DNA from: Bolinopsis microptera | Lineage: Eukaryota; Ctenophora; Tentaculata; Lobata; Bolinopsidae | Direction: 5' to 3' | NCBI RefSeq assembly: GCF_026151205.1 | Contig: NC_087084.1 | Location: forward strand, 12,735,453-12,799,452 | DNA length: 64,000 bases | Shown: in pieces, positions 1-64,000 of the stretch | How positions within the stretch are numbered: position 1 is the stretch's first letter | Layout of the letters: every line of letters starts with the position of its first letter | Notes under the pieces: generated by a model | Seen by the model: the letters and a program-made list of their open reading frames with translations, nothing else | Told to the model about the DNA's origin: nothing | The model's database searches: none | Program-made: the position numbers and the translations under genes

Positions 1-24
1 TATATATATAGTAGTGTTGAAAGT
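1..24 (-). other. SL-exon relic, inverted, truncated by window edge
   Basis: Read on the minus strand from position 24, the first 20 bases match the 5' part of the SL exon in the 47.6-64 kb array (ACTTTCAACACTACTATATA). Bases upstream of that point do not match the array, so the match starts where I place the SL RNA 5' end. The rest of the copy would lie outside the window. Confidence 0.6.
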
Positions 25-49
25 TTTATATATATAAGTATAATTAATA

Positions 50-110
50 ATATAACAAATAATTGATATTTTCAACACTAGACAATAGTTAATATAACAA
101 ACAATTTGAG
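50..110 (+). other. Tandem SL-exon relics outside the 5S array
   Basis: Bases 50-65 match the 3' part of the SL exon (TATAACAAATAATT then GA). They are followed at 68-80 by its first 13 bases with one mismatch and at 93-110 by its last 18 bases with one mismatch, ending TTTGAG. Homology stops exactly where the array has its GT donor. A short unrelated insert (81-92) splits the second relic. The pattern is expected when a trans-spliced mRNA is reverse-transcribed and inserted, then trans-spliced again. It is not a functional SL gene, since the intron part with its Sm-like site and hairpins is absent. Confidence 0.6.
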
Positions 111-1776
111 AATATGAGTAATGACACGACGTAGAAATTTCGATACGTGATTTATCTATTCATCTCAGTTAGAACATTTTCATCACTGAGTCTATTCAGA
201 AAAAATCAGAAATTTTCTCGGAAGAATCATCAAATGAGACTCAATAAAACTACACGACTTAATCAGGTTTATCGATAACTGTACTACTTTACGAGATATA
301 TTCAAATTTGGTATGAAAGTCGGTGGTTTTTCGAAAAAAACACCATATTTTCGGAGTACCAAATTTTGGTCACCGTCATTATTTTTTCCCAAATTATTTT
401 TCACGTATTTTCCTTAACTATGACTTTATCGATTTACTAGATCAATATAGTAAGTTATAATTATTATTCATCAAACAAATGAACACTAGTATTCTATCAT
501 GAATTGCTTTAAAAATGATTTTGGACACGTTCCATTAAAAGTAAGCAAGCTCTGTCAACAAGACAGCACAAATAAAAACAGTGTGTTAACTGAGCTACAC
601 TAACCAGACTGGTGCTCTTCTTTTTTCGATCCCACGTCCCTAGGAAGTCCCCCCAAGGTGACTCCAACGACCTCCGAGTAGGGATCACAATGTGACCTCT
701 GTCGTTGGATATTACCTTTGTAGCTCCTCTCCTTGATACTGGACGCTGTGGGAGGATTTCTTGTTTGCATGTCAGTTTCACGTTAGGTTTACATATGGAA
801 GATCTTACTTTTCATAAATTACGAAACGCTGTCACCTCAAAATTCATATTGCACAAATATCAGTGATTTAACAAATATCAGTGATTTAACAAATATCAGT
901 TATTTAACGGTCATTTAAAATTTAGAAAATCATGTCCTACCTCTCTAAAGTTGTCAGATATTTGGTAATTTTGCAGTCTATTACTGCTGTATGCATCTTC
1001 GTACTGGAATAGTGTTAGGTATTACATACAAATAAAGAGGGCTGGTATTTTGGTAAAAAGATTACATTTTTATTTGACAAAATTTTTCTCCATCGAGCAA
1101 GTTTGATTATTGTCCTAATCGCACTGCAAGGGAGTGATATTGTTGTTATTTACATCTGCAAAACACCACACCAGAAAGGAAAAAGGGCGATTAGTGAAAA
1201 TAACAGTTCTTACTAACAAAACTGCATTTCTATCATAAATAACACAAAGCTGCTTATCACACAACACTTACAATTAATTAATTGGTAAATTAAACAACAC
1301 TTACAGACCAAAACATTACCTGATTAGCACTGAAATGAAACGCCATCCCTAACAATTTCCCTAAGATAATATGATTAATTAATGTTATTTACTTAATTTC
1401 TTAATCAAAATCAGAAAATAAATTTTGTATTATACAATTGGTAACTATTTTGATCAGTTTATAATCATTACATAATATAATTAAATAAAATATATTTACT
1501 TTACTTTAGGTAAATGTGGTAGAGTTTTAGCTAAGGACTGCTTGAATCTATTAACTCATGTTTGAAAGTAAGTCAAAGTAGGTCAAGTTAGGTCAAGAAT
1601 CCGAATTATCTCTATTGGGATAATTTAGAAGAGATTGTTGTAGCCAGAATTTTGAGATAGATATAAAATTTTTTGAGATAAATATAAAATTATATTGTTA
1701 TTGTAATTCATCTAAATAATATCCAACTAAATTTTGGCGCTAGATGATAACATCAGACACTATACTATTATAAATA
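111..1776. other. Intergenic, no gene recognised
   Basis: AT-rich sequence without a convincing coding exon on either strand. The 90-codon open frame at 509-781 (-) has no recognisable domain. An 18-bp unit (AAATATCAGTGATTTAAC) is repeated about three times at 857-909. Confidence 0.5.
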
Positions 1777-1778
1777 TA

Positions 1779-2545
1779 CAGGGTGGGCCAAAAGTTAGTG
1801 GGCATACGTTGGCCTTAATAGCTCAGTCACTGATTGCCCAATTGAAATAATTCTTTCTGGTATGACTTACTACCACCACTGGTTCGAGGAATTTGTCAAA
1901 TCGAAAAATATTCGAGATCATTTTTTTCAAATGAAGGTTTATTTTTGGATTCATTTGATGGTTTGGATAGTCGGATCGAGCTAAATTTTATTGAATTGTG
2001 TTTGGCCATTCGAATTACGTTTGTCCTTAAAAAATTAGAACTGTAGCTTCTCAGATGACCGAGATATGAAGCATAACGAGTTTATTCATTACATGTGATC
2101 AGGTGATTGGTTTACTTAATCACGTGATTAGGTGAACCCGTTAACCACCCCGTTAAACATTATGGGAATTGTTAAGGGTGCCCAATTAAGGTGTCGTGTC
2201 ACGGTGTCACAAAATCACCCAGTCAATTTTGTTAACGAGATACAGAAAATGCTTGATAACTTCGTCATTTCTAATCTGTTTTGCCTCATGTTTTCAGATT
2301 ATATGCAAAATTTAATACTCTACCGTCTCTGAAAAAATTAGGCGGTCAGCATGTTCAGAGAAAACAATATAGGTGTTTTAATATTGAATGGGCGTGGTCT
2401 AAAATATTCGAATTTTCAAATTTTGACGACGGAATCCTCGAACCAGTAAGTACAGTATGCCATTTGCAAAGCAACAGCTCTCAAATATAAAACATGGTGG
2501 AGCTATTAAGGCCAACGTATGCCCACTGACTTTTGGCCCACCCTG
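1779..2545. mobile_element. Non-autonomous mariner-type MITE, 767 bp
   Basis: Terminal inverted repeats of about 46 bp with one mismatch start CAGGGTGGGCCAAAAGT (1779-1826 and 2500-2545). The element is flanked by TA on both sides (1777-1778 and 2546-2547), the target duplication of the Tc1/mariner superfamily. No transposase frame is present inside; the two short open frames at 2132-2490 look fortuitous. The superfamily call rests on the TA duplication and the CAGGGTG-type ends. Confidence 0.85.
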
Positions 2546-2547
2546 TA

Positions 2548-3720
2548 CTTTAATGGAGTGCTAGCAGCTAGCTGGTATATAATGGACGAGCTGGTAAAGT
2601 CGACCTGACCACACTGTCACTCTCATTGGCACAGTTGGTGAAAGGACCCATGCGCAGTTAAGCTTTTATAAGCCCTGGTTGACTGCTCAGAGTGGCGACG
2701 GGTTCATCATTATTGATCAAAGTATATTCAAAAATCTGATAATATTGCTACACTCAAGTTAAATGGTCTCAGGCCGAGACCAACATTGAAAACATTGTTA
2801 TCGAAAGCTGCAAGCTTATTATTGTGTGATTCCACTTTGACCCATTATTATGCAGTCACCTTCAGGCAGTGTCGATGGTCATGTGAAAATCTTTATTGAC
2901 ACGCTATGCCCTAACCATATAAGTATTAAGTAAATCGAAGCATTGCCTGATGTCAATCTGAGTGCTACATTAGTGAGACGTGCATGCACACGCGTATTTG
3001 TGTCGAACTGACCAATAGTATATGAGTTATTTAGTTACATAAATTAAACTTCCGCGTTATGTAAAAATATCATTTTATCTTTAGTTGATGTGAACGGTAC
3101 ACCCGTGTGTAACCTACTTAAATGGTTTTTGTGTTTGTGAGGTGGAGCGAGTGTAGAGTGTAATGATTGGCTGAACCTGTTTCTTTCACATGGTGTTCAT
3201 ATGTTGAGATCGACAGGTGTAAAGTGTAAAATCCTATAAATGGTGAGCCTTTCAGACTACATAGATATTATAGTGGCACAACAACTTAAAGTGCACGAAA
3301 ACACTTCAGGTCACTAGAAAACCTGAAAAATCAATCCACAATTACGAACATATGTAGTTTCATTATGCATAAATTATAATGACTTGCAAAATGCAGCGAT
3401 TTCATTGAACGAGAGCAACTGTATCATGAGGTTAATTGCTTTTGGCAACGTTTGACCACGATCACAGATCACAAATGGCTACAAATGACGGCGTTTGATC
3501 GAAAACCTGGTTTCAGCCCCCCCCCCCCCCCTGTGTGGACAAAAAGAGCTTTAAAATGAGACAATAACACTGAAAGAATTCTCGTATAGGGTATTCAAGT
3601 GAAAGTATAGTATTTTGTATTTGCTTCAGCGCTCAATTTTAATACTACAGTGTGAATTGGCGAAAAAATCCGCGGCGCGCCTAAAATTTTAGTTTCATTT
3701 TAAAATAATTTTTGGTCATA
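2548..3720. other. Intergenic, no gene recognised
   Basis: No exon, RNA gene or structured repeat could be supported. A C-tract occurs near 3519-3532. Confidence 0.4.
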
Positions 3721-3724
3721 ATTG

Positions 3725-4960
3725 TATTATAAAAGATACTAGAAAGCCCGTGATCACAGGGAGGAAGCCAATAGTATTCTTTGGTAGTCAGTTTTTAACG
3801 GGTGATACTCGTAAAATATCTGTTCCATATACATATACAGGACCGTCGACGAGTCCAACTTGGCGCGCGTCCTGGTAGGTTGTAAACCTACAAGTCAGTT
3901 TTTATAGCATCAACAAATATCCGTCACAACCGAAGATACAGCCGATTAAAAGGTAGCTTGCACTGAACACAATGTAATTACCACAAAACCGATCAAAATT
4001 TCGCTCGCAAATCTTTGCACATGCGCTTTTGAATACCGTTACCATGGTTACTATGCAAATTCCTATTTCTCGTGTAATTTTCACGTGGGCGGTCGTACAT
4101 ACAGAAATATATAATATCTTTTATATATAACTAGAAAGCCCGTGGTCACAGGGAGGAACCTAATAGTATTCTTTGGAAGTCAGTTTTAATCGTGTCAAAA
4201 AGTATTCATCCACCGAAGATAAAGCCCATTGAAATGTAGCTCGCACTGAACACAACGTAAGTACCACAAAACCGATCAAAATGACGTTAAAACAATCATT
4301 GCATGTGCCCGTGGGAGTAACAACCCCAGTTACCATGGTTATTATGCAACTACCTATTTCTTATCTATTTGCACGTGGGCTGTCGTACAAACAAACAAAG
4401 GAAAACAAATTTTTAAAAAAATAATAATAATAATTCTCTGAATTATAAGTAAGACAAGAAAACCCGTGGTCACAGGGAGGAATTATATATAAATTATTCA
4501 AACAATATACACATAATATAGCAATGACCCTATATAAAATCAACCCTTTAAGAATTCAAAAAATTCCCTTAACAATCAAAAAATTTTTTACCCTTGGCCT
4601 TGTGGCTCCAAGTTAAGATCTAGACTGTTTATATCAACAATGTTTTTTCTCGCACCTCTGTCTCCACGGAGAGAAATCACTGTTGGAGGAATTACCTAAT
4701 AGTATTCTTTGGAAGTCAGTTTTTATAGCATCAAAAAGTATTTATCACAACCGAAGATACAGCCAATTAAAATATATCTCGCACTAAACACAGCGTAATA
4801 TCAACAAAACCGATTAAAATGACGTTAAAACAATCATTGCACGTGCATGTGCGCGTTTCAACCCTCGTTACTAAGCATGGTTACTAAGCAGCTACCTATT
4901 TCTTATCTATTTGCACGTGGGCGGTCGTACAGTGTACAGACAAAAGGAATTCTCTGAATT
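3725..4960. repeat. Degenerate ~300-500 bp direct repeats
   Basis: Three to four units share the blocks CCCGTGGTCACAGGGAGGAA, AATAGTATTCTTTGG and GCACGTGGGCGGTCGTAC, at about 3745-4100, 4138-4395, 4460-4500 (partial) and 4675-4935. The middle block resembles a mobile-element body, but no TIR pair or coding capacity could be defined. Open frames at 3902-4084 and 4361-4543 (-) fall inside the repeats and are not supported as genes. Confidence 0.6.
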
Positions 4961-5039
4961 AAAGTAGAGATAATACAATTATGACAAAAAATTAATAAAA
5001 TTTACATGGCACGAAAGTACCAAAAATGAATCCAAGAAA

Positions 5040-7700
5040 ACCTTACCACTTACTGGTGGGCTTGCTATGCAGAGCTCAAGAAAATTGTTCATTGTTAATG
5101 GACAAACCCAGCACGCGCTACTTCACTTCGTAGCACTTGCCTCGGGTAAATATTTCAAAAATGGAGAAGAAAGTGCAGACGCGCGCTACTTCGAAAAAAA
5201 ATTGAGAAAAGTAACATCCTTGATTATCAATCCTTCCAGATCGTTGTTTTGCAACCATCTCGATGCGAAGCCAGAAGCAAGAATGCTATAGTTTGCGCGC
5301 GGCGCGTTGAAGCGGCGAAGTCCTCCAAGTAACATCCGTCAATCTTAGACAATTTGAATATAGTCGATCTGCTTGAATTTCAAAAATTGTTACATGTTCA
5401 TGTTATCTGGAGCCCAGTCTTTAGCAAGTTTTACACAATTACAAGTCTTACAAGTTTTATTTTGACGTATCAGAGCTACTTTGGACGGATGTTACTCCAT
5501 ACTCGTCTAAATTTATTCGAAGTAGCGCGGGCTGCTTTCTTCTCGAGGTATCGAGCGCCAGGCTAGTACATATTTAATAATGGACAAAGCTACTTCAGTC
5601 AGTGAGTTATGTCCAATAGTCTAATCAAAGGTTAAGACTGGATCTGGAGTGTGGAGGAGTCATTTTAGGGCATACGAAATAATTTTCACCAGTATTATAT
5701 CAAGAGCTGAACACAGGAGGAGCTAAGTGCAAAGAAACTGCTGCTAACTGCTGCTCACTGCATGCTGCTCACTGCTGCTCACTGCTGCTCACTGCTGCTA
5801 TTGTCCAATTTAAGGTTAAGAATTAACGGGTGTAGGTGATACTCGTAAAATATTTGTTTCAAATACTATACCATGAGACCGTCGACGAGTCCAACTCGGC
5901 GCGCGTCTTGGTACTAGGTTATACTTATAAACCTACAAGTTAAGACTAAATCTGGAAGATTCTTACCTGGTTGCTGGGGACCTCAGGCTATCATGTTCAT
6001 AAACATAGAAATTAGGCGGAATGACTTGTCATACGTTGAATGACCCGCCGCGCGCACGAGTGCGCGGCTCCCCCTGTATCGCGTAGAAACTCTACAGTGA
6101 AACGACCGTGTCACGACGTGATACAAGGAATGACGACGTGATACAAGGAATGACAGGCTGAGCGCGGCCCAGTAAGAAGATTCATTCTAGGGTCTACGAA
6201 ATAATTTTCATCAGTGTTTGGTCGAGCTGAACCATGAACATCCTGCACCCTTTATGCTTTAAACATCCTCGATTTGCTTGAATCTCTAAAATGGCGAACT
6301 GGAGGCCAGTCTTACAGGTTTTTTTCCGACGTATCATATCAAAGCTACTTTAGCTAGTGAGTTATTGGTTATGTCAAATTGAAGGTTAAGACTGGATCAT
6401 ATCTGGGGGAGTCATTAAATTTTACTTTTAGGGCCTACAAAATAATTTCCACCGGTATTTTGTCGAGCTGAACATCTGCACTCTTTGATAGTTTGAACTT
6501 GACCATTGTTAATGATCTGGCCCGGCGCACGCTACTTCGTAGCTCGTGCCATCGTGCCATCGGGCCATTTCGAGAAGAAAGCGGCGCGCTACTTCGAAGA
6601 AATTTAGACGAGTAACATCCGTCAAGTTTGAACATCCTCGATTTGCTTGAATCTCTAAAATGGCGAACTGGAGACCAGACTTTGGTCGAGCTGAACATCC
6701 TGCACCCTTTATGCTTTAAACATCCTCGATTTGCTTGTATCTCTCAAATGGCGAACTGGAGGCTTACCTGAGGACCCCAGGCTATTATGTTCATCACAAT
6801 GCTGGCAAGCATTAACATACACGAATAAAGATTTGGCGGAATGACAGGCTGAGCGCGGCCCAGTAAACTGGAGGCCAGTCTTACAGGTTTTATTTCGACG
6901 TATCATATCAAAGCTACTTTAGCTAGTGAGTTATTGGTTATGTCAAAGTGAAGGTTAAGACTGGATCATATCTGGGGGAGTCATTGAATTTTACTTTTAG
7001 GGCCTAAAAAATGATTTCCACCGGTATTTTGTCGAGCTGAACATTTGCACTCTTTGATAGTTTGAACTTGACCATTGTTAATGATCTGGCCCGGCGCACG
7101 CTACTTTGTAGCTCGTGCCATCGTTGATCGTGCCATCGGGCCATTTCGAGAAGAAAGCGGCGCGCGCTACTTCGAAGAAATTTAGACGAGTAACATCCGT
7201 CAAGTTTGAACATCCTCGATTTGCTTGAATCTCTAAAATGGCGCACTAGAGGCCAGTCTTACAAGTTTTATTCCGACGTATCATATCAGAGCTACTTCAG
7301 CTAGTGAGTTTTGTCAAATTTAAAGTTAGGACTTGATCTGAATTGAAGGAAAAAGGAGTCATTTTAGGGCCTACGAAATAATTTCCACCAGTATTTTGTC
7401 GAACTGAACATCCTGCGGCTGCACCCTTTGAACATCATCGATTTGCTTGAATCTCAGAAATTGCGAGCTGGTAGCCAGTCTAACAGGTTTTATTCCGATG
7501 TATCATATCAGAGTTATTTAGCTAGTGAGTTATGTCAAATTGAAAGTTAAGACTGGATCTGGAGGAGTCATTTTAGGGTATAAAATAATTTCCACCGGTA
7601 TTTTGTCGAGCTGAACATCCTGCATGCACTTAGTTTGAACATCATCGATTTGCTTGAATCTCAAAAATTGCGTGCTGGACTGCTCGTAAAACAGAAAACC
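5040..7700. repeat. Cluster of ~230-330 bp degenerate tandem repeats
   Basis: About seven units share the ordered blocks TTAGGGCCTACGAAATAATT, TTTTGTCGAGCTGAACATCC, CATCCTCGATTTGCTTGAAT, GCCAGTCTTACAGGTTTTAT and AAGGTTAAGACTGGATC. Units near 6430-6700 and 7005-7250 also carry a GC-rich sub-block (GGCGCGCTACTTCGAAGAAA). The open frames here (for example 6435-6698 and 7004-7246, minus strand) resemble each other because they are translations of the repeat, not because they are genes. CTGCTCACTG microsatellite lies at about 5737-5800. Confidence 0.7.
5835..5941 (+). repeat. Dispersed ~100-bp GC-core repeat
   Basis: The block runs GTGATACTCGTAAAATATTTG, an A/T linker, ACCGTCGACGAGTCCAACT, GGCGCGCGTCTTGGTA and AAACCTACAAGT. 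Related copies are at 3800-3898 (+), 39715-39830 (+, diverged), 41505-41615 (-) and 45245-45290 (+, partial). It may be one end of a transposable element family, but no partner end was identified. Confidence 0.6.
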
Positions 7701-8827
7701 GATCAAACTGTGCATGTGGCAGGCTGGTCATTCTCCGTGCGTGATCGCGTGATGATACATAATTGATAATTAGCGCAAAATTTCTCTAACTCTAGCTAGC
7801 AGTAGCTCTACTATACGTAAAGGAGGCTATATATTAAGAGATACCACAAAACTAGCCAACCGTCACATTTGATAATTTGGCAACAATGGCCGGTGGGATA
7901 ATTAGTCTAATCTTGACTTTCACTTAGATAAGCCGCAAATTCTGATTGTCTCAAATTCGATTCGAACCGATTTTGAACGATTGATCATACCCTTAACCAT
8001 TTATAAATCGAAGACGCTATGTTAATGTATATGAGATTTTTAAAATATTAAATTATTTGTCCAGATCCAGCTGTTCAAGCAACATAATTGAAAATGTGCC
8101 ACATTATTTGGATGTGTTGGCAACAAATCTTATCTCAGTACAGATCATCCTGGATATATTGTAGACACAAACAAATTAAACAAGTACAACAAGTTATACG
8201 TTAATTGAAACCAGTGGAACCTGAAACGGGACGAAAAGATACGGGTAATGTAATAATACTAATAGGCTTATCGTGAAATCCTTCCGGAAGAAATTTTATG
8301 AAAACGAGATTAATACAGTGATCAGCTTGGTAAAACTACATGCAGCAAAGAATCTTCAGATCTTGAGTAAAACTGACGGCCGATAAGGTTGATCTCATTA
8401 GCAGTTTCACAGATTACTGACCTATGATGTGGGTCGGACGTCGGTTGTTCTCAAATGGTGCGATCTGCCAAGTAGGTCTTCAGTCTCATTTTAAATTCAT
8501 AATTCGATCAGTAGTCAACATCATAAACTGGAAAAAACCAGTTTATTCCATACCATTATCGGCTAAGCTGAAAAATTTTTTAGGAGCATTCTCAACCAAC
8601 TCGTCCATACACGTAGTATAGCTGTAAGGTAACTGAGCTTGCTGAGTTTACTTTAAGAGAAACATTTTTCTTTTCCATTTGTATGCCACATTTTCTAGCA
8701 GTTGTTGGGTATATCCTCATCTAAATTACACCCCAAGTGCGTCCCATAAAACCATTCAAATAGCCTGTAGGGCCCAATTAAATATATTACTGATTTCACG
8801 TGTCTTGCTAACCATAATTTATTTTAG
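7701..8827. other. Intergenic region upstream of the MFS gene
   Basis: No coding exon or RNA gene could be supported. The open frames at 8424-8621 and 8679-8867 show no domain. The end of the latter overlaps the candidate 5' exon of the MFS gene in a different frame. Confidence 0.4.
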
Positions 8828-8863
8828 ACATCCTTTCATCAAGTTGCGAGATGAACCTATCAC
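8828..8863 (+). CDS. Candidate 5' exon of the MFS gene
   Basis: A short exon can be drawn between TTATTTTAG (acceptor) and CAC|GTGAGT (donor). It contains an ATG at 8850 giving MNLS, and it joins in frame to the acceptor at 8987, yielding MNLSQEEMYSKEKR. The alternative is that this exon is not used and translation starts at the ATG at 8996. Confidence 0.4.
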
Positions 8864-8995
8864 GTGAGTACAATACAAATATTTCCTACAAACCACAAAC
8901 GCTTTCTCGTTCTGCTTTTCTTGCATTTTTGATTGTATTTGTACCATGTCTATGTAAAAATTGTAAGCTAAGGAGATTTGTTTTCAGAAGAGGAG

Positions 8996-10970
8996 ATGTA
9001 TTCCAAAGAAAAACGTGGTAGTTCGATCAGGAAAGTAATTCTTGTCGTAGTGATGGTTCTCTTCGGTATGACCTACAGCATTTGCAATTCAATACGGTAC
9101 GGCTTTCTTGCTGACGCCTTTGAACGACGTCATCTCCCAGGAAAAGTGTTTGGTCTACTTGAAAGCAGCATATTCTTAGGTTTCGTGCTCATGTACCTTT
9201 CTAAAGGTACAGAATTTATTATGAAAAGAAAACGACATAGGTTTATTTTTGCAGCAATATTAATTGCATTCACGGCAATTTCCTTATCAACTGGATTTGT
9301 TTATCTTATAGACAACAACTTACTCATGCTGGTCCTCTCGTTCATTTTGAGAATCCTACAGGGAGCAGCTACCTTCGCTTCTAATCTTCTTCCAGTAGAC
9401 TTCATTCATGTTCATTTTCCTGACCAATTCGATTTTATGAACAGTGTCGCACTGATGGGATGCTTTTGTGGACACGGAATCTCTGAGAGTATTGGCTGCT
9501 TATTATATGACAGATTTGGATACGTTGTTCCTTTCATATTCTCAGCTTCCCTGACCTTTTTGGCCGCTATTCTTCTCCTCCTCACATTCCCTGACACAGA
9601 AACCTACCTCTCCTCACAAGATACTGATAAGTCTGGTAACGCAGTCCTCGAACTCTTCTGAAAAAGCTAACCCTCCATTAACAAAGGCTCTGATCTTTCC
9701 TTTGATGGTGACCATGTTGATCAATGCCAACCATGGAGTGTTACAGGTAAACCTTTTATAGTGTTAACATTAAACAGCTATGCCAATATCATATTCCATC
9801 ATGAGAACCAAGATTTTAAGAATCAGGACCAGGATAACAAATCTATTTCTAACAATTTAGCGATACTTACAATTACTTGTAATTGCACATTCTGCAGGTT
9901 TCCGTTACACCCTTTCTTCACGAGAACTTTGGTGTGTCTATATCGTATGCAGGGCGGTGTCTAATGTTTCTTGCAGTAGGAATGGCATCAGGTGGTTTAC
10001 TTACGGGAGTGCTTCTTCAATCTAAGAAACTCAGCCATTACACGGTAATGGCTATCGGAACAGGTTGTCTCTTTGTGGGATTGAACCTAACGTTTCCACC
10101 GACCTTCATACCATCGCTCTACAAAGTAGCTCCAACAACTGCATTTCCTGGTGTTTTCCTAGCTGGATTAGGAGATCCTTTAGTCACTATAACTACCCTC
10201 ACAGCACTCTATGACTTGCAGGTAGGAGAACATGGTTACTGAAATCTATATACAAGTGTAATATTTGCTCCTGTAGCTCTCACACTATTGACTATAAGTA
10301 TGACAGATCTTGATATGAGATTGTAAATATAATCATGTTTATACATTATATTCCTAATTGTGAGCAGTGCTCTGAAATATATATAATGGATATATATTAA
10401 ACTGAACTGTTCTCTCTGTCGCAGGAATTGAGAATGGGGCCGCTAACACCAGAGGTAGTGACAAAAATAACTAGTATCTGGCTGATGGGTTATTGTGCTT
10501 TCTATTTCGGCGGACCTTTCATTGCTGGATTTCTCACAGACTATCTGTCATTCTCGGGTATGACCATTCAACATTAAAAAGGACAAGGTCGACTTACGAA
10601 GATCTTTTAATATTTAAGATTTTTTGTAAATTTGTAAACCGTCAAAAATAATAATTATTGTTACTAATTTGCATGAAAACATGCCAGCACCCTCCGTACA
10701 CTAGTGAATTACACTATCCTGTAAATTTCCATCTACAATCTACATTCTACATGACTACGATATAATCTACCACCTACCCTCCTGCTACTAGTCTAGTGCA
10801 CTATAAATAACACTTACATAATGTTATTTTCAGATTCCTCCCTGATTCTGTCGAGTTTGTGTGTGCTGTCTTTAATGATATGTATCGTCATGAGGACAAT
10901 GACTGCCCGAATGAGAATAAGAAAAAACAGCGAGAAGAGACCTTTGTTGCAGGACAATTTAACGGACTAA
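8996..10970 (+). CDS. MFS transporter, SLC18B1-like, spliced
   Basis: A 12-TM major facilitator transporter of about 440 residues, expected in a membrane; the substrate cannot be read from sequence. Exons: 8988-9635, 9667-9746, 9898-10221, 10425-10557, 10834-10970. The introns at 9747, 10222 and 10558 have GT..AG ends and keep the frame. The first exon holds TM1-6, including the RILQGAATFASNLLPVDF and SIGCLLYDRFGYVVPF stretches typical of SLC18B/vesicular-amine-type MFS proteins. The later exons hold TM7-12 (GRCLMFLAVGMASGGLLTGV; GLGDPLVTITTLTALYD). The C-terminus ends RPLLQDNLTD then TAA. The frame shifts between 9635 and 9667: removing a 31-nt GT..AG segment restores it, or a base is wrong. 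ATG 8996 lies 9 nt after TTTGTTTTCAG, which could be a cis- or trans-splice acceptor. Family assignment is from the translated pattern; a different SLC17/18-related clade is possible. Confidence 0.75.
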
Positions 10971-11510
10971 TATTGAAACTATCTATTTTATCAGACAGTT
11001 AGGTAATGATACTGTCAGCTCGTGTAAAATATTATACAATTTTATGGATAGTCAGCTCGTGTAAAACATTATACAATTTTATGGCGCGGCTCACCGTTTC
11101 AAAATTGATTTGGGAAAAACCAATATTTAATCAATTTCGATGTTTGTGTAGAATTAGAATTTCATGGGTCAGAAGTCAGACCCGCCACTGTTTTATAATT
11201 GAATTGTCAATAAGTGCAAACATATTCGAAGAATTAATATTTTCAACTTCAAGACTTTTCCTCCGAAAAGTTTTGTCATTTACAAAAATACTAACGGTAC
11301 TGTCGAAATGGACCTCCTATTAATGCGCTCCAAACTCAATTATTCTAGTGTAAGATTCAAAGTTAAAAAATGTTTCATCGCTAAGGATTCAATCAGAATG
11401 GCTCTTTACAATTTGATTCATGTTTATTGTCTCCACTTCCAGTTGATTTAAATGATATTCATATCGATATTGATATATGTAAAATCCGGATCGGAATATT
11501 GTTTATGAGT
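10971..11510. other. Intergenic between MFS gene and fold-back element
   Basis: A near-duplicate of about 40 bp (GTCAGCTCGTGTAAAA...ATTATACAATTTTATGG) occurs at 11015-11082. The 105-codon open frame at 11006-11323 has no recognisable domain and is probably chance. Confidence 0.4.
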
Positions 11511-11525
11511 CGCATGGTTGCAATC

Positions 11526-12113
11526 TATTCTTGTATAAATTTGTATTGATCCCGTTTGATGCGACAAGAAAAAATGCTCTTATCAGGAAAGGAATTTCTC
11601 AACGTTTCGATGTTACAACATCGTATTCATGATCTAAAAATATTTATATCAAGATCATGAATATATTTAGTGTGTTGCATTCAACACACTAACCTCAATC
11701 AAGCCATATTTGGCTCCCACGTTCCACACTTCTCATTGGTCAAAGACCATTCCCGCCATTTTTCACCACGCTATAAACACATACCTACACACGTCAAAAA
11801 TCTTTTACCTGTTCACCGCGGCTGTAGCATTCCATGCTCATGTAATCACTAATCATGTGTCGTATATTTAGTCTTGTAGTAGTTTTGTATCGCATTTTTG
11901 GATAAAGTTGATTGAATTTAAAGTAAATAATCGTATACTAATTTAACCTCCGATCTATGTTTTACGTTCTAAATTTTGATATAAATATTTTTATATCATG
12001 AATACGAATGTTGTAACATCGAAACATCGAAAGGTTGAGAAATTCCTTTCCTGATAAGAGCATTTTTCCTTGTCGCATCAAACGGGATCATACAAATTTA
12101 TACAAGAAGATAT
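11526..12113. mobile_element. Fold-back / long-TIR non-autonomous element
   Basis: Arms of about 125 bp at 11526-11655 and 11988-12113 are inverted copies of each other with a few mismatches and a small indel. They share TTCTTGTATAAATTTGTAT, TGATCCCGTTTGATGCGACA and TGCTCTTATCAGGAAAGG. The internal ~330 bp is non-coding. I could not define a target duplication, so the superfamily is unknown. Confidence 0.75.
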
Positions 12114-12359
12114 TGATATAATTATACTAGGTCATCGAAAATCAGTCTACGCCATCGCCATTTTAAACTTAACTGTGTTACGTTTTTGCTCCTAAGAAAC
12201 GATGTTCAATTCGAAATTCGAAAGAAAACAAAATAATATAATTCACAATTATACAGCAATTATGCTTATTGCGAAAATAAAACATAATTTAACAATAAAT
12301 GTAAGGACGAAAACCCCTAGGTTACAAATTGAATAAAATATCGGCAATTCAGTAGTGTG

Positions 12360-12514
12360 GCATAACACGGTTAAGGCACGGTTAAGGCACGGTTAAGGCA
12401 CAGTTAAGGCACGGTTAAGGCACGGTTAAGGCACGGTTAAGGCACAAGGGTTACATAAGGCACGGTTAACGCACGGTTAACGCACGGTTAACGCACGGTT
12501 AAGGCACGGTCAAA
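12360..12514. repeat. 11-bp minisatellite
   Basis: About a dozen tandem copies of CACGGTTAAGG, with a GTTAACG variant block in the second half. The array lies about 460 bp beyond the 3' end of the GPCR gene. Confidence 0.9.
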
Positions 12515-12939
12515 TATATAGCACTAAATGTTGGGTGTGTCTTAATTTGAGGGGTTACCCGTTTGAGTTAAGCAGTGTCTTTTTACTTTAAAGAAGAGTT
12601 AGGGGCACGTTTAGCTCCGCAAAACTCGAATGTGGCCATTCCAAAACTTTTGAAACTTTAAAAGAAAATCCAGCCTACATTTAGCTTTTTAGAAAAAAAA
12701 TCCAGCAGCCCATTTTGAAGGGTCCTCCTATTGATGGAGGATTAAATCTTTTTGTGTTTATACCCCCATTATAATTAAGTCGCCTTGCAAGATCTAATTT
12801 ACTGGAAAACAATAATAGCAGCATTTTCATGATTCGCTGCAAGTAGAGCTGAAAATAAGTTTTACGCTAAAAATCTTTAAATAAGCATTTATAAATATGA
12901 TCGTTCCAAACACTTTGATGCTTAGGTCAGTTTCCCTGT

Positions 12940-13330
12940 TCGATATTATCTTGGACGTCTTGAACATCTTTTACCAGACAGTTTTTTCGTCTTGTTCGAT
13001 GTCATTTTGAACATCTTTTATCAGGGAATCAGTTTTTTCGTCTTGTTCGATGTCATCTTGAACATCTTTTACCAGAGTATCAGTTCTCTCGTCTTGTTCG
13101 ATGTCGTTTTTAACATCTTTTATCGGAGTATCAGTTTTCACGTCTTTTTCGATGTCATCTTGAACATCGCGAAATTGGCTATCAGTATTCTCGTCTTGTT
13201 CAATTTCATCTTGCACATCTTGAACTCGATTATTAGGGTTTTTGCCTTGTTCAATAACATTTTGCATATCTTGAACTTTGTTATCAGTTTTGTTGCTTCC
13301 TCCAGTATCATATTGCACATTCTTCACATT
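12940..13330 (-). repeat. 51-bp coding minisatellite in GPCR tail
   Basis: About seven tandem 17-residue units of the type KDVQDDIEQDEKTDSLI form the C-terminus. Successive units differ by several substitutions, with the most similar ones at the 3' end. The final unit has lost 4 nt relative to its neighbour, producing KTVW and a stop at 12973-12971. The repeat continues past the stop in another frame (KDVQDVQDNIEQ). Confidence 0.85.
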
Positions 13331-16300
13331 TCTTCCTGATTTTTTGCTTTCTGTTTTCATAAGTACCCTCGTTTTTGGGTGACCATCTCCTGCAGCAATG
13401 TCCGTATCTGTGGGCACATGAGCACACTTCCGTTTCACTACCGTTTTCGACCATTTAAGCGCTGAACTTACAGTGTCTGCCACGAAATCACTGTACAGTA
13501 AAGGGTTGATAACCGAGTTCATTGGTAGAAAAATTATTGAAATGATTGGGTACCAGGGTGTGGCGTTGATAACTTCACTAGAATGAAGGCAGCATGCGAT
13601 GACAACAGGTAGCCAACAGAAGAAATCTGTTACAATAATCAGTGATATTTTTTGTTGAAGCTTACTGTTTCTGTTTCCAATTTTCTGGCTGACTGCATTA
13701 GCTGTAACGTTGATGTACAAGTAGGATACTGAGATGATGATAAAACAGAGCATGTTTATCGATAGAATGATCCAAGTATAAAATCTTTGTGGGTCATTTG
13801 GTTTGACAAAAAATTTGAAGAGGCAGACCCCATCATTTCCATAAAACTCGAGTTTCTTTCGGCCGAGAACATCACCTCCATAATCATTGGAAAACATTCC
13901 ATCAACGAGATCGTTTATAATTCTCCAGCTGAGAGTCCCAGATTTTATTTCCCCGTAGTATTCTTGTAATATACCAAGATGAGCTTCTTTCCCTGGTGCC
14001 CCTATGAACAATCTTACTGAAGGGTTATACGTCATACCATTCACAAAGGAATCCTCAAAATAAGGCACCAAGGGGACCACTGCTATGGTCACTGATATCA
14101 CTAAAATCGCCGCCATCACCAAAACTATCTGCAGAATTGCTTTATTTTTAACTTTCCTCCTCGTGTTATGTTTCCTGTTTACCCCAACTATGCGAACAAT
14201 ACTGAGAACAGTCATGGAAAATAATGACAATTGACTCCCAATCGTGCTGATGACGCCAATAACTGAGCAACCAAAGCTTGACAGCCAAACGAGCTGGTTG
14301 AAGCAGTAATTTGCGCCGTACACAATCGTGTCGTTGACAGCCAACCACAGCAAATATACACCCATTAGGAAGTCTCCAACAGAGATCAGAAACACTAAGA
14401 GCCTGTTTTTCATCACTGTGGTGTTCTTATCTTCAACGACAGCCCAGGTTCGACAGAATGTCATGAGATTAAAAAGTATTGCTAATATCCCCAAAATCCA
14501 ACACAACATCTTGAGGAAGGTTTGTTGAACGATATTTTTACCGCAGTCTGAGTTACACTCATCCGAGAAGTCCAGGCAGTCCACGGTTCCATCACATTTC
14601 TCAGTTACTGGAATGAACCGCTCTTTTGAGTGACAGCGAAACACATTGGTACAGGTCTCTTCGTCAGAACCATCTCCACAGTCGTCCACAACGTTGCAAA
14701 CTTTGTCTTGGGTTATACAAAGGCTGTTGCGACATACAAAGAGATCGTTGGTGTAACCGTGTTTTGTTTTCGTTACGAATGTGAGAAAGGAGTTTTGTGC
14801 CACTGTATAAACCCGGTTTGGGTATTGCTGAGGGCAAGCGTCGTATCTAATAGTTTTCTTTAATGGGCATTTCGAGTTTTTACAACGGCCTGAACAGCTC
14901 AAAATTAAATAGAGTTCTCCAAACGTGTAGTCGCAGTCAATCATTTGATTCGGATAAACGACTGTGATGTCTGAATTTACTCCAAATATGTCTTGTTTTG
15001 ATAAGTTTACTTTTTCTCTTATACATTTTTCTGAAATGTGTTGAATATCGCTTAGTCCTTGCAAGCAGTACATGAGGCGCTTTTCTTTTTTACCCGATCT
15101 TATTATGGTCAAAACTTTGTCAAAGGTAGGAGTAATCTCGTGAGATTTTTGACACACCCCTTTTTCTTGACCGCAAGTCTGCTTACCGCCACAAAGGTCC
15201 TGAAACTCAACATATTTAGTCTCTTGTCCCAGTTTACAAAGGAAAACTTCCTCACAAACAGGATTTTTTTCGGTCATGAATCGTTTTGTTGGCCCAAAAC
15301 CGCAAACTGGCCAGCTATCATCCTCATCAATACCATTCATACAATCTGTCACACCATCTTGAAGCCATGCCAGAGGAATTCTGAGCGGTTGTTCATGTCT
15401 GTAAGCTCTATAACACTTTTTTCGCGTGAGTGATTTGCAGCGTTTTAGATCCTCATCTTCATCATTCAGGCAATCTTTTATGCCGTCACAGAGCCTGTGT
15501 TTGTGAATAAAACACGTCGGTGAAGCTAACACGCACGCCTGAAAATTGTGAAAAGATTGATTGGTTTAGTAATAAACGTTTATAATTGGGGCATTAACTC
15601 TATTACTTACCTGAAATTTTATTTAAGGAGAAAAAGTTGAAGATTCTTACCTGGTCAACTCCGCTGTCGCAAAGTCGAGGAATTATCGTCAATCTATGAC
15701 ACACCAAAAATCTTGACACAGTTGACCTGTATCCTCCTATATTGCAAGTCAAGATACCCCTATTGAGTATCAGGATTACAGTAAATAACGTTTTTCTTGC
15801 AATTCAAATTGGTTCAGTAGGTTAGAATAATAGAATTAAAAACAAAGAAATTAAATTAGTAATTTAACCTGTTTGGATCAGTGCAATTTGTCTGGTCCCA
15901 AAAGTTAGCACATAGTGGAATGATCGGGAAGGCGTTGGCAGGTTCTGTCCAGGGTGCTACACATCTTGTACTGTTTATTATAGAGCCCACCTGGAGGTCC
16001 GTGTATCAAACATTTTACACTTCTCCGTCCAAGTCAAGTTGGTTACATCTGGGCACCCCCGTTCATCCTCACCATTTTCACACAAATACGAATCCAATCC
16101 GTTACACATGTCTCCGGGATTAACATAGTTCAGTGCTCCTTGGTAGTTGTTACAATATATTCCATAGAGATAGCCCCCACATAGCGCCTCATCCTCGCAG
16201 CGGTAGTGAACGTCACATTTACCATTACACACTGTGGATTGGGGCACCACCATACCTGTCTTTAGCCGGACAGTTGTCTCTGCTGGGCCCTCTGCATCTG

Positions 16301-17740
16301 TGCAAGCAGGACCGGATAAGTCCAAGTTAGTGCAGACTGGAATTTTCCAACAAGGGTCGACCATCGCAAGGTTGTCTCTGACAAGCCATATTCGGGGGGA
16401 GTGAGTATGAACCTAAATATTGGTCAAGAATTGGTGGGAGCTCACAAATGTAGTCCCCACAGAGGGTTTTATTGTTTGATGTTAGTTGATCGTTCCCTTC
16501 GCCACAACTCTGATAGAAACGAGGGTCCACCTCGCAAGTGCGATCAAACATACTATAATAGTCCATCTGCTTAACGACGTAGTAGCTGTCAGAGTTATGA
16601 CACTGGTGAACAGTGTAGCCATGGTCCTCAATGCAAACCTTCTTTAGGAATTTGTTCTTTTCGACTATCGGGCAGTCCTCTGAAATTAATTTGAATTATA
16701 ACTGGATATTTTGAATTTATAGATCAAGAATATGTTGATCATTCAAAATAAGAAAAAAAAAAATGGTTTGTAAAATACCTATTACTGGTTCACACAGGAG
16801 CATCCAACTATCTGCGGGAATCATTGACGAAGATAGTTTACGCTTGAGCTGAACGTCCACATCAAGTGATCCGTTTTTAGTATAGTCACACTTAACTACG
16901 TCCAACTGAGCATGCACCCAGTTTCCTTTAACTTTCGTACTGTGATAATCAAACTTGGTTTCCCCCGAGAAGCTGCTGATGGCCTTAGTAAAACCCATTC
17001 TTTGGCACATGTGATCAGAAAGGCATTTGGAGTCTCCGTAGATGTTTGCAAGGGGAATTATCTGAAGATGAGCAACTTTTATAATATAATGCAACAAAAA
17101 TAAGAGGGAATATGGTCCAATTTCAGTTCCTAAAATCAGGACGGTACTCAAAGACCTTGTTCCTTTATGATATTTCGTGATTTCGTTAAGGAAGGAGTCA
17201 CAAGGACAGTGAACAATATCCTTCCTATGATATGTGAACATGTTGTGTTTTCCATCAAACATTCAAAAGTTATTTCGCGTAGGTATTTAATATCACGAAA
17301 AAAAGGTTTTACCTCTTGATTTTCTTCAACAAAGATCCCTCCAAAACTGTTTGTAGAAATTCTGTTGCCACTGTTCACCAAATGAAATTTAATTCCACTG
17401 TCCCCTGCAACAAATTAGCAATACTTATGTTGCTGTCCAATTCACGAGAACCACAAATAATCATGAGTAACAAATCATCAAAATTTCGCCGAAAGTATTG
17501 ATTGCACTTATTTTGTACGGTCCTAATGTCAAGGAGCCTATAGTTTGAATAATGTATGACCTCATCTGCATCGGAAATATAAATTATAAAGAACATCCAA
17601 AAAGAGTCAATAAAGCGCCTAAACTGTTAATTCAAGTTGAGTTAACATATTTCAAATTTAGAATCGTACAACCTACCGGTCAAAGATGATCGTACATTAT
17701 GGATCACTAATAATGATAAGAGAATCGTGTAATTTAACAT
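12971..17740 (-). CDS. LDLa/SRCR-like ectodomain GPCR (GRL101/LGR-like)
   Basis: A multi-exon rhodopsin-class receptor. Exons read by eye: 17740-17677 (signal peptide MLNYTILLSLLVIHNVRSS), 17565 to about 17150 (GT at 17312 may not be used), 17061-16779 (SRCR-like, MCQRMGF), 16679-15869, 15759-15651 and 15538-12971. The last exon is one intact 856-codon frame. It starts with an LDLa module (LCDGIKDCLNDEDED), then a Cys-rich region, two more LDLa modules (DKVCNVVDDCGDGSDEETC; EKCDGTVDCLDFSDEC), seven TM helices with NPLLY in TM7, and a long TM4-TM5 loop. Large LDLa-bearing GPCRs of this layout are known from molluscs (GRL101) and are numerous in cnidarians; the ligand is unknown. Frame breaks occur near 17402 (C4 run), 17226, 16404-16409 (G6 run) and 16000, through either consensus errors or decay. 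The tail is an acidic repeat (separate entry). Confidence 0.8.
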
Positions 17741-18165
17741 TGTAGAGACGCCAGGCTTCAGATTTCAACCTATTAAGAAGTTTCTAGAGGGTCTTAACTC
17801 CAGATAACTAAAATACGAAAATTTAAAATCGCGCCAGCTAAAAATCGGTTTAACAAATAACTTGAAAACAATACATAAGAACATATTTATTATATAATTT
17901 CTGTATAATTTGTAATTAAATATTGCTATTGAGAACATTTTGAGAAGGTACATGTTTAACTTCAAAAAACTGCAACTTTAACATTTTACGATGTTCAGAA
18001 GCAAAATACGAACTTCTCAGAGAGGAATAGTTCATTGTATTAAATATCTCCCATAGAAAATCCCCTCATTGGATCGGGGATCCCCTTGAAATGGTGGGCA
18101 CGCTTTTGACTCATTTTGAACATATATGGAAGAAGCCAAAAGCTAATTTATTCGAAATAATTCAT
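17741..18165. other. GPCR upstream region
   Basis: AT-rich sequence immediately 5' of the GPCR gene, presumably holding its promoter; no element could be pinned down. The equivalent region of the duplicate lies at 29317-29810. Confidence 0.4.
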
Positions 18166-18204
18166 CACAATGCTGGCAAACATTACCGTGCCTCTTATAT
18201 TCAC

Positions 18205-18350
18205 AATACTATTTACCCCCTTTACTATTTACCCCCTTTACTATTTACCCCTTTATTATTTAGTATTTACCCCCTTTACTATTTACCCCCTTTACTTTTA
18301 TACCCTCTTTACTACTATACCCCCTTTACTATTATACCCCTTTATTATTT
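18205..18350. repeat. T/C-rich microsatellite
   Basis: Degenerate tandem TTTACTATTTACCCCC-type units. Copy B has only about two units (29850-29890), so the array expanded or contracted after duplication. Confidence 0.85.
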
Positions 18351-18756
18351 TTCAGGCATTAAGACTCATCGAAAGTAGTTCAACAGGTATATTTAAGTTC
18401 AAAACATTCTAATTCAATGTTAAAGATGACAGGAATAAGAAATTTAATAGTTATGTGGAGGTTTTTAAGAAATTTGCGCAAAATACGCGCCAGCATGTTA
18501 TACGAAATTCGGTAAAAACCCAAAATTGCCATATTCAGGTGCCTTAAAAACCATGTTAAAATTGAGTTAGAGATCTGAAACTTTGCAGGGCGTCTAGACG
18601 TTGACTAAATCGACAGCAAAAAAAGTTTAAAGTTTCAGGAGCATCGGAAAGTGGGTTTTCCAGAACCCCTGTTTTACGACAGATTGTCGTGATATATACA
18701 TATTCAGGGATAGACGCTTTGCCAGTAAAATGTAGTCAATTGTAGCCTAAATTTAA

Positions 18757-19067
18757 CGGCCAGGTAGCGCAGTTGGTTAGCCAGCTTTGCAATCGTGAGG
18801 TTGCGGGTTCAAATCCCACTGTCTGCCTGGTCGTGGGGTGAGCGTCGTTGACGTTCAGCTAAGGATCGTGAGTGGTCTATGCAGCCCCCCGGTCTACTCA
18901 GCCGAATATTCGAGAAATCGGGTGTGTGGGTTAAATGAGGAGCTGCATATTGCAGCAAAGTCTCGGGCGAAGAAAGTATGGTACACACTACCTTAACCGT
19001 CACTGGCTAAAAACAAATCCTTCGGCTTCCTGTAATTGGCTGGTGTCTAGATAAAAATAAAAAAAGT
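18757..19067 (+). mobile_element. tRNA-headed SINE (family 1), ~310 bp
   Basis: The head looks like a tRNA gene with a box A (TAGCGCAGTTGGTTAGC) and a box B (GGTTCAAATCCC). The body continues GTGGGGTGAGCGTCGTTG and ends in an A-rich tail (GATAAAAATAAAAAAA). The duplicate locus at about 37124-37137 reads straight from TTGTAGCTTACATTTA into GTGTCCGTAG, so it is the empty site and defines the ends. A target duplication cannot be separated from the A-rich tail. The minus-strand open frame at 18809-19003 lies inside the SINE and is not a gene. Confidence 0.85.
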
Positions 19068-20595
19068 GTCCGTAGATTCAAAAGTATAAAAGATACAGCC
19101 ATTTCCGACAACAGGTCTTAAAGATAACTGTTTACACTTTAGTTTAAATATATGAACAAAAATTTAACGTCATTATCACCACTTGATGACGTCATCAAGT
19201 TAACCGTTTTTAAAACTTGATTTTTGACAAAGTAACACCTTTTCAAATCGATTTTAAACCATTAAGGAGTAATTTAATTAAAATTTTAAGGGAATTTTGA
19301 AGTTAGATAATTATTTAAGCATTCTGAAAATCTACCGAAAGTTTGCCTAGCTTGCTTCTTCATAAAGATATTCGTCATTGAAGTTGGCGCTTTTTTGAAG
19401 AATTATTTTATAAAAACGTCAATTTTGCGATTTAGTATTCTCTAGTGTTGGGCCATGCCTTGGGTGGTGGAGCTCAGTTCTGCTTCTTATAGGTATAAAT
19501 TGTGTAATAGGCTAGTTTCAAAGTTGAAAGTCGAAAAGTTGCACACCTGGGGACACGCCCAAATTGATAGAAAATTGCTAAAATCACTGAAAATTGCTGT
19601 TTTCATCATTTTCTGTCAACTTTGGAGTGTCGTTGTGATTACATTTACAGTTCTTCTTGAAATACTTTGAAACTTTGTATGGTTATCAAACTATATATAA
19701 AACACCAACATGCACAAATTTACGGCAATTCAACATTGGATGCGCACGCAACGTCCGCTCAAAGTTTGCACGTGCGAAAGGTGAGAATTTTGCTCATTCG
19801 TGATTTCGAAAAAATTCTGCTTTGCCACGACAGTTCAATGTCATTATATATGAATTTAATGCCAACTTGAGTGAGTATAAAGTGGCATATTCAGTCAGTG
19901 ATTGACCGATATGCTTACCTAAACACAAGGAAATGTTTTTAAAGGAAACATTTCGAAATCGTTGAAACTTCCTCCTTATTAATGAAGATATCAGTTTATA
20001 TTTCGACTTTATAAAGTACCCTGACATTATAATCAAAAAGAGATGATATTTGACCAAAACCCATAATCATGGGTAGAGTGGACCGCTGCCAGTGTCTCTC
20101 TTTCCCAAACAAAAGGAAATGATATTATTTTGATTGACCGTTCTCAAATGCAAAATGATACCGAGAATAAAATCGGTCGCTCGCTTTTCCCATTCATTTA
20201 CAATTGTAACAGATTAGGAAGAACTACCCGAAGGCAGCTGTACTCGGCAATAAAGATTTAATAAACTTCAGCTAATTCACTAACTACCACCCTTATCCCG
20301 AAATTTACTAGGTATCGACCCTAACGCAACCCAAAGAGATTTTTTCCATCGACTTTTTTTCTTAAAAATCATAATATAAAAATAAGGAATACAAGTTCAA
20401 TGTGTAAACATTTATTTAATGGTTGAAGCTACAAAATGTTCACGGACATGTCGACCTGCCATATGATATTTTCATCGGTAAGGGAGTTTTAGAAATGAAA
20501 CACCTCCAAACTTATTGTGTTGAACTTGAAAATGCTCATTGAGCCATTACCAGATTATGATAGCTCCAGTACCACTAAAAGTAAATGTCTTTTAT

Positions 20596-20692
20596 CTTAC
20601 CTGAGGACCCCTTACCTGAGGACCCCAGGCTATTATGTTCATTAACACAATGAATAAAGATTTGGCGGAATGACAGGCTGAGCGCGGCCGGT
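20596..20692 (+). repeat. Dispersed repeat with GAGCGCGGCC end
   Basis: The block TTACCTGAGGACCCCAGG, TATTATGTTCAT, ATAAAGATTTGGCGGAATGA, CAGGCTGAGCGCGGCC also occurs at 6764-6866 and, in diverged form, at 5963-6178. A remnant of its end (GCGCGGCCCAGTAA) is at 28161-28175. The first ten bases are duplicated here. Type of element unknown. Confidence 0.6.
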
Positions 20693-22077
20693 GGCGATTA
20701 CGATATTCCCTCTTGAGGGAATGCTACGCATGTTGTTGACTGTCAGTCTTTGGACAAGGATATGTTCTCGCGCCGTACGTTTATAGTAAAGCATGTTGGT
20801 ACAATTTGGTACAGAAAGTCAAACGCTTTACTTAGACTTTATGCTAGAAGTCGTTTACTGCCAGTAGGCGGTGCACGATAAAAATAAACTTGCTCGGATT
20901 TTCAAAATTTTTGTACCATCGTTTTCTAGAGACTGTGAGAATTTTCACAGTACCAAATTTATTATACCTTTTTGGAATGATCAGTGAGTTTCTCCTAGGT
21001 GCCATATTTGATGGTGCGCGGCTTTTGGAGCAAAATTAGGTGTAAAAGTCGCGTAATTTGACGAAATTCGTTGATTTTTGTCGTATTATTCTGTCATATC
21101 TTCGGTTCCTGAACATGAATCATGCTGAAAATTTGTCAAAATCTTCCAATCATACTTAACTACCGAACCTAATTTAGTTGGGAGAGATTGGCCTTGATTA
21201 AGAGGTCTAAAAATGACAAAATAGGTATAAATTCGTTGATAACTCAAATTCTGACCATCGAAATTGCTCAAACTAAATTAGGGTCAGTAGAACATAAGTG
21301 TTTACGTATGCTGACCAAATTTCAACAAAATTGTTATATGGGAAGTATTATAACTTTTCGATTGTTTCCAAAATAATGTGCTGGCCGAAATAAAAGCTAA
21401 AAAACCATTCAATGGTCAGCGCGCGCGTCTTATTGTCGATGGCGCACTTTACATATTACGTAATCATCCGAGGGGAGGGAGTTTCCAAAATATGTGAACG
21501 ACTGCTTGTACGTTTATAATAGTTAAATGCACACAGTTCTGTGAAACCTTAACTTCTAAAAGCTTTAAAAGTTTTTACTTAAAGTCAAAAATATGAATTG
21601 AACCTTAAATGCATATAAAAGTTGCTAAAAAAGTAGTAAACGTATAAAAGTGGTAAAAACGTAGTAAACGTATAAAAAAGTATTATAAAAATTTCTGTAC
21701 TTATTAAGAACATTAATACGTGGTACTTTTTTATTCATTAAGATCAAATTTTTTCCTTGGTCGGTGGCATTTAGCAACTACACATGTTCATATTCAAACA
21801 CCATAATTTAACCGGTGGTAACAGGCTAGCTGACAGTTTCATATCACTGGGAGCACTCTCCCGTCTCCGCCTTATTAGTCTTAAAAGTGCTGGGAATTCT
21901 GCCAGCTTTTAAGAAGTCTTGAACAAGGTAACAAAGTTCAGGTAACAAATTTTTCTTGATCACGTGACAATTTAGAATAAATAAACGTGTGAGATGTTCG
22001 TCGGAAAAGTTCCAGAAACGCAGTCTTGACTCGGTTCGGTTCTTGGTCCTCGGTTCTTCTGATGTTGTTCTTAAATC
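20693..22077. other. Non-coding interval, no gene recognised
   Basis: Contains a loose inverted pair around 21165-21180 and 21268-21285 (CCTAATTTAGTTGGG against CTCAAACTAAATTAGGG) that may be an old MITE remnant. Several short open frames carry no domain. Confidence 0.4.
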
Positions 22078-25000
22078 TTAATTGGCTTCTTTCGTTCTCA
22101 GTTGATTTGCGGTCATCTCCTGAAACGATTTTACATATCATTCAATTTGCAAAAGTAAGGGCTGCTCTCGAAAATCTCAAAATTCCAGCATCAAACTCCC
22201 ATTTAGCTTTAAAAAGACACAAATAATTAAAGAATAATTCGACAATGAAGATTATTAGCATAATCTATCTAGATTTTATAATTCTATGTAGATTGTAGAA
22301 ACCAAACGATATTAGGAGAGGACAATATGTTCACTTCGGTCAAAGTCTTGAAATTTGTATTTCAAATGCATACTGCACTGTGTTTTAAAAGATTTCAATT
22401 GACCTTTATAAAACTTTAAGTACATGATATTGTCTAGTCATTGACCATTGATTGCTCAATTATAGAAAACCTTAGAGTTACAATGTGCAAATTATAGATA
22501 ATTACCGCAACGGTTGCGAGCATCGAATTAATGTTTAATGTGCACTTATACAGCTCAGCTTCTGATTTAGAGCCTCCTGACTCGCGTAACTCAGGGACCA
22601 GATTCATTGAAATCTGTTTGCTCATAGCAAGCAATCTTAGGGCCAAAATCTCATGTTGGGGTAAGGGGGCTGGCTCGACAGAATTGTCCAGTCCTGTGTT
22701 TTCAACGTCAAACTCGATGGGCAGGTCATCCTTTGGCAGGTCATGATCGTTTGGAAGATTTATTTCGAAAACATCTGCTGAATTCTGTGCAGTTATTCCT
22801 GAAAAAGATACATAAGTATAAGTAATAACTTGACAATTCTTTCAGAAAATATGATTCATTAAAATATTGCCGGATTTAATTTAAGCTTTAAAAGTTTCTC
22901 ATTTTTGTCGGGGAACACCTTTTTATAGTTATTAGTTGATTAGTGATTAGCTACTAACTACCGTAACTATAAATCATAAGGATAATTCGGGTTCGGATCA
23001 GGAGGCGGTGCTCCCAAGGAGGCATACTCCCTCATTCCTATGGAACCTGGTAGTCGATAATCTCCTTGCTTGTACAGTTATGAAAGATAACCAAGTTACC
23101 CGCAGGTATTTGCAGATGATGTGGGCCCTCTACGAAAGGAAATGATTTATATATCATCTGGGACAGAACATGCAAAACTATCAACACGATAGAGAAACGG
23201 TGTAAAACTCAAATAGCCATGTTCACCTGGGATGGAAAGCCGAGAGATCTATCAATACCAACCATGATTGATTCTGGAATGGCACTTAACATAACAACTC
23301 CTAGTGCAAACAACACTGAATTCGAATACCGAGACAATTACTTGTTACACAGATGGGTCAAGCACAGACTCAGGAAGTGGGACTGGCTATATCATTACCA
23401 CTGACAACATTAATAGCACTCTAGAGGAAAGACCGCTCCTGCAATTTTATCTATAATCGTTGCACATAAAAACCACAAAAATAACTCTTATAATTTGAAT
23501 GTTAAATTGTACATTCAAAGGCCTGTATGCCCATATTTGGACATTATGCCAAATGATCGGCTTTTTATGGAGCTGGAAATCGTTCCCTTTGAAGTTTTGA
23601 CTATTCTGACATGAATTGACACCAAAAAATTACCCCGTTGTTAACAATTAACATGGCCCCAAATTATCTATTGATTGGGAATTTCAAATACGGAAATTTC
23701 GATTCGTGCAAAGATTTTGTGATTGGTCTTCTAGTAATTTGCCCTTTGTGGGACAAGTGTCCAACAGATTCCAAATACGTTTTATAGTACTATTAGAAAT
23801 TGGTGAAGACTTACTAGTTGGAGAGTTGATAGAATATCAGATATTTAAAAAAATGTAAGCATCCTGTATATTATGTGGAGCTTGATTGAAGTTATAACCC
23901 TTACTTATTATTCGTGTTTTTAGCAATCTTCCCAATTTACAGTTTTTACAGACCATTTATTGAACACCCGATTTTATGCGTTTGACATCTTTTGATCTAC
24001 CAAGTCAAATATCGACTCAAAGTCAAAGTATCACCTTGCCCGAGGGAAATTGCGTTTTATCACATATTCCCACTGTATACCAAGCAGAGCTTTCAGCCAT
24101 CATTGATAAAAATACCACAATCTTTCGCCAGCTCTCCAATATCCACCTTGAAGCTGCATTTTATATCCTTGAACTACACAATATAAAATAAAGCATGTTT
24201 TAGTGTAGACTTTTTGTCACAGTAAGACTGCAACCTATAGTAACAACTATAAACAGAACCCCCAATGTCTGCTAACAATTTTTCACTAACTTATAACACC
24301 ACGCCTCAATTCAACCGCCAATTACCTCCATCTTCTACACATAGATGTCTCCGGCAACCCTTTACAGGGTTGCCACACCCCAGTGGCAGGCAAAGCATCC
24401 TTATGCTGTCCTGCTGTGGACCATATAGGTTATGGTCAGCCTATCAATAAACATTCAAGATTTTAAAAATATAGTTCAAACTGTCGATCGAAATTTTGGT
24501 GGAGATATTGATACACTTTAACACTTACCAACTTCCATATCCTTGTTAAAGTAGGGCAGGTTCTGGTAGCCGGTCGGCAGGTCCTTCCATTTTATACTGC
24601 CTTCCTCTAAAAGGAAGAAGAAGTGCCGGCAAGGTAGCCGGGTAGCATAAAAGCTTCTACAGCTACAACAGGGCACGCTAACATCAATTTTGTGGTAGAT
24701 GTCTTCGAAGCCACTACTGATCATGAATACTGACCCATCATTTCGCAGGATTTTTCTCGTTGTTGTCAGCCCTGTAAAATAGTACATATTGTTTCAATCT
24801 CACATGAAAGATTTTGAGAACTTGAGTTCTTCTTCTTCTGGTCAGCGTCCTAACTGTCTAATGTCTAATAGCCTTCAGATAAGATTGTTCATTGTGTAAT
24901 TTCTACTCAACTGGACATTATGTACTATGTCCAGTGGACATAGTACAAAGAAAAGTCTGGATACAAGGATGTTGCGTATGTATGGTGTTGTCATCTTATG

Positions 25001-25304
25001 GAAGGATTAGAGGTAAGACATTTTTTTGAGAGAATTTTTATTTATTACTGCATCAGATACAGGGTCGATTAAAACAAAACTATTTGTAAAATGTTACTTA
25101 ATTTTTACCTTTTTCTTCTTTCAACTTCTCTTTGTACTTGCTATCCAAACATTTCTCCTCTTTCCACCGATTCTGGAACAGGATAGGCCGGTCAGTGAGG
25201 TAATCAGGAACATCTGAGTTCAACCTTTTTAGGTTTGCTGACATGGAGACATTGCTGGTCACATAATATTTTTCTCTATCCGGCAAATATCGCAGCAGTA
25301 AAAC
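22078..25304 (-). CDS. SWIM zinc-finger protein, 5'-incomplete
   Basis: Four exons with consistent phases: 25304-25109, 24771-24529, 22798-22506 and 22119-22078 (stop TAA 22080-22078). The encoded 257-residue piece runs VLLLRYLPDREKYYVTSN, then a SWIM zinc finger with the CxC...CxH pattern (CCSCRSFYATRLPCRHFF), a WKDLP motif, an acidic linker (PKDDLPIEFDVEN) and a helical C-terminus ending AEMTANQLRTKEAN. SWIM domains occur in ZSWIM proteins and in MULE-type transposases; no MULE core is present here. The first exon has an acceptor (TTAACAG) and no upstream start, so 5' exons are missing or lie beyond the telomere-like repeat that begins about 370 bp upstream. It could be a truncated pseudogene or a domesticated transposase remnant. 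Confidence 0.7.
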
Positions 25305-25379
25305 CTGTTAATGATAGGGGTTAGTCGTGACCAATAGTTGAATTCATCCAGTGACAACATGCTCGACCGGCGGTACCGC

Positions 25380-25675
25380 GACAATTGACCCCCCCCCCCC
25401 CCCCCCGACAATTGACTTATTGACCCCCCCCCCCCCCGACAATTGACCCCCTATGTAATTACACCGGGGTCAATTGTTTAGGGTTTAGTACAACAATTGA
25501 CCCCCCGACAATTAACTCCCTGACAATTGACACCCGACAATTGACCCCCTATGTTATTACACTGGGGTCAATTGTCGCGAAATCTAGGGCTTACTCTTAG
25601 TACGACAATTGACCCCCCCGACAATTGACCCCACGACAAATGACCCCCATGTACAATTACACTGGGTTTAATTGA
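25380..25675. repeat. C-tract / CAATTG repeat next to telomeric DNA
   Basis: Irregular units of GACAATTGACCCCC separated by C-runs of up to about 18, plus longer blocks TTACACTGGGGTCAATTG. The last block ends TTAATTGATCGGG and leads directly into TTAGGG repeats. Confidence 0.9.
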
Positions 25676-25678
25676 TCG

Positions 25679-26022
25679 GGTTAGGGTTAGGGTTAGGGTT
25701 AGGGTCAAGATCAGGGTTAGGGTTAGGGTTAGGGTTAGGGTTAGGATTATGGTTAGGGTTAGGGTTAGGGTTAGGGTTAGGGTTAGGATTAGGGTTAGGG
25801 TTAGGGTTAGGGTTAGGGTTAGAGTTAGGGTTAGGGTTAGGGTTAGGGTTAGGGTTAGGGTTAGGGTTAGGGTTAGGGTTAGGGTTAGGGTTAGGGTTAG
25901 GGTTAGGGTTAGGGTTAGGGTTAGGGCCGGGTTAGGGTCAATTGATCGGGTTAGGTTTAGGGTTAGGGTTAGGGTTAGGATTAGGGTTAGGGTTAGGGTT
26001 AGGGTTAGGGTTAGGGTTAGGG
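25679..26022 (+). repeat. Interstitial telomeric repeat (TTAGGG)n
   Basis: About 55 hexamers, mostly perfect TTAGGG with scattered variants (TTAGGA, TTATGG, TTAGAG). The run is broken at 25926-25955 by GCCGGG and a second GGGTCAATTGATCGGG, after which hexamers resume. This is the vertebrate/cnidarian-type telomere motif. It is interstitial in this assembly. The long LGLG/VRVR/TLTL open frames here are translations of the hexamer. Confidence 0.95.
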
Positions 26023-26233
26023 TAAGTGTAAGACCCAAAAGTCGGTTCAAGAAAGAGCCGACAGTTGGTATTATCTCACAGTGTTAGTCATAACATCTTA
26101 CACAATTATATAAAGGCTCCATCTAATCGAGACATGATTAGAATCTGACTACGCCTGGTTAGCATTAGTAAGCATACTTACGGCCGAAGCCGGCAACATG
26201 TAGTCAGAGTGGAAGAGTGGTGACGTAACATAA

Positions 26234-27094
26234 TAGTAGAGGCTCTTACGGGCAAAAAGACGTGTTTTCTGCTACGAGTTTAGAGACCTAACCGCTAATT
26301 GGACACAATAGTATGATGTCTAAGGATCGATAATATGTTAAGAAGTATAAATTTGGACTTATTAGTCACGTGCTATACCAATGCGCGTTTTAAACTTTGA
26401 CAGTCTATTACTCTAAGGCAAATAGAGTAATTATATTCATATTTTGTCAGCAATAAGATCACATTATTTTCTATTTAGTGTGAAAATATGAGCTAGAACG
26501 GACATAATCTCGCTGAGTTATAGCTGTTTGAAATTTATGATGAACGCGCGGGTGCCAATTGATAACAACTAAATGCTTTTGCGCGTAGTGCGCGTCGAAA
26601 ATTTGGCAAAAACGCTTGCGGAGTGACAATATTCAAACTTCGATAAAGTATATGAAGTGGGTACTTCTCGGAAAGGAAAAATTTAGGCAAACACGATGTG
26701 ACTATTTTTGGGTTGATTTAATACAACTGCAAAAAATTATTCAAACTTCAAGCAAAAAAGTCAAAATTTTTACCACTTTTTTGGATTTTTACCTCAGAAC
26801 AAATAGAGGGATTTGTTTTATTTTTATACAATCTTGTGCGGCTGTCTTTTAGCTATCTTTATGCAAGTTTTGCCGACATGCCAACAAAATTAACTTGCTC
26901 AAAATATCAAAAAACATGGTTTTTTGGCCTATTTTTGGCCCAAAAATCGGTTTTTTGCGATTTTACCCCAGAACAATCAGTCCAATCATCTTGAAACCAC
27001 TTTCAATCGATTCTACGGTCAAAAATACGTCTAGTAAGGTGTATCTGGGGTCCCTAACGTATCGAGCAGACAATGCCCGTAAGAGCCTCTACTA
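26234..27094. mobile_element. 861-bp MITE, copy 1
   Basis: Terminal inverted repeats of about 21 bp start TAGTAGAGGCTCTTACGGG at both ends. The flanking target duplication is 3 bp, TAA (26231-26233 and 27095-27097). The interior is non-coding; the 78- and 79-codon open frames recur only because the copies are identical. A 3-bp duplication fits PIF/Harbinger, CACTA/Chapaev-like or Academ-type transposases; the superfamily is not resolved. Confidence 0.9.
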
Positions 27095-27097
27095 TAA

Positions 27098-27690
27098 TGT
27101 CACAAGGTTCGGTAAGTCCCCACCAAATAGGTGACACTTTATCTCAAAGAGAGCTTATAGAATTAGTAATTTCAATCACAATTTTTAGAGTCCGGTGCAA
27201 CCGGCTGTACTTTAGATTAGTTATTGTTATTTCTTAATTCATCTGACTCAAGTTTGAAGAACTTTTGGTAGAGGCTAAAGCCACGGTAGTCATATTACTT
27301 TTAGCAGTCTATAACTTAACAAAAGATAGAGTCACATAATTAGGCCGGCAGAATGTCCGGTATTGGGTTTAAAAGAGTAATATATTGTAACTATTGACCA
27401 AGGGAACTGACCCGGGATAGGAAAGGAGATCCGTTAGGTGGAGAGCAGGAGAGGTTCCAGTGCGTACTGGATAGCGGATATCCAGGACAGTCTGCATCGA
27501 TATTGACTGTAGGCCTAGTCAGAGGTCGAGAGAAAGTACTATGTCCGCCGTCGTGTCCAGTGAGAGGTTCCAGGTCCAGCAGCAGGAGAGAGCGAGAGCG
27601 GGAGAGAGTGAGTCCAACCTTTTGTTGGAGTGAGAATGAATGTCCAACCTTTGAACGGGGTTCTGGTGGGGTTATATCAAAGAATCTTCC
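27098..27690. other. Non-coding flank of MITE copy 1
   Basis: No gene recognised. The purine-rich stretch 27400-27620 (AGGAGAGAGCGAGAGCGGG) leads into the 99-bp satellite. The sequence around the MITE (TGTTAGTCATAAC..., TATATAAAG near 26110, AATAAATA near 27710) is compatible with an old LTR, but no second LTR or coding region is present, so this is not called. Confidence 0.35.
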
Positions 27691-27699
27691 TGTGAATTG

Positions 27700-28160
27700 G
27701 AACGATAAATAAATATACTGGAATACTGTGTTTCCCTGAAGAGGTCTCATTCTAATTGGAACCATCAAGGGGAATTAAATTGAATTATTGGCTGCTAGGA
27801 ACTAGAAATAAATATACTGGAATACTGTATTTCCCTGAAGAGGTCTCATTCTAATTGGAACCATCAAGGGGAATTAAATTGAATTATTGGCTGCTAGGAA
27901 CTAGAAATAAATATACTGGAATACTGTGTTTCCCTGAAGAGGTCTCATTCTAATTGGAACCATCAAGGGGAATTAAATTGAATTATTGGCTGCTAGGAAC
28001 TAGAAATAAATATACTGGAATACTGTATTTCCCTGAAGAGGTCTCATTCTAATTGGAACCATCAAGGGGAATTAAATTGAATTATTGGCTGCTAGGAACT
28101 AGAAATAAATATACTGGAATACTGTGTTTCCCTGAAGAGGTCTCATTCTAATTGGAACCA
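27700..28160. repeat. 99-bp satellite, ~4.6 units
   Basis: The block AAATATACTGGAATACTG starts at 27711, 27810, 27909, 28008 and 28107, an exact 99-bp period. Units are nearly identical and alternate between TGTGTTTCCC and TGTATTTCCC, so the underlying higher-order unit is 198 bp. The array ends at GCGCGGCCCAGTAA. Confidence 0.95.
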
Positions 28161-28257
28161 GCGCGGCCCAGTAACTTTTATCAAACTTTCAAGCAATTTG
28201 GTTAAATAATTAATCAATTAGTAATAGTATTGATTCAAGACACTGTACATATAGTCA

Positions 28258-28924
28258 GTGTAATAAGCGCCAAGCGCGAGCACAGAACTTTTTTTCTCCA
28301 ATTTCGATAAATTTGGTACCAAAAGCTGTCTAAAAATGTGAATAAAATAAATCCACCGTGTAGCAATTTTCGGAAAAAATGCTACACGGCGCTTGTTCGC
28401 CGCGCGTGCTTTTTTCGCGCAAATTTTTAGTTTTTGAATTGGCCTATAACTTTCACATTTTAAATTATTATTACATAGTTATTATTGTATCGTAATCAGC
28501 TCATCGAGACGAAACTTTTAGTACTAATATTTTAAGATTTAAAGGAATTTTTTTTCAAAAGTTTTTAATCTGAACACAAGGGTCCCCCCTTGTGTAAAAT
28601 TTTGAACAAATTTTCGAAAAATTTTGTGCTTTAAATATTATAATTTTGGTACCAAAAGTTGCGTTTGATTAAGCTCATTACGATTCTGTAAGAATTATTT
28701 CAAAATATTCAATATTTTAGGAGTTATAGGCATTTTAAGCAATAAATTAACCATTTTTCGTCCATAGTACACTTTTGCAATGCACAGGAGGCCCACATAC
28801 ATCTCAACGAATCGTGCTACACGGTGAATTTTCATTATTCACAGTTAAAGGCAACTTTTGGTACCAAATTTATCAAAATCAGAGACAAAAAATTCTGTGC
28901 CAACTCATGGCGCTTATTACATAG
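28258..28924. mobile_element. Long-TIR non-autonomous element
   Basis: Arms of about 110 bp (28258-28370 and 28811-28924) are imperfect inverted copies. They start TGTAATAAGCGCC and share AAATTTGGTACCAAAAG and CACCGTGTAGC. The interior is AT-rich and non-coding. No clear target duplication was found. Its right end abuts the duplicated GPCR segment. Confidence 0.7.
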
Positions 28925-28929
28925 ACTAA

Positions 28930-29316
28930 TAATAATTATTTCATTTAAATACGGTTTGTAAAAACATGTTACTTTTTTATTTTCCTTAACAAAGACCACG
29001 CCAAAACTAGTCTTGGAGTGTCCCCCTGTGCTGTTCATTAAATAAAATGGAATTTTACTTTACTGTTACTGTTCCCTGAAACAAATTGAGAAGCATTTTC
29101 AGTAAAATTCGGAAAAATGTTATTTATTCTCCTTTACACATATATTCCCTTTATTACTGATTTGAAATAGCAAATTCTGAACGTTCGCGTTTTAATTAAT
29201 TTTAAACTTCTAAATCTAACATAATGAGAACATGAAATATAAAATTTACCGGCAAACGAGGGTAGTAGATTCAAATAAATCATTATTGAAAATAATATCG
29301 TGTAATTCAACATCAT
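28930..29316 (-). pseudogene. Truncated, decayed copy of the GPCR 5' exons
   Basis: A signal-peptide exon (29316-29250, MMLNYTILFSIMIYLNLLPS, donor GCCG|GTAAAT) matches exon 1 of the GPCR at 17740. A second block (about 29080-28930) encodes FYLMNSTGGHSKTSFGVVFV, matching FHLVNSGNRISTNSFGGIFV of the intact gene. It is frame-broken upstream of that motif, most of exon 2 is missing, and no later exon follows. It is the 5' end of a segmental duplication and is very unlikely to make a receptor. Confidence 0.75.
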
Positions 29317-29809
29317 GGAGACATCGACCTACGGATTAGATTCATCATTAAATTATAGATTTATCGAAGAATCTACATGAATAAGTAGGCAGTTATGCTA
29401 TACAAAATTTCGGAGTTTAAGTATAGTCGTGCGCAATGCCGGCCGTGCAATCTGCAATCTGAAAACAAACGAACGAAATATTTTTGAATATATCCCACAC
29501 ATAGTATTTCTCCTCGGTACTAAGAGTAAGACACAGAACCACCGGGACTAAATTTTAAAATAGCTTACAATAGCTTAGTTTACGTCACAGCACACCCGAC
29601 ACGTGCGTAAAATTAGCACGTGCGTAACAATAGCTTGCTCTGTGACAGTGTGACACGTGCCTTAAAAAACACCCTGCGTGACCCGTGACCATACACTATT
29701 AATATTATGCATTTTCTGTATTCTATAAAATATAAAGAGACGATTTATTTTGCTGCCCAATATAATGAGATGTAGCAACTTGGGACATATATTTGAGTTA
29801 TCAAAAACA
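29317..29809. other. Region between GPCR pseudogene and repeat copy B
   Basis: Corresponds in position to 17741-18165 but is much diverged. No gene recognised. It contains CACGTGC-rich sequence near 29600-29660. Confidence 0.4.
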
Positions 29810-30237
29810 CGATGCTGGCAAGCATGACCGTGCCTCTTATATTCACAATACTATTTACCCCCTATACTATTATATCCCCTTTATTGTTTTCCAGGCATTA
29901 AGACTTTTTCGAAAGTAGTTCAGCAGGTACATTTAAGTTCAAAACATTCTAATTCTATGTTTAAGATGACAGGAATAAGAAATAGTTATATGGAGGATTT
30001 AAAGAAATTTGCGAAAAATACGCGCCAGCATGTTATACGAAATTAGGTAAAAAACCCAAAATCGCCATATTCAGGTGCCTTAAAAACCATGTTAAAATTG
30101 AGTTAGAGATCTGAAACTTTGCAGGGCGTCCAGACCTTGTCCAAGTCGACAGTAAAAAAAAATTTCATGTTTCAGGAGTATCGGGAAGTGGGTTTTCTGG
30201 AACCCCTGTTTTACAACAGATTGTCGTGAAGATATAT
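29810..30237. repeat. GPCR-upstream repeat, copy B, left part
   Basis: Matches 18166-18692 of copy A, from CTGGCAAGCATGACCGTGCC to CAGATTGTCGTGA. It is then interrupted by the LINE at 30238. The last nine bases, AAGATATAT (30229-30237), are the left target duplication. Confidence 0.85.
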
Positions 30238-30565
30238 AGGATTTCAAAGGATTTCAAGGATTTCAAAATAAAATGATCATTACAATAAACATTGTGTCGG
30301 ATCTAAATATTAAAAAATAAAGATAAAATGAAAGTCAAAAACGAAAAAACCGAAACCTGTCCTGAAAAATGCACGGTTGACGGTTATAGTCTAAAGAGTT
30401 TAAAAACCGAGCTATTCTAAAAAGGAATGTTCATGACGCGAACAACCAGTCCTTTGTGTCCATGCCTAAGATCCACACATAAATTCCACACTAAATCAAA
30501 AGTGTGAAACGCACACGAAAAATAACACACTGTCGGATCCACGTTTCGCATGTTGAGTCCGTGAG

Positions 30566-33500
30566 TCATGTTGTAGGTCCTTCCTTTTCTTTTCTGTCAC
30601 TCGGGGGGAACCTCCGCTTGTTCACTTTACTCAAGAATCTGGCAGTTTCTCTGATCAATAGGATATCCTTGAAGAGGTCGGCAAAGGTCTCCGCTCCAGA
30701 GGTGATCATGGTTCTCGCCTGCTGACCTATGTTTCGCCTCAGGTCGTCGTAAAGCGAACAATCCGTGAGAACGTGTTTCTCATCTTCAATGATCGGCTCA
30801 AACATCGGTAGTTCGGCAAGTATACCGACAGCTTCAAGGTCTGATGAAGAACAGTGCTTACAAATGCGACTGAGCGGATTTTCACGGTTGATGGCGTATC
30901 TACCGGTCTCGATGTTGAACTTATGAGCACTCATTCTGAACTGCGCCAGCCGCTTCACCTCTTCTCCACTGAGCTGCAGGTTCAGGTACGCTTCAGCTGT
31001 AAATTCACTTTTGATAGTGTTGTAGAAACTGAGCTTCCGGTTGTTTTGCCGCTCATCGTTCCAACAGTTAATAAAAGTACTACGTAGTGCTGTTTTGAAT
31101 TGGTTGGGGTAGGTCAACCTGCGAGATGATACTGACTGAAGGCTTTGTCGGAGATCTTCTATACCTTTGTACCATGGCAGATTGAGTGTGCGTTGTTCTA
31201 TGAACGCCTGTCTGGCTAGACTTGTGCAACCAGCTCTGTCCATTTGCTCAAGTCGGTTGAAATACCCAAATACTTGCTTTGATGCCTTTATCACTAGGGG
31301 GCAGCGGCCTGTATCACCCCATACACTCGCATTTGAGGTTTTTCTGCCCACTCCTAAGGTCCACTTGAGGAATGAGAGATGAAGCTTTTCGAGAGGATCT
31401 CTTGCAGTCTCCTTCAGGAGAGATTTGGTGTTGATATTATCTTGATAGTTTCTGACAAAGAGAGTCTCTGGGAGCCACACCTGACATCCGTATGTCACAA
31501 TCGGTACCACAAGCGCGTCGAATAGCTTGAATACGATTGTTCGCCTGAAGTGTCTTAAGTCAATACTGCTTTTTAGCGCGAAGTAGCTTCTGAGACCTTT
31601 TTGCTTCAGTTTGTTCTGTGCTACTGCTGAAGAACCGTTGAGGGTAAAGGTTATCCCGAGGTAGCAATATTCTCGAACTGATGTGATGTTGGTTTCGCCG
31701 AGTTGGAATGTCAGACTCTCTTTAAGGAGCCTCCCGGAACGGTTGAACACCATCACTGCCGTTTTTCCGATGTTAACGGTTAGTCCCCATTCGATACAGT
31801 AACTGTGTAAAACGTTTAGAAGTTTCTGTAGTCCAGTATGGTCAAGGGCAAGAAGTATAAGATCATCAGCCCAGAGGAGATGAGTGATATTAACATTATT
31901 CAGTTCAGGGACGTTGACTTCCTCAGCGTTATCCAGATCTAGGGAGAGTTGGTGGATGAAACACTTGAACAGCTCAGGAGACATCGGGTGACCTTGCTCA
32001 GTCCCACAGTGAATGTCGATTGTCTCTGACAATCTGTTCAACAGTTTGATTTTTGCTGAGGAATGTGAATACATCTGCTCGATACATTGAAAGTATCGAC
32101 CTCTTACTCCTAGCTCCCAGAGTTTATAGAGCATGGCATCTCGGCACACAGAGTCGAACGCCTTCGCGTAGTCGACGAAGCATCCATATAGCCTCTTTTT
32201 CCGTTGCGTTACATACTTTTGGATGCAAGTTGAGAGTGTTAGTATGTGGTCACTCGTCTGTGCTTTTTTACAGAACCCTAGCTGGTTTATGGTGTCTGGA
32301 CAGTTCAGTGACCGGAATGTGAGTAGGCGCTGTAATAAGATAGTTGAAAACAGCTTCCCAACATTGCTCGCCACGGCTATCGCCCGGTAGTTGTTCGGAT
32401 CGTATACACTCCCCTTTTTGTGCAAGGGGGTAACTAGAGAGGTCGTCCATGGATACTCCCCGAGTTTCAAACAGTGGTTGAACAGGTTGAGAACAGCTGA
32501 CAGCATTGGTTCATCTGACGAAATGAGGAACTCATTCAGGATTTTATCTTCGGCGATGGCTTTCCCTTTCTTAAGGCCTTTGATGGCGGTCCGAAGTTCC
32601 TCTATTTCGATATCTTTGTCCAGAACTTCCACGAGTTCATGAACACGAAGTTCAGTCTTTCTGCGTTCCGTGAAGTCAGCAGTTTCTTCATTCGGGATGG
32701 AAGGTTTTGAGTACAGCTCTTTGAAGAATTTACAGAAGTTCATCATATCGAAAACGTCCAGCTTTGAGCCATTTGAGGAGAAGCTTTTAAGTTTCTTAAA
32801 GCGACTCCAGTTTATGTCGCGCCCCTCGTCAACATCACGACAAAGAGATTCCACGAACTTGGCCTTCTTCTGTCTCACGAGCTTTCGGTATTCGCGGCGT
32901 TTGTTGTAGTAGCTGTCTCTCAGTTCTTTATCAAGAGGACTTTTACCGTATGTTTTAGCTAATCGATTTAGTTCACGTTTTTCGATGATGCAGGCAATAT
33001 CAAACCATGGAGACTTCGGTTTTGCCCTTTTGTATCCCCGAGTTTTCCTATTGAGGGGTTTTTGTTTATGTTTTCTAGGTCTTGGTAGGGCCTGATCAGC
33101 CATATCACGATAAATGCCGACGATGTTTTCATTGAGCTTAATGACATCCTCCTTTTTTACGCAAACAGCTTCAACCAGTTCCGCGATTCTGCTTGCAAAC
33201 TGGGGTTCTTTTTGGACATCTAGGAACTGCTGTTTATTCTCTGAAGCATTCTCGTCCCATTTGTGTTTTATTGGGGCTGGCTGGAGTGAGGATAGAATTT
33301 CGTCCGGATCAATTATATAATTATGACTCAGTTTCAGTGTGCATAAGCATGGGCGGTGGTCTGAGAATTTCGTAAGATCTAAGACCTTAAGACTTTGCAC
33401 CGATTCCCTTAGCATGGGGGATGCTGTTACGTAGTCTACAACGCTGTGTCCATTGTAATTAATTGAGGTGGGTTCCCCGAAGATGTCTCCTAGTGTATCA

Positions 33501-34192
33501 CCATTAAGAATGCTAAGGTTCAGACTGGATATGAAGTCCAGAAAGAGTTTTCCCCTTGGGTTTATCACAGAGTCTTTGCTTGATCTTGTTGATTTTTCTG
33601 GAAAGCTTGCGATCGTTGAGAAAGCCTCGATGTCAGCTGGAGGTTCATCATCAAAGTTAAAGTTGAGGTCCCCTGTTCTTGCATTGAAGTCTCCTAGAAC
33701 CAGTTTCTCGCCGAGATCTGTGTTTTCAGCAACAAAGTCAATAATGGATTCGAGTGTTGACTGGGATGGTCCACCATTGCTGTTTTTCAGTCTCTTTTTG
33801 TAGGATGACTGCTCTGGGGAGTCGTATACGTTGATTATTGTGAACTTAAGAGTATCATCAGTGGCGGGGCAAAAAGTCACCGCTTGAATATCTGGATGGG
33901 AGCTTTTTACGGGCTTGAAGTCTCCTGACAGGGATCGATGGACCCCCACACATAGCCCACCGGAGCGCGAGCCAGTTCTAAGGCTATTGTAGCATTTGAA
34001 GTTTGGAAGGTGGAACTCAGCCTTCGTTTCCTGCAGGCAGAATATGTTACACCCAATGAGAAGTTTGACGAAGTCCTCATCATCGGCCTTGGGGCCCTCT
34101 TTGAAGGACATTGCGTCATGAATGTTCCACGACAAGATCCTCATAAGGTCTTGTTGGTGGCTCGTAGTCCTATCAGGTATAGAATTAATCAT
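30566..34192 (-). CDS. LINE ORF: AP-endonuclease plus reverse transcriptase
   Basis: 1208 codons from ATG 34192. The N-terminal ~300 residues form an EEP endonuclease (LSWNIHDA; CLQETKAEF; LVLGDFNART; KFSDHRPCL). The central reverse transcriptase shows the A motif GCFVDYAKAFDSV, the B motif GTEQGHPMSPELF and the catalytic LLWADDLILL (one of the usual x-A-D-D forms). The C-terminus carries a CCHC-like cluster (CKHC...EDEKHVLTDC). All diagnostic residues are present, so the protein may be active in target-primed reverse transcription. Its ATG overlaps the stop of the upstream frame (AATGATTAA). Confidence 0.93.
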   Translation of the reverse strand: MINSIPDRTTSHQQDLMRILSWNIHDAMSFKEGPKADDEDFVKLLIGCNIFCLQETKAEFHLPNFKCYNSLRTGSRSGGLCVGVHRSLSGDFKPVKSSHPDIQAVTFCPATDDTLKFTIINVYDSPEQSSYKKRLKNSNGGPSQSTLESIIDFVAENTDLGEKLVLGDFNARTGDLNFNFDDEPPADIEAFSTIASFPEKSTRSSKDSVINPRGKLFLDFISSLNLSILNGDTLGDIFGEPTSINYNGHSVVDYVTASPMLRESVQSLKVLDLTKFSDHRPCLCTLKLSHNYIIDPDEILSSLQPAPIKHKWDENASENKQQFLDVQKEPQFASRIAELVEAVCVKKEDVIKLNENIVGIYRDMADQALPRPRKHKQKPLNRKTRGYKRAKPKSPWFDIACIIEKRELNRLAKTYGKSPLDKELRDSYYNKRREYRKLVRQKKAKFVESLCRDVDEGRDINWSRFKKLKSFSSNGSKLDVFDMMNFCKFFKELYSKPSIPNEETADFTERRKTELRVHELVEVLDKDIEIEELRTAIKGLKKGKAIAEDKILNEFLISSDEPMLSAVLNLFNHCLKLGEYPWTTSLVTPLHKKGSVYDPNNYRAIAVASNVGKLFSTILLQRLLTFRSLNCPDTINQLGFCKKAQTSDHILTLSTCIQKYVTQRKKRLYGCFVDYAKAFDSVCRDAMLYKLWELGVRGRYFQCIEQMYSHSSAKIKLLNRLSETIDIHCGTEQGHPMSPELFKCFIHQLSLDLDNAEEVNVPELNNVNITHLLWADDLILLALDHTGLQKLLNVLHSYCIEWGLTVNIGKTAVMVFNRSGRLLKESLTFQLGETNITSVREYCYLGITFTLNGSSAVAQNKLKQKGLRSYFALKSSIDLRHFRRTIVFKLFDALVVPIVTYGCQVWLPETLFVRNYQDNINTKSLLKETARDPLEKLHLSFLKWTLGVGRKTSNASVWGDTGRCPLVIKASKQVFGYFNRLEQMDRAGCTSLARQAFIEQRTLNLPWYKGIEDLRQSLQSVSSRRLTYPNQFKTALRSTFINCWNDERQNNRKLSFYNTIKSEFTAEAYLNLQLSGEEVKRLAQFRMSAHKFNIETGRYAINRENPLSRICKHCSSSDLEAVGILAELPMFEPIIEDEKHVLTDCSLYDDLRRNIGQQARTMITSGAETFADLFKDILLIRETARFLSKVNKRRFPPSDRKEKEGPTT

Positions 34193-35006
34193 TGCGCTTC
34201 CTTTTCGGTTTGTATCCAGTTTCGTCCTCGTAATTCCCGTGACTGGTCTCCATGTCTACAGTTCTATAAAGAGAATCACGAAACTTCAGCCAGGTTTTCC
34301 GTTGGCCTCTTTCTGAGAGGAACAGTTCTACGCCATTTTTTCCTGTCCCTTTGTTTATGAATCCACCGAGATTACGATTACACGATGTAAAGACACGGTT
34401 TCGGTATTTTTGTCCTGATCTGAGGTTGCTCACAAAAGTTGACAGCAAGCCATTAAAGGATTCAATCTCCTCGGTCAGACGAGGGTAGCCAGGGATTGGG
34501 ATGATCGCTGATAGGCAGAGTTTAGCCGTTGTCGATTCGAGGATGTTGTAGACCATCTGTTTATATTTACCGAAAAGATCGTCAGCAGAAAGTTTGAGCC
34601 AGAATAGGTCTTGAAATCCTGTATGCACGAACACGACATCTGGTTTTGTGTTTCGCACTTTTGATACGAGGCCTCCTTTCGAAATGATATCGTCGACCGA
34701 GAAGGCTCGATATGTGCTGATCTCAAAACGACTGCTAAATTTGGTCCCGTCAAATTTGTTGAAAAAATCATCGTGAACAAGGAGACATTTTCGGTTCGAC
34801 CGCTGGGTCGGATGTGATCTTCCTCTTGGTGTTTCTGGGCTGGTCTGGGCATTCTCCTTTGGTGATTTTTGTTCTGGCTCCATGTGGCTTAGGTTGTTAG
34901 CAGATACGGTTTCTCCATGAGTGCTATTTACTGTTGCCACATGGCTAGTTGGGATAGAATCTCCTGTATTTTCAGTTTGATCTATTCCTGGAGTCTTATC
35001 CTTATC
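34185..35006 (-). CDS. LINE ORF: SGNH-hydrolase-like protein
   Basis: The frame is open from at least 35006. No ATG precedes the conserved part; the frame contains GTG at 34940. Translation may therefore come by frameshift from the upstream ORF or from a non-ATG start. The core (KCLLVHDDFFNKFDG; PDVVFVHTGFQDLFW; GVELFLSERGQRKTW) follows the SGNH/esterase fold found in ORF1 of CR1/L2-type elements. The usual catalytic Ser (GDS block) is Asp (HDD), and the expected block-V His is not at its usual place, so esterase activity is doubtful. Confidence 0.75.
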   Translation of the reverse strand, partial: DKDKTPGIDQTENTGDSIPTSHVATVNSTHGETVSANNLSHMEPEQKSPKENAQTSPETPRGRSHPTQRSNRKCLLVHDDFFNKFDGTKFSSRFEISTYRAFSVDDIISKGGLVSKVRNTKPDVVFVHTGFQDLFWLKLSADDLFGKYKQMVYNILESTTAKLCLSAIIPIPGYPRLTEEIESFNGLLSTFVSNLRSGQKYRNRVFTSCNRNLGGFINKGTGKNGVELFLSERGQRKTWLKFRDSLYRTVDMETSHGNYEDETGYKPKRKRND

Positions 35007-37023
35007 AAGATCGGTTTTTCACCGTCGTGTCAAACGATATTTCGGAGAAGTCGGGAATACTCCCTAAATCACTAATCATTGACAGCTCACCTATCGGATC
35101 CATATTTTGCTCCCGGCGGCCGAATAGGGACACGTTCTTTGTAGATTCCCATATCGAGCGTGATATTCTGGAGATGCCTTGAAGTACGGACATATCGAAG
35201 ATTGGGTAAGCTGATTTGTCATGTTCCACCTGGGTTGAATTAACAGCGACAACCTGGCTGTTATTCATTGCTATTGGAGACATTTTGGTGAGGTCAACAC
35301 GCTCCGTAGTGAGGTTCACTATGCTCCTTGTTTCATTCTTGTTTGTATGATCACTGTCTTCTTCTTTATCTTCCTGATCAGTTGTCACACTAGACTCGCA
35401 TTCATGGAGTAGGCGAGATCTTTTATTGTTTTCATCCTCCTCGTCATCCCCGTCTCCATTTCCATTTGATCCAGTGGTGCTGCTACGGGATCCGTTAAAC
35501 AATGCTCCTCTGCTTTGGATATGTTTTCTTTTTGACTTTGATGCCGCTGCTGCACTGGAGGAGTTGGTAGAGGAACTGCTATTGGAACTCTCTCCAGTGC
35601 TTCCACCTCCCTCCGAGTCTGATAGGTCATTAGAAGCCCTGAGCAGGTCGTCTTGAGAAGAAGCAGCAGAAACTTGATCATTAGGGTAATTCACAAGTGG
35701 AAGTCCTGAAGGGACACAAACGAAGAGCAAGCTATCAACTGGCAAATGAGAGCTGCAATCAAGAAACAGATCCCCGCTGATGAGGAGATAAGATACACTG
35801 TCAGCCTGCCGATAACGTAGCGTGGTTGGTATGCGCTTATATTTACTAGCAGTCGCAGAGGAGTGCGCGTTGTCATGGCGACGCTTTTTCGCTAATGACG
35901 TTAATCCAGCGTCGCGTGACGTAGTTAGCGTGCGCACGCGCTCACCTCGTGCTTCTAGGTATAGTTCTAGTTTCGCTTGATCGAGTGAGTTAGGTGAGTT
36001 ACTAAATACCGTACACTCCTCATTGTAACTAGAGCTAGATGTGTTATCAAACGATTGTGATGAATAGCTATCGTGAGATTGCATGCAGGTCACCTCCCGC
36101 CATGGTGTAGTGGTCCGCAGCTCGGGAGAACACAGTGAGAGGGAGGCCATGCTCCACCCGTGGGCCAAAGTTTTGCGTGTCCCCTCCGTTTTTTGGATTT
36201 CTACAGCAGGAGTGGGAAGCAAGAAATTGGACACAGCGGCGCTTGGCTCCCAATCATCAACATACTTATCAACAATGCCTTCATTCTTTGAGCACTGTAC
36301 AGTGTTCGATTCTAGCCTGTGGTAATAGTAATACAGATTTTTACCACGTCTACTGATCTCGGAGTTAATTGATAGTAGAATCTGGGTAATCATCATAACA
36401 ATTTGAAGGCTCCACATTGTTTTCAGTTTATTATACAAGATAATATGGACTCTCGCCTTATCAGTTGCAACCTTCATTACAAACAAGATAATCGCTTTAA
36501 CCGCAGTGCGACATACAATGCGTAAGATCATAGTCAGGCGCAAGCCAGCTCTTATCACTAACAGTTCACCCAAATAAGGAATAATAACAGGATAAAGTTT
36601 AGGGTAGGTAAGGCAATTGGAGTTTGGTTTAGTGTTTTGTATCGTGATTAATTCTGTTGCTGGCATAGTGATTACCGGAATAAACATCGTTTCGCTTTGC
36701 TCCCTCTGTACGGTTGAATCTGACGTTTCGTAGTCACGTGATTTGCTCCAGCTCGTCTCTTTATCGTCACTGGGGGGTTGTGGGGAGCAGATCCAAGCGT
36801 TTGGGAAGGAATCAGAGAAATCCACTAAACTTCGGTAGTACACATACAATGAATAAGGTGACTTGCCTTCCGGGAGGAGGAGAGGAGCCAGTGCGGCAGT
36901 TGTCCCAGATGTACAGGGGTCTCCTCGGAGCTTGACCAGAAGGCAGGTGTTGCGAGTTTCGGTGTTGGGGGGCTTTCCTCTAAAGAATCTGTCGGAGATT
37001 CTCAGTGTGTGATGATAGTTCAT
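35005..37023 (-). CDS. LINE first ORF, 672 codons, unknown
   Basis: Starts at ATG 37023, 46 nt inside the element. Roughly residues 140-220 are strongly hydrophobic with basic breaks (LYPVIIPYLGELLVI; AVKAIILFVMKVA; LQIVMMITQILLSI), suggesting two or three membrane-type segments. The second half is disordered: Ser-rich, then acidic (GDDEEDENN; DQEDKEEDSDH). No zinc knuckle, RRM or coiled-coil typical of LINE ORF1 proteins was recognised. It ends TGA at 35007-35005, overlapping the next frame by at least 2 nt. Confidence 0.6.
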   Translation of the reverse strand: MNYHHTLRISDRFFRGKPPNTETRNTCLLVKLRGDPCTSGTTAALAPLLLPEGKSPYSLYVYYRSLVDFSDSFPNAWICSPQPPSDDKETSWSKSRDYETSDSTVQREQSETMFIPVITMPATELITIQNTKPNSNCLTYPKLYPVIIPYLGELLVIRAGLRLTMILRIVCRTAVKAIILFVMKVATDKARVHIILYNKLKTMWSLQIVMMITQILLSINSEISRRGKNLYYYYHRLESNTVQCSKNEGIVDKYVDDWEPSAAVSNFLLPTPAVEIQKTEGTRKTLAHGWSMASLSLCSPELRTTTPWREVTCMQSHDSYSSQSFDNTSSSSYNEECTVFSNSPNSLDQAKLELYLEARGERVRTLTTSRDAGLTSLAKKRRHDNAHSSATASKYKRIPTTLRYRQADSVSYLLISGDLFLDCSSHLPVDSLLFVCVPSGLPLVNYPNDQVSAASSQDDLLRASNDLSDSEGGGSTGESSNSSSSTNSSSAAAASKSKRKHIQSRGALFNGSRSSTTGSNGNGDGDDEEDENNKRSRLLHECESSVTTDQEDKEEDSDHTNKNETRSIVNLTTERVDLTKMSPIAMNNSQVVAVNSTQVEHDKSAYPIFDMSVLQGISRISRSIWESTKNVSLFGRREQNMDPIGELSMISDLGSIPDFSEISFDTTVKNRS

Positions 37024-37078
37024 CGTTAGTAGTTACAGCGTAAAAATCGCAACAAAACTGCGCGCAGTAAAGATATAT

Positions 37079-38252
37079 GTATATGTATATAATATGTATA
37101 GACGCTTTTTGCAGTCAATTGTAGCTTACATTTAAGTGTCCGTAGATTCAAAAGTATAAAAGATACAGTCATTTCGAACCACAGGTTTTAAAGATAATCG
37201 TTTATACTTTACTTTACTTTATATTGAAAAATAATTTATCATCATCATCATCACTTGATGACGTCATCAATTTAAGTGTTTTTAAAACTTGATTTTTGAC
37301 AAAACAACAACTTTTCAAATCGATTTTACACCATTAAAGAGTAATTTAAAATTTTATTCAAAATCTGAGGACATTTTCATCTTAGATAATTGTTCAAGCA
37401 TTCTAAAAATCTACCGGAAAAGTTTCCTACCTTACTCTTTCATAAAGATATTTGCTATTGAAGTTAGTGCTTTTTTGAAGAATAATTTTATAAAAACACA
37501 AAAGTTGTAAATTAGCATTCTCTGGTGTTGGGCTATCCCTTGGGTTGTGGAGCTCAATTTTGCTTCTTAAAGGTGTAAATTGTGTTATAAGCTAGTTTTA
37601 AAGTTAAAAATCGAAAAGTTGCACACGTGGGGACACGCCCAAATTGATTTAAAATAGCTAAAATCACTAAAAATTTTGATTTTCACGATTTTTATCAACT
37701 TTGGAGTCCCGTTGTGATCCAAGTTCTATTTGAAATCTTCTGAAACTTTGCATGCTTATCAAACTATATATTAAATACCACTATGCAAAAATTTACGGTG
37801 ATTCAATATTGTATGCGCACGCAACGTCCGCTCAAAGTTTGCACGTGCGAAAGGTGAGAATTTTGCTCATTCGTGATTTCGAATATATTCTGCTTTCCAC
37901 GATATTTAAATGGCATTATATATGAATTTAATGCCAACTTGAATGAGTAAAAAGTGCCATATTCAGTCGGTTATCGACAGGTATTCCTAACTAAACACAA
38001 GGAAACGTTTTCAAAGGCAGAATTTCGAAATCGTCGAAATTACCTCTTTGTTAATGAAGTTTCGACTAGCTGTGTAAATTATCCTGACATTATAATCAAA
38101 AAGAGATGATATTTGACCAAAACCCATAATCATGGGTAGAGTGTACCGCTGCCAGTGTCTCTCTTTTCCAAACAAAAGGAAATGATATTAATTTGAGGAA
38201 CAGTCCGCTAATGCAAATTGATACCGAGAATGAAATCGGTCGCTCGCTTTTT
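37079..38252. repeat. GPCR-upstream repeat, copy B, right part
   Basis: Resumes after the LINE and matches copy A from about 18700 to 20200. It lacks the SINE, so it preserves the pre-insertion sequence of that site. It ends in one arm of the palindrome at 38109-38441. Confidence 0.85.
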
Positions 38253-38441
38253 CCATTCGATCACGGCTCACGAATTGTAATAAAGCTTATTGATTTGAAA
38301 AAGCGAGCGACCGATTTCATTCTCGGTATCAATTTGCATTAGCGGACTGTTCCTCAAATTAATATCATTTCCTTTTGTTTGGAAAAGAGAGACACTGGCA
38401 GCGGTACACTCTACCCATGATTATGGGTTTTGGTCAAATAT
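38109..38441. repeat. Perfect 144-bp inverted repeat
   Basis: Arms 38109-38252 and 38298-38441 are exact reverse complements by base-by-base reading, with a 45-bp spacer. The left arm is the end of repeat copy B. Copy A has one arm only. Confidence 0.9.
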
Positions 38442-38586
38442 TGTAAATGAAATAATAAAATTGGATCCTGAGCAAGAGTTAAAATGTGCACGAGATGTTA
38501 CTAGAAGTAGGGATGCAGTGCACACTCACACAATATTCTGTACTCAGCCAAATGAGTGATTCTCTGATACATTTAGTGGACTATAT

Positions 38587-39447
38587 TAGTAGAGGCTCTT
38601 ACGGGCAAAAAGACGTGTTTTCTGCTACGAGTTTAGAGACCTAACCGCTAATTGGACACAATAGTATGATGTCTAAGGATCGATAATATGTTAAGAAGTA
38701 TAAATTTGGACTTATTAGTCACGTGCTATACCAATGCGCGTTTTAAACTTTGACAGTCTATTACTCTAAGGCAAATAGAGTAATTATATTCATATTTTGT
38801 CAGCAATAAGATCACATTATTTTCTATTTAGTGTGAAAATATGAGCTAGAACGGACATAATCTCGCTGAGTTATAGCTGTTTGAAATTTATGATGAACGC
38901 GCGGGTGCCAATTGATAACAACTAAATGCTTTTGCGCGTAGTGCGCGTCGAAAATTTGGCAAAAACGCTTGCGGAGTGACAATATTCAAACTTCGATAAA
39001 GTATATGAAGTGGGTACTTCTCGGAAAGGAAAAATTTAGGCAAACACGATGTGACTATTTTTGGGTTGATTTAATACAACTGCAAAAAATTATTCAAACT
39101 TCAAGCAAAAAAGTCAAAATTTTTACCACTTTTTTGGATTTTTACCTCAGAACAAATAGAGGGATTTGTTTTATTTTTATACAATCTTGTGCGGCTGTCT
39201 TTTAGCTATCTTTATGCAAGTTTTGCCGACATGCCAACAAAATTAACTTGCTCAAAATATCAAAAAACATGGTTTTTTGGCCTATTTTTGGCCCAAAAAT
39301 CGGTTTTTTGCGATTTTACCCCAGAACAATCAGTCCAATCATCTTGAAACCACTTTCAATCGATTCTACGGTCAAAAATACGTCTAGTAAGGTGTATCTG
39401 GGGTCCCTAACGTATCGAGCAGACAATGCCCGTAAGAGCCTCTACTA
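38587..39447. mobile_element. 861-bp MITE, copy 2
   Basis: Same length and apparently the same sequence as the copy at 26234, in the same orientation. Target duplication TAT (38584-38586 and 39448-39450). Confidence 0.9.
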
Positions 39448-39450
39448 TAT

Positions 39451-40092
39451 AATGTGCATCGCCCAACTTCTTTTAGTAACATGTGAATATTCCCCTACCA
39501 TTTATACCAGAAAAATTGATAAAGGATGATTATGAGCTAGTTTAATGGAATTTGCTTGTTTAAAAATATGGCCGGGTTTGTTTAATAACCTTTAATTAAA
39601 GAGCCTTCGACGAGATAACAAAACTAAAGAGCCTTCGACGAGATAACAAAACTAGTGCACATGCAGTGGGGAGACGACTCACAGTGTATTGACACGAGAC
39701 AGACATTTACGGGTGACTGATGAGTGATGATACTCGTACATGAATATTTGTTTAAGATATTAACATCGTCGATGGGTTGCTAAGCAACTGGGCGCGCGCG
39801 TTAGTTGGTTATGAACCTACAATCAACAATATGTATATCAGTATATGTAATAATTTCTAACGTGTTAAAACAACAAGAATTGCGCCCGTTGTTTCGTTGT
39901 GGCGGACGCTAGATTTCCATTCACTTCAACTACAAGCTCTAATCACTGTAGAGTCAATCAGCTCACGTCATAATATGATCATTATGTTTTAAATAGGGAA
40001 ACACTTGTGATTCAGATTGAATTCAATTGCCGTAGAACTTAATTTTTATCTGTAATTTAAGAAATTGTAAGCAAAAAGTGAACTATCTATAC
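39451..40092. other. Spacer between MITE copies 2 and 3
   Basis: No gene recognised. It contains a 28-bp tandem duplication (AGAGCCTTCGACGAGATAAC) at 39600-39655 and a diverged copy of the dispersed GC-core repeat at 39715-39830. Confidence 0.5.
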
Positions 40093-40095
40093 ATC

Positions 40096-40956
40096 TAGTA
40101 GAGGCTCTTACGGGCAAAAAGACGTGTTTTCTGCTACGAGTTTAGAGACCTAACCGCTAATTGGACACAATAGTATGATGTCTAAGGATCGATAATATGT
40201 TAAGAAGTATAAATTTGGACTTATTAGTCACGTGCTATACCAATGCGCGTTTTAAACTTTGACAGTCTATTACTCTAAGGCAAATAGAGTAATTATATTC
40301 ATATTTTGTCAGCAATAAGATCACATTATTTTCTATTTAGTGTGAAAATATGAGCTAGAACGGACATAATCTCGCTGAGTTATAGCTGTTTGAAATTTAT
40401 GATGAACGCGCGGGTGCCAATTGATAACAACTAAATGCTTTTGCGCGTAGTGCGCGTCGAAAATTTGGCAAAAACGCTTGCGGAGTGACAATATTCAAAC
40501 TTCGATAAAGTATATGAAGTGGGTACTTCTCGGAAAGGAAAAATTTAGGCAAACACGATGTGACTATTTTTGGGTTGATTTAATACAACTGCAAAAAATT
40601 ATTCAAACTTCAAGCAAAAAAGTCAAAATTTTTACCACTTTTTTGGATTTTTACCTCAGAACAAATAGAGGGATTTGTTTTATTTTTATACAATCTTGTG
40701 CGGCTGTCTTTTAGCTATCTTTATGCAAGTTTTGCCGACATGCCAACAAAATTAACTTGCTCAAAATATCAAAAAACATGGTTTTTTGGCCTATTTTTGG
40801 CCCAAAAATCGGTTTTTTGCGATTTTACCCCAGAACAATCAGTCCAATCATCTTGAAACCACTTTCAATCGATTCTACGGTCAAAAATACGTCTAGTAAG
40901 GTGTATCTGGGGTCCCTAACGTATCGAGCAGACAATGCCCGTAAGAGCCTCTACTA
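40096..40956. mobile_element. 861-bp MITE, copy 3
   Basis: Apparently identical to the copies at 26234 and 38587 and in the same orientation. Target duplication ATC (40093-40095 and 40957-40959). The different flanks and duplications show separate insertions and not one duplicated segment. Confidence 0.9.
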
Positions 40957-41084
40957 ATCAGTACACTATACTATATAATAGTACTACGCATGTCAGTGTC
41001 ACATAAAAATTGGGCTTATTGCCTAGTTCTAATACATTAAAATACACTCGCGCCGTGCATACACTAACTACAAGTACATACACA

Positions 41085-41390
41085 CAACAACAACAATGGC
41101 GAACCTAGCAAGCTAGGATCGAGGGGCCGATCTCCTTTTCTTTTGCGGTGCGGCCACGGTCCTTTCGGTACAGATTTCCCTGCAGCATAGTCGGGACGCA
41201 ACCCCAGGCATGTGCACTCGTGTTATTTTCGCAGCTCTTATGAAAGCCACTACCATTCACACCATGGTTTGGTGAGTGACGGCTGCCCATCAATTTTGAA
41301 ATCTTGGCCCTACTGCATGGGATTCGAACTCGCAACGTCAGGGGCCAGCAGACAAACAGATTAACCAACTAAGCCACTGAGCCACTAAAG
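41085..41390 (-). mobile_element. tRNA-headed SINE (family 2)
   Basis: Read on the minus strand, the head has a box A (TGGCTTAGTTGGTTAAT) and a box B (GAGTTCGAATCCC). The body is about 200 bp, and the 3' end is a (TTG)n tail (CAACAACAACAA on the plus strand at 41085-41097). Head and body differ from the SINE at 18757. The 87-codon open frame at 41105-41368 is the SINE translated. Confidence 0.8.
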
Positions 41391-41673
41391 TACATAAAGG
41401 GCTATAATAATACATAACAGGCTATAATATACATCTAACATCACATCTCCGCAATTGCAACCCTTGCGCGTCTAGTTGTGTAGTTGTCATGATACGGTTT
41501 GACACTTGCAGGTTTATTACCTACCAAGACGCACGCCGAGTTGGACTCGTCGACGGTCTTGTATTTGGACTAATATTTGAAAAAAAAATTTTACGAGTAT
41601 CGCACCCGTTCATTTTACACTGCGGTTGCTGTTGCTGCAACCACAGAACATTCTATGATCACGAAAAGTTACA

Positions 41674-41782
41674 CTTGGGGGGGGGGGGGGGGGGGGGTCC
41701 AACCCGATTTTTCCGATCGATTCCGATCCCGATTTTTGGCCTCATCAACCCTCATATCGGAAAAATCGGGAAAATTTAAATC
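41674..41782. repeat. G-run plus CCGATTTTT hairpin block
   Basis: A run of about 22 G, then TCCAACCCGATTTTTCCGAT and, 50 bp later, ATCGGAAAAATCGGG. The block can fold back on itself. A second copy in mirrored context is at 45150-45232. Confidence 0.75.
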
Positions 41783-42364
41783 TTTCCTCTGAGGTTTCTA
41801 GGCGATATAGGTAGCTATTTCTGTACTTAAATATGACAAGAAATCGATTGGTGGTGGTCCCAGAACCCCAAAATGGTTTCTAGTTCCAAACAGGAATCGT
41901 TTCGTCCGAAAAACGACACACTGTCGTATCAACTCTTGTTTGACAGAAACATCCACCCCGGTCCACATTTGAAAGAGGTACGGTTGGTAATAACAATCGT
42001 AACAAATAGGGAACGCTTTAGTAACTTTTGATTTAAATTGTCTCCACAATTTGTAACAGGCTATCTGCAGAAATTGGTAGCACGGTTAATGACCATTGAC
42101 CATGGTCCTTTCTCAAACTTCCAATCCTCAGTTAGATACAAAGAATAGTCTACACAATTTTAAATAACATTAAAAGAGATGAAAATCACTTTATTCATCA
42201 AAATCTTTATTTATCATGTAACAACTTTTCCATAGTACTGGAGAGTAAAACTCTGTTAAACAAAAAATTCTCGAGCACATTTTGAGTCAGTAACAGTAAC
42301 ATGTCAATATGTTACAGACTCAAATGCGTTTAAAAACATTTTAGTAAGTACAATAATTGTGTAA

Positions 42365-43916
42365 ACTGATGAGGAGGAGGAGGAGTACTGAAGAGTAGGA
42401 CTGAGGAGAAGGAGGAGGACTAAGGAGAAGGATGAGGAGGATGAGACTCATGAGGAGGAGGAGGAGGACTGAGGAGGAAAACTAAGGAGGACGAGGACTA
42501 AGGACGAGGACTAGGAGGATGAGGAAAAGGGTTAAGGAAGAGGAGGAGGACGACTGAGGAGGAGGACTGATTAGGAGAAGAAGGAAGAGGAGGATGAGGA
42601 GGAGGACTGAGGAGGATAAGGAGGATAAGGAGGAGAATGAAGAGGAGCATGAGGAGGACTGAGGAGGAGGAGGATAAGGAGGAGAATGAGGAGGAGGATG
42701 ACTCAGGAGGAGGACTCAGGAGGTGGAGGAGGATAAGGAGGAGGACTCAGGAGGAGGAGGAGGAGGAGGACGGGGAGGAGGACTGAGGAAGAGGACTGAT
42801 AAGAAGGAGAAGGAGGAGGAGGAGGACTGAGGATGAGGATAAGGAGAAGGAGGACTGGGGAGGACTGAGGAAGAGGAGGACTTGGGGAGGACTGAGGAGG
42901 AGGATGACTGGGGGAGGACTGAGTAGGATGATGAGGAGGAGGATGAGGCAAGGATGAGGAGAAGGAGGAGAATGAGGAGGAGGACTGGGGGAGGACTGAG
43001 GAGGAGGAGGATAAGGAGGAGGAGGACTAAGGATGAGGATGAGGACGAGGACGATTATGAGGAGGACAGAGGATGAGGACTGATGAGGAGGAGAAGGAAG
43101 AGGACGAGGATGAGGACGAGGACTAAGGACGAGGACTAGGAGGATGATAACGAGGGCTAAAGAAGAGGACTGATTAGGAGGAGAAGGAAGAGGAAAAGGA
43201 AGAGGAGAAGGAGGAGGACTGAGGAGGAGGAGGACTGAGGAGGAGGAGGATAAGGAGGAGAATGAGGAGGAGGAGGAGGAGGAGGATAAGGAGAAGATTG
43301 AGGAGGAGGAGGATGACTCAGGAGGAGGACTCAGAAGGTGGAGGAGGACTCAGGAGGACTCAGGAGGAGGACTGAAGAGGAGGAGGAGGACTGATGAGGA
43401 GGAGGAGGAAGACTCAGGAGGAGGAGGAGGAAGAGGAGGAGGACGAGGACTAAGGACGAGGAGGACTAGTGTAGGACTGAGGATGAGGACTGATGAGGAG
43501 AAGGAGGAGGAGGACTGATGAGGAGGAGGAGGAGACTGAGGAGGAGGAGGAGGAGTGAGGACTGTTGAGGAGGAGGAGGAGGAGGATGATGAGGAGGAGG
43601 ACTGAGGAGGACTGAGGAGGAAGACTGAGGAGGACGAGGACGAGGACTAAGGACGAGGAAGGGGGGAGGACTGATTAGGAGAAGAAGAAAGCGGAGAAGG
43701 AGGAGGGGGATGAGGCTAGGAGGAGGAGAAGGAGGAGAATGAGGAGGAGGACTGGGGGAGGACTGAGGAGGAGGATAAGGAGTAGGAGGACTAAGGATGA
43801 GGATGAGGACGAGGACGATTATGAGGAGGACAGAGGATGAGGACTGATGAGGAGAAGGAGGAGGATGAGGAGGAGGAGGACTGGGGAGGGCTGAGGAGGA
43901 AGAGGAGGATGACTGA
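42365..43916. repeat. AGG-rich polypurine satellite, left block
   Basis: About 1.55 kb of irregular GGAGGA, GACTGAGGA and GATGAGGA units; nearly all purine on the plus strand. No clean longer period was seen by eye. The Pro/Ser/Leu-rich minus-strand open frames here are repeat translations. Confidence 0.95.
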
Positions 43917-44287
43917 CAGAGGCACCTATTAGGTGCGATGGGTGCGGGATCGCACAATTTACCGTTTTCAATAATTTATTGTTTTCCGCACATTTTGTAA
44001 TTTTCCGCATATTTTCGCATAATCTAGCATTTTCCGCATAATTTTGAAATTTTCGCGTTAAGATTTTCGAGTGTAAAAACTAAAATATGTTAAAAGTCGG
44101 GCCCTTTTAGGAAAACCGCACAATTCCAGCACAAATTTCGAAAAATCGCCGCACATTTGCCGCATAATTGCAGGTAAAAATTTACCGCACCTTACCGCAC
44201 ATTTTACCTTTATAGTCGGGTGCGGTACCGCATAATTTCGATTTTTTACCGCACCTAATATGTGCCTCTGCCTAATATGTGCCTCTG
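43917..44287. mobile_element. hAT-type MITE, 371 bp, within the satellite
   Basis: Ends CAGAGGCACCTATTAGGTGCG and the inverse CGCACCTAATATGTGCCTCTG, in the CAGRGGC form common in hAT transposons. An exact 8-bp target duplication, ATGACTGA (43909-43916 and 44288-44295), is the hAT hallmark. The last 16 bp of the right end (TAATATGTGCCTCTGC) are tandemly duplicated. The interior is AT-rich and non-coding. Confidence 0.9.
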
Positions 44288-44295
44288 ATGACTGA

Positions 44296-44672
44296 GGAGG
44301 AGGATGCGGAGGAGGACTCAGAAGGAGGACTCAGGAGGTGGAGGAGGATGAGGAGGAGGACTCAGGAGGAGGAGGACGACTATGAGGAGGACTCAGTAGG
44401 ACTGATTGGGAGGAGAAGGAGGAGGAGGATGAGGGGGAGAAATGAGGAGGAAGAGGAGGAGAAGGAGAAGGAGGAGGACTGGGAGTAGGACTGAGGAGGA
44501 GGAGGGGACTGAGGAGCAGGGTGAGGAGGACTGAGGAGAAGGACGAGGACGAGGAGTCAGGAAGAGGACTGAAGAGAACTGAGGAGGAGAAGGACTCTGG
44601 AGGAGGAGGAAGACTTAGGAGGAGGAGGAGGACTGATGAGAAGGAGGAGGAAGACTAGGGAGGAGGAGGACA
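44296..44672. repeat. AGG-rich polypurine satellite, right block
   Basis: Continues the satellite after the hAT insertion. Followed by a (GTCTGTTTTT)n-like stretch to about 44725. Confidence 0.95.
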
Positions 44673-45149
44673 TGTAAATGTTTTGTCTGTTTTTGTCTGT
44701 TTTTGTCCGTTTTTGCTCGCCCTACTTTTTGTCCGTTTTGAAAATATAGGGTACCGAACGGACACAACGTACATGAACCCCCAGCCAAGCATGTGTTACG
44801 ATACAAATGTACTTGACTATACATTTAAGGTGCAGTGTACTAGAGATATTATGGTATGTTTAAAGACCGGACCACAAAATATAACCCGGTACCTAGTGTT
44901 GTACTAATACATAATAACAAGTAACAGGGATAAAATTAATGAGCAGAAACAATCGATCTCACGTCAAAAGGCCAAAGCACTCGGGTCTGGGAGTACATGA
45001 CAACTCCAACTGCAGTAGAAAAACACATAAAACATACTATTGGAATGTCCAATTGGATCGTTTTCTCATAACAATATAGCATATGTAGGGGTTCTGGTTG
45101 AATTATATCACTTCTGAGAGGTTTTAGAGATCGATTCTGTAAATTTCTC

Positions 45150-45232
45150 AATTTTCCGATTTTTCCGATTCCGATTTTGGCCTCATCAACCCTCATATCG
45201 GACATCGGGTTGGACCCCCCCCCCCCCACACT
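45150..45232. repeat. CCGATTTTT hairpin block plus C-run
   Basis: Contains CCGATTTTTCCGATTCCGAT, GGCCTCATCAACCCTCATAT and ATCGGGTTGGA, then about 15 C. It mirrors the block at 41674, so the two face each other across the 3.4-kb satellite region. Confidence 0.75.
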
Positions 45233-45616
45233 TGACAGCGACCATGTTAACGGTTGATACTCGTGAAATATTTGTTCCAGATACAAAATATTGACCAAAA
45301 TATTAACCTACATAACGACCAAAATGCAACTGTAGATCAAACAATGTAGAACTAGAAATGATGAAGAAAAGAAAGTCAATACTTTTATTAAACTAAATTA
45401 ATTTAAAAAATCACATTCATAATCATCAGTATCTTCAGTAAAACTTCAAATCAACTCAAAACTCAATGAAACTTAAAAGCACTCCATCAAAATAATATAG
45501 TTACTCCTTCATAATATTATAACATAGTTTTAAAGTTTTAAAAATTGTATATATTTCCCCATAATTACAAACATAAATGATCTTCAAATTAAAAACTTAA
45601 AATCGAAACTCATGAC

Positions 45617-47059
45617 TCAAAAGGGGCGGAGTTCTAGATCTCGTTTGAGTCTCAGAACTTTCTGGCACATCTCGCTATACGTACTCTTGTAGGTGGAGCA
45701 TGTCTTCTCCAGACCTGAAGTAACCATGGTAACTAATTACTACAGACCTGAAGTAACCATGGTAACTAATTACTACAGACCTGAAGTAACCATGGTAACT
45801 AATTATTACAGACAGCTGCTGTAACGAGTGAAGGGGCGGCGTTCCTTTCCAGCTCACTAAATATGGGTAGTCTCATTAACAAACCATAACCCCCTCCTTT
45901 TGGTACACATTGAAGTCCAGCAACCCCACTCCGTTTCTTACGAAGCTCCAAATATACTCTAAAAAATCCAAAGAATATTTATCGATGAGCTTAATAATAT
46001 TACAATGCTACATAAATGTCACAAAGTTTCTAACTGACATGTTGCGTCGTGACAGTAGATAAATGTCACAAAGTTTCTAACTGACATGTTGCGTCGTGAC
46101 AGTAGATAAATTTCACAAAGTTTCTAACTGACATGTTGCGTCGTGACAGTAGATAAATGTCACAAAGTTTCTAACTGACATGTCACAAAGTTTCTAACTG
46201 CCATCTTCTCGTTCAGCCTCTTCTCGATCTCAAACAGCTGTTTCTGAGAATCCCTGCGTTCCTCTTCACATCTCAGAGTTAAATCAGCTACTTTGGTTTC
46301 TGCAGCAGCTAGCTCCAGCTTCTGCCGCTCCCACTCGTCTCTGTATACCTGCGATAGGGTGCTAAGTAACAGTTAGTAACTATGTGCCTCAGGTAACGAT
46401 AGGGTGCTAAGTAACAGTTAGTAACTATGTGCCTCAGGTAACGATAGGGTGCTAACTGCTAAGTAACAGCTAGTAACCATAACGATAGCTTTATCAAGGC
46501 ATGACTAAACACATAGACTTGTGTGAAAGAATGGAGGTCAGGAAGTGCTATAAGTTTGTTTTGACACGTGATACTGATTTGGGGGGGGGGGGGGGGGGGG
46601 GGGAGGGTCAACCCCCATCCAGTAGGGGGATGTTCCAGTATGGGGGGATGTTCCAGTAGGGACTGCCTAACTTATAAAACTGACCTGATTATATAGGTCC
46701 GCTCGTTCTGACACTGCCTAACTTGACTCAGATATCTTCTGTTCCGCCTCTCGTGCTGAAATCTCAGGTATTTCTCCAGCATCAGCTCCCCTTCCGGTAC
46801 CACTGATTGGTTACTCTCTGCAAAAAGGTTGGTAAAGTAATACCACGTTTCTGTTAACCCTTTTATTTAAGTATTGTAAGTCCCTAAAAAGCTTTTCTAC
46901 AAGTCTTTTCTACAGCTTCCTCAAGAGAATCATCGTACCTACCAAAACTATCATTTTCAAATCGGTGGCTGTTTTTTCTGCGGTGGACCATTCCAGGAGA
47001 AGATACTAATGTCTTGTCCAAATATGTTGATATCAGACCGTCGCTTATCGTGTTAACTT
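45617..47059 (-). CDS. Coiled-coil protein, spliced, partial
   Basis: Five exons too short to stand out as long open frames: 47059-46943, 46817-46685, 46361 to about 46182, 45958-45810 and 45714-45617 (stop TGA 45619-45617). Phases agree at most junctions. The product includes LISTYLDKTLVSSPGMVHRR, a charged helical stretch ELMLEKYLRFQHERRNRRYL continuing into WERQKLELAAAETKVADLTL and EEERRDSQKQLFEIEKRLNE (coiled coil). The C-terminal part has YLELRKKRSGVAGLQCVPKG, GYGLLMRLPIFSELERNAAP and a helical end CQKVLRLKRDLELRPF. I do not recognise the family. The exact donor of exon 3 is uncertain because it lies in a minisatellite. A further 5' exon may lie near 47310-47400. A poly(A) signal (AATAAA, minus) is at about 45380. 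Confidence 0.65.
45713..45811. repeat. 33-bp minisatellite spanning a splice acceptor
   Basis: Three tandem copies of ACCTGAAGTAACCATGGTAA plus 13 bp. Each carries, on the minus strand, GGTTACTTCAG, the acceptor of the last exon of the coiled-coil gene. Confidence 0.9.
46013..46199. repeat. 47-bp minisatellite overlapping a splice donor
   Basis: About 3.5 copies of TAAATGTCACAAAGTTTCTA plus 27 bp. On the minus strand each includes GTCAGTTAG / CAGTTAGAAAC, candidate donors of exon 3 of the coiled-coil gene. Confidence 0.85.
46352..46475. repeat. 45-bp minisatellite spanning a splice acceptor
   Basis: About 2.7 copies of CGATAGGGTGCTAAGTAACA plus 25 bp. On the minus strand each contains TGTTACTTAG|CACCCTATCG, the acceptor chosen for exon 3 of the coiled-coil gene. 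Confidence 0.85.
46577..46606. repeat. Poly-G tract
   Basis: A run of about 26 G in an intron of the coiled-coil gene, followed by C-rich repeats of GTAGGGGGATGTTCCA. Confidence 0.9.
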
Positions 47060-47993
47060 CTGAAATTTTGAGGAGTTATAGATTCGAACATATCACACGG
47101 ATAAACTTAAGAAAATCCAACGAAAAATAATTTGAGAATGCGTTTTCGAACATGGTAAGATCAATGAATCGAGGCTTAAAGCATACCATATAGAATCAGA
47201 CAGATAATAATATGAGTAAACTGTGACCAACAGAACGTAACAAGGAAAGCGGCTTGTCGGCCACGCGCGCGGCGTGGGAAATGTTTATATTAGCTGTAAG
47301 TATTTACAATTTCAAAATGTTGCCGCGTCTTACGAATATGTTGACAATATTTATGTCCCACTGAGACCATTGGTCCGTTTTGCCAGAATGAAAATGAAGA
47401 ACTTTTATTGAACTAAAAAGAAGAAATAGGTTCAGTTCTGCCAACAACATTTTAAGTTCAGATTTTTCAATGGGATAAAATTGATTCATAATTCTTGTTC
47501 AAAATAGATCTTTTGAAATACTTAAATACTGAATGATTCGGAAAATCCTGCTAGAATGTGAAACACAAGCAAACATCTTTAGAAGAGAAATTTAACAATT
47601 CCGCTCCAATAGGGAATTTTTTGAGAGGGTGACCCTTTTTTGGGTAACGTGACCCCTAAAATGGCCCCCCCATTTCATCTGAATGGCCGGCCAAACCTGA
47701 GAAGAGGTCGGAACAGTGTCAAGAGCACTGTGATGTAGTGTGTGCAGCATCGAGCTGCATCTCCAACACGTCCAATTACATCCCTTTTAAGGTGGCTAAT
47801 GGGAAAGCCATTATGGGCAACATGAGATGGTCAGGTGACCACTTTGGCGTTAAATCATGCTATCTTGTGACCTCACGTGTCTCATTACTTGCCGCTCTGG
47901 AGGGTAGCAAGGAAATATTCTACAGATCCGAGCAAGGAAAGAGCTAGGTTGACATATAAGTAGGCCTGGGACCACTCAATGGGCAGTTTTAAT

Positions 47994-48112
47994 ACTTTCA
48001 ACACTACTATATAACAAATAATTTGAGGTAAGATTAAGTTCCAATGTGTAACTGGTTCTCTCCGGAGACCAGACTTCACATCTTTTGGTAAGCCTTCCAC
48101 AAGGAGGGCTCT
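47994..48112 (+). ncRNA. SL RNA gene 1 (reference copy)
   Basis: A 34-nt leader exon starts ACTTTCAACACTA and ends AATAATTTGAG, then the donor GTAAGA at 48028. The intron part has a hairpin CTGGT-CTC/GAG-ACCAG capped by a UCCG (UNCG-type) tetraloop, an Sm-like site ATCTTTTGG (48080-48088), and a perfect 8-bp 3' hairpin AGCCTTCC-ACAA-GGAGGGCT (48091-48110). Total about 118 nt, the size of known SL RNAs. TATAA-like sequence lies about 40 bp upstream (GACATATAAGTAGG). The 5' end is inferred from where relics at 1-110 begin to match. Confidence 0.8.
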
Positions 48113-48330
48113 AATAAACGATGCAATAATAAAGATAAACAGAGCTCCCGGTATTGTATCCCGACAGCCAGCTCCGAGTCATGTCCTCTTAGCATGGTTT
48201 TGTGATCACAACCAAAAAGTAGCCAGCAATGTTGTTACAATCAAAGTGCTAATCGCCAGCCATAAAACTAATATTTGCAGGAACTGAGGAATTAATTATT
48301 AAATGTAGTGGCCGTAATTTCATAACTTTC

Positions 48331-48448
48331 GGATACGGCCATACTCGGTTGAATACACCCCATCTCGTTCGATCTGGGAAGTTAAGCAACTGCAGGCCGG
48401 GTTAGTACTTGGATGGGTGACCGCCTGGGAATTCCCGGTGCCGTATCC
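48331..48448 (+). rRNA. 5S rRNA gene 1 (reference copy)
   Basis: 118 nt. The ends pair as helix I (GGATACGGC with GCCGTATCC). The internal control region is conserved (GGGAAGTTAAGCAAC; GTTAGTACTTGGATGGGTGA; CCGCCTGGGAA). A TTTT terminator follows directly. Confidence 0.97.
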
Positions 48449-48854
48449 TTTTGCAAATGATTTGTTAATTTCCTCATTTTTTGAGAGGGGGGTTTTTTTG
48501 GTAACGTGACCCCTAAAATGGGCCCCCCATTTCATCTGAATGGCCGCGCCAAAACTGAGAGAGGTCGGAACATGTCATGAGCACTGTGATTGTAGTGGTG
48601 CAGCATCGAGCTGCATCTCCAACACGTCCAATTTATCCCTTTTAAGGTGGCTAATGGGAAGCCATTATGGGCACATGAGATGGTCATGGTGATCACACTT
48701 TGGCGTTAAATCATGCTATCTTGTGAACTCACGTGTCTCATTGCCTGCCACGCTCTGGAGGGTAAGCAAGGAACATATTCTACAGATCCGGCAAGGAGGA
48801 AAGAGCTAGGGTGAATATATGTAGGCCTGGGTCACTTCAATGGGCAGTTTTTAT

Positions 48855-48977
48855 ACTTTCAACACTGACTTTTTAACAAATAATTTGATGGTATGGATTA
48901 AGTTTCTATGTTGTAAATCTGTGTTCTCTCGGAACCAGACTTCACATCTTTTGGTAAGCCTTCCTACAAGGGGGTCT
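48855..48977 (+). ncRNA. SL RNA gene 2, damaged donor
   Basis: The leader reads ACTGACTTTTTAACAAATAA and ends TTTGATG before GTATGG. The Sm-like site is intact; the 3' hairpin has lost a base. Confidence 0.65.
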
Positions 48978-49190
48978 AATAAACGATGCAATAATAAAGA
49001 TAAACAGCGCTCCCGGTATTGTATCCCGACAGCCAGTCCGTAAGTAAGTACTCTTAGCATGGTTTTGGATCACAACCAATAAAGTTAGCAGCTATGTTGT
49101 TAAAATCAAGTGCTAATCGCCAGTTAAAACTAATATTGCAGGAAAACTGAGGAATTAATTATTAATGTAGTGGCCGTAATTCAAAACTTC

Positions 49191-49311
49191 GGACACGGCC
49201 TTACTCGGTTGAAGACACCCCATCTCGTTGTCGATCTGGGAAGTTATGCAACTGCAGGCCGGGTTAGTACTTGGATGGGTGACCGCCTGGGAAATTCCCG
49301 GTGCCGTATCC
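49191..49311 (+). rRNA. 5S rRNA gene 2
   Basis: Starts GGACACGG (one change in helix I). Only three T follow the gene, a weak pol III terminator if real. Confidence 0.9.
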
Positions 49312-49723
49312 TTTAGCAAATGATTTGTTAATTCTCATTTTTTGAGAGGGTGACCCTTTTTTGGGTAACGTGACCCCTAAAAATGGCCCCCTCCCCATTT
49401 CATATGAATGGTCACGGCCAAACCGAGAAAGAGGTCGGTACGTGTCCATGAGCACGTGATGTAGTTGTGCTGCATCGAGCTGCATCTCAAACGTCCACGT
49501 ACATACTTTTAAGGTGGCTAAGGGGAAAGCCATTATGGGCAACATGAGATGGGTCAGGTGACCACTTTTGGCGTTAAATCATGCTTTCTTGTGACCTCAC
49601 GTGTCTCATTTACTTGCCGCTCCGGAGTGGTAGCAAGGAAATATTCTCTACAGATCCGAGCAAGGAAAGAGCTTGGGTGACATATAAGATGAGCCTGGGA
49701 CCACTCAATGGGCAGTTTTAAAT

Positions 49724-49844
49724 ACTTTCAACACTACTATTTTAAACAAATATTTGAGGGATGATTTAAGTTCCATTGTGTAACTGGTTCTTCCGGAGAC
49801 CAGGACTTCACATCTTTTGGTTAAGCCTTCCACAAGGAGGGCTC
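49724..49844 (+). ncRNA. SL RNA gene 3, donor GT lost
   Basis: The leader ends ATATTTGAG followed by GGATGA in place of GTAAGA; the Sm-like site and 3' hairpin are intact. Confidence 0.65.
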
Positions 49845-50079
49845 TAATAAACGATGCAAAAAAAAAAAAAAATAATAAAGATAAACAGAGCTCCCGGTAT
49901 TGTATCCCGACAGCCAGCTCCGGTCATGTCCTCTTAGCATGGTTTTGTGATCACAACCAAAAGTGCCAGGCATTGTTGTTACAATCCAATAGTGCTATCG
50001 CCTGCCATAAATAATAATATTTCGCAGGAAATGAGAATTAAATTAATAAATGGAGTGGCCGTTAATTTCATATACTTTC

Positions 50080-50195
50080 GGATACGGCCATACTCGGTGG
50101 AATACACCCCATCTCTTCGATCTGGGAAGTTAAGCAATGAGGCGGGTTAGTACATGGTTGGGGGACCGCCCTCGGGAATTCCCCGGTGCCGATCC
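50080..50195 (+). rRNA. 5S rRNA gene 3, shortened
   Basis: The middle reads CAATGAGGCGGG (bases missing) and the 3' end GCCGATCC lacks a T, so helix I and the internal promoter are affected. Confidence 0.85.
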
Positions 50196-50605
50196 TTTTG
50201 CCATAAAGATTTGTTAATCTCCTCATTTTTTGACGAGGGGCACCCCCCCTTTTTTGGGTAACGTGACCCTCTTAAAATGGCCCCCCATTTCATCTGAATG
50301 GCCGGCCAAACCTGAGAAGAGGTCGAGCAGTGTCAAAGAGCACTGTGAATGAGTGTGTGCAGCATCGAGCTGCATCTCCAACACGTCCAATTACATCCCT
50401 TTTAAGGTGGCTAATGGAAAGCCATTATGGGCAACATGAGATGGTCAGGTGACCACTTTGGCGTTATAATTCATGTCTTTCTTGTGACTCACGTGTCTCA
50501 TTACTTGCCGCTCTGGAGGGTAGCAAGGAATTATTCTACAGTTACGAGAAGATAGTGCTAGGTTGAATTAAGTAGGCATGGGACACTCAATGGGCTTGTT
50601 TTATT

Positions 50606-50725
50606 ACTTTCAACACTACTATATAACAAATAATTTGAGGTAAGATTAAGATTTCCAATGTGTAATGGTTCTCTCCGGAGACCAGACTTCAATCTTTTGG
50701 TAAGCCATTCCACAAGGAGGGCTGC
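50606..50725 (+). ncRNA. SL RNA gene 4, leader intact
   Basis: The leader and GTAAGA donor match copy 1. One base is missing in the first hairpin and the 3' hairpin carries an extra A. Confidence 0.75.
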
Positions 50726-50952
50726 TAATAAAACGATGCAATAATAATGATATACAGAGCTCCCGGTTTTGTATCCCGACAGCCAGACTCCGAGATCTGT
50801 CCTCTTAGCATGGTTTTGTGATCACAACCAAAATAGTAGCCAGATATGTTTTTACAATCAAAGTGCTAATCGCAAGCCATAAAATTAATTTTTTGCAGGA
50901 ACTGAGGAATTCATTTATAATTTGTTGTGGCCGTAATTTCATAAACAACTTC

Positions 50953-51070
50953 GGATACGGCCATACTCTGTTGAATTACACCCCATCTCGTTCGATCGGG
51001 AATTTAAGCAACTGCAGGACAGGGTTAGTACTTGGATGGGTGACCGCCTGGGAATTCCGGTGCCGTATCC
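50953..51070 (+). rRNA. 5S rRNA gene 4
   Basis: 118 nt with paired ends. One insertion (GAATTACACC) and one substitution (GGACAGGG) compared with copy 1. Confidence 0.93.
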
Positions 51071-51495
51071 TTTTGCAATGATTTGTTAAATTTCACTCAT
51101 TTTTTTTGATAGGGTGACCCTTTTTTGGGTAACGTGACCCCTAATAATGGCCCCCCCATTTCATGAATGGCGGCCATACCTGTGCAGGAGGTCGGTACCA
51201 GTGTCAAGAGCACTGTGATGTAGTGTGTGCAGCTATCCGAGCTCGCATCTCCAACACGTCCAATTACATCCCTTTTAAGGTGGTAATGGGGAAAGCCATT
51301 TTGGGCAACATGAGAAATGATCAGGTGGACCACTTTGGCGTTAACTCATGCTATCTTGTGACCTCACGGGTCTCATTTTCTTGCCGCTACTGGAGGGTAG
51401 CAAGGAAAAATATTCTACAGAATCACGTGGAACGGAAGGAAAGAGCTGGGTTGACTTATAAGTAGGCCTGGCACCAACTAAATGGGCAGTTTAAT

Positions 51496-51615
51496 ACTTT
51501 CATCTCTACTATCATACCAAATAATTTTGAGGTATGATTAAGTTTCCAATGTGTAACTGGTTCTTCCGGAGACCAGACTTTCACATCTTTGGTAAGCCTT
51601 CCACAAGGGGGCCTC
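51496..51615 (+). ncRNA. SL RNA gene 5, variant leader
   Basis: The leader has TTTCATCTCTACTATCATAC and an extra T before TTTTGAG; the donor is GTATGA. Confidence 0.65.
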
Positions 51616-51839
51616 TAAAAACGATTGCAATAATAAAGATTAACAGAGTCCCGGTATTGTATCCGACAGCCAGTCTCCGTAGTCATGTCCTCTTAGCTTG
51701 GTTTTGTGATCACAACCAAAAAGTGGCCAGCTAATGTTGTTACTATCAAAGTTGCTAATCGCCAGCAAATTTAAATAATAATATTTGCAGGAACTGAGGA
51801 ATTATTATTAAATGTAGTGGCCGGAATTTCTTAACTTGC

Positions 51840-51959
51840 GGATACGGCCATACTCGGTTGAATACACCCATCTCGTTTCGATCTGGGAAGTTAAGCAACT
51901 GCAGGGCCGGGTTAGTACTTGGATGGGTTGACCGCCTGGGAATTCCCGGTGCCGTATCC
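51840..51959 (+). rRNA. 5S rRNA gene 5
   Basis: Both ends intact. One-base insertions at TCGTTTCGATC, CAGGGCCGG and GGGTTGACC. Confidence 0.93.
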
Positions 51960-52377
51960 TTTTGAAATGATTGGTTTAATTTCCTCATTTTTTGAGAGGT
52001 GACCCTTTTTTGGGTAAACGTGACCCCTAAAATGGCCCTCCCCCCCACCCCCCCTTTTTCTGCATGGCCCGGCCAAACCTGAGAGAAGAGGTCGGAAACA
52101 GTCGTCAAGAGCACTGTGATGTAGTGTGTGCAGATCGAGCGCATCTCCAACACGTCAATTACATCCCTTTTTATGGTGGTAATGGGAAAAGCAATTATGG
52201 GCTAATGAGATGTCAGTGTGACACTTTGGCGTTTAAATCCTTGCTATCTTGTGACCTCTCGTGTTCATTACTTGCCGCTCTGGAGAGGTAGCAAGGAATA
52301 TTCTCACAGATCCGAGCAAGGAAAGTGCTTGGTTGTCATATAAGTAGGCCTGGGACCACTCAATGGACAGTTTTATT

Positions 52378-52495
52378 ACCTTCATCACTACTATATAACA
52401 AATAATTTGAGTAAGATTAAGTCTTCAATGTGGAACTGGTTCTTCCGGAGACCAGACTTCACATACTTTTGGTAAGCCTTCCACAATGGGGGCTC
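52378..52495 (+). ncRNA. SL RNA gene 6
   Basis: The leader is intact after TTCATCACTAC, but one G is missing at the junction (TTTGAG|TAAGA). The 3' hairpin loop is changed. Confidence 0.65.
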
Positions 52496-52715
52496 TAATA
52501 AACGATGCAATAATAAAGATAAACCAGAGCTTCCGTATTTGTTCCCGACATGCCATGCTCCGAGTCATGTCCTTAGCGGGTTTTGTGTTCACACCCAAAA
52601 GGTAGCCAGCAATATGTTGTTACAATCAAAGTGCTAATCGCCAGCCATTAAACTATATTGCAGGAAATGAGGAATTAATTAATTAATGATGTAGTGCCGT
52701 AATTTCATAACTTTC

Positions 52716-52831
52716 GGCTACGCCCTTACTCGGTTGAATACACCATCTCGTTCGAATCTGGGAAGTTAAGCAACTGCAGCCGGGTTAGTACTTGAGGGGT
52801 GACCGCCTGGAATTTCCCGGTGGCCGTATCC
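52716..52831 (+). rRNA. 5S rRNA gene 6
   Basis: Starts GGCTACGCCC, which weakens helix I. The middle has lost a G (CTGCAGCCGGG). Confidence 0.88.
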
Positions 52832-53233
52832 TTTGCAAGATGATTTGTTATTTCTCATTTTTTGAGAGGGGTGAACATTTTTTGGGTAACGTGACCCCTA
52901 AAATGGCCCCCCCATTTCTTCTGATGGCGGAAACTGAGAAGAGGTGGAAACAGTGTCAAGCGCACTGTGATGTAGTGTGTGCCGCATCGAGCTGCTTCTC
53001 AACTCGTCCAAAATTACCATCCCTTTTAAGGTGGCTAATGGGAAGCCATTATGGGCAACATGAGGATTGGTCAGGTGACCACTGTGCGTTAAATCAGGCT
53101 ATCTTGTGACCTCAGTGTCTCAGTACTTGCCGCTCTGGTGGGTAGCAAGGAATATTTACAGATCCGAGCATGGAATGAGCTAGGTTGTGACATAATAAGT
53201 AGGGCCTGGTACCCACTAATGGGCAGTTTTAAT

Positions 53234-53350
53234 ACTTTCAAACTACTATATAAACAAATAATTTGAGGGAAGTTTAAGTTCCAATGTGTAACTGGTCTCT
53301 CGGAGACCAGACTTCACATCTTTTGGTAAGCCTTCACAAGGAGGGGACTC
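53234..53350 (+). ncRNA. SL RNA gene 7, donor altered
   Basis: The leader lost two bases near its start (TTTCAAACTACTA). The junction reads TTTGAG|GGAAGT. Confidence 0.6.
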
Positions 53351-53568
53351 TAATAATACGATGCTATAATAAAGTTAAAAGTGCTTCCCGGTTATTGTAT
53401 CCCGACAGCCAGCTCCGGTGGATGTCTCTTAGATGGTTTTGTGACACAACCAAAAAGTAGCAGCATCGTTGTTACACATCAAAGGCTATTCGCAGCCATA
53501 AAAACTAATATTCGCAGGACTGAGGAATTAATTATTAAATGTAGTGCGCCCGGAATTTCATAACTTTC

Positions 53569-53695
53569 GGATACGGCCATACTCGGTTGATTACACCCCA
53601 TCTTCGTTCGATCTGGGAAGTTAGCAACTGCAGGCTCCGGGTTAGTACTTGGATGGGTGAGAACCGCCCTGGAATTCCCGGGGTGCCGTATCTCC
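53569..53695 (+). rRNA. 5S rRNA gene 7, lengthened
   Basis: 127 nt. Insertions in the box C region (GGGTGAGAACCGCCC) and at the 3' end (GTATCTCC). Confidence 0.87.
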
Positions 53696-54110
53696 TTGTG
53701 CAAATTATGTGTTAATTTCCTCATTTTTTGAGAGGGTGACCCTTTTTTGGGTAACGTGACCCTAAAAATGGCCCCCCCATTTCATTGAAATGGGCCGGCC
53801 AACCTGAGAAGACGGTCGGAACAGTGTCAAGGCGCACTGTGATGTTGTGTTGTGCTCAGCATGAGCTGCATCTCCAACACGTCCAATTACATTCCTTTTT
53901 AGGTGGCTAATGGAAAGCATTATGGAACTATGAGATGTCAGGTGACCACTTTGGCGTTGAATCATTGACTGTCTTGTGAATCCTCACGTGTCTCATTTCT
54001 TGCCGCCTCTGGGAGGGTAGCATAGGAAATATTCTACAGATCCGAGCAAGGGAAAGAGCTCTAGAGTGACATATAAGGAGGCCTGGGACCATCAATGAGG
54101 CAGTTTTAAT

Positions 54111-54234
54111 ACTTTCAATCACTACTATATAACAAATATTTGACGGTATGATTAAGTATCCAATGTGTTAATGGGTTCTCTCCGGGAGACCAGTACTTCA
54201 CATCTTTTGGTAAGCCTTCCTCTATGGAGGCGCT
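54111..54234 (+). ncRNA. SL RNA gene 8
   Basis: The leader ends TATTTGACG then GTATGA. The 3' hairpin is altered (CCTTCCTCTATGGAGGCG). Confidence 0.6.
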
Positions 54235-54462
54235 TAATAAAACGATGCTATATAAATTATAGATAAACAGAAGCTCCCGGTATTGTATCTCGACAGCCAG
54301 AGTCTTCGAGTAATGTCCTCTTAGCATGTTTTGTGATCACAACCAAAAAAGTAGCCAGCAATGTTGGTACAATCAAAGTGCTAATCGCCAGCCATATAAC
54401 TAATATTTGCGGATCTGAGGAACTTAATTATTAAATGTAGTGGCCGTAATTTCATAACTTTC

Positions 54463-54583
54463 GGATGACGGACATCTCGGTTGAATACCACCCATCTCGT
54501 CGTTATTGGAAGTTATAAGCTGCTACTGCAGGGCCGGGTTAGTATTGGTGGGTGACGCCTGGGATTTTCCCGGTGCCGTATCC
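54463..54583 (+). rRNA. 5S rRNA gene 8
   Basis: The 5' end is scrambled (GGATGACGGACATC) and the middle carries indels (TTATTGGAAGTTATAAGC). The 3' end is intact. Confidence 0.85.
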
Positions 54584-54999
54584 TTTTGCAAATGATTGTT
54601 TATTTCCTCATTTTTTGAGAGGGTGACCTTTTTTTGGGTAACGTTGAACCATAAAAATGACCCCCCCATTTCATCTGAATGGCCGGCACCAAACCTGAGA
54701 AGACGGTCCGGAACAGTGTCAAGGTGCACTGTGATGTTGTGTGTGCAGCATCGAGCTGCATCTCAACACGTCCCATTTTCTTCCCTTTTGAGGTGGCTAA
54801 TGGGAAAGCCATTTGGGGCAAACATGAGATGGTCAGGTGAACCTACTTTGGCGTTAAATCATGCTATCTTGTGACCTCAGTGTCTATTACTTGCGCTCTG
54901 GAGGGTAGCAAGGAAATATTCTACACGATCCCGAGCAAGGAAGAGCTAGGTTGACCATTATAAGTAGTGCCTGGGAACCACTCAATGGGCAGTTTTATT

Positions 55000-55118
55000 A
55001 CTTTCAACACTACTATATATACATATATTTGAGGTTAAGATTAAGTTCCAATGTGTAACTGGTTCTATACGGAGACCAGACGTCACCACTGTTGGTAAGC
55101 CTTCCACAAGGAGGGCTC
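55000..55118 (+). ncRNA. SL RNA gene 9
   Basis: The leader middle reads CTATATATACATATATTTGAG and the donor is GTTAAG. The Sm-like site is changed to CACTGTTGG; the 3' hairpin is perfect. Confidence 0.6.
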
Positions 55119-55339
55119 TAATAACGATGCAATAATAAAGATAAACAGAGCTCCCGGTATTGTATCCTCAGACAGCCTGCTCCGAGTTTCAATGTCCATC
55201 TTAGCATGGTTTTGTGATCACCAACCAAATAGTAGCCAGCATGGTTGTTACAATCAAAGGCTAATCGCCAGCCATAAAACTATTATTGGGGAACTGAGAA
55301 TTAATTATTAAATGTAGTGGCCGTAATTTCATTACTTTC

Positions 55340-55468
55340 GGTTACGGCCATTACTCGGTGAATACCACCCATCTCGTTCGATCTGGGAAGTAAGCAACTG
55401 CAGGCGGGTTAGTACTTGGTTGGGTGACCGCCTTGGGAATTCCCGTTCTCTCACGCGGTGCCGTTTCC
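55340..55468 (+). rRNA. 5S rRNA gene 9, insertion near 3' end
   Basis: 129 nt. About 10 extra bases (TTCTCTCACGC) split the conserved CCCGGTGCC; the 3' end reads CCGTTTCC. Confidence 0.85.
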
Positions 55469-55896
55469 TTTTGCTAAATGATTTGTTAATTTGCCTCATT
55501 TTTTTGGAGGGGACCCTTGTTTGGGTATCGTGCCCCTAATAATGGCCCCCCATTTTCATCTGAAGGGCCGGCCTAACCTGAGAGAGGTCGGATACAGTGT
55601 CAAGTAGACTCATGCGGGAGGTAGTGGGTGCTGCTTTCAGGAGCTGCATCTCAACACGTCCAATTACTTCCCTTTTATGGGGCTAATGGGGAAAGCCATT
55701 TTGGGCAACATGAGTTGGTCAGCTTGACACTACTTTGGGCCGTTAATAATCATGCTATCTTGTGACCTCAACGTGTCCTCATTACTTGCCGCTCTGGTGG
55801 GTAGCAAGGTAAATATTCTACAGATCCGAGCAAGGAAAGAGCTTAGGTCCCTTGACATATAGTAGGCCTGGGGACCACTCAATGGGCAGTTTTAAT

Positions 55897-56016
55897 ACTT
55901 TCAACACTACTATATAACAAATATTGAGGTATGATTAATAGTTCCAATCGTGTAAACTGGTTCTCGCCGGAGGACACAGCTTCACATCTTTTGGTAAGCC
56001 TTCACAAGGAGGGCTC
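55897..56016 (+). ncRNA. SL RNA gene 10
   Basis: The leader is shortened near its end (AACAAATATTGAG) with donor GTATGA. The Sm-like site is intact. Confidence 0.65.
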
Positions 56017-56240
56017 TAATAAACGACTGCAATAATAATAAGATAAACGAGCTCCCGGTATGGTTTCCCGACAGCCGGCTCCGAGGTCTTGTCCTCTTAG
56101 CATGTTTTGTGATCACAACCAAAAAGTAGCCAGCAATGTGGTTACAATCTAAGTGCTAATCGCCAGCCATAAAACTAATATTTGCAGGTAACTGAGGATT
56201 CAATTATTAAATGTAGTGGCGTAATTTCATAAAATCTTTC

Positions 56241-56355
56241 GGATCGGCATACTCGGTTGAATACACCCCATCCGTTCGATTGGGAAGTTAAGCAAACTGC
56301 AGGCCGGGTTAAAGTACTTGGATGGGTGACCGCCTGGGAATTCCGGTGCGTATCC
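56241..56355 (+). rRNA. 5S rRNA gene 10, short
   Basis: 115 nt; starts GGATCGGCAT with bases missing in helix I on both sides (GTGCGTATCC). Confidence 0.87.
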
Positions 56356-56765
56356 TGTTGCAATTGATTTGTTAATTTTCCCTCATTTTTTGAGAGGGTG
56401 ACCCTTCTTTTGGGGTAACGTGACCCCTAATAATGGCCCCCCCAATTTCTTCTGAATGGCCGGCCAAACTGAGAAGAGGTCGGAACAGTGCCAAGAGCAT
56501 GTGATTAGTGTGTGCAGCATCGAGGCTGCATCTCCAACACGTCCAATTACATCCCTTTTAAGGTGGCTAATGGGAAAGCCATTATGGGCAACATGAGATG
56601 GTCAAGGTGTCCACTTGCGTTTTATAAATAATGCTATCTTGTGACCTCACGTGTCTCATTACTTGCGCTCTGGAGGGTAGAAAGGAAAATACTCTACAGA
56701 TCGAGCAAGGAAAGAGCTAGGTTGACATATAGTAGCCTGGAACCACTCAATGGGGCAGTTTTAAT

Positions 56766-56882
56766 ACTTTCAACACTTCTATATATCATAGAATTTGAGG
56801 TAGATTAAGTTCCAATGTGTTCTGGTTTCTCTCCGGAGACAGTCTTCACATCTTTTGGTAAGCCTTCCACCAAGGAGTGCTC
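56766..56882 (+). ncRNA. SL RNA gene 11
   Basis: The leader has CACTTCTATATATCATAGAA before TTTGAG and donor GTAGAT. The Sm-like site is intact. Confidence 0.65.
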
Positions 56883-57106
56883 TAATAACGATGCAATAAT
56901 AAAAGATTAAACAGGCTCCCGGTTTATTGTATCCCGACAGCCAGTGCTCCGAGTCATGTCCTCTTCGCATGGTTTTGTGATTCATCAACCAAAAAGTATG
57001 CCAGCAATGTTGTTACAATCAAAGTGCTAGTCGCAGACATAAAACTAATATTGCAGGACTGAGGAATTCATTATTAAATGTAGTGGCCGTAAATTCATAA
57101 CTTTCA

Positions 57107-57226
57107 GGATACGGCCATACTCGGTTGAATACACCCATCTAGTTCGGTCTGGGAATTTAAGCAAACTGCAGGCCCGGGTTAGTCTTGGATGGGTGGGACG
57201 GCTGGGAATCCCCTGGTGCCGTATCC
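57107..57226 (+). rRNA. 5S rRNA gene 11
   Basis: Ends pair. Box C region changed (GGGTGGGACGGCTGGG) and box A region reads GGGAATTTAAGCAAAC. Confidence 0.9.
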
Positions 57227-57644
57227 TTTTGCAAATGATTTGTAAATTTCTCTTTTTTGAGAGGGTGACCCTTTTTTGGGTTAAACGTGGACCCCTAAAA
57301 TGGCCCCCCCCCATTTCTTGAATGGCCGGCCAAACCTGTGAAGAGGTCGGCAACCAGTGTCAAGAGCTACTGTGATGTAGTGTGTGCAGCATCGAGACTG
57401 CATCTCCACACGTCCAATTACATCCCTTTAAGGTGGTAATGGGAACGCCATTATGTGCTAACATGAGATGGTCAGGTGACCACTTTAGGGCGTTAAATTC
57501 ATGCTATCTTGTGACCCTCCACCGTGTTCTCATTACTTGCCGCTCTGCGAGGGTTGCAAGGAACATTTCTACGGATCGCAGCAAGGAAAGAGCTAGGGTT
57601 GACATATTAATAGTAGGTGGGACCACTCAATGGGCAGTTTTAAT

Positions 57645-57770
57645 ACTTTCAACATACTATTTTTTTATTTTTTAACAAAATTTGAGGTAAGATTAGTTCC
57701 AATGTGTAACTGGTTCTCTCCGGAGACCCCAGACTTACATCTTTTGTAAGGCCTTCCACAAGGGAGGGTC
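57645..57770 (+). ncRNA. SL RNA gene 12, T-rich insertion
   Basis: The leader has a T-rich insertion of about 12 bp (ACTATTTTTTTATTTTTTAA) but keeps TTTGAG|GTAAGA. The Sm-like site lost its GG (TCTTTTGTAAGG). Confidence 0.6.
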
Positions 57771-57984
57771 TAATAAACGAGTGCAATATAAAGATAAACA
57801 GTGCTCCGTATTTGGTATCCCGCACTGCCAGCTCGATTATGTCCCTCTTTAGCATGTTTTGTGATACAACCAAAAAGGAGCATGCAATGTTGTTTACAAT
57901 CAAAGTGCTAATCGCCAGCCATAAACTAATATTTGCAGGAATGAGGAATTAATTATTTAATGAGTGGCCGTAATGTCATAACTT

Positions 57985-58107
57985 CGGATACGGACTATAC
58001 TCGGTGAATACACCCCTTCTAGTTCGATCTGGGAAGTTAATCAATGCAGGCCCGGGTTAAGTACTTGGATGGGTGGACCGCAGGGCAATTTCCCGAGTGC
58101 CGTATCC
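57985..58107 (+). rRNA. 5S rRNA gene 12
   Basis: Ends pair. Indels at CGGACTATACTC and GTTAATCAATGC within the box A region. Confidence 0.9.
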
Positions 58108-58533
58108 TTTTGGCAAATGATTGTTAATTTCTCTCATTTTTTGAGAGGGAGACCCTTTTTGGGTATACGTGACCCCCTAAAATAGAAAAAAATGGCCCCC
58201 CCATGTCTTCCTGATTGGCCGGCAATCCTGAGAAGAGGTCGAACAGTGTCAATGAGCTAAGTGATGTAGTGTGTGCGCTTCGAGCTGCATCTCCAACACG
58301 TCCTATTACATCCCTTTTAAGGTGGGGCTAATGGGGGAAAGACCATTATGGGCAACATGAGATGGTCAGGTGACACCTTTGGCGTGTTAAATCATGCTAT
58401 CTTGTGGACCTCACGTGTATCATTACCTTAGCCGCTCTGGGGAGTAGCAAGGAAATTATTCTACAGATCCGAGCAGGAAAGAGCTAGGTTAGACTTATAA
58501 GTAGCGCCTGGGACACTCAATGGGCAGTTTAAT

Positions 58534-58648
58534 ACTTTCAACACATACTATATAACAAATTTTTGAGTCAGATTTAAGTCTCCAATGTGTAACTGTTCTT
58601 CCGGAGACCAGACTCATATCTTTTGTTAGCTTCCACTAAGGAGGGCTC
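58534..58648 (+). ncRNA. SL RNA gene 13
   Basis: The leader reads CACATACTATATAACAAATT then TTTGAG, followed by TCAGAT in place of the GTAAGA donor. Confidence 0.6.
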
Positions 58649-58868
58649 TATAAACGAATGCAAATAATAATGATAACGAAGCTCCCGGGATTGTATCCCG
58701 ACAGCAGCTTACGAGTCATGTCCTCTTTGCTTGGGTTTTGTGATCACAACCAAAAGTAGACAGCAATGTTGTTACAATCAATGTGCTAATCGCCAGCCAT
58801 AAAACTAATATTTGCAGAATCTGAGGAGATTAATTATTATATGTAGTGGCCGTTAATTTCATAACTTC

Positions 58869-58995
58869 GGATACGGCCATACTCGGTTGAATTACACCCC
58901 CATCTCGTTCCGATCTGGGAAGTTAAGCAAACGGGCAGGCCGGGTAGTACGTGGATGGTCAGTGACCGCCTCGGGAATTCCCCGGTGCCGTATCT
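58869..58995 (+). rRNA. 5S rRNA gene 13
   Basis: The 5' half is intact. Insertions at AAACGGGCAGG and GATGGTCAGTGACC; the 3' end reads GTATCTTTT. Confidence 0.88.
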
Positions 58996-59410
58996 TTTGC
59001 AAATGATTTGTTAATTTCCTCTTTTTTTGAGAGGGAGACCACTTTTTTGATTTGGTATACTTGACCTAAAATGGCCCCCAATTTCATCTGAATGGCCAGG
59101 CCAAACTGAGATTGAGGTCGGGAACAGTGTCAAGTGCAATGTGATGTTAGTGTGTGCCTGCATCGAGCTGAATTCTCCAACACGTTCCTATCTCATCCTT
59201 TTAGGTGGCTCATGGGAAAAGCCTATTTGGGCAACAGGAGATGGTCAGGTGACCACTTTGGCGTTAAATCATGCTATCTTGTGACCTCCACGTGTTCATT
59301 TACTTGCCGCTCTGGTGGGTTTAGCAAGGAAATTTCTACAGATCCGAGCAAGAAAGAGCTAGGTTGAACCATATTAGTAATGCCTGGGACCACTCAATGG
59401 GCAGTTTTAA

Positions 59411-59535
59411 TCTTTCAACACTACTATATAACAAATAATTTGAGGGTAAGATTAAGTTCCATGTGTAACTGGTTCTGCTCCGGGAGGACCAGACTTCACA
59501 TCTTTTGGTATGTAAGCCTTCCACAAGGAGGGCTC
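59411..59535 (+). ncRNA. SL RNA gene 14
   Basis: First base A missing (TCTTTCAACACTA); the rest of the leader is intact, with an extra G before GTAAGA. The 3' hairpin is perfect. Confidence 0.7.
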
Positions 59536-59759
59536 TACTAAACGATGCAATAATAAAGATAAAACCAGAGCTCCCGGTATTGTATCCCGACAGCCAGCTC
59601 CGAGTCATGTCCCTCCTAAGCATGGTTTTGTGATCAAAACCAAAAAGTAGCCTGCAATGTTGTTACAATCAATGTGCTAATCGCCAGCCATAAAACTAAT
59701 ATTTGAGGAAACTGAGGAATTAATTATTAAATGTAGTGGCCGTAATTTCATAACTTCTC

Positions 59760-59876
59760 GGATACGCATATCGGTTGATACACCCCATCTGTTCGACTCT
59801 GGGAAGTTAAGCAACTGCAGGCGGGTTGTGACTTGGCATGGGGGACCGCCTCCTGGGAATTCCCGGTGCCGTATCC
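59760..59876 (+). rRNA. 5S rRNA gene 14
   Basis: The 5' end lost bases (GGATACGCATATCGG) and box C is disturbed (GTGACTTGGCATGGGGG). The 3' end is intact. Confidence 0.88.
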
Positions 59877-60291
59877 TTTTGCAAAATGATTTGTTAATTT
59901 CCTCATTTTGTTGAGAGGGTGACCTTTTTTGGGTATCGTGACCCCTAAAAATGGCCACCCCATTTCATCTGAATGGCCGGCCAAAACCTTGAGAAGAGGT
60001 CGGAACTCAGTTCAAGAGCACTGTGTGTAGTGTGTGCAGATCGTGCTCGCTTCTCACAAACACGTCCAATTACAATCCCTTTTAAGGTGGCTAACGGGAG
60101 CCATTATGGCGCAACAATGAGATGGACAGTTGACCACTTTGGCGTTAAATCATGTATCTTGTGACTCTCGTGTACTCATTACTTGCCGCTCTGGAGGGTA
60201 GCATAGGAAATATTCTACAGATCGAGCTAGGATAAGATCAAGGTTGACATTATAAGTAGGCCTGGGACCACATCCAATGGGCAGTTTTAAT

Positions 60292-60404
60292 ACTTCAACA
60301 CTACTATATAACAATTAATTTGTGTATGTTTAAGTTCTTGTGTACTGGTTCTCTCCGGAGACACGGAAATTCACATCTTTTGGAAGTTCCACAAGGAGGG
60401 CCTC
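60292..60404 (+). ncRNA. SL RNA gene 15, degraded
   Basis: The leader keeps CAACACTACTATATAACAAT but the junction reads TTTGTGTATG. The 3' hairpin lost several bases. Confidence 0.55.
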
Positions 60405-60628
60405 TAATAAACGATGCAATAATAAAGATTTAAACAGAGCTCGGTATTGTATCCCGACAGCCAGCTCCGAAGTCATGTCCTCCTTAGCATGGTTTGGTGA
60501 TCACAACCAAAAAGGAGCAGCAATGTTGGTTACAATCAAAGTGCTAATCGCCAGCCATAAAAACTATTTTTGCAGGAAAAACTGAGGAATTAATTATTAA
60601 ATGTTAGTAGGCGTAATTTCATAACTTC

Positions 60629-60748
60629 GGATACGGCCCATATCGGTGAATACACCCCTTCTCGTTCGATTGGGAAGTTAAGCAAATCTGCAGCCGGGTT
60701 AGTACTTGGAAGGGTGACCGGCCTGGGAATTTCCCGGTGGCGTTATCC
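60629..60748 (+). rRNA. 5S rRNA gene 15
   Basis: Nearly full match. Variants GGCCCATATCGGTG and TGGCGTTATCC alter helix I slightly. Confidence 0.9.
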
Positions 60749-61170
60749 TTTTGCAAATGATTTTGTTAATTTGCCTCATTTTTGAGAGGCGTGACCCACT
60801 TTTTTGGGTAACGTCGTGGACCCCTACAATTGGCCACCCCCCATTTCATCTGAATGGCCGGCCATAACCTGAGAATGAGGTCGGAACTGTGTCAAGAGCA
60901 CTGTTATTGTAGTGGTGCAGCATCGAGTGCATCTCCAAACAACGTCCAATTACATCCTTTAGGGTGGCTAATTGGGAAAGCCATTAAGGCAACATGAGAT
61001 GGTCAGGTGACCACTTTGGCGTTAAATCATGCTATCTTTGTGCCCTTCACGTGTCTCATTACCTTGCCGCCTCTGGGGGTAGCAAGGGAATATTCTACAG
61101 ATCGAGCAAGGAAAGAGTGTTAGGTTGGAACATATAAGTAGGCTGGACACTCAATGGGAACTTGTTTAAT

Positions 61171-61290
61171 ACTTTCAAAACTACTATATAACAAAATAAT
61201 TTGAGGTAAGATTAAGTTCCAATGTGTAAATGGTTCTTCTCCGGAGACCTGACTTCACCATCTTTTGGTAAGCCTTCCTCAGGAGGGCTC
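61171..61290 (+). ncRNA. SL RNA gene 16
   Basis: The leader reads TTTCAAAACTACTATATAAC and ends TTTGAG with an intact GTAAGA donor. The 3' hairpin loop is shortened. Confidence 0.7.
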
Positions 61291-61507
61291 TAATAAACGA
61301 TGCATAATAAAGATAAACTAGCGCTCCGGTATTGTATCCGACAGCGCTCCGAGTCATTTCTTTAGCTTTGGTTTTGTGATCACAACTCAAAAAGTAGCCA
61401 GCAATGGTTGGTTACAATCAATGTGCTAATCGCCAGCCATAAACTAATATTTGCAGGAACTGAGGATTTAATTTATTAATATGTTGTGGCCGTAATTTAT
61501 ATATTTC

Positions 61508-61629
61508 GGAATACGGCGCATACTCGGTTGAATACACCCACATCTCGTTCGATCTGGGAAGTTAAGCAACTGCAGGCCGGGTTCTTAGTACTTGGATGGG
61601 TGACGCCTGGGAATTCCGGTGCCGTATTC
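61508..61629 (+). rRNA. 5S rRNA gene 16
   Basis: One-base insertions near the 5' end (GGAATACGGCGCATAC) and TTC inserted in GGGTTCTTAGTACTTGG. The 3' end reads CGTATTC. Confidence 0.9.
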
Positions 61630-62033
61630 TTTTGCAAATGATTTGGTTAATCTCCTCATTTTTTAGAGGGGTGCACTTTTTTGGGTAACGTGACCCCTAA
61701 AAATGGCCCCCCATTTCCATTTGAATGGGCCGGCAAACTGAGAAGAGGTTCGCGGAACAGTGTCAAGAGCACTGTGTTGAGTGTGTGCAGCATCGAGCTG
61801 CTTCTCCAACACGTCCAAGTACTCCCTTTAAGGTGGCTACTGGGAAAGCCTTTTTGGGCATCATGAGATGGTCGGTGACCACTTTGGCGCTTTAATCATT
61901 GCTATCTTGTGACCTCACGTGTCTCATTACTTGCCGCTCTGGAGGGTAGCAGGAAATATTCTACCAGTTCGAGCAAGGAAAGAGCTAGGTTGACATATAA
62001 GTAGGCTGGGACAACTCAATGGGCAGTTTTAAT

Positions 62034-62148
62034 ACTTTCACACTACTATATATCAAATAATTTGAGGTAAGTTTAAGTTCCAATGTGTTAACTGGTTCTC
62101 TCGGAGACCAGACTTCACATCGTTTGGTAGCCTTCCAAGGGAGGGCTC
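62034..62148 (+). ncRNA. SL RNA gene 17
   Basis: One A missing (TTTCACACTACTA) and TATATCAAATAA in the middle; TTTGAG|GTAAGT is intact. The Sm-like site changed to TCGTTTGG. Confidence 0.65.
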
Positions 62149-62364
62149 TAATATACGATTGCAATATAAAAGATAAACAGAGCTCCCGGTATTGTATCCC
62201 GACAGCCAGCTCCGAGTCATGTCCTCAGCATGGTTTTGTGATCACTACCAAAAAGTTGCAGCATTGTTGTTTACAATCAAGTGTAAATCGCCAAGCCATA
62301 AAACTTAATATTTGCAGGAACTGAGGAATTAATTATTAAATGTAGTGCCGATTTCATAACTTTC

Positions 62365-62484
62365 GGATCGGCCATATCGGTGAATACACCCCATCTCGTT
62401 CGTCTCGAGGAAAGTTAAGCAACTGCAGGCCGGGTTAGTACTTGGTTGGGTGGACCGCCCTGGGAAGATCCCGGTGCCGTTTCC
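62365..62484 (+). rRNA. 5S rRNA gene 17
   Basis: Starts GGATCGGCCATATCGG with bases missing; the middle has CGTCTCGAGGAAAG; the 3' end reads GCCGTTTCC. Confidence 0.88.
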
Positions 62485-62887
62485 TTTTGCATATGATTTG
62501 TTAATTTCTCTCATTTTTTGTGAGGGTGACCCTTTTTTGGGTAACGTGACCCCTAAAAATGGCCCCCCCTTTTCATCCTGAATGGCGGCAAACCTGAAGA
62601 AGAGGTCGGAACAGTGTCAAGAGACTCGTGATGTAGTGTGTGCAGCATCGTGCGAATCTCCAACACGTCCAATTATCATCCTTTTAAGTGGCTAATGGGA
62701 AAGCATTTGGCAACATTGAGATTGTCAGGTGACCACTTTGGCGTTTAATCATGCTATCTTGTGACCTCACGTGTTCTCATTATTGCCGCTTGGAGGGTAG
62801 CAAGGAAATATTCGACAGATCCGAGCAAGGAAGAGTAGGGTTGACATATAAGTAGGCCTGGGACCACTCAAATGGGACAGTTTTAAT

Positions 62888-63002
62888 ACTTTAACACTAC
62901 CTATATAACAAATAATTGAGGTAGATTAAGTTCAATGTGTAACTGGTTCTCTCCGTAGACCAGTCTTCACATCTTTTGGTAAGCTTTCAACAAGGAAGGG
63001 CT
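62888..63002 (+). ncRNA. SL RNA gene 18
   Basis: The leader reads ACTTTAACACTACC, then TATAACAAATAATTGAG and donor GTAGAT. The 3' hairpin stem carries substitutions. Confidence 0.65.
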
Positions 63003-63221
63003 CAAAATAAACGATGCCTATAATAAAGATAAACAGAGCTCCGGTTTGTATCCGAAGCCAGCTCCGAGTCATGTCCTCTTAGCTTGGTTTTCTGTCACAC
63101 CAAAAAGTAGCCAGCAATGTGTTACAATCAAAGTGCTAATCGCAGCCATAAAACTAATATTTGCAGGATACTGAGGAATTAATTATTAAATGTAGTAGCG
63201 CCGTTAATTTCTTAACTTTAC

Positions 63222-63342
63222 GGATACGGCCATACTCGGTTGATATACACCCCATCTCGTTCTGATCGGGGAAGTTAAGCAACTGCAGGCCGGGTTAGTA
63301 CTTGGATGGGTGACCGCCTGGGAATTTCCCGGTGCCGTATCC
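63222..63342 (+). rRNA. 5S rRNA gene 18
   Basis: Close to copy 1, with paired ends and TTTT terminator. Small insertions at GATATACACC and TTCTGATCGGGG. Confidence 0.93.
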
Positions 63343-63761
63343 TTTTGCAAATGATTTGTAATTTCCTCAATTTTTTTTGAGAGGGTGGACCTTTTTTGGG
63401 TAACGTGACCCCTATAATGCCCCCCCCCCCATTTCATCTGAAATTGCGCCGGCCAATCCTCGAGAAGAGGTCGGAACAGTGTCAATGAGCATGTGATGTA
63501 GGTGTGTGCAGCAATCGAGCAGCATCTCCAAACACGTCCTAAATTACATCCCTTTGAAGGTGGCTAATGAATGCCATTATGGCAACATGGAGAGGGTCAG
63601 GTGACCACTTTGGCGTTAAATTCATGACTATCTCTGTGACTTCAGTGTCTCATTACTTGCCGCTTGGAGGGTAGACATGGAAATATTCTACAGATCCGAG
63701 CATAGGATAGAGCTAGGTTGACTTATAAGTAGGCTGGGACCACTCAATGGGCAGTTTTAAT

Positions 63762-63880
63762 ACTTTCAACCCTTACTATCTAAACACATAATTTGAGTTA
63801 AGATTAAAGTTCAATGTGTAACTGGTTCTCTCGGAGACCGGACTTCACATCTTTTGGTACAGCCTTCACAAGGAGGGCTC
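63762..63880 (+). ncRNA. SL RNA gene 19
   Basis: The leader has TTTCAACCCTTACTATCTAA and ends TTTGAG before TTAAGA (GT changed to TT). The Sm-like site is intact. Its downstream 5S gene lies beyond the window. Confidence 0.65.
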
Positions 63881-64000
63881 TAATAAACGATGCAATAATA
63901 AAGATAAACAGAGCTACCGGTTATTGGAGCACGGACAGCCAGCTCCGAGTCTTGTCCTCTTAGCATGGTTTTGTGATCACTACCAAAAAGTAGCTTGCAA

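Follow-up and report, generated by a model that had tools for sequence, protein, structure and literature searches.

The window analysed here is a stretch of 64,000 nucleotides of the ctenophore Bolinopsis microptera, and its right-hand part is occupied by a tandem array of spliced leader (SL) RNA and 5S rRNA genes (Table 1). A blastn search detected 19 SL copies, the number counted in an earlier sequence-only reading of this DNA; they span 47994–63881, with each ~0.87-kb repeat holding one. Rfam placed 5S rRNA above threshold at 16 places in the window, all on the forward strand. The leader of the first unit is spelled AGTTTTAATACTTTC..TTTGAG and is followed by a GTAAGA donor, a UCCG-capped hairpin, an Sm-like site and a terminal hairpin, all at the places claimed for them. 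The leader itself had been described as 34 nt long and starting at 47994; its end, TTTGAG/GTAAGA, stood, while the start moved to 47985 or 47986, resulting in an exon of 42–43 nt. Similarly, the terminal stem, said to be a perfect 8-bp helix, does have eight pairs, with one U-G pair among them.

Table 1. Coordinates of the SL RNA gene, the array and related features in the window.
Feature	Position	Strand	Basis
SL1 leader exon, 42–43 nt	47985..48027, start 47985 or 47986	+	5' edge of 24 dispersed copies
5' splice donor GTAAGA	48028..48033	+	sequence; invariant in 8 aligned SL genes (6 distinct)
First hairpin CUGGU-U-CUC(UCCG)GAG-ACCAG	48052..48072	+	fold
Sm-like site ATCTTTTGG	48080..48088	+	sequence
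Terminal hairpin AGCCTTCC-ACAA-GGAGGGCT	48091..48110	+	fold and alignment
Putative proximal promoter element, with CAAGGAAAGAG around -52 to -42	47926..47943	+	weak match to U2 matrix
5S rRNA gene, 218 bp 3' of SL unit 1	48331..48449	+	Rfam RF00001, 109.7 bits
SL+5S tandem array	47611..64000, running past window edge	+	
18 further SL copies, noisy	48855..63881	+	blastn
Leader fragments	5-24 (-), 50-64 (+), 92-110 (+)		sequence match; in L039, an inverted pair at the edge
Short ATCATGAATACG-family copy (L114), unspliced type, 3' splice site ..ATTTTTAG/ at leader position	about 11527..11641	-	

Folding, proposed as a check in the sequence-only reading, agreed with the claimed structure. The 3' part of the RNA (48028–48112) had a z-score of -3.5 and beat 200 of 200 dinucleotide shuffles; none of 200 shuffles was as good as the terminal hairpin (48089–48111, z -4.4), two equalled or bettered the first hairpin (48049–48072, z -3.2) and one was as good as the whole RNA of copy 1 (z -2.6). 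Whole-RNA folds of a gene of the second leader class, SL2 (z -1.6, 16 of 200 shuffles as good), and of a solitary gene on contig C2 (z -1.7, 12 of 200) were unexceptional. Copy 1, the consensus of copies 2–18 and eight genes of the array types all have the joint TTTGAG/GTAAGA. In an alignment of eight SL genes, six of them distinct, no variation was seen in GTAAGATTAAGTTCC, the TTTTGG of the Sm-like site or most of the terminal stem; seven of the eight terminal pairs never vary whereas the loop does, and the SL1 leader is unchanged in the five other SL1-class genes. An outer AUGUG/CACAU helix was paired in 89% of cases, and shifting the partners 1 to 3 columns out of register reduced the paired cells from 96% to 34–54%. 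The UCCG loop is variable (UCAG in the array on contig C3, UUUC in SL2), and the first hairpin of SL2 has one pair swapped on both sides, UA to AU; covariation across the six distinct rows was not significant, 91 of 500 shuffles reaching the same value. By sequence and folding, the hairpins and the Sm-like site fit an SL RNA, with Sm binding predicted. The corresponding site in three fully read U2 genes was GATTTTTGG, compared with ATCTTTTGG in the SL RNA.

Compared with copy 1, copies 2–19 showed 85–96% identity over the SL segment and 88–92% over whole units, as might be expected if the array consisted of dead or decaying SL pseudogenes with the functional genes elsewhere. However, the majority consensus of copies 2–18 (n=17) matched copy 1 at 131 of 131 SL bases, with differences in 9 of 1,137 alignment columns, five of these at the very start, and one extra C in the 5S gene. 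The 5S genes of the array were equally noisy (Rfam scores of 39.7–92.5 bits against 109.7 in copy 1), and in clean units ~140 kb past the right edge on the same contig the SL segment matched that of copy 1 at 98–99% identity and the 5S gene at 100%, making decay of the array very improbable. The disagreement among copies is mostly random and, since the 17-copy consensus equals copy 1 and the distant units are clean, is best read as uncorrected long-read error. PacBio CLR is listed among the libraries in PMC10232365, which also states that TGS-Gapcloser was used to close gaps of B. microptera.

Exact matches to the leader followed by GTAAG numbered 70 genome-wide, 36 on contig C3, 20 on C13, 12 on C5 and one each on C1 and C2. 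Arrays combining SL and 5S genes were present on C13, which includes the window, and on C5. A mixed array at 15.24 Mb of C13 contained four units of 702–704 bp from which 149 bp including the 5S gene are missing, in addition to two SL+5S units, one of 851 and one of 853 bp. The C3 array (L045, L056) has a 591-bp unit, and no 5S gene was found in the 18.9 kb searched there; compared with the other arrays its leader is unchanged and its SL segment 96% identical, with a few hundred upstream bases partly kept and the 3' flank diverging immediately after AGGGCTCTAAT. The second leader class, SL2, with the leader sequence AGTTTTAAACTAATTACAACACTACAAATCTATTACATTTATTGAG, forms its own ~434-bp array at 14.49–14.52 Mb of C1 (L050, L051), where 16.9 kb searched likewise contained no 5S gene. 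A search with a 33-base pattern allowing up to two mismatches, which misses noisy copies, located 73 5S places in the genome, 33 inside known SL arrays and 40 elsewhere. The statement that every 5S spacer holds an SL gene thus applies to each repeat of the window array and fails for those 40 places. The linkage is real in the window, yet neither necessary nor universal, and because the arrays free of 5S keep the same SL RNA, it is a matter of array housing and not a requirement. A second kind of 5S linkage exists in this genome at C3:11694300-11695300, where Rfam identified 5S (74-193) and U2 (540-731) genes ~350 bp apart on the same strand. A U2 gene at C1:19147720 and a solitary SL1 gene at C1:19149839 are ~2.1 kb apart. 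In addition, 5S genes occurred as facing inverted pairs ~2.7–6.5 kb apart (C3:96624/99472, C3:2780526/2783825, C3:20270002/20273215, C6:7322860/7329350, C11:15365725/15368473 and C130:14124/17393), as might result from a mobile element that carries 5S or targets it.

Nine U2 places were found and eight of the genes fetched; seven had an element at -58 to -61 with the consensus TCAAACRCAAGGA, and the eighth was without it. SL2 genes have TCAAACGCAAGGAAAG at -60, which matches the element of the seven U2 genes with a score not reached once in 5,000 random 90-mers drawn from the window. SL1 genes gave a weak, non-significant match to the U2 matrix at the same place, with constrained fractions of 0.034–0.18 in five genes. 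As judged by these matches, a putative snRNA-type promoter shared with U2 is shown for SL2 and is plausible for SL1.

If the leader is donated to other transcripts, reverse transcription may leave it in the genome joined to unrelated sequences. The exact 34-nt core of SL1 followed by a base other than G was found at 595 places in the genome and the exact last 25 nt of SL2 followed by such a base at 323, the reversed patterns at none; these numbers are lower bounds, as a dispersed family beginning with G also exists (leader/GTATGAC.., three read). Looser counts (1,635 for SL1 with up to three mismatches, 1,052 for SL2 with up to two) were set aside because a terminal G costs one mismatch, so that SL genes themselves are admitted. 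We read 30 SL1 and 16 SL2 loci with ~1.5 kb of flank on each side. Downstream sequence grouped these 46 loci into 20 clusters, and 32 of the 46 belonged to repeated families. Two clusters mix SL1 and SL2: in one, locus L073 and SL1 members align from the first base, and in the other (L023, L069) the alignment begins at base 11–13. At least one target family has received both leaders. Rfam searches for ribozymes or known RNAs in 19 of the 30 dispersed SL1 loci and in L039 returned 25 matches, all below gathering scores and nearly all to miRNA models. At L018, L030, L039 and other loci, leader copies formed head-to-head inverted pairs with gaps ranging from a few to some tens of bases. An element with tandem monomers of ~101/181 bp containing the SL1 leader occurred at L057 (C2:1844001-1846000), L058 (C2:5123001-5125000) and L024, the last with a CCHC zinc knuckle downstream, and at L017 the leader tags an ORF-bearing element that encodes a 2OG-Fe(II) oxygenase domain.

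The dispersed copies also served to map the 5' edge of the leader. Of the 30 SL1 copies, five in inverted pairs and one with a duplicate upstream sequence were dropped; some of the 24 remaining may be segmental duplicates. Each base of TTTTAAT was retained in 21–24 of the 24, and the G 5' of it in 14; at the position preceding this G, A was kept in 10 and is no commoner than T. As retention falls off before TTTTAAT, the exon starts at 47985 or 47986. The edge of SL2 was similar (T in 13 of 16 copies, G in 8 of 16).

In one host gene, both an unspliced form and leader-bearing forms were identified. At L010 the leader precedes an ORF of 103 residues with a start that by eye resembles a signal peptide. 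A relative at C3:14105323 contains two introns and is without a leader; at the joint it has a canonical 3' splice site and reads ..CTTGTTCTAG/CTAAATTCTCTACC (..TTTCAATCTTGTTCTAG/). The only other genome matches to this gene, at C1:1414842 and C3:9949245 (all three candidates read), have the leader joined at its AG/ and neither of the introns; by eye, an obvious poly(A) tail was absent from both retrocopies. Taken as DNA footprints, these loci show donation of the leader to 3' splice sites, and DNA retrocopies of what appear to be trans-spliced RNAs answer the question of whether the leader reaches varied transcripts.

The corresponding situation in a retroposon was seen in one family, designated by ATCATGAATACG, which has its own 3' splice site. 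Of 629 first-look candidates 40 were scored, and we read 39 of 47 reported matches to this family, omitting seven partial secondary matches and the leader-bearing query copy. The leader was present in 25 of the 39 copies. In six, a common unspliced sequence lay upstream and ended in TTTTTAG/ at the same joint base, judged against the upstream stretch of L122, which itself fits by construction. The remaining eight were ambiguous, three of these also ending TTTTTAG; L103 and L112 were placed here with scores of 12 vs 11 and 10. The copy inside the window, L114 (11527-11633), matched the unspliced upstream stretch partially (score 17 of 37). Leader and body were equally diverged in 18 copies of the family (0.950 vs 0.955), a comparison that gives no sign of repeated fresh leader addition. 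Since the leader ends TTTGAG and so places an AG at the joint again, re-capping there without a second leader would be possible. An exact genome search for abutting SL1–SL1 pairs (0–6 bases apart) found none, in line with this idea. Leaders do recur in longer tandem monomers. We regard it as evenly poised whether trans-splicing forms part of a retroposon life cycle, in which short families and some ORF-bearing elements would gain SL1 or SL2 and reinsert with the leader, possibly with re-capping of this kind.

The dispersed leaders might instead belong to a mobile repeat that contains the leader, or represent shared 5' exons, with the array unit derived from the repeat; their number and their frequent occurrence as inverted or tandem pairs would suit such an origin. 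It is nevertheless highly improbable given the many unrelated sequences 3' of the leader, the two leaders before one body family, the intron-bearing gene with a 3' splice site that has intronless leader-bearing copies, and the meeting of unspliced and leader forms of one element at the same base. To our knowledge, nematode SmY RNA has no leader exon. That the unit is an SmY-type or other Sm-class RNA and not a leader donor is extremely improbable, as the Rfam match to SmY (RF01844; 48033–48111), which likewise has an Sm site between hairpins, scores 24.5 bits against a gathering score of 39 and leader transfer is documented by the retrocopies.

With leader, donor, hairpins and Sm-like site in place and with DNA footprints of leader transfer, the proposal that the 5S spacer houses a gene for SL RNA was borne out, and we put the probability that the unit at 47994–48112 is a functional ctenophore SL RNA gene at about 95%. 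Transcription of the unit would run in the direction of the 5S gene, with RNA polymerase II probably acting at a promoter of the snRNA type, to give an RNA of ~128 nt that may be assembled into an snRNP through its hairpins and Sm-like site. As the DNA footprints show, its first 42–43 nt are donated by trans-splicing, from TTTGAG/GTAAGA to the 3' splice sites of target pre-mRNAs, and there are two leader classes, SL1 and SL2. Through reverse transcription of trans-spliced RNAs, leader-tagged copies have spread across the genome.

Ctenophore spliced leaders were reportedly described by Derelle et al. in 2010. Trans-splicing in ctenophores is already known, as are SL genes linked to 5S in other organisms. 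The sequence-only reading did not recognise the leader as a published one; a homologue has in fact been published in Hormiphora californensis. The two leaders are homologous over the whole length, with 39 of 41 aligned bases identical (score 54, compared with a maximum of 30 in 5,000 shuffles) and the same AATTTGAG end. According to sections of the Hormiphora study, 56% of Iso-Seq reads carry the homologous leader, and the genomic leader copies number 718 in Hormiphora and 491 in Mnemiopsis (PMC8527503). Those sections describe leader exons and do not mention a gene for the SL RNA, an Sm site, linkage to 5S or a second class, and the main text has '5s rrna' 0 times. Mis-mapping to the nearest leader locus was suggested there (PMC8527503), whereas we explain the dispersed Bolinopsis copies as retrocopies. 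By analogy, this suggests that genomic leader counts such as the 718 in Hormiphora may largely count retrocopies and not SL genes.

The statement that 5S linkage is known in nematodes and other lineages was correct: two papers place SL1 of C. briggsae on, or clustered with, the 5S repeat (PMC7986045) and copepod slRNA genes with the 5S repeat, as well as in tandem repeats without 5S (PMC4664967). The arrangement is the same as in Bolinopsis, but the leaders differ and by eye show no kinship. A minor leader form of the chaetognath Spadella gave no alignment (score 5, compared with up to 15 in 2,000 shuffles). It has been proposed in a review that SL RNAs arose from 5S-linked U1 elements (PMC4233971). 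SL-tagged retrogenes are reported in dinoflagellates (PMC6050394), and these are likewise leader-tagged DNA copies of trans-spliced RNAs; Bolinopsis differs in being an animal and in that 32 of 46 tagged loci belong to repeated families and not to single host genes. A literature search by leader letters gave no matches for ACTTTCAACACTA, and those obtained via the 11-mer AATAATTTGAG were by title not on spliced leaders. Within a limited search of titles and abstract starts, no description was found of a ctenophore SL RNA gene or its 5S linkage, or of leader-tagged retroposons in an animal. The genes reported here provide a gene-level handle, comprising two leader classes, array positions and a likely SL2 promoter element, and the retrocopies make trans-splicing demonstrable from the genome alone.

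Elsewhere in the window, a LINE-type ORF with endonuclease and reverse transcriptase domains lies at 30566-34255 on the reverse strand; a leader match was sought at its 5' side and none was found. A 346-bp interstitial array with the telomere-like unit GGGTTA is located at 25678-26023. An ORF at 12971-15565, also on the reverse strand, contains LDL-receptor class A and 7tm_1 domains and presumably resembles a relaxin-type receptor.
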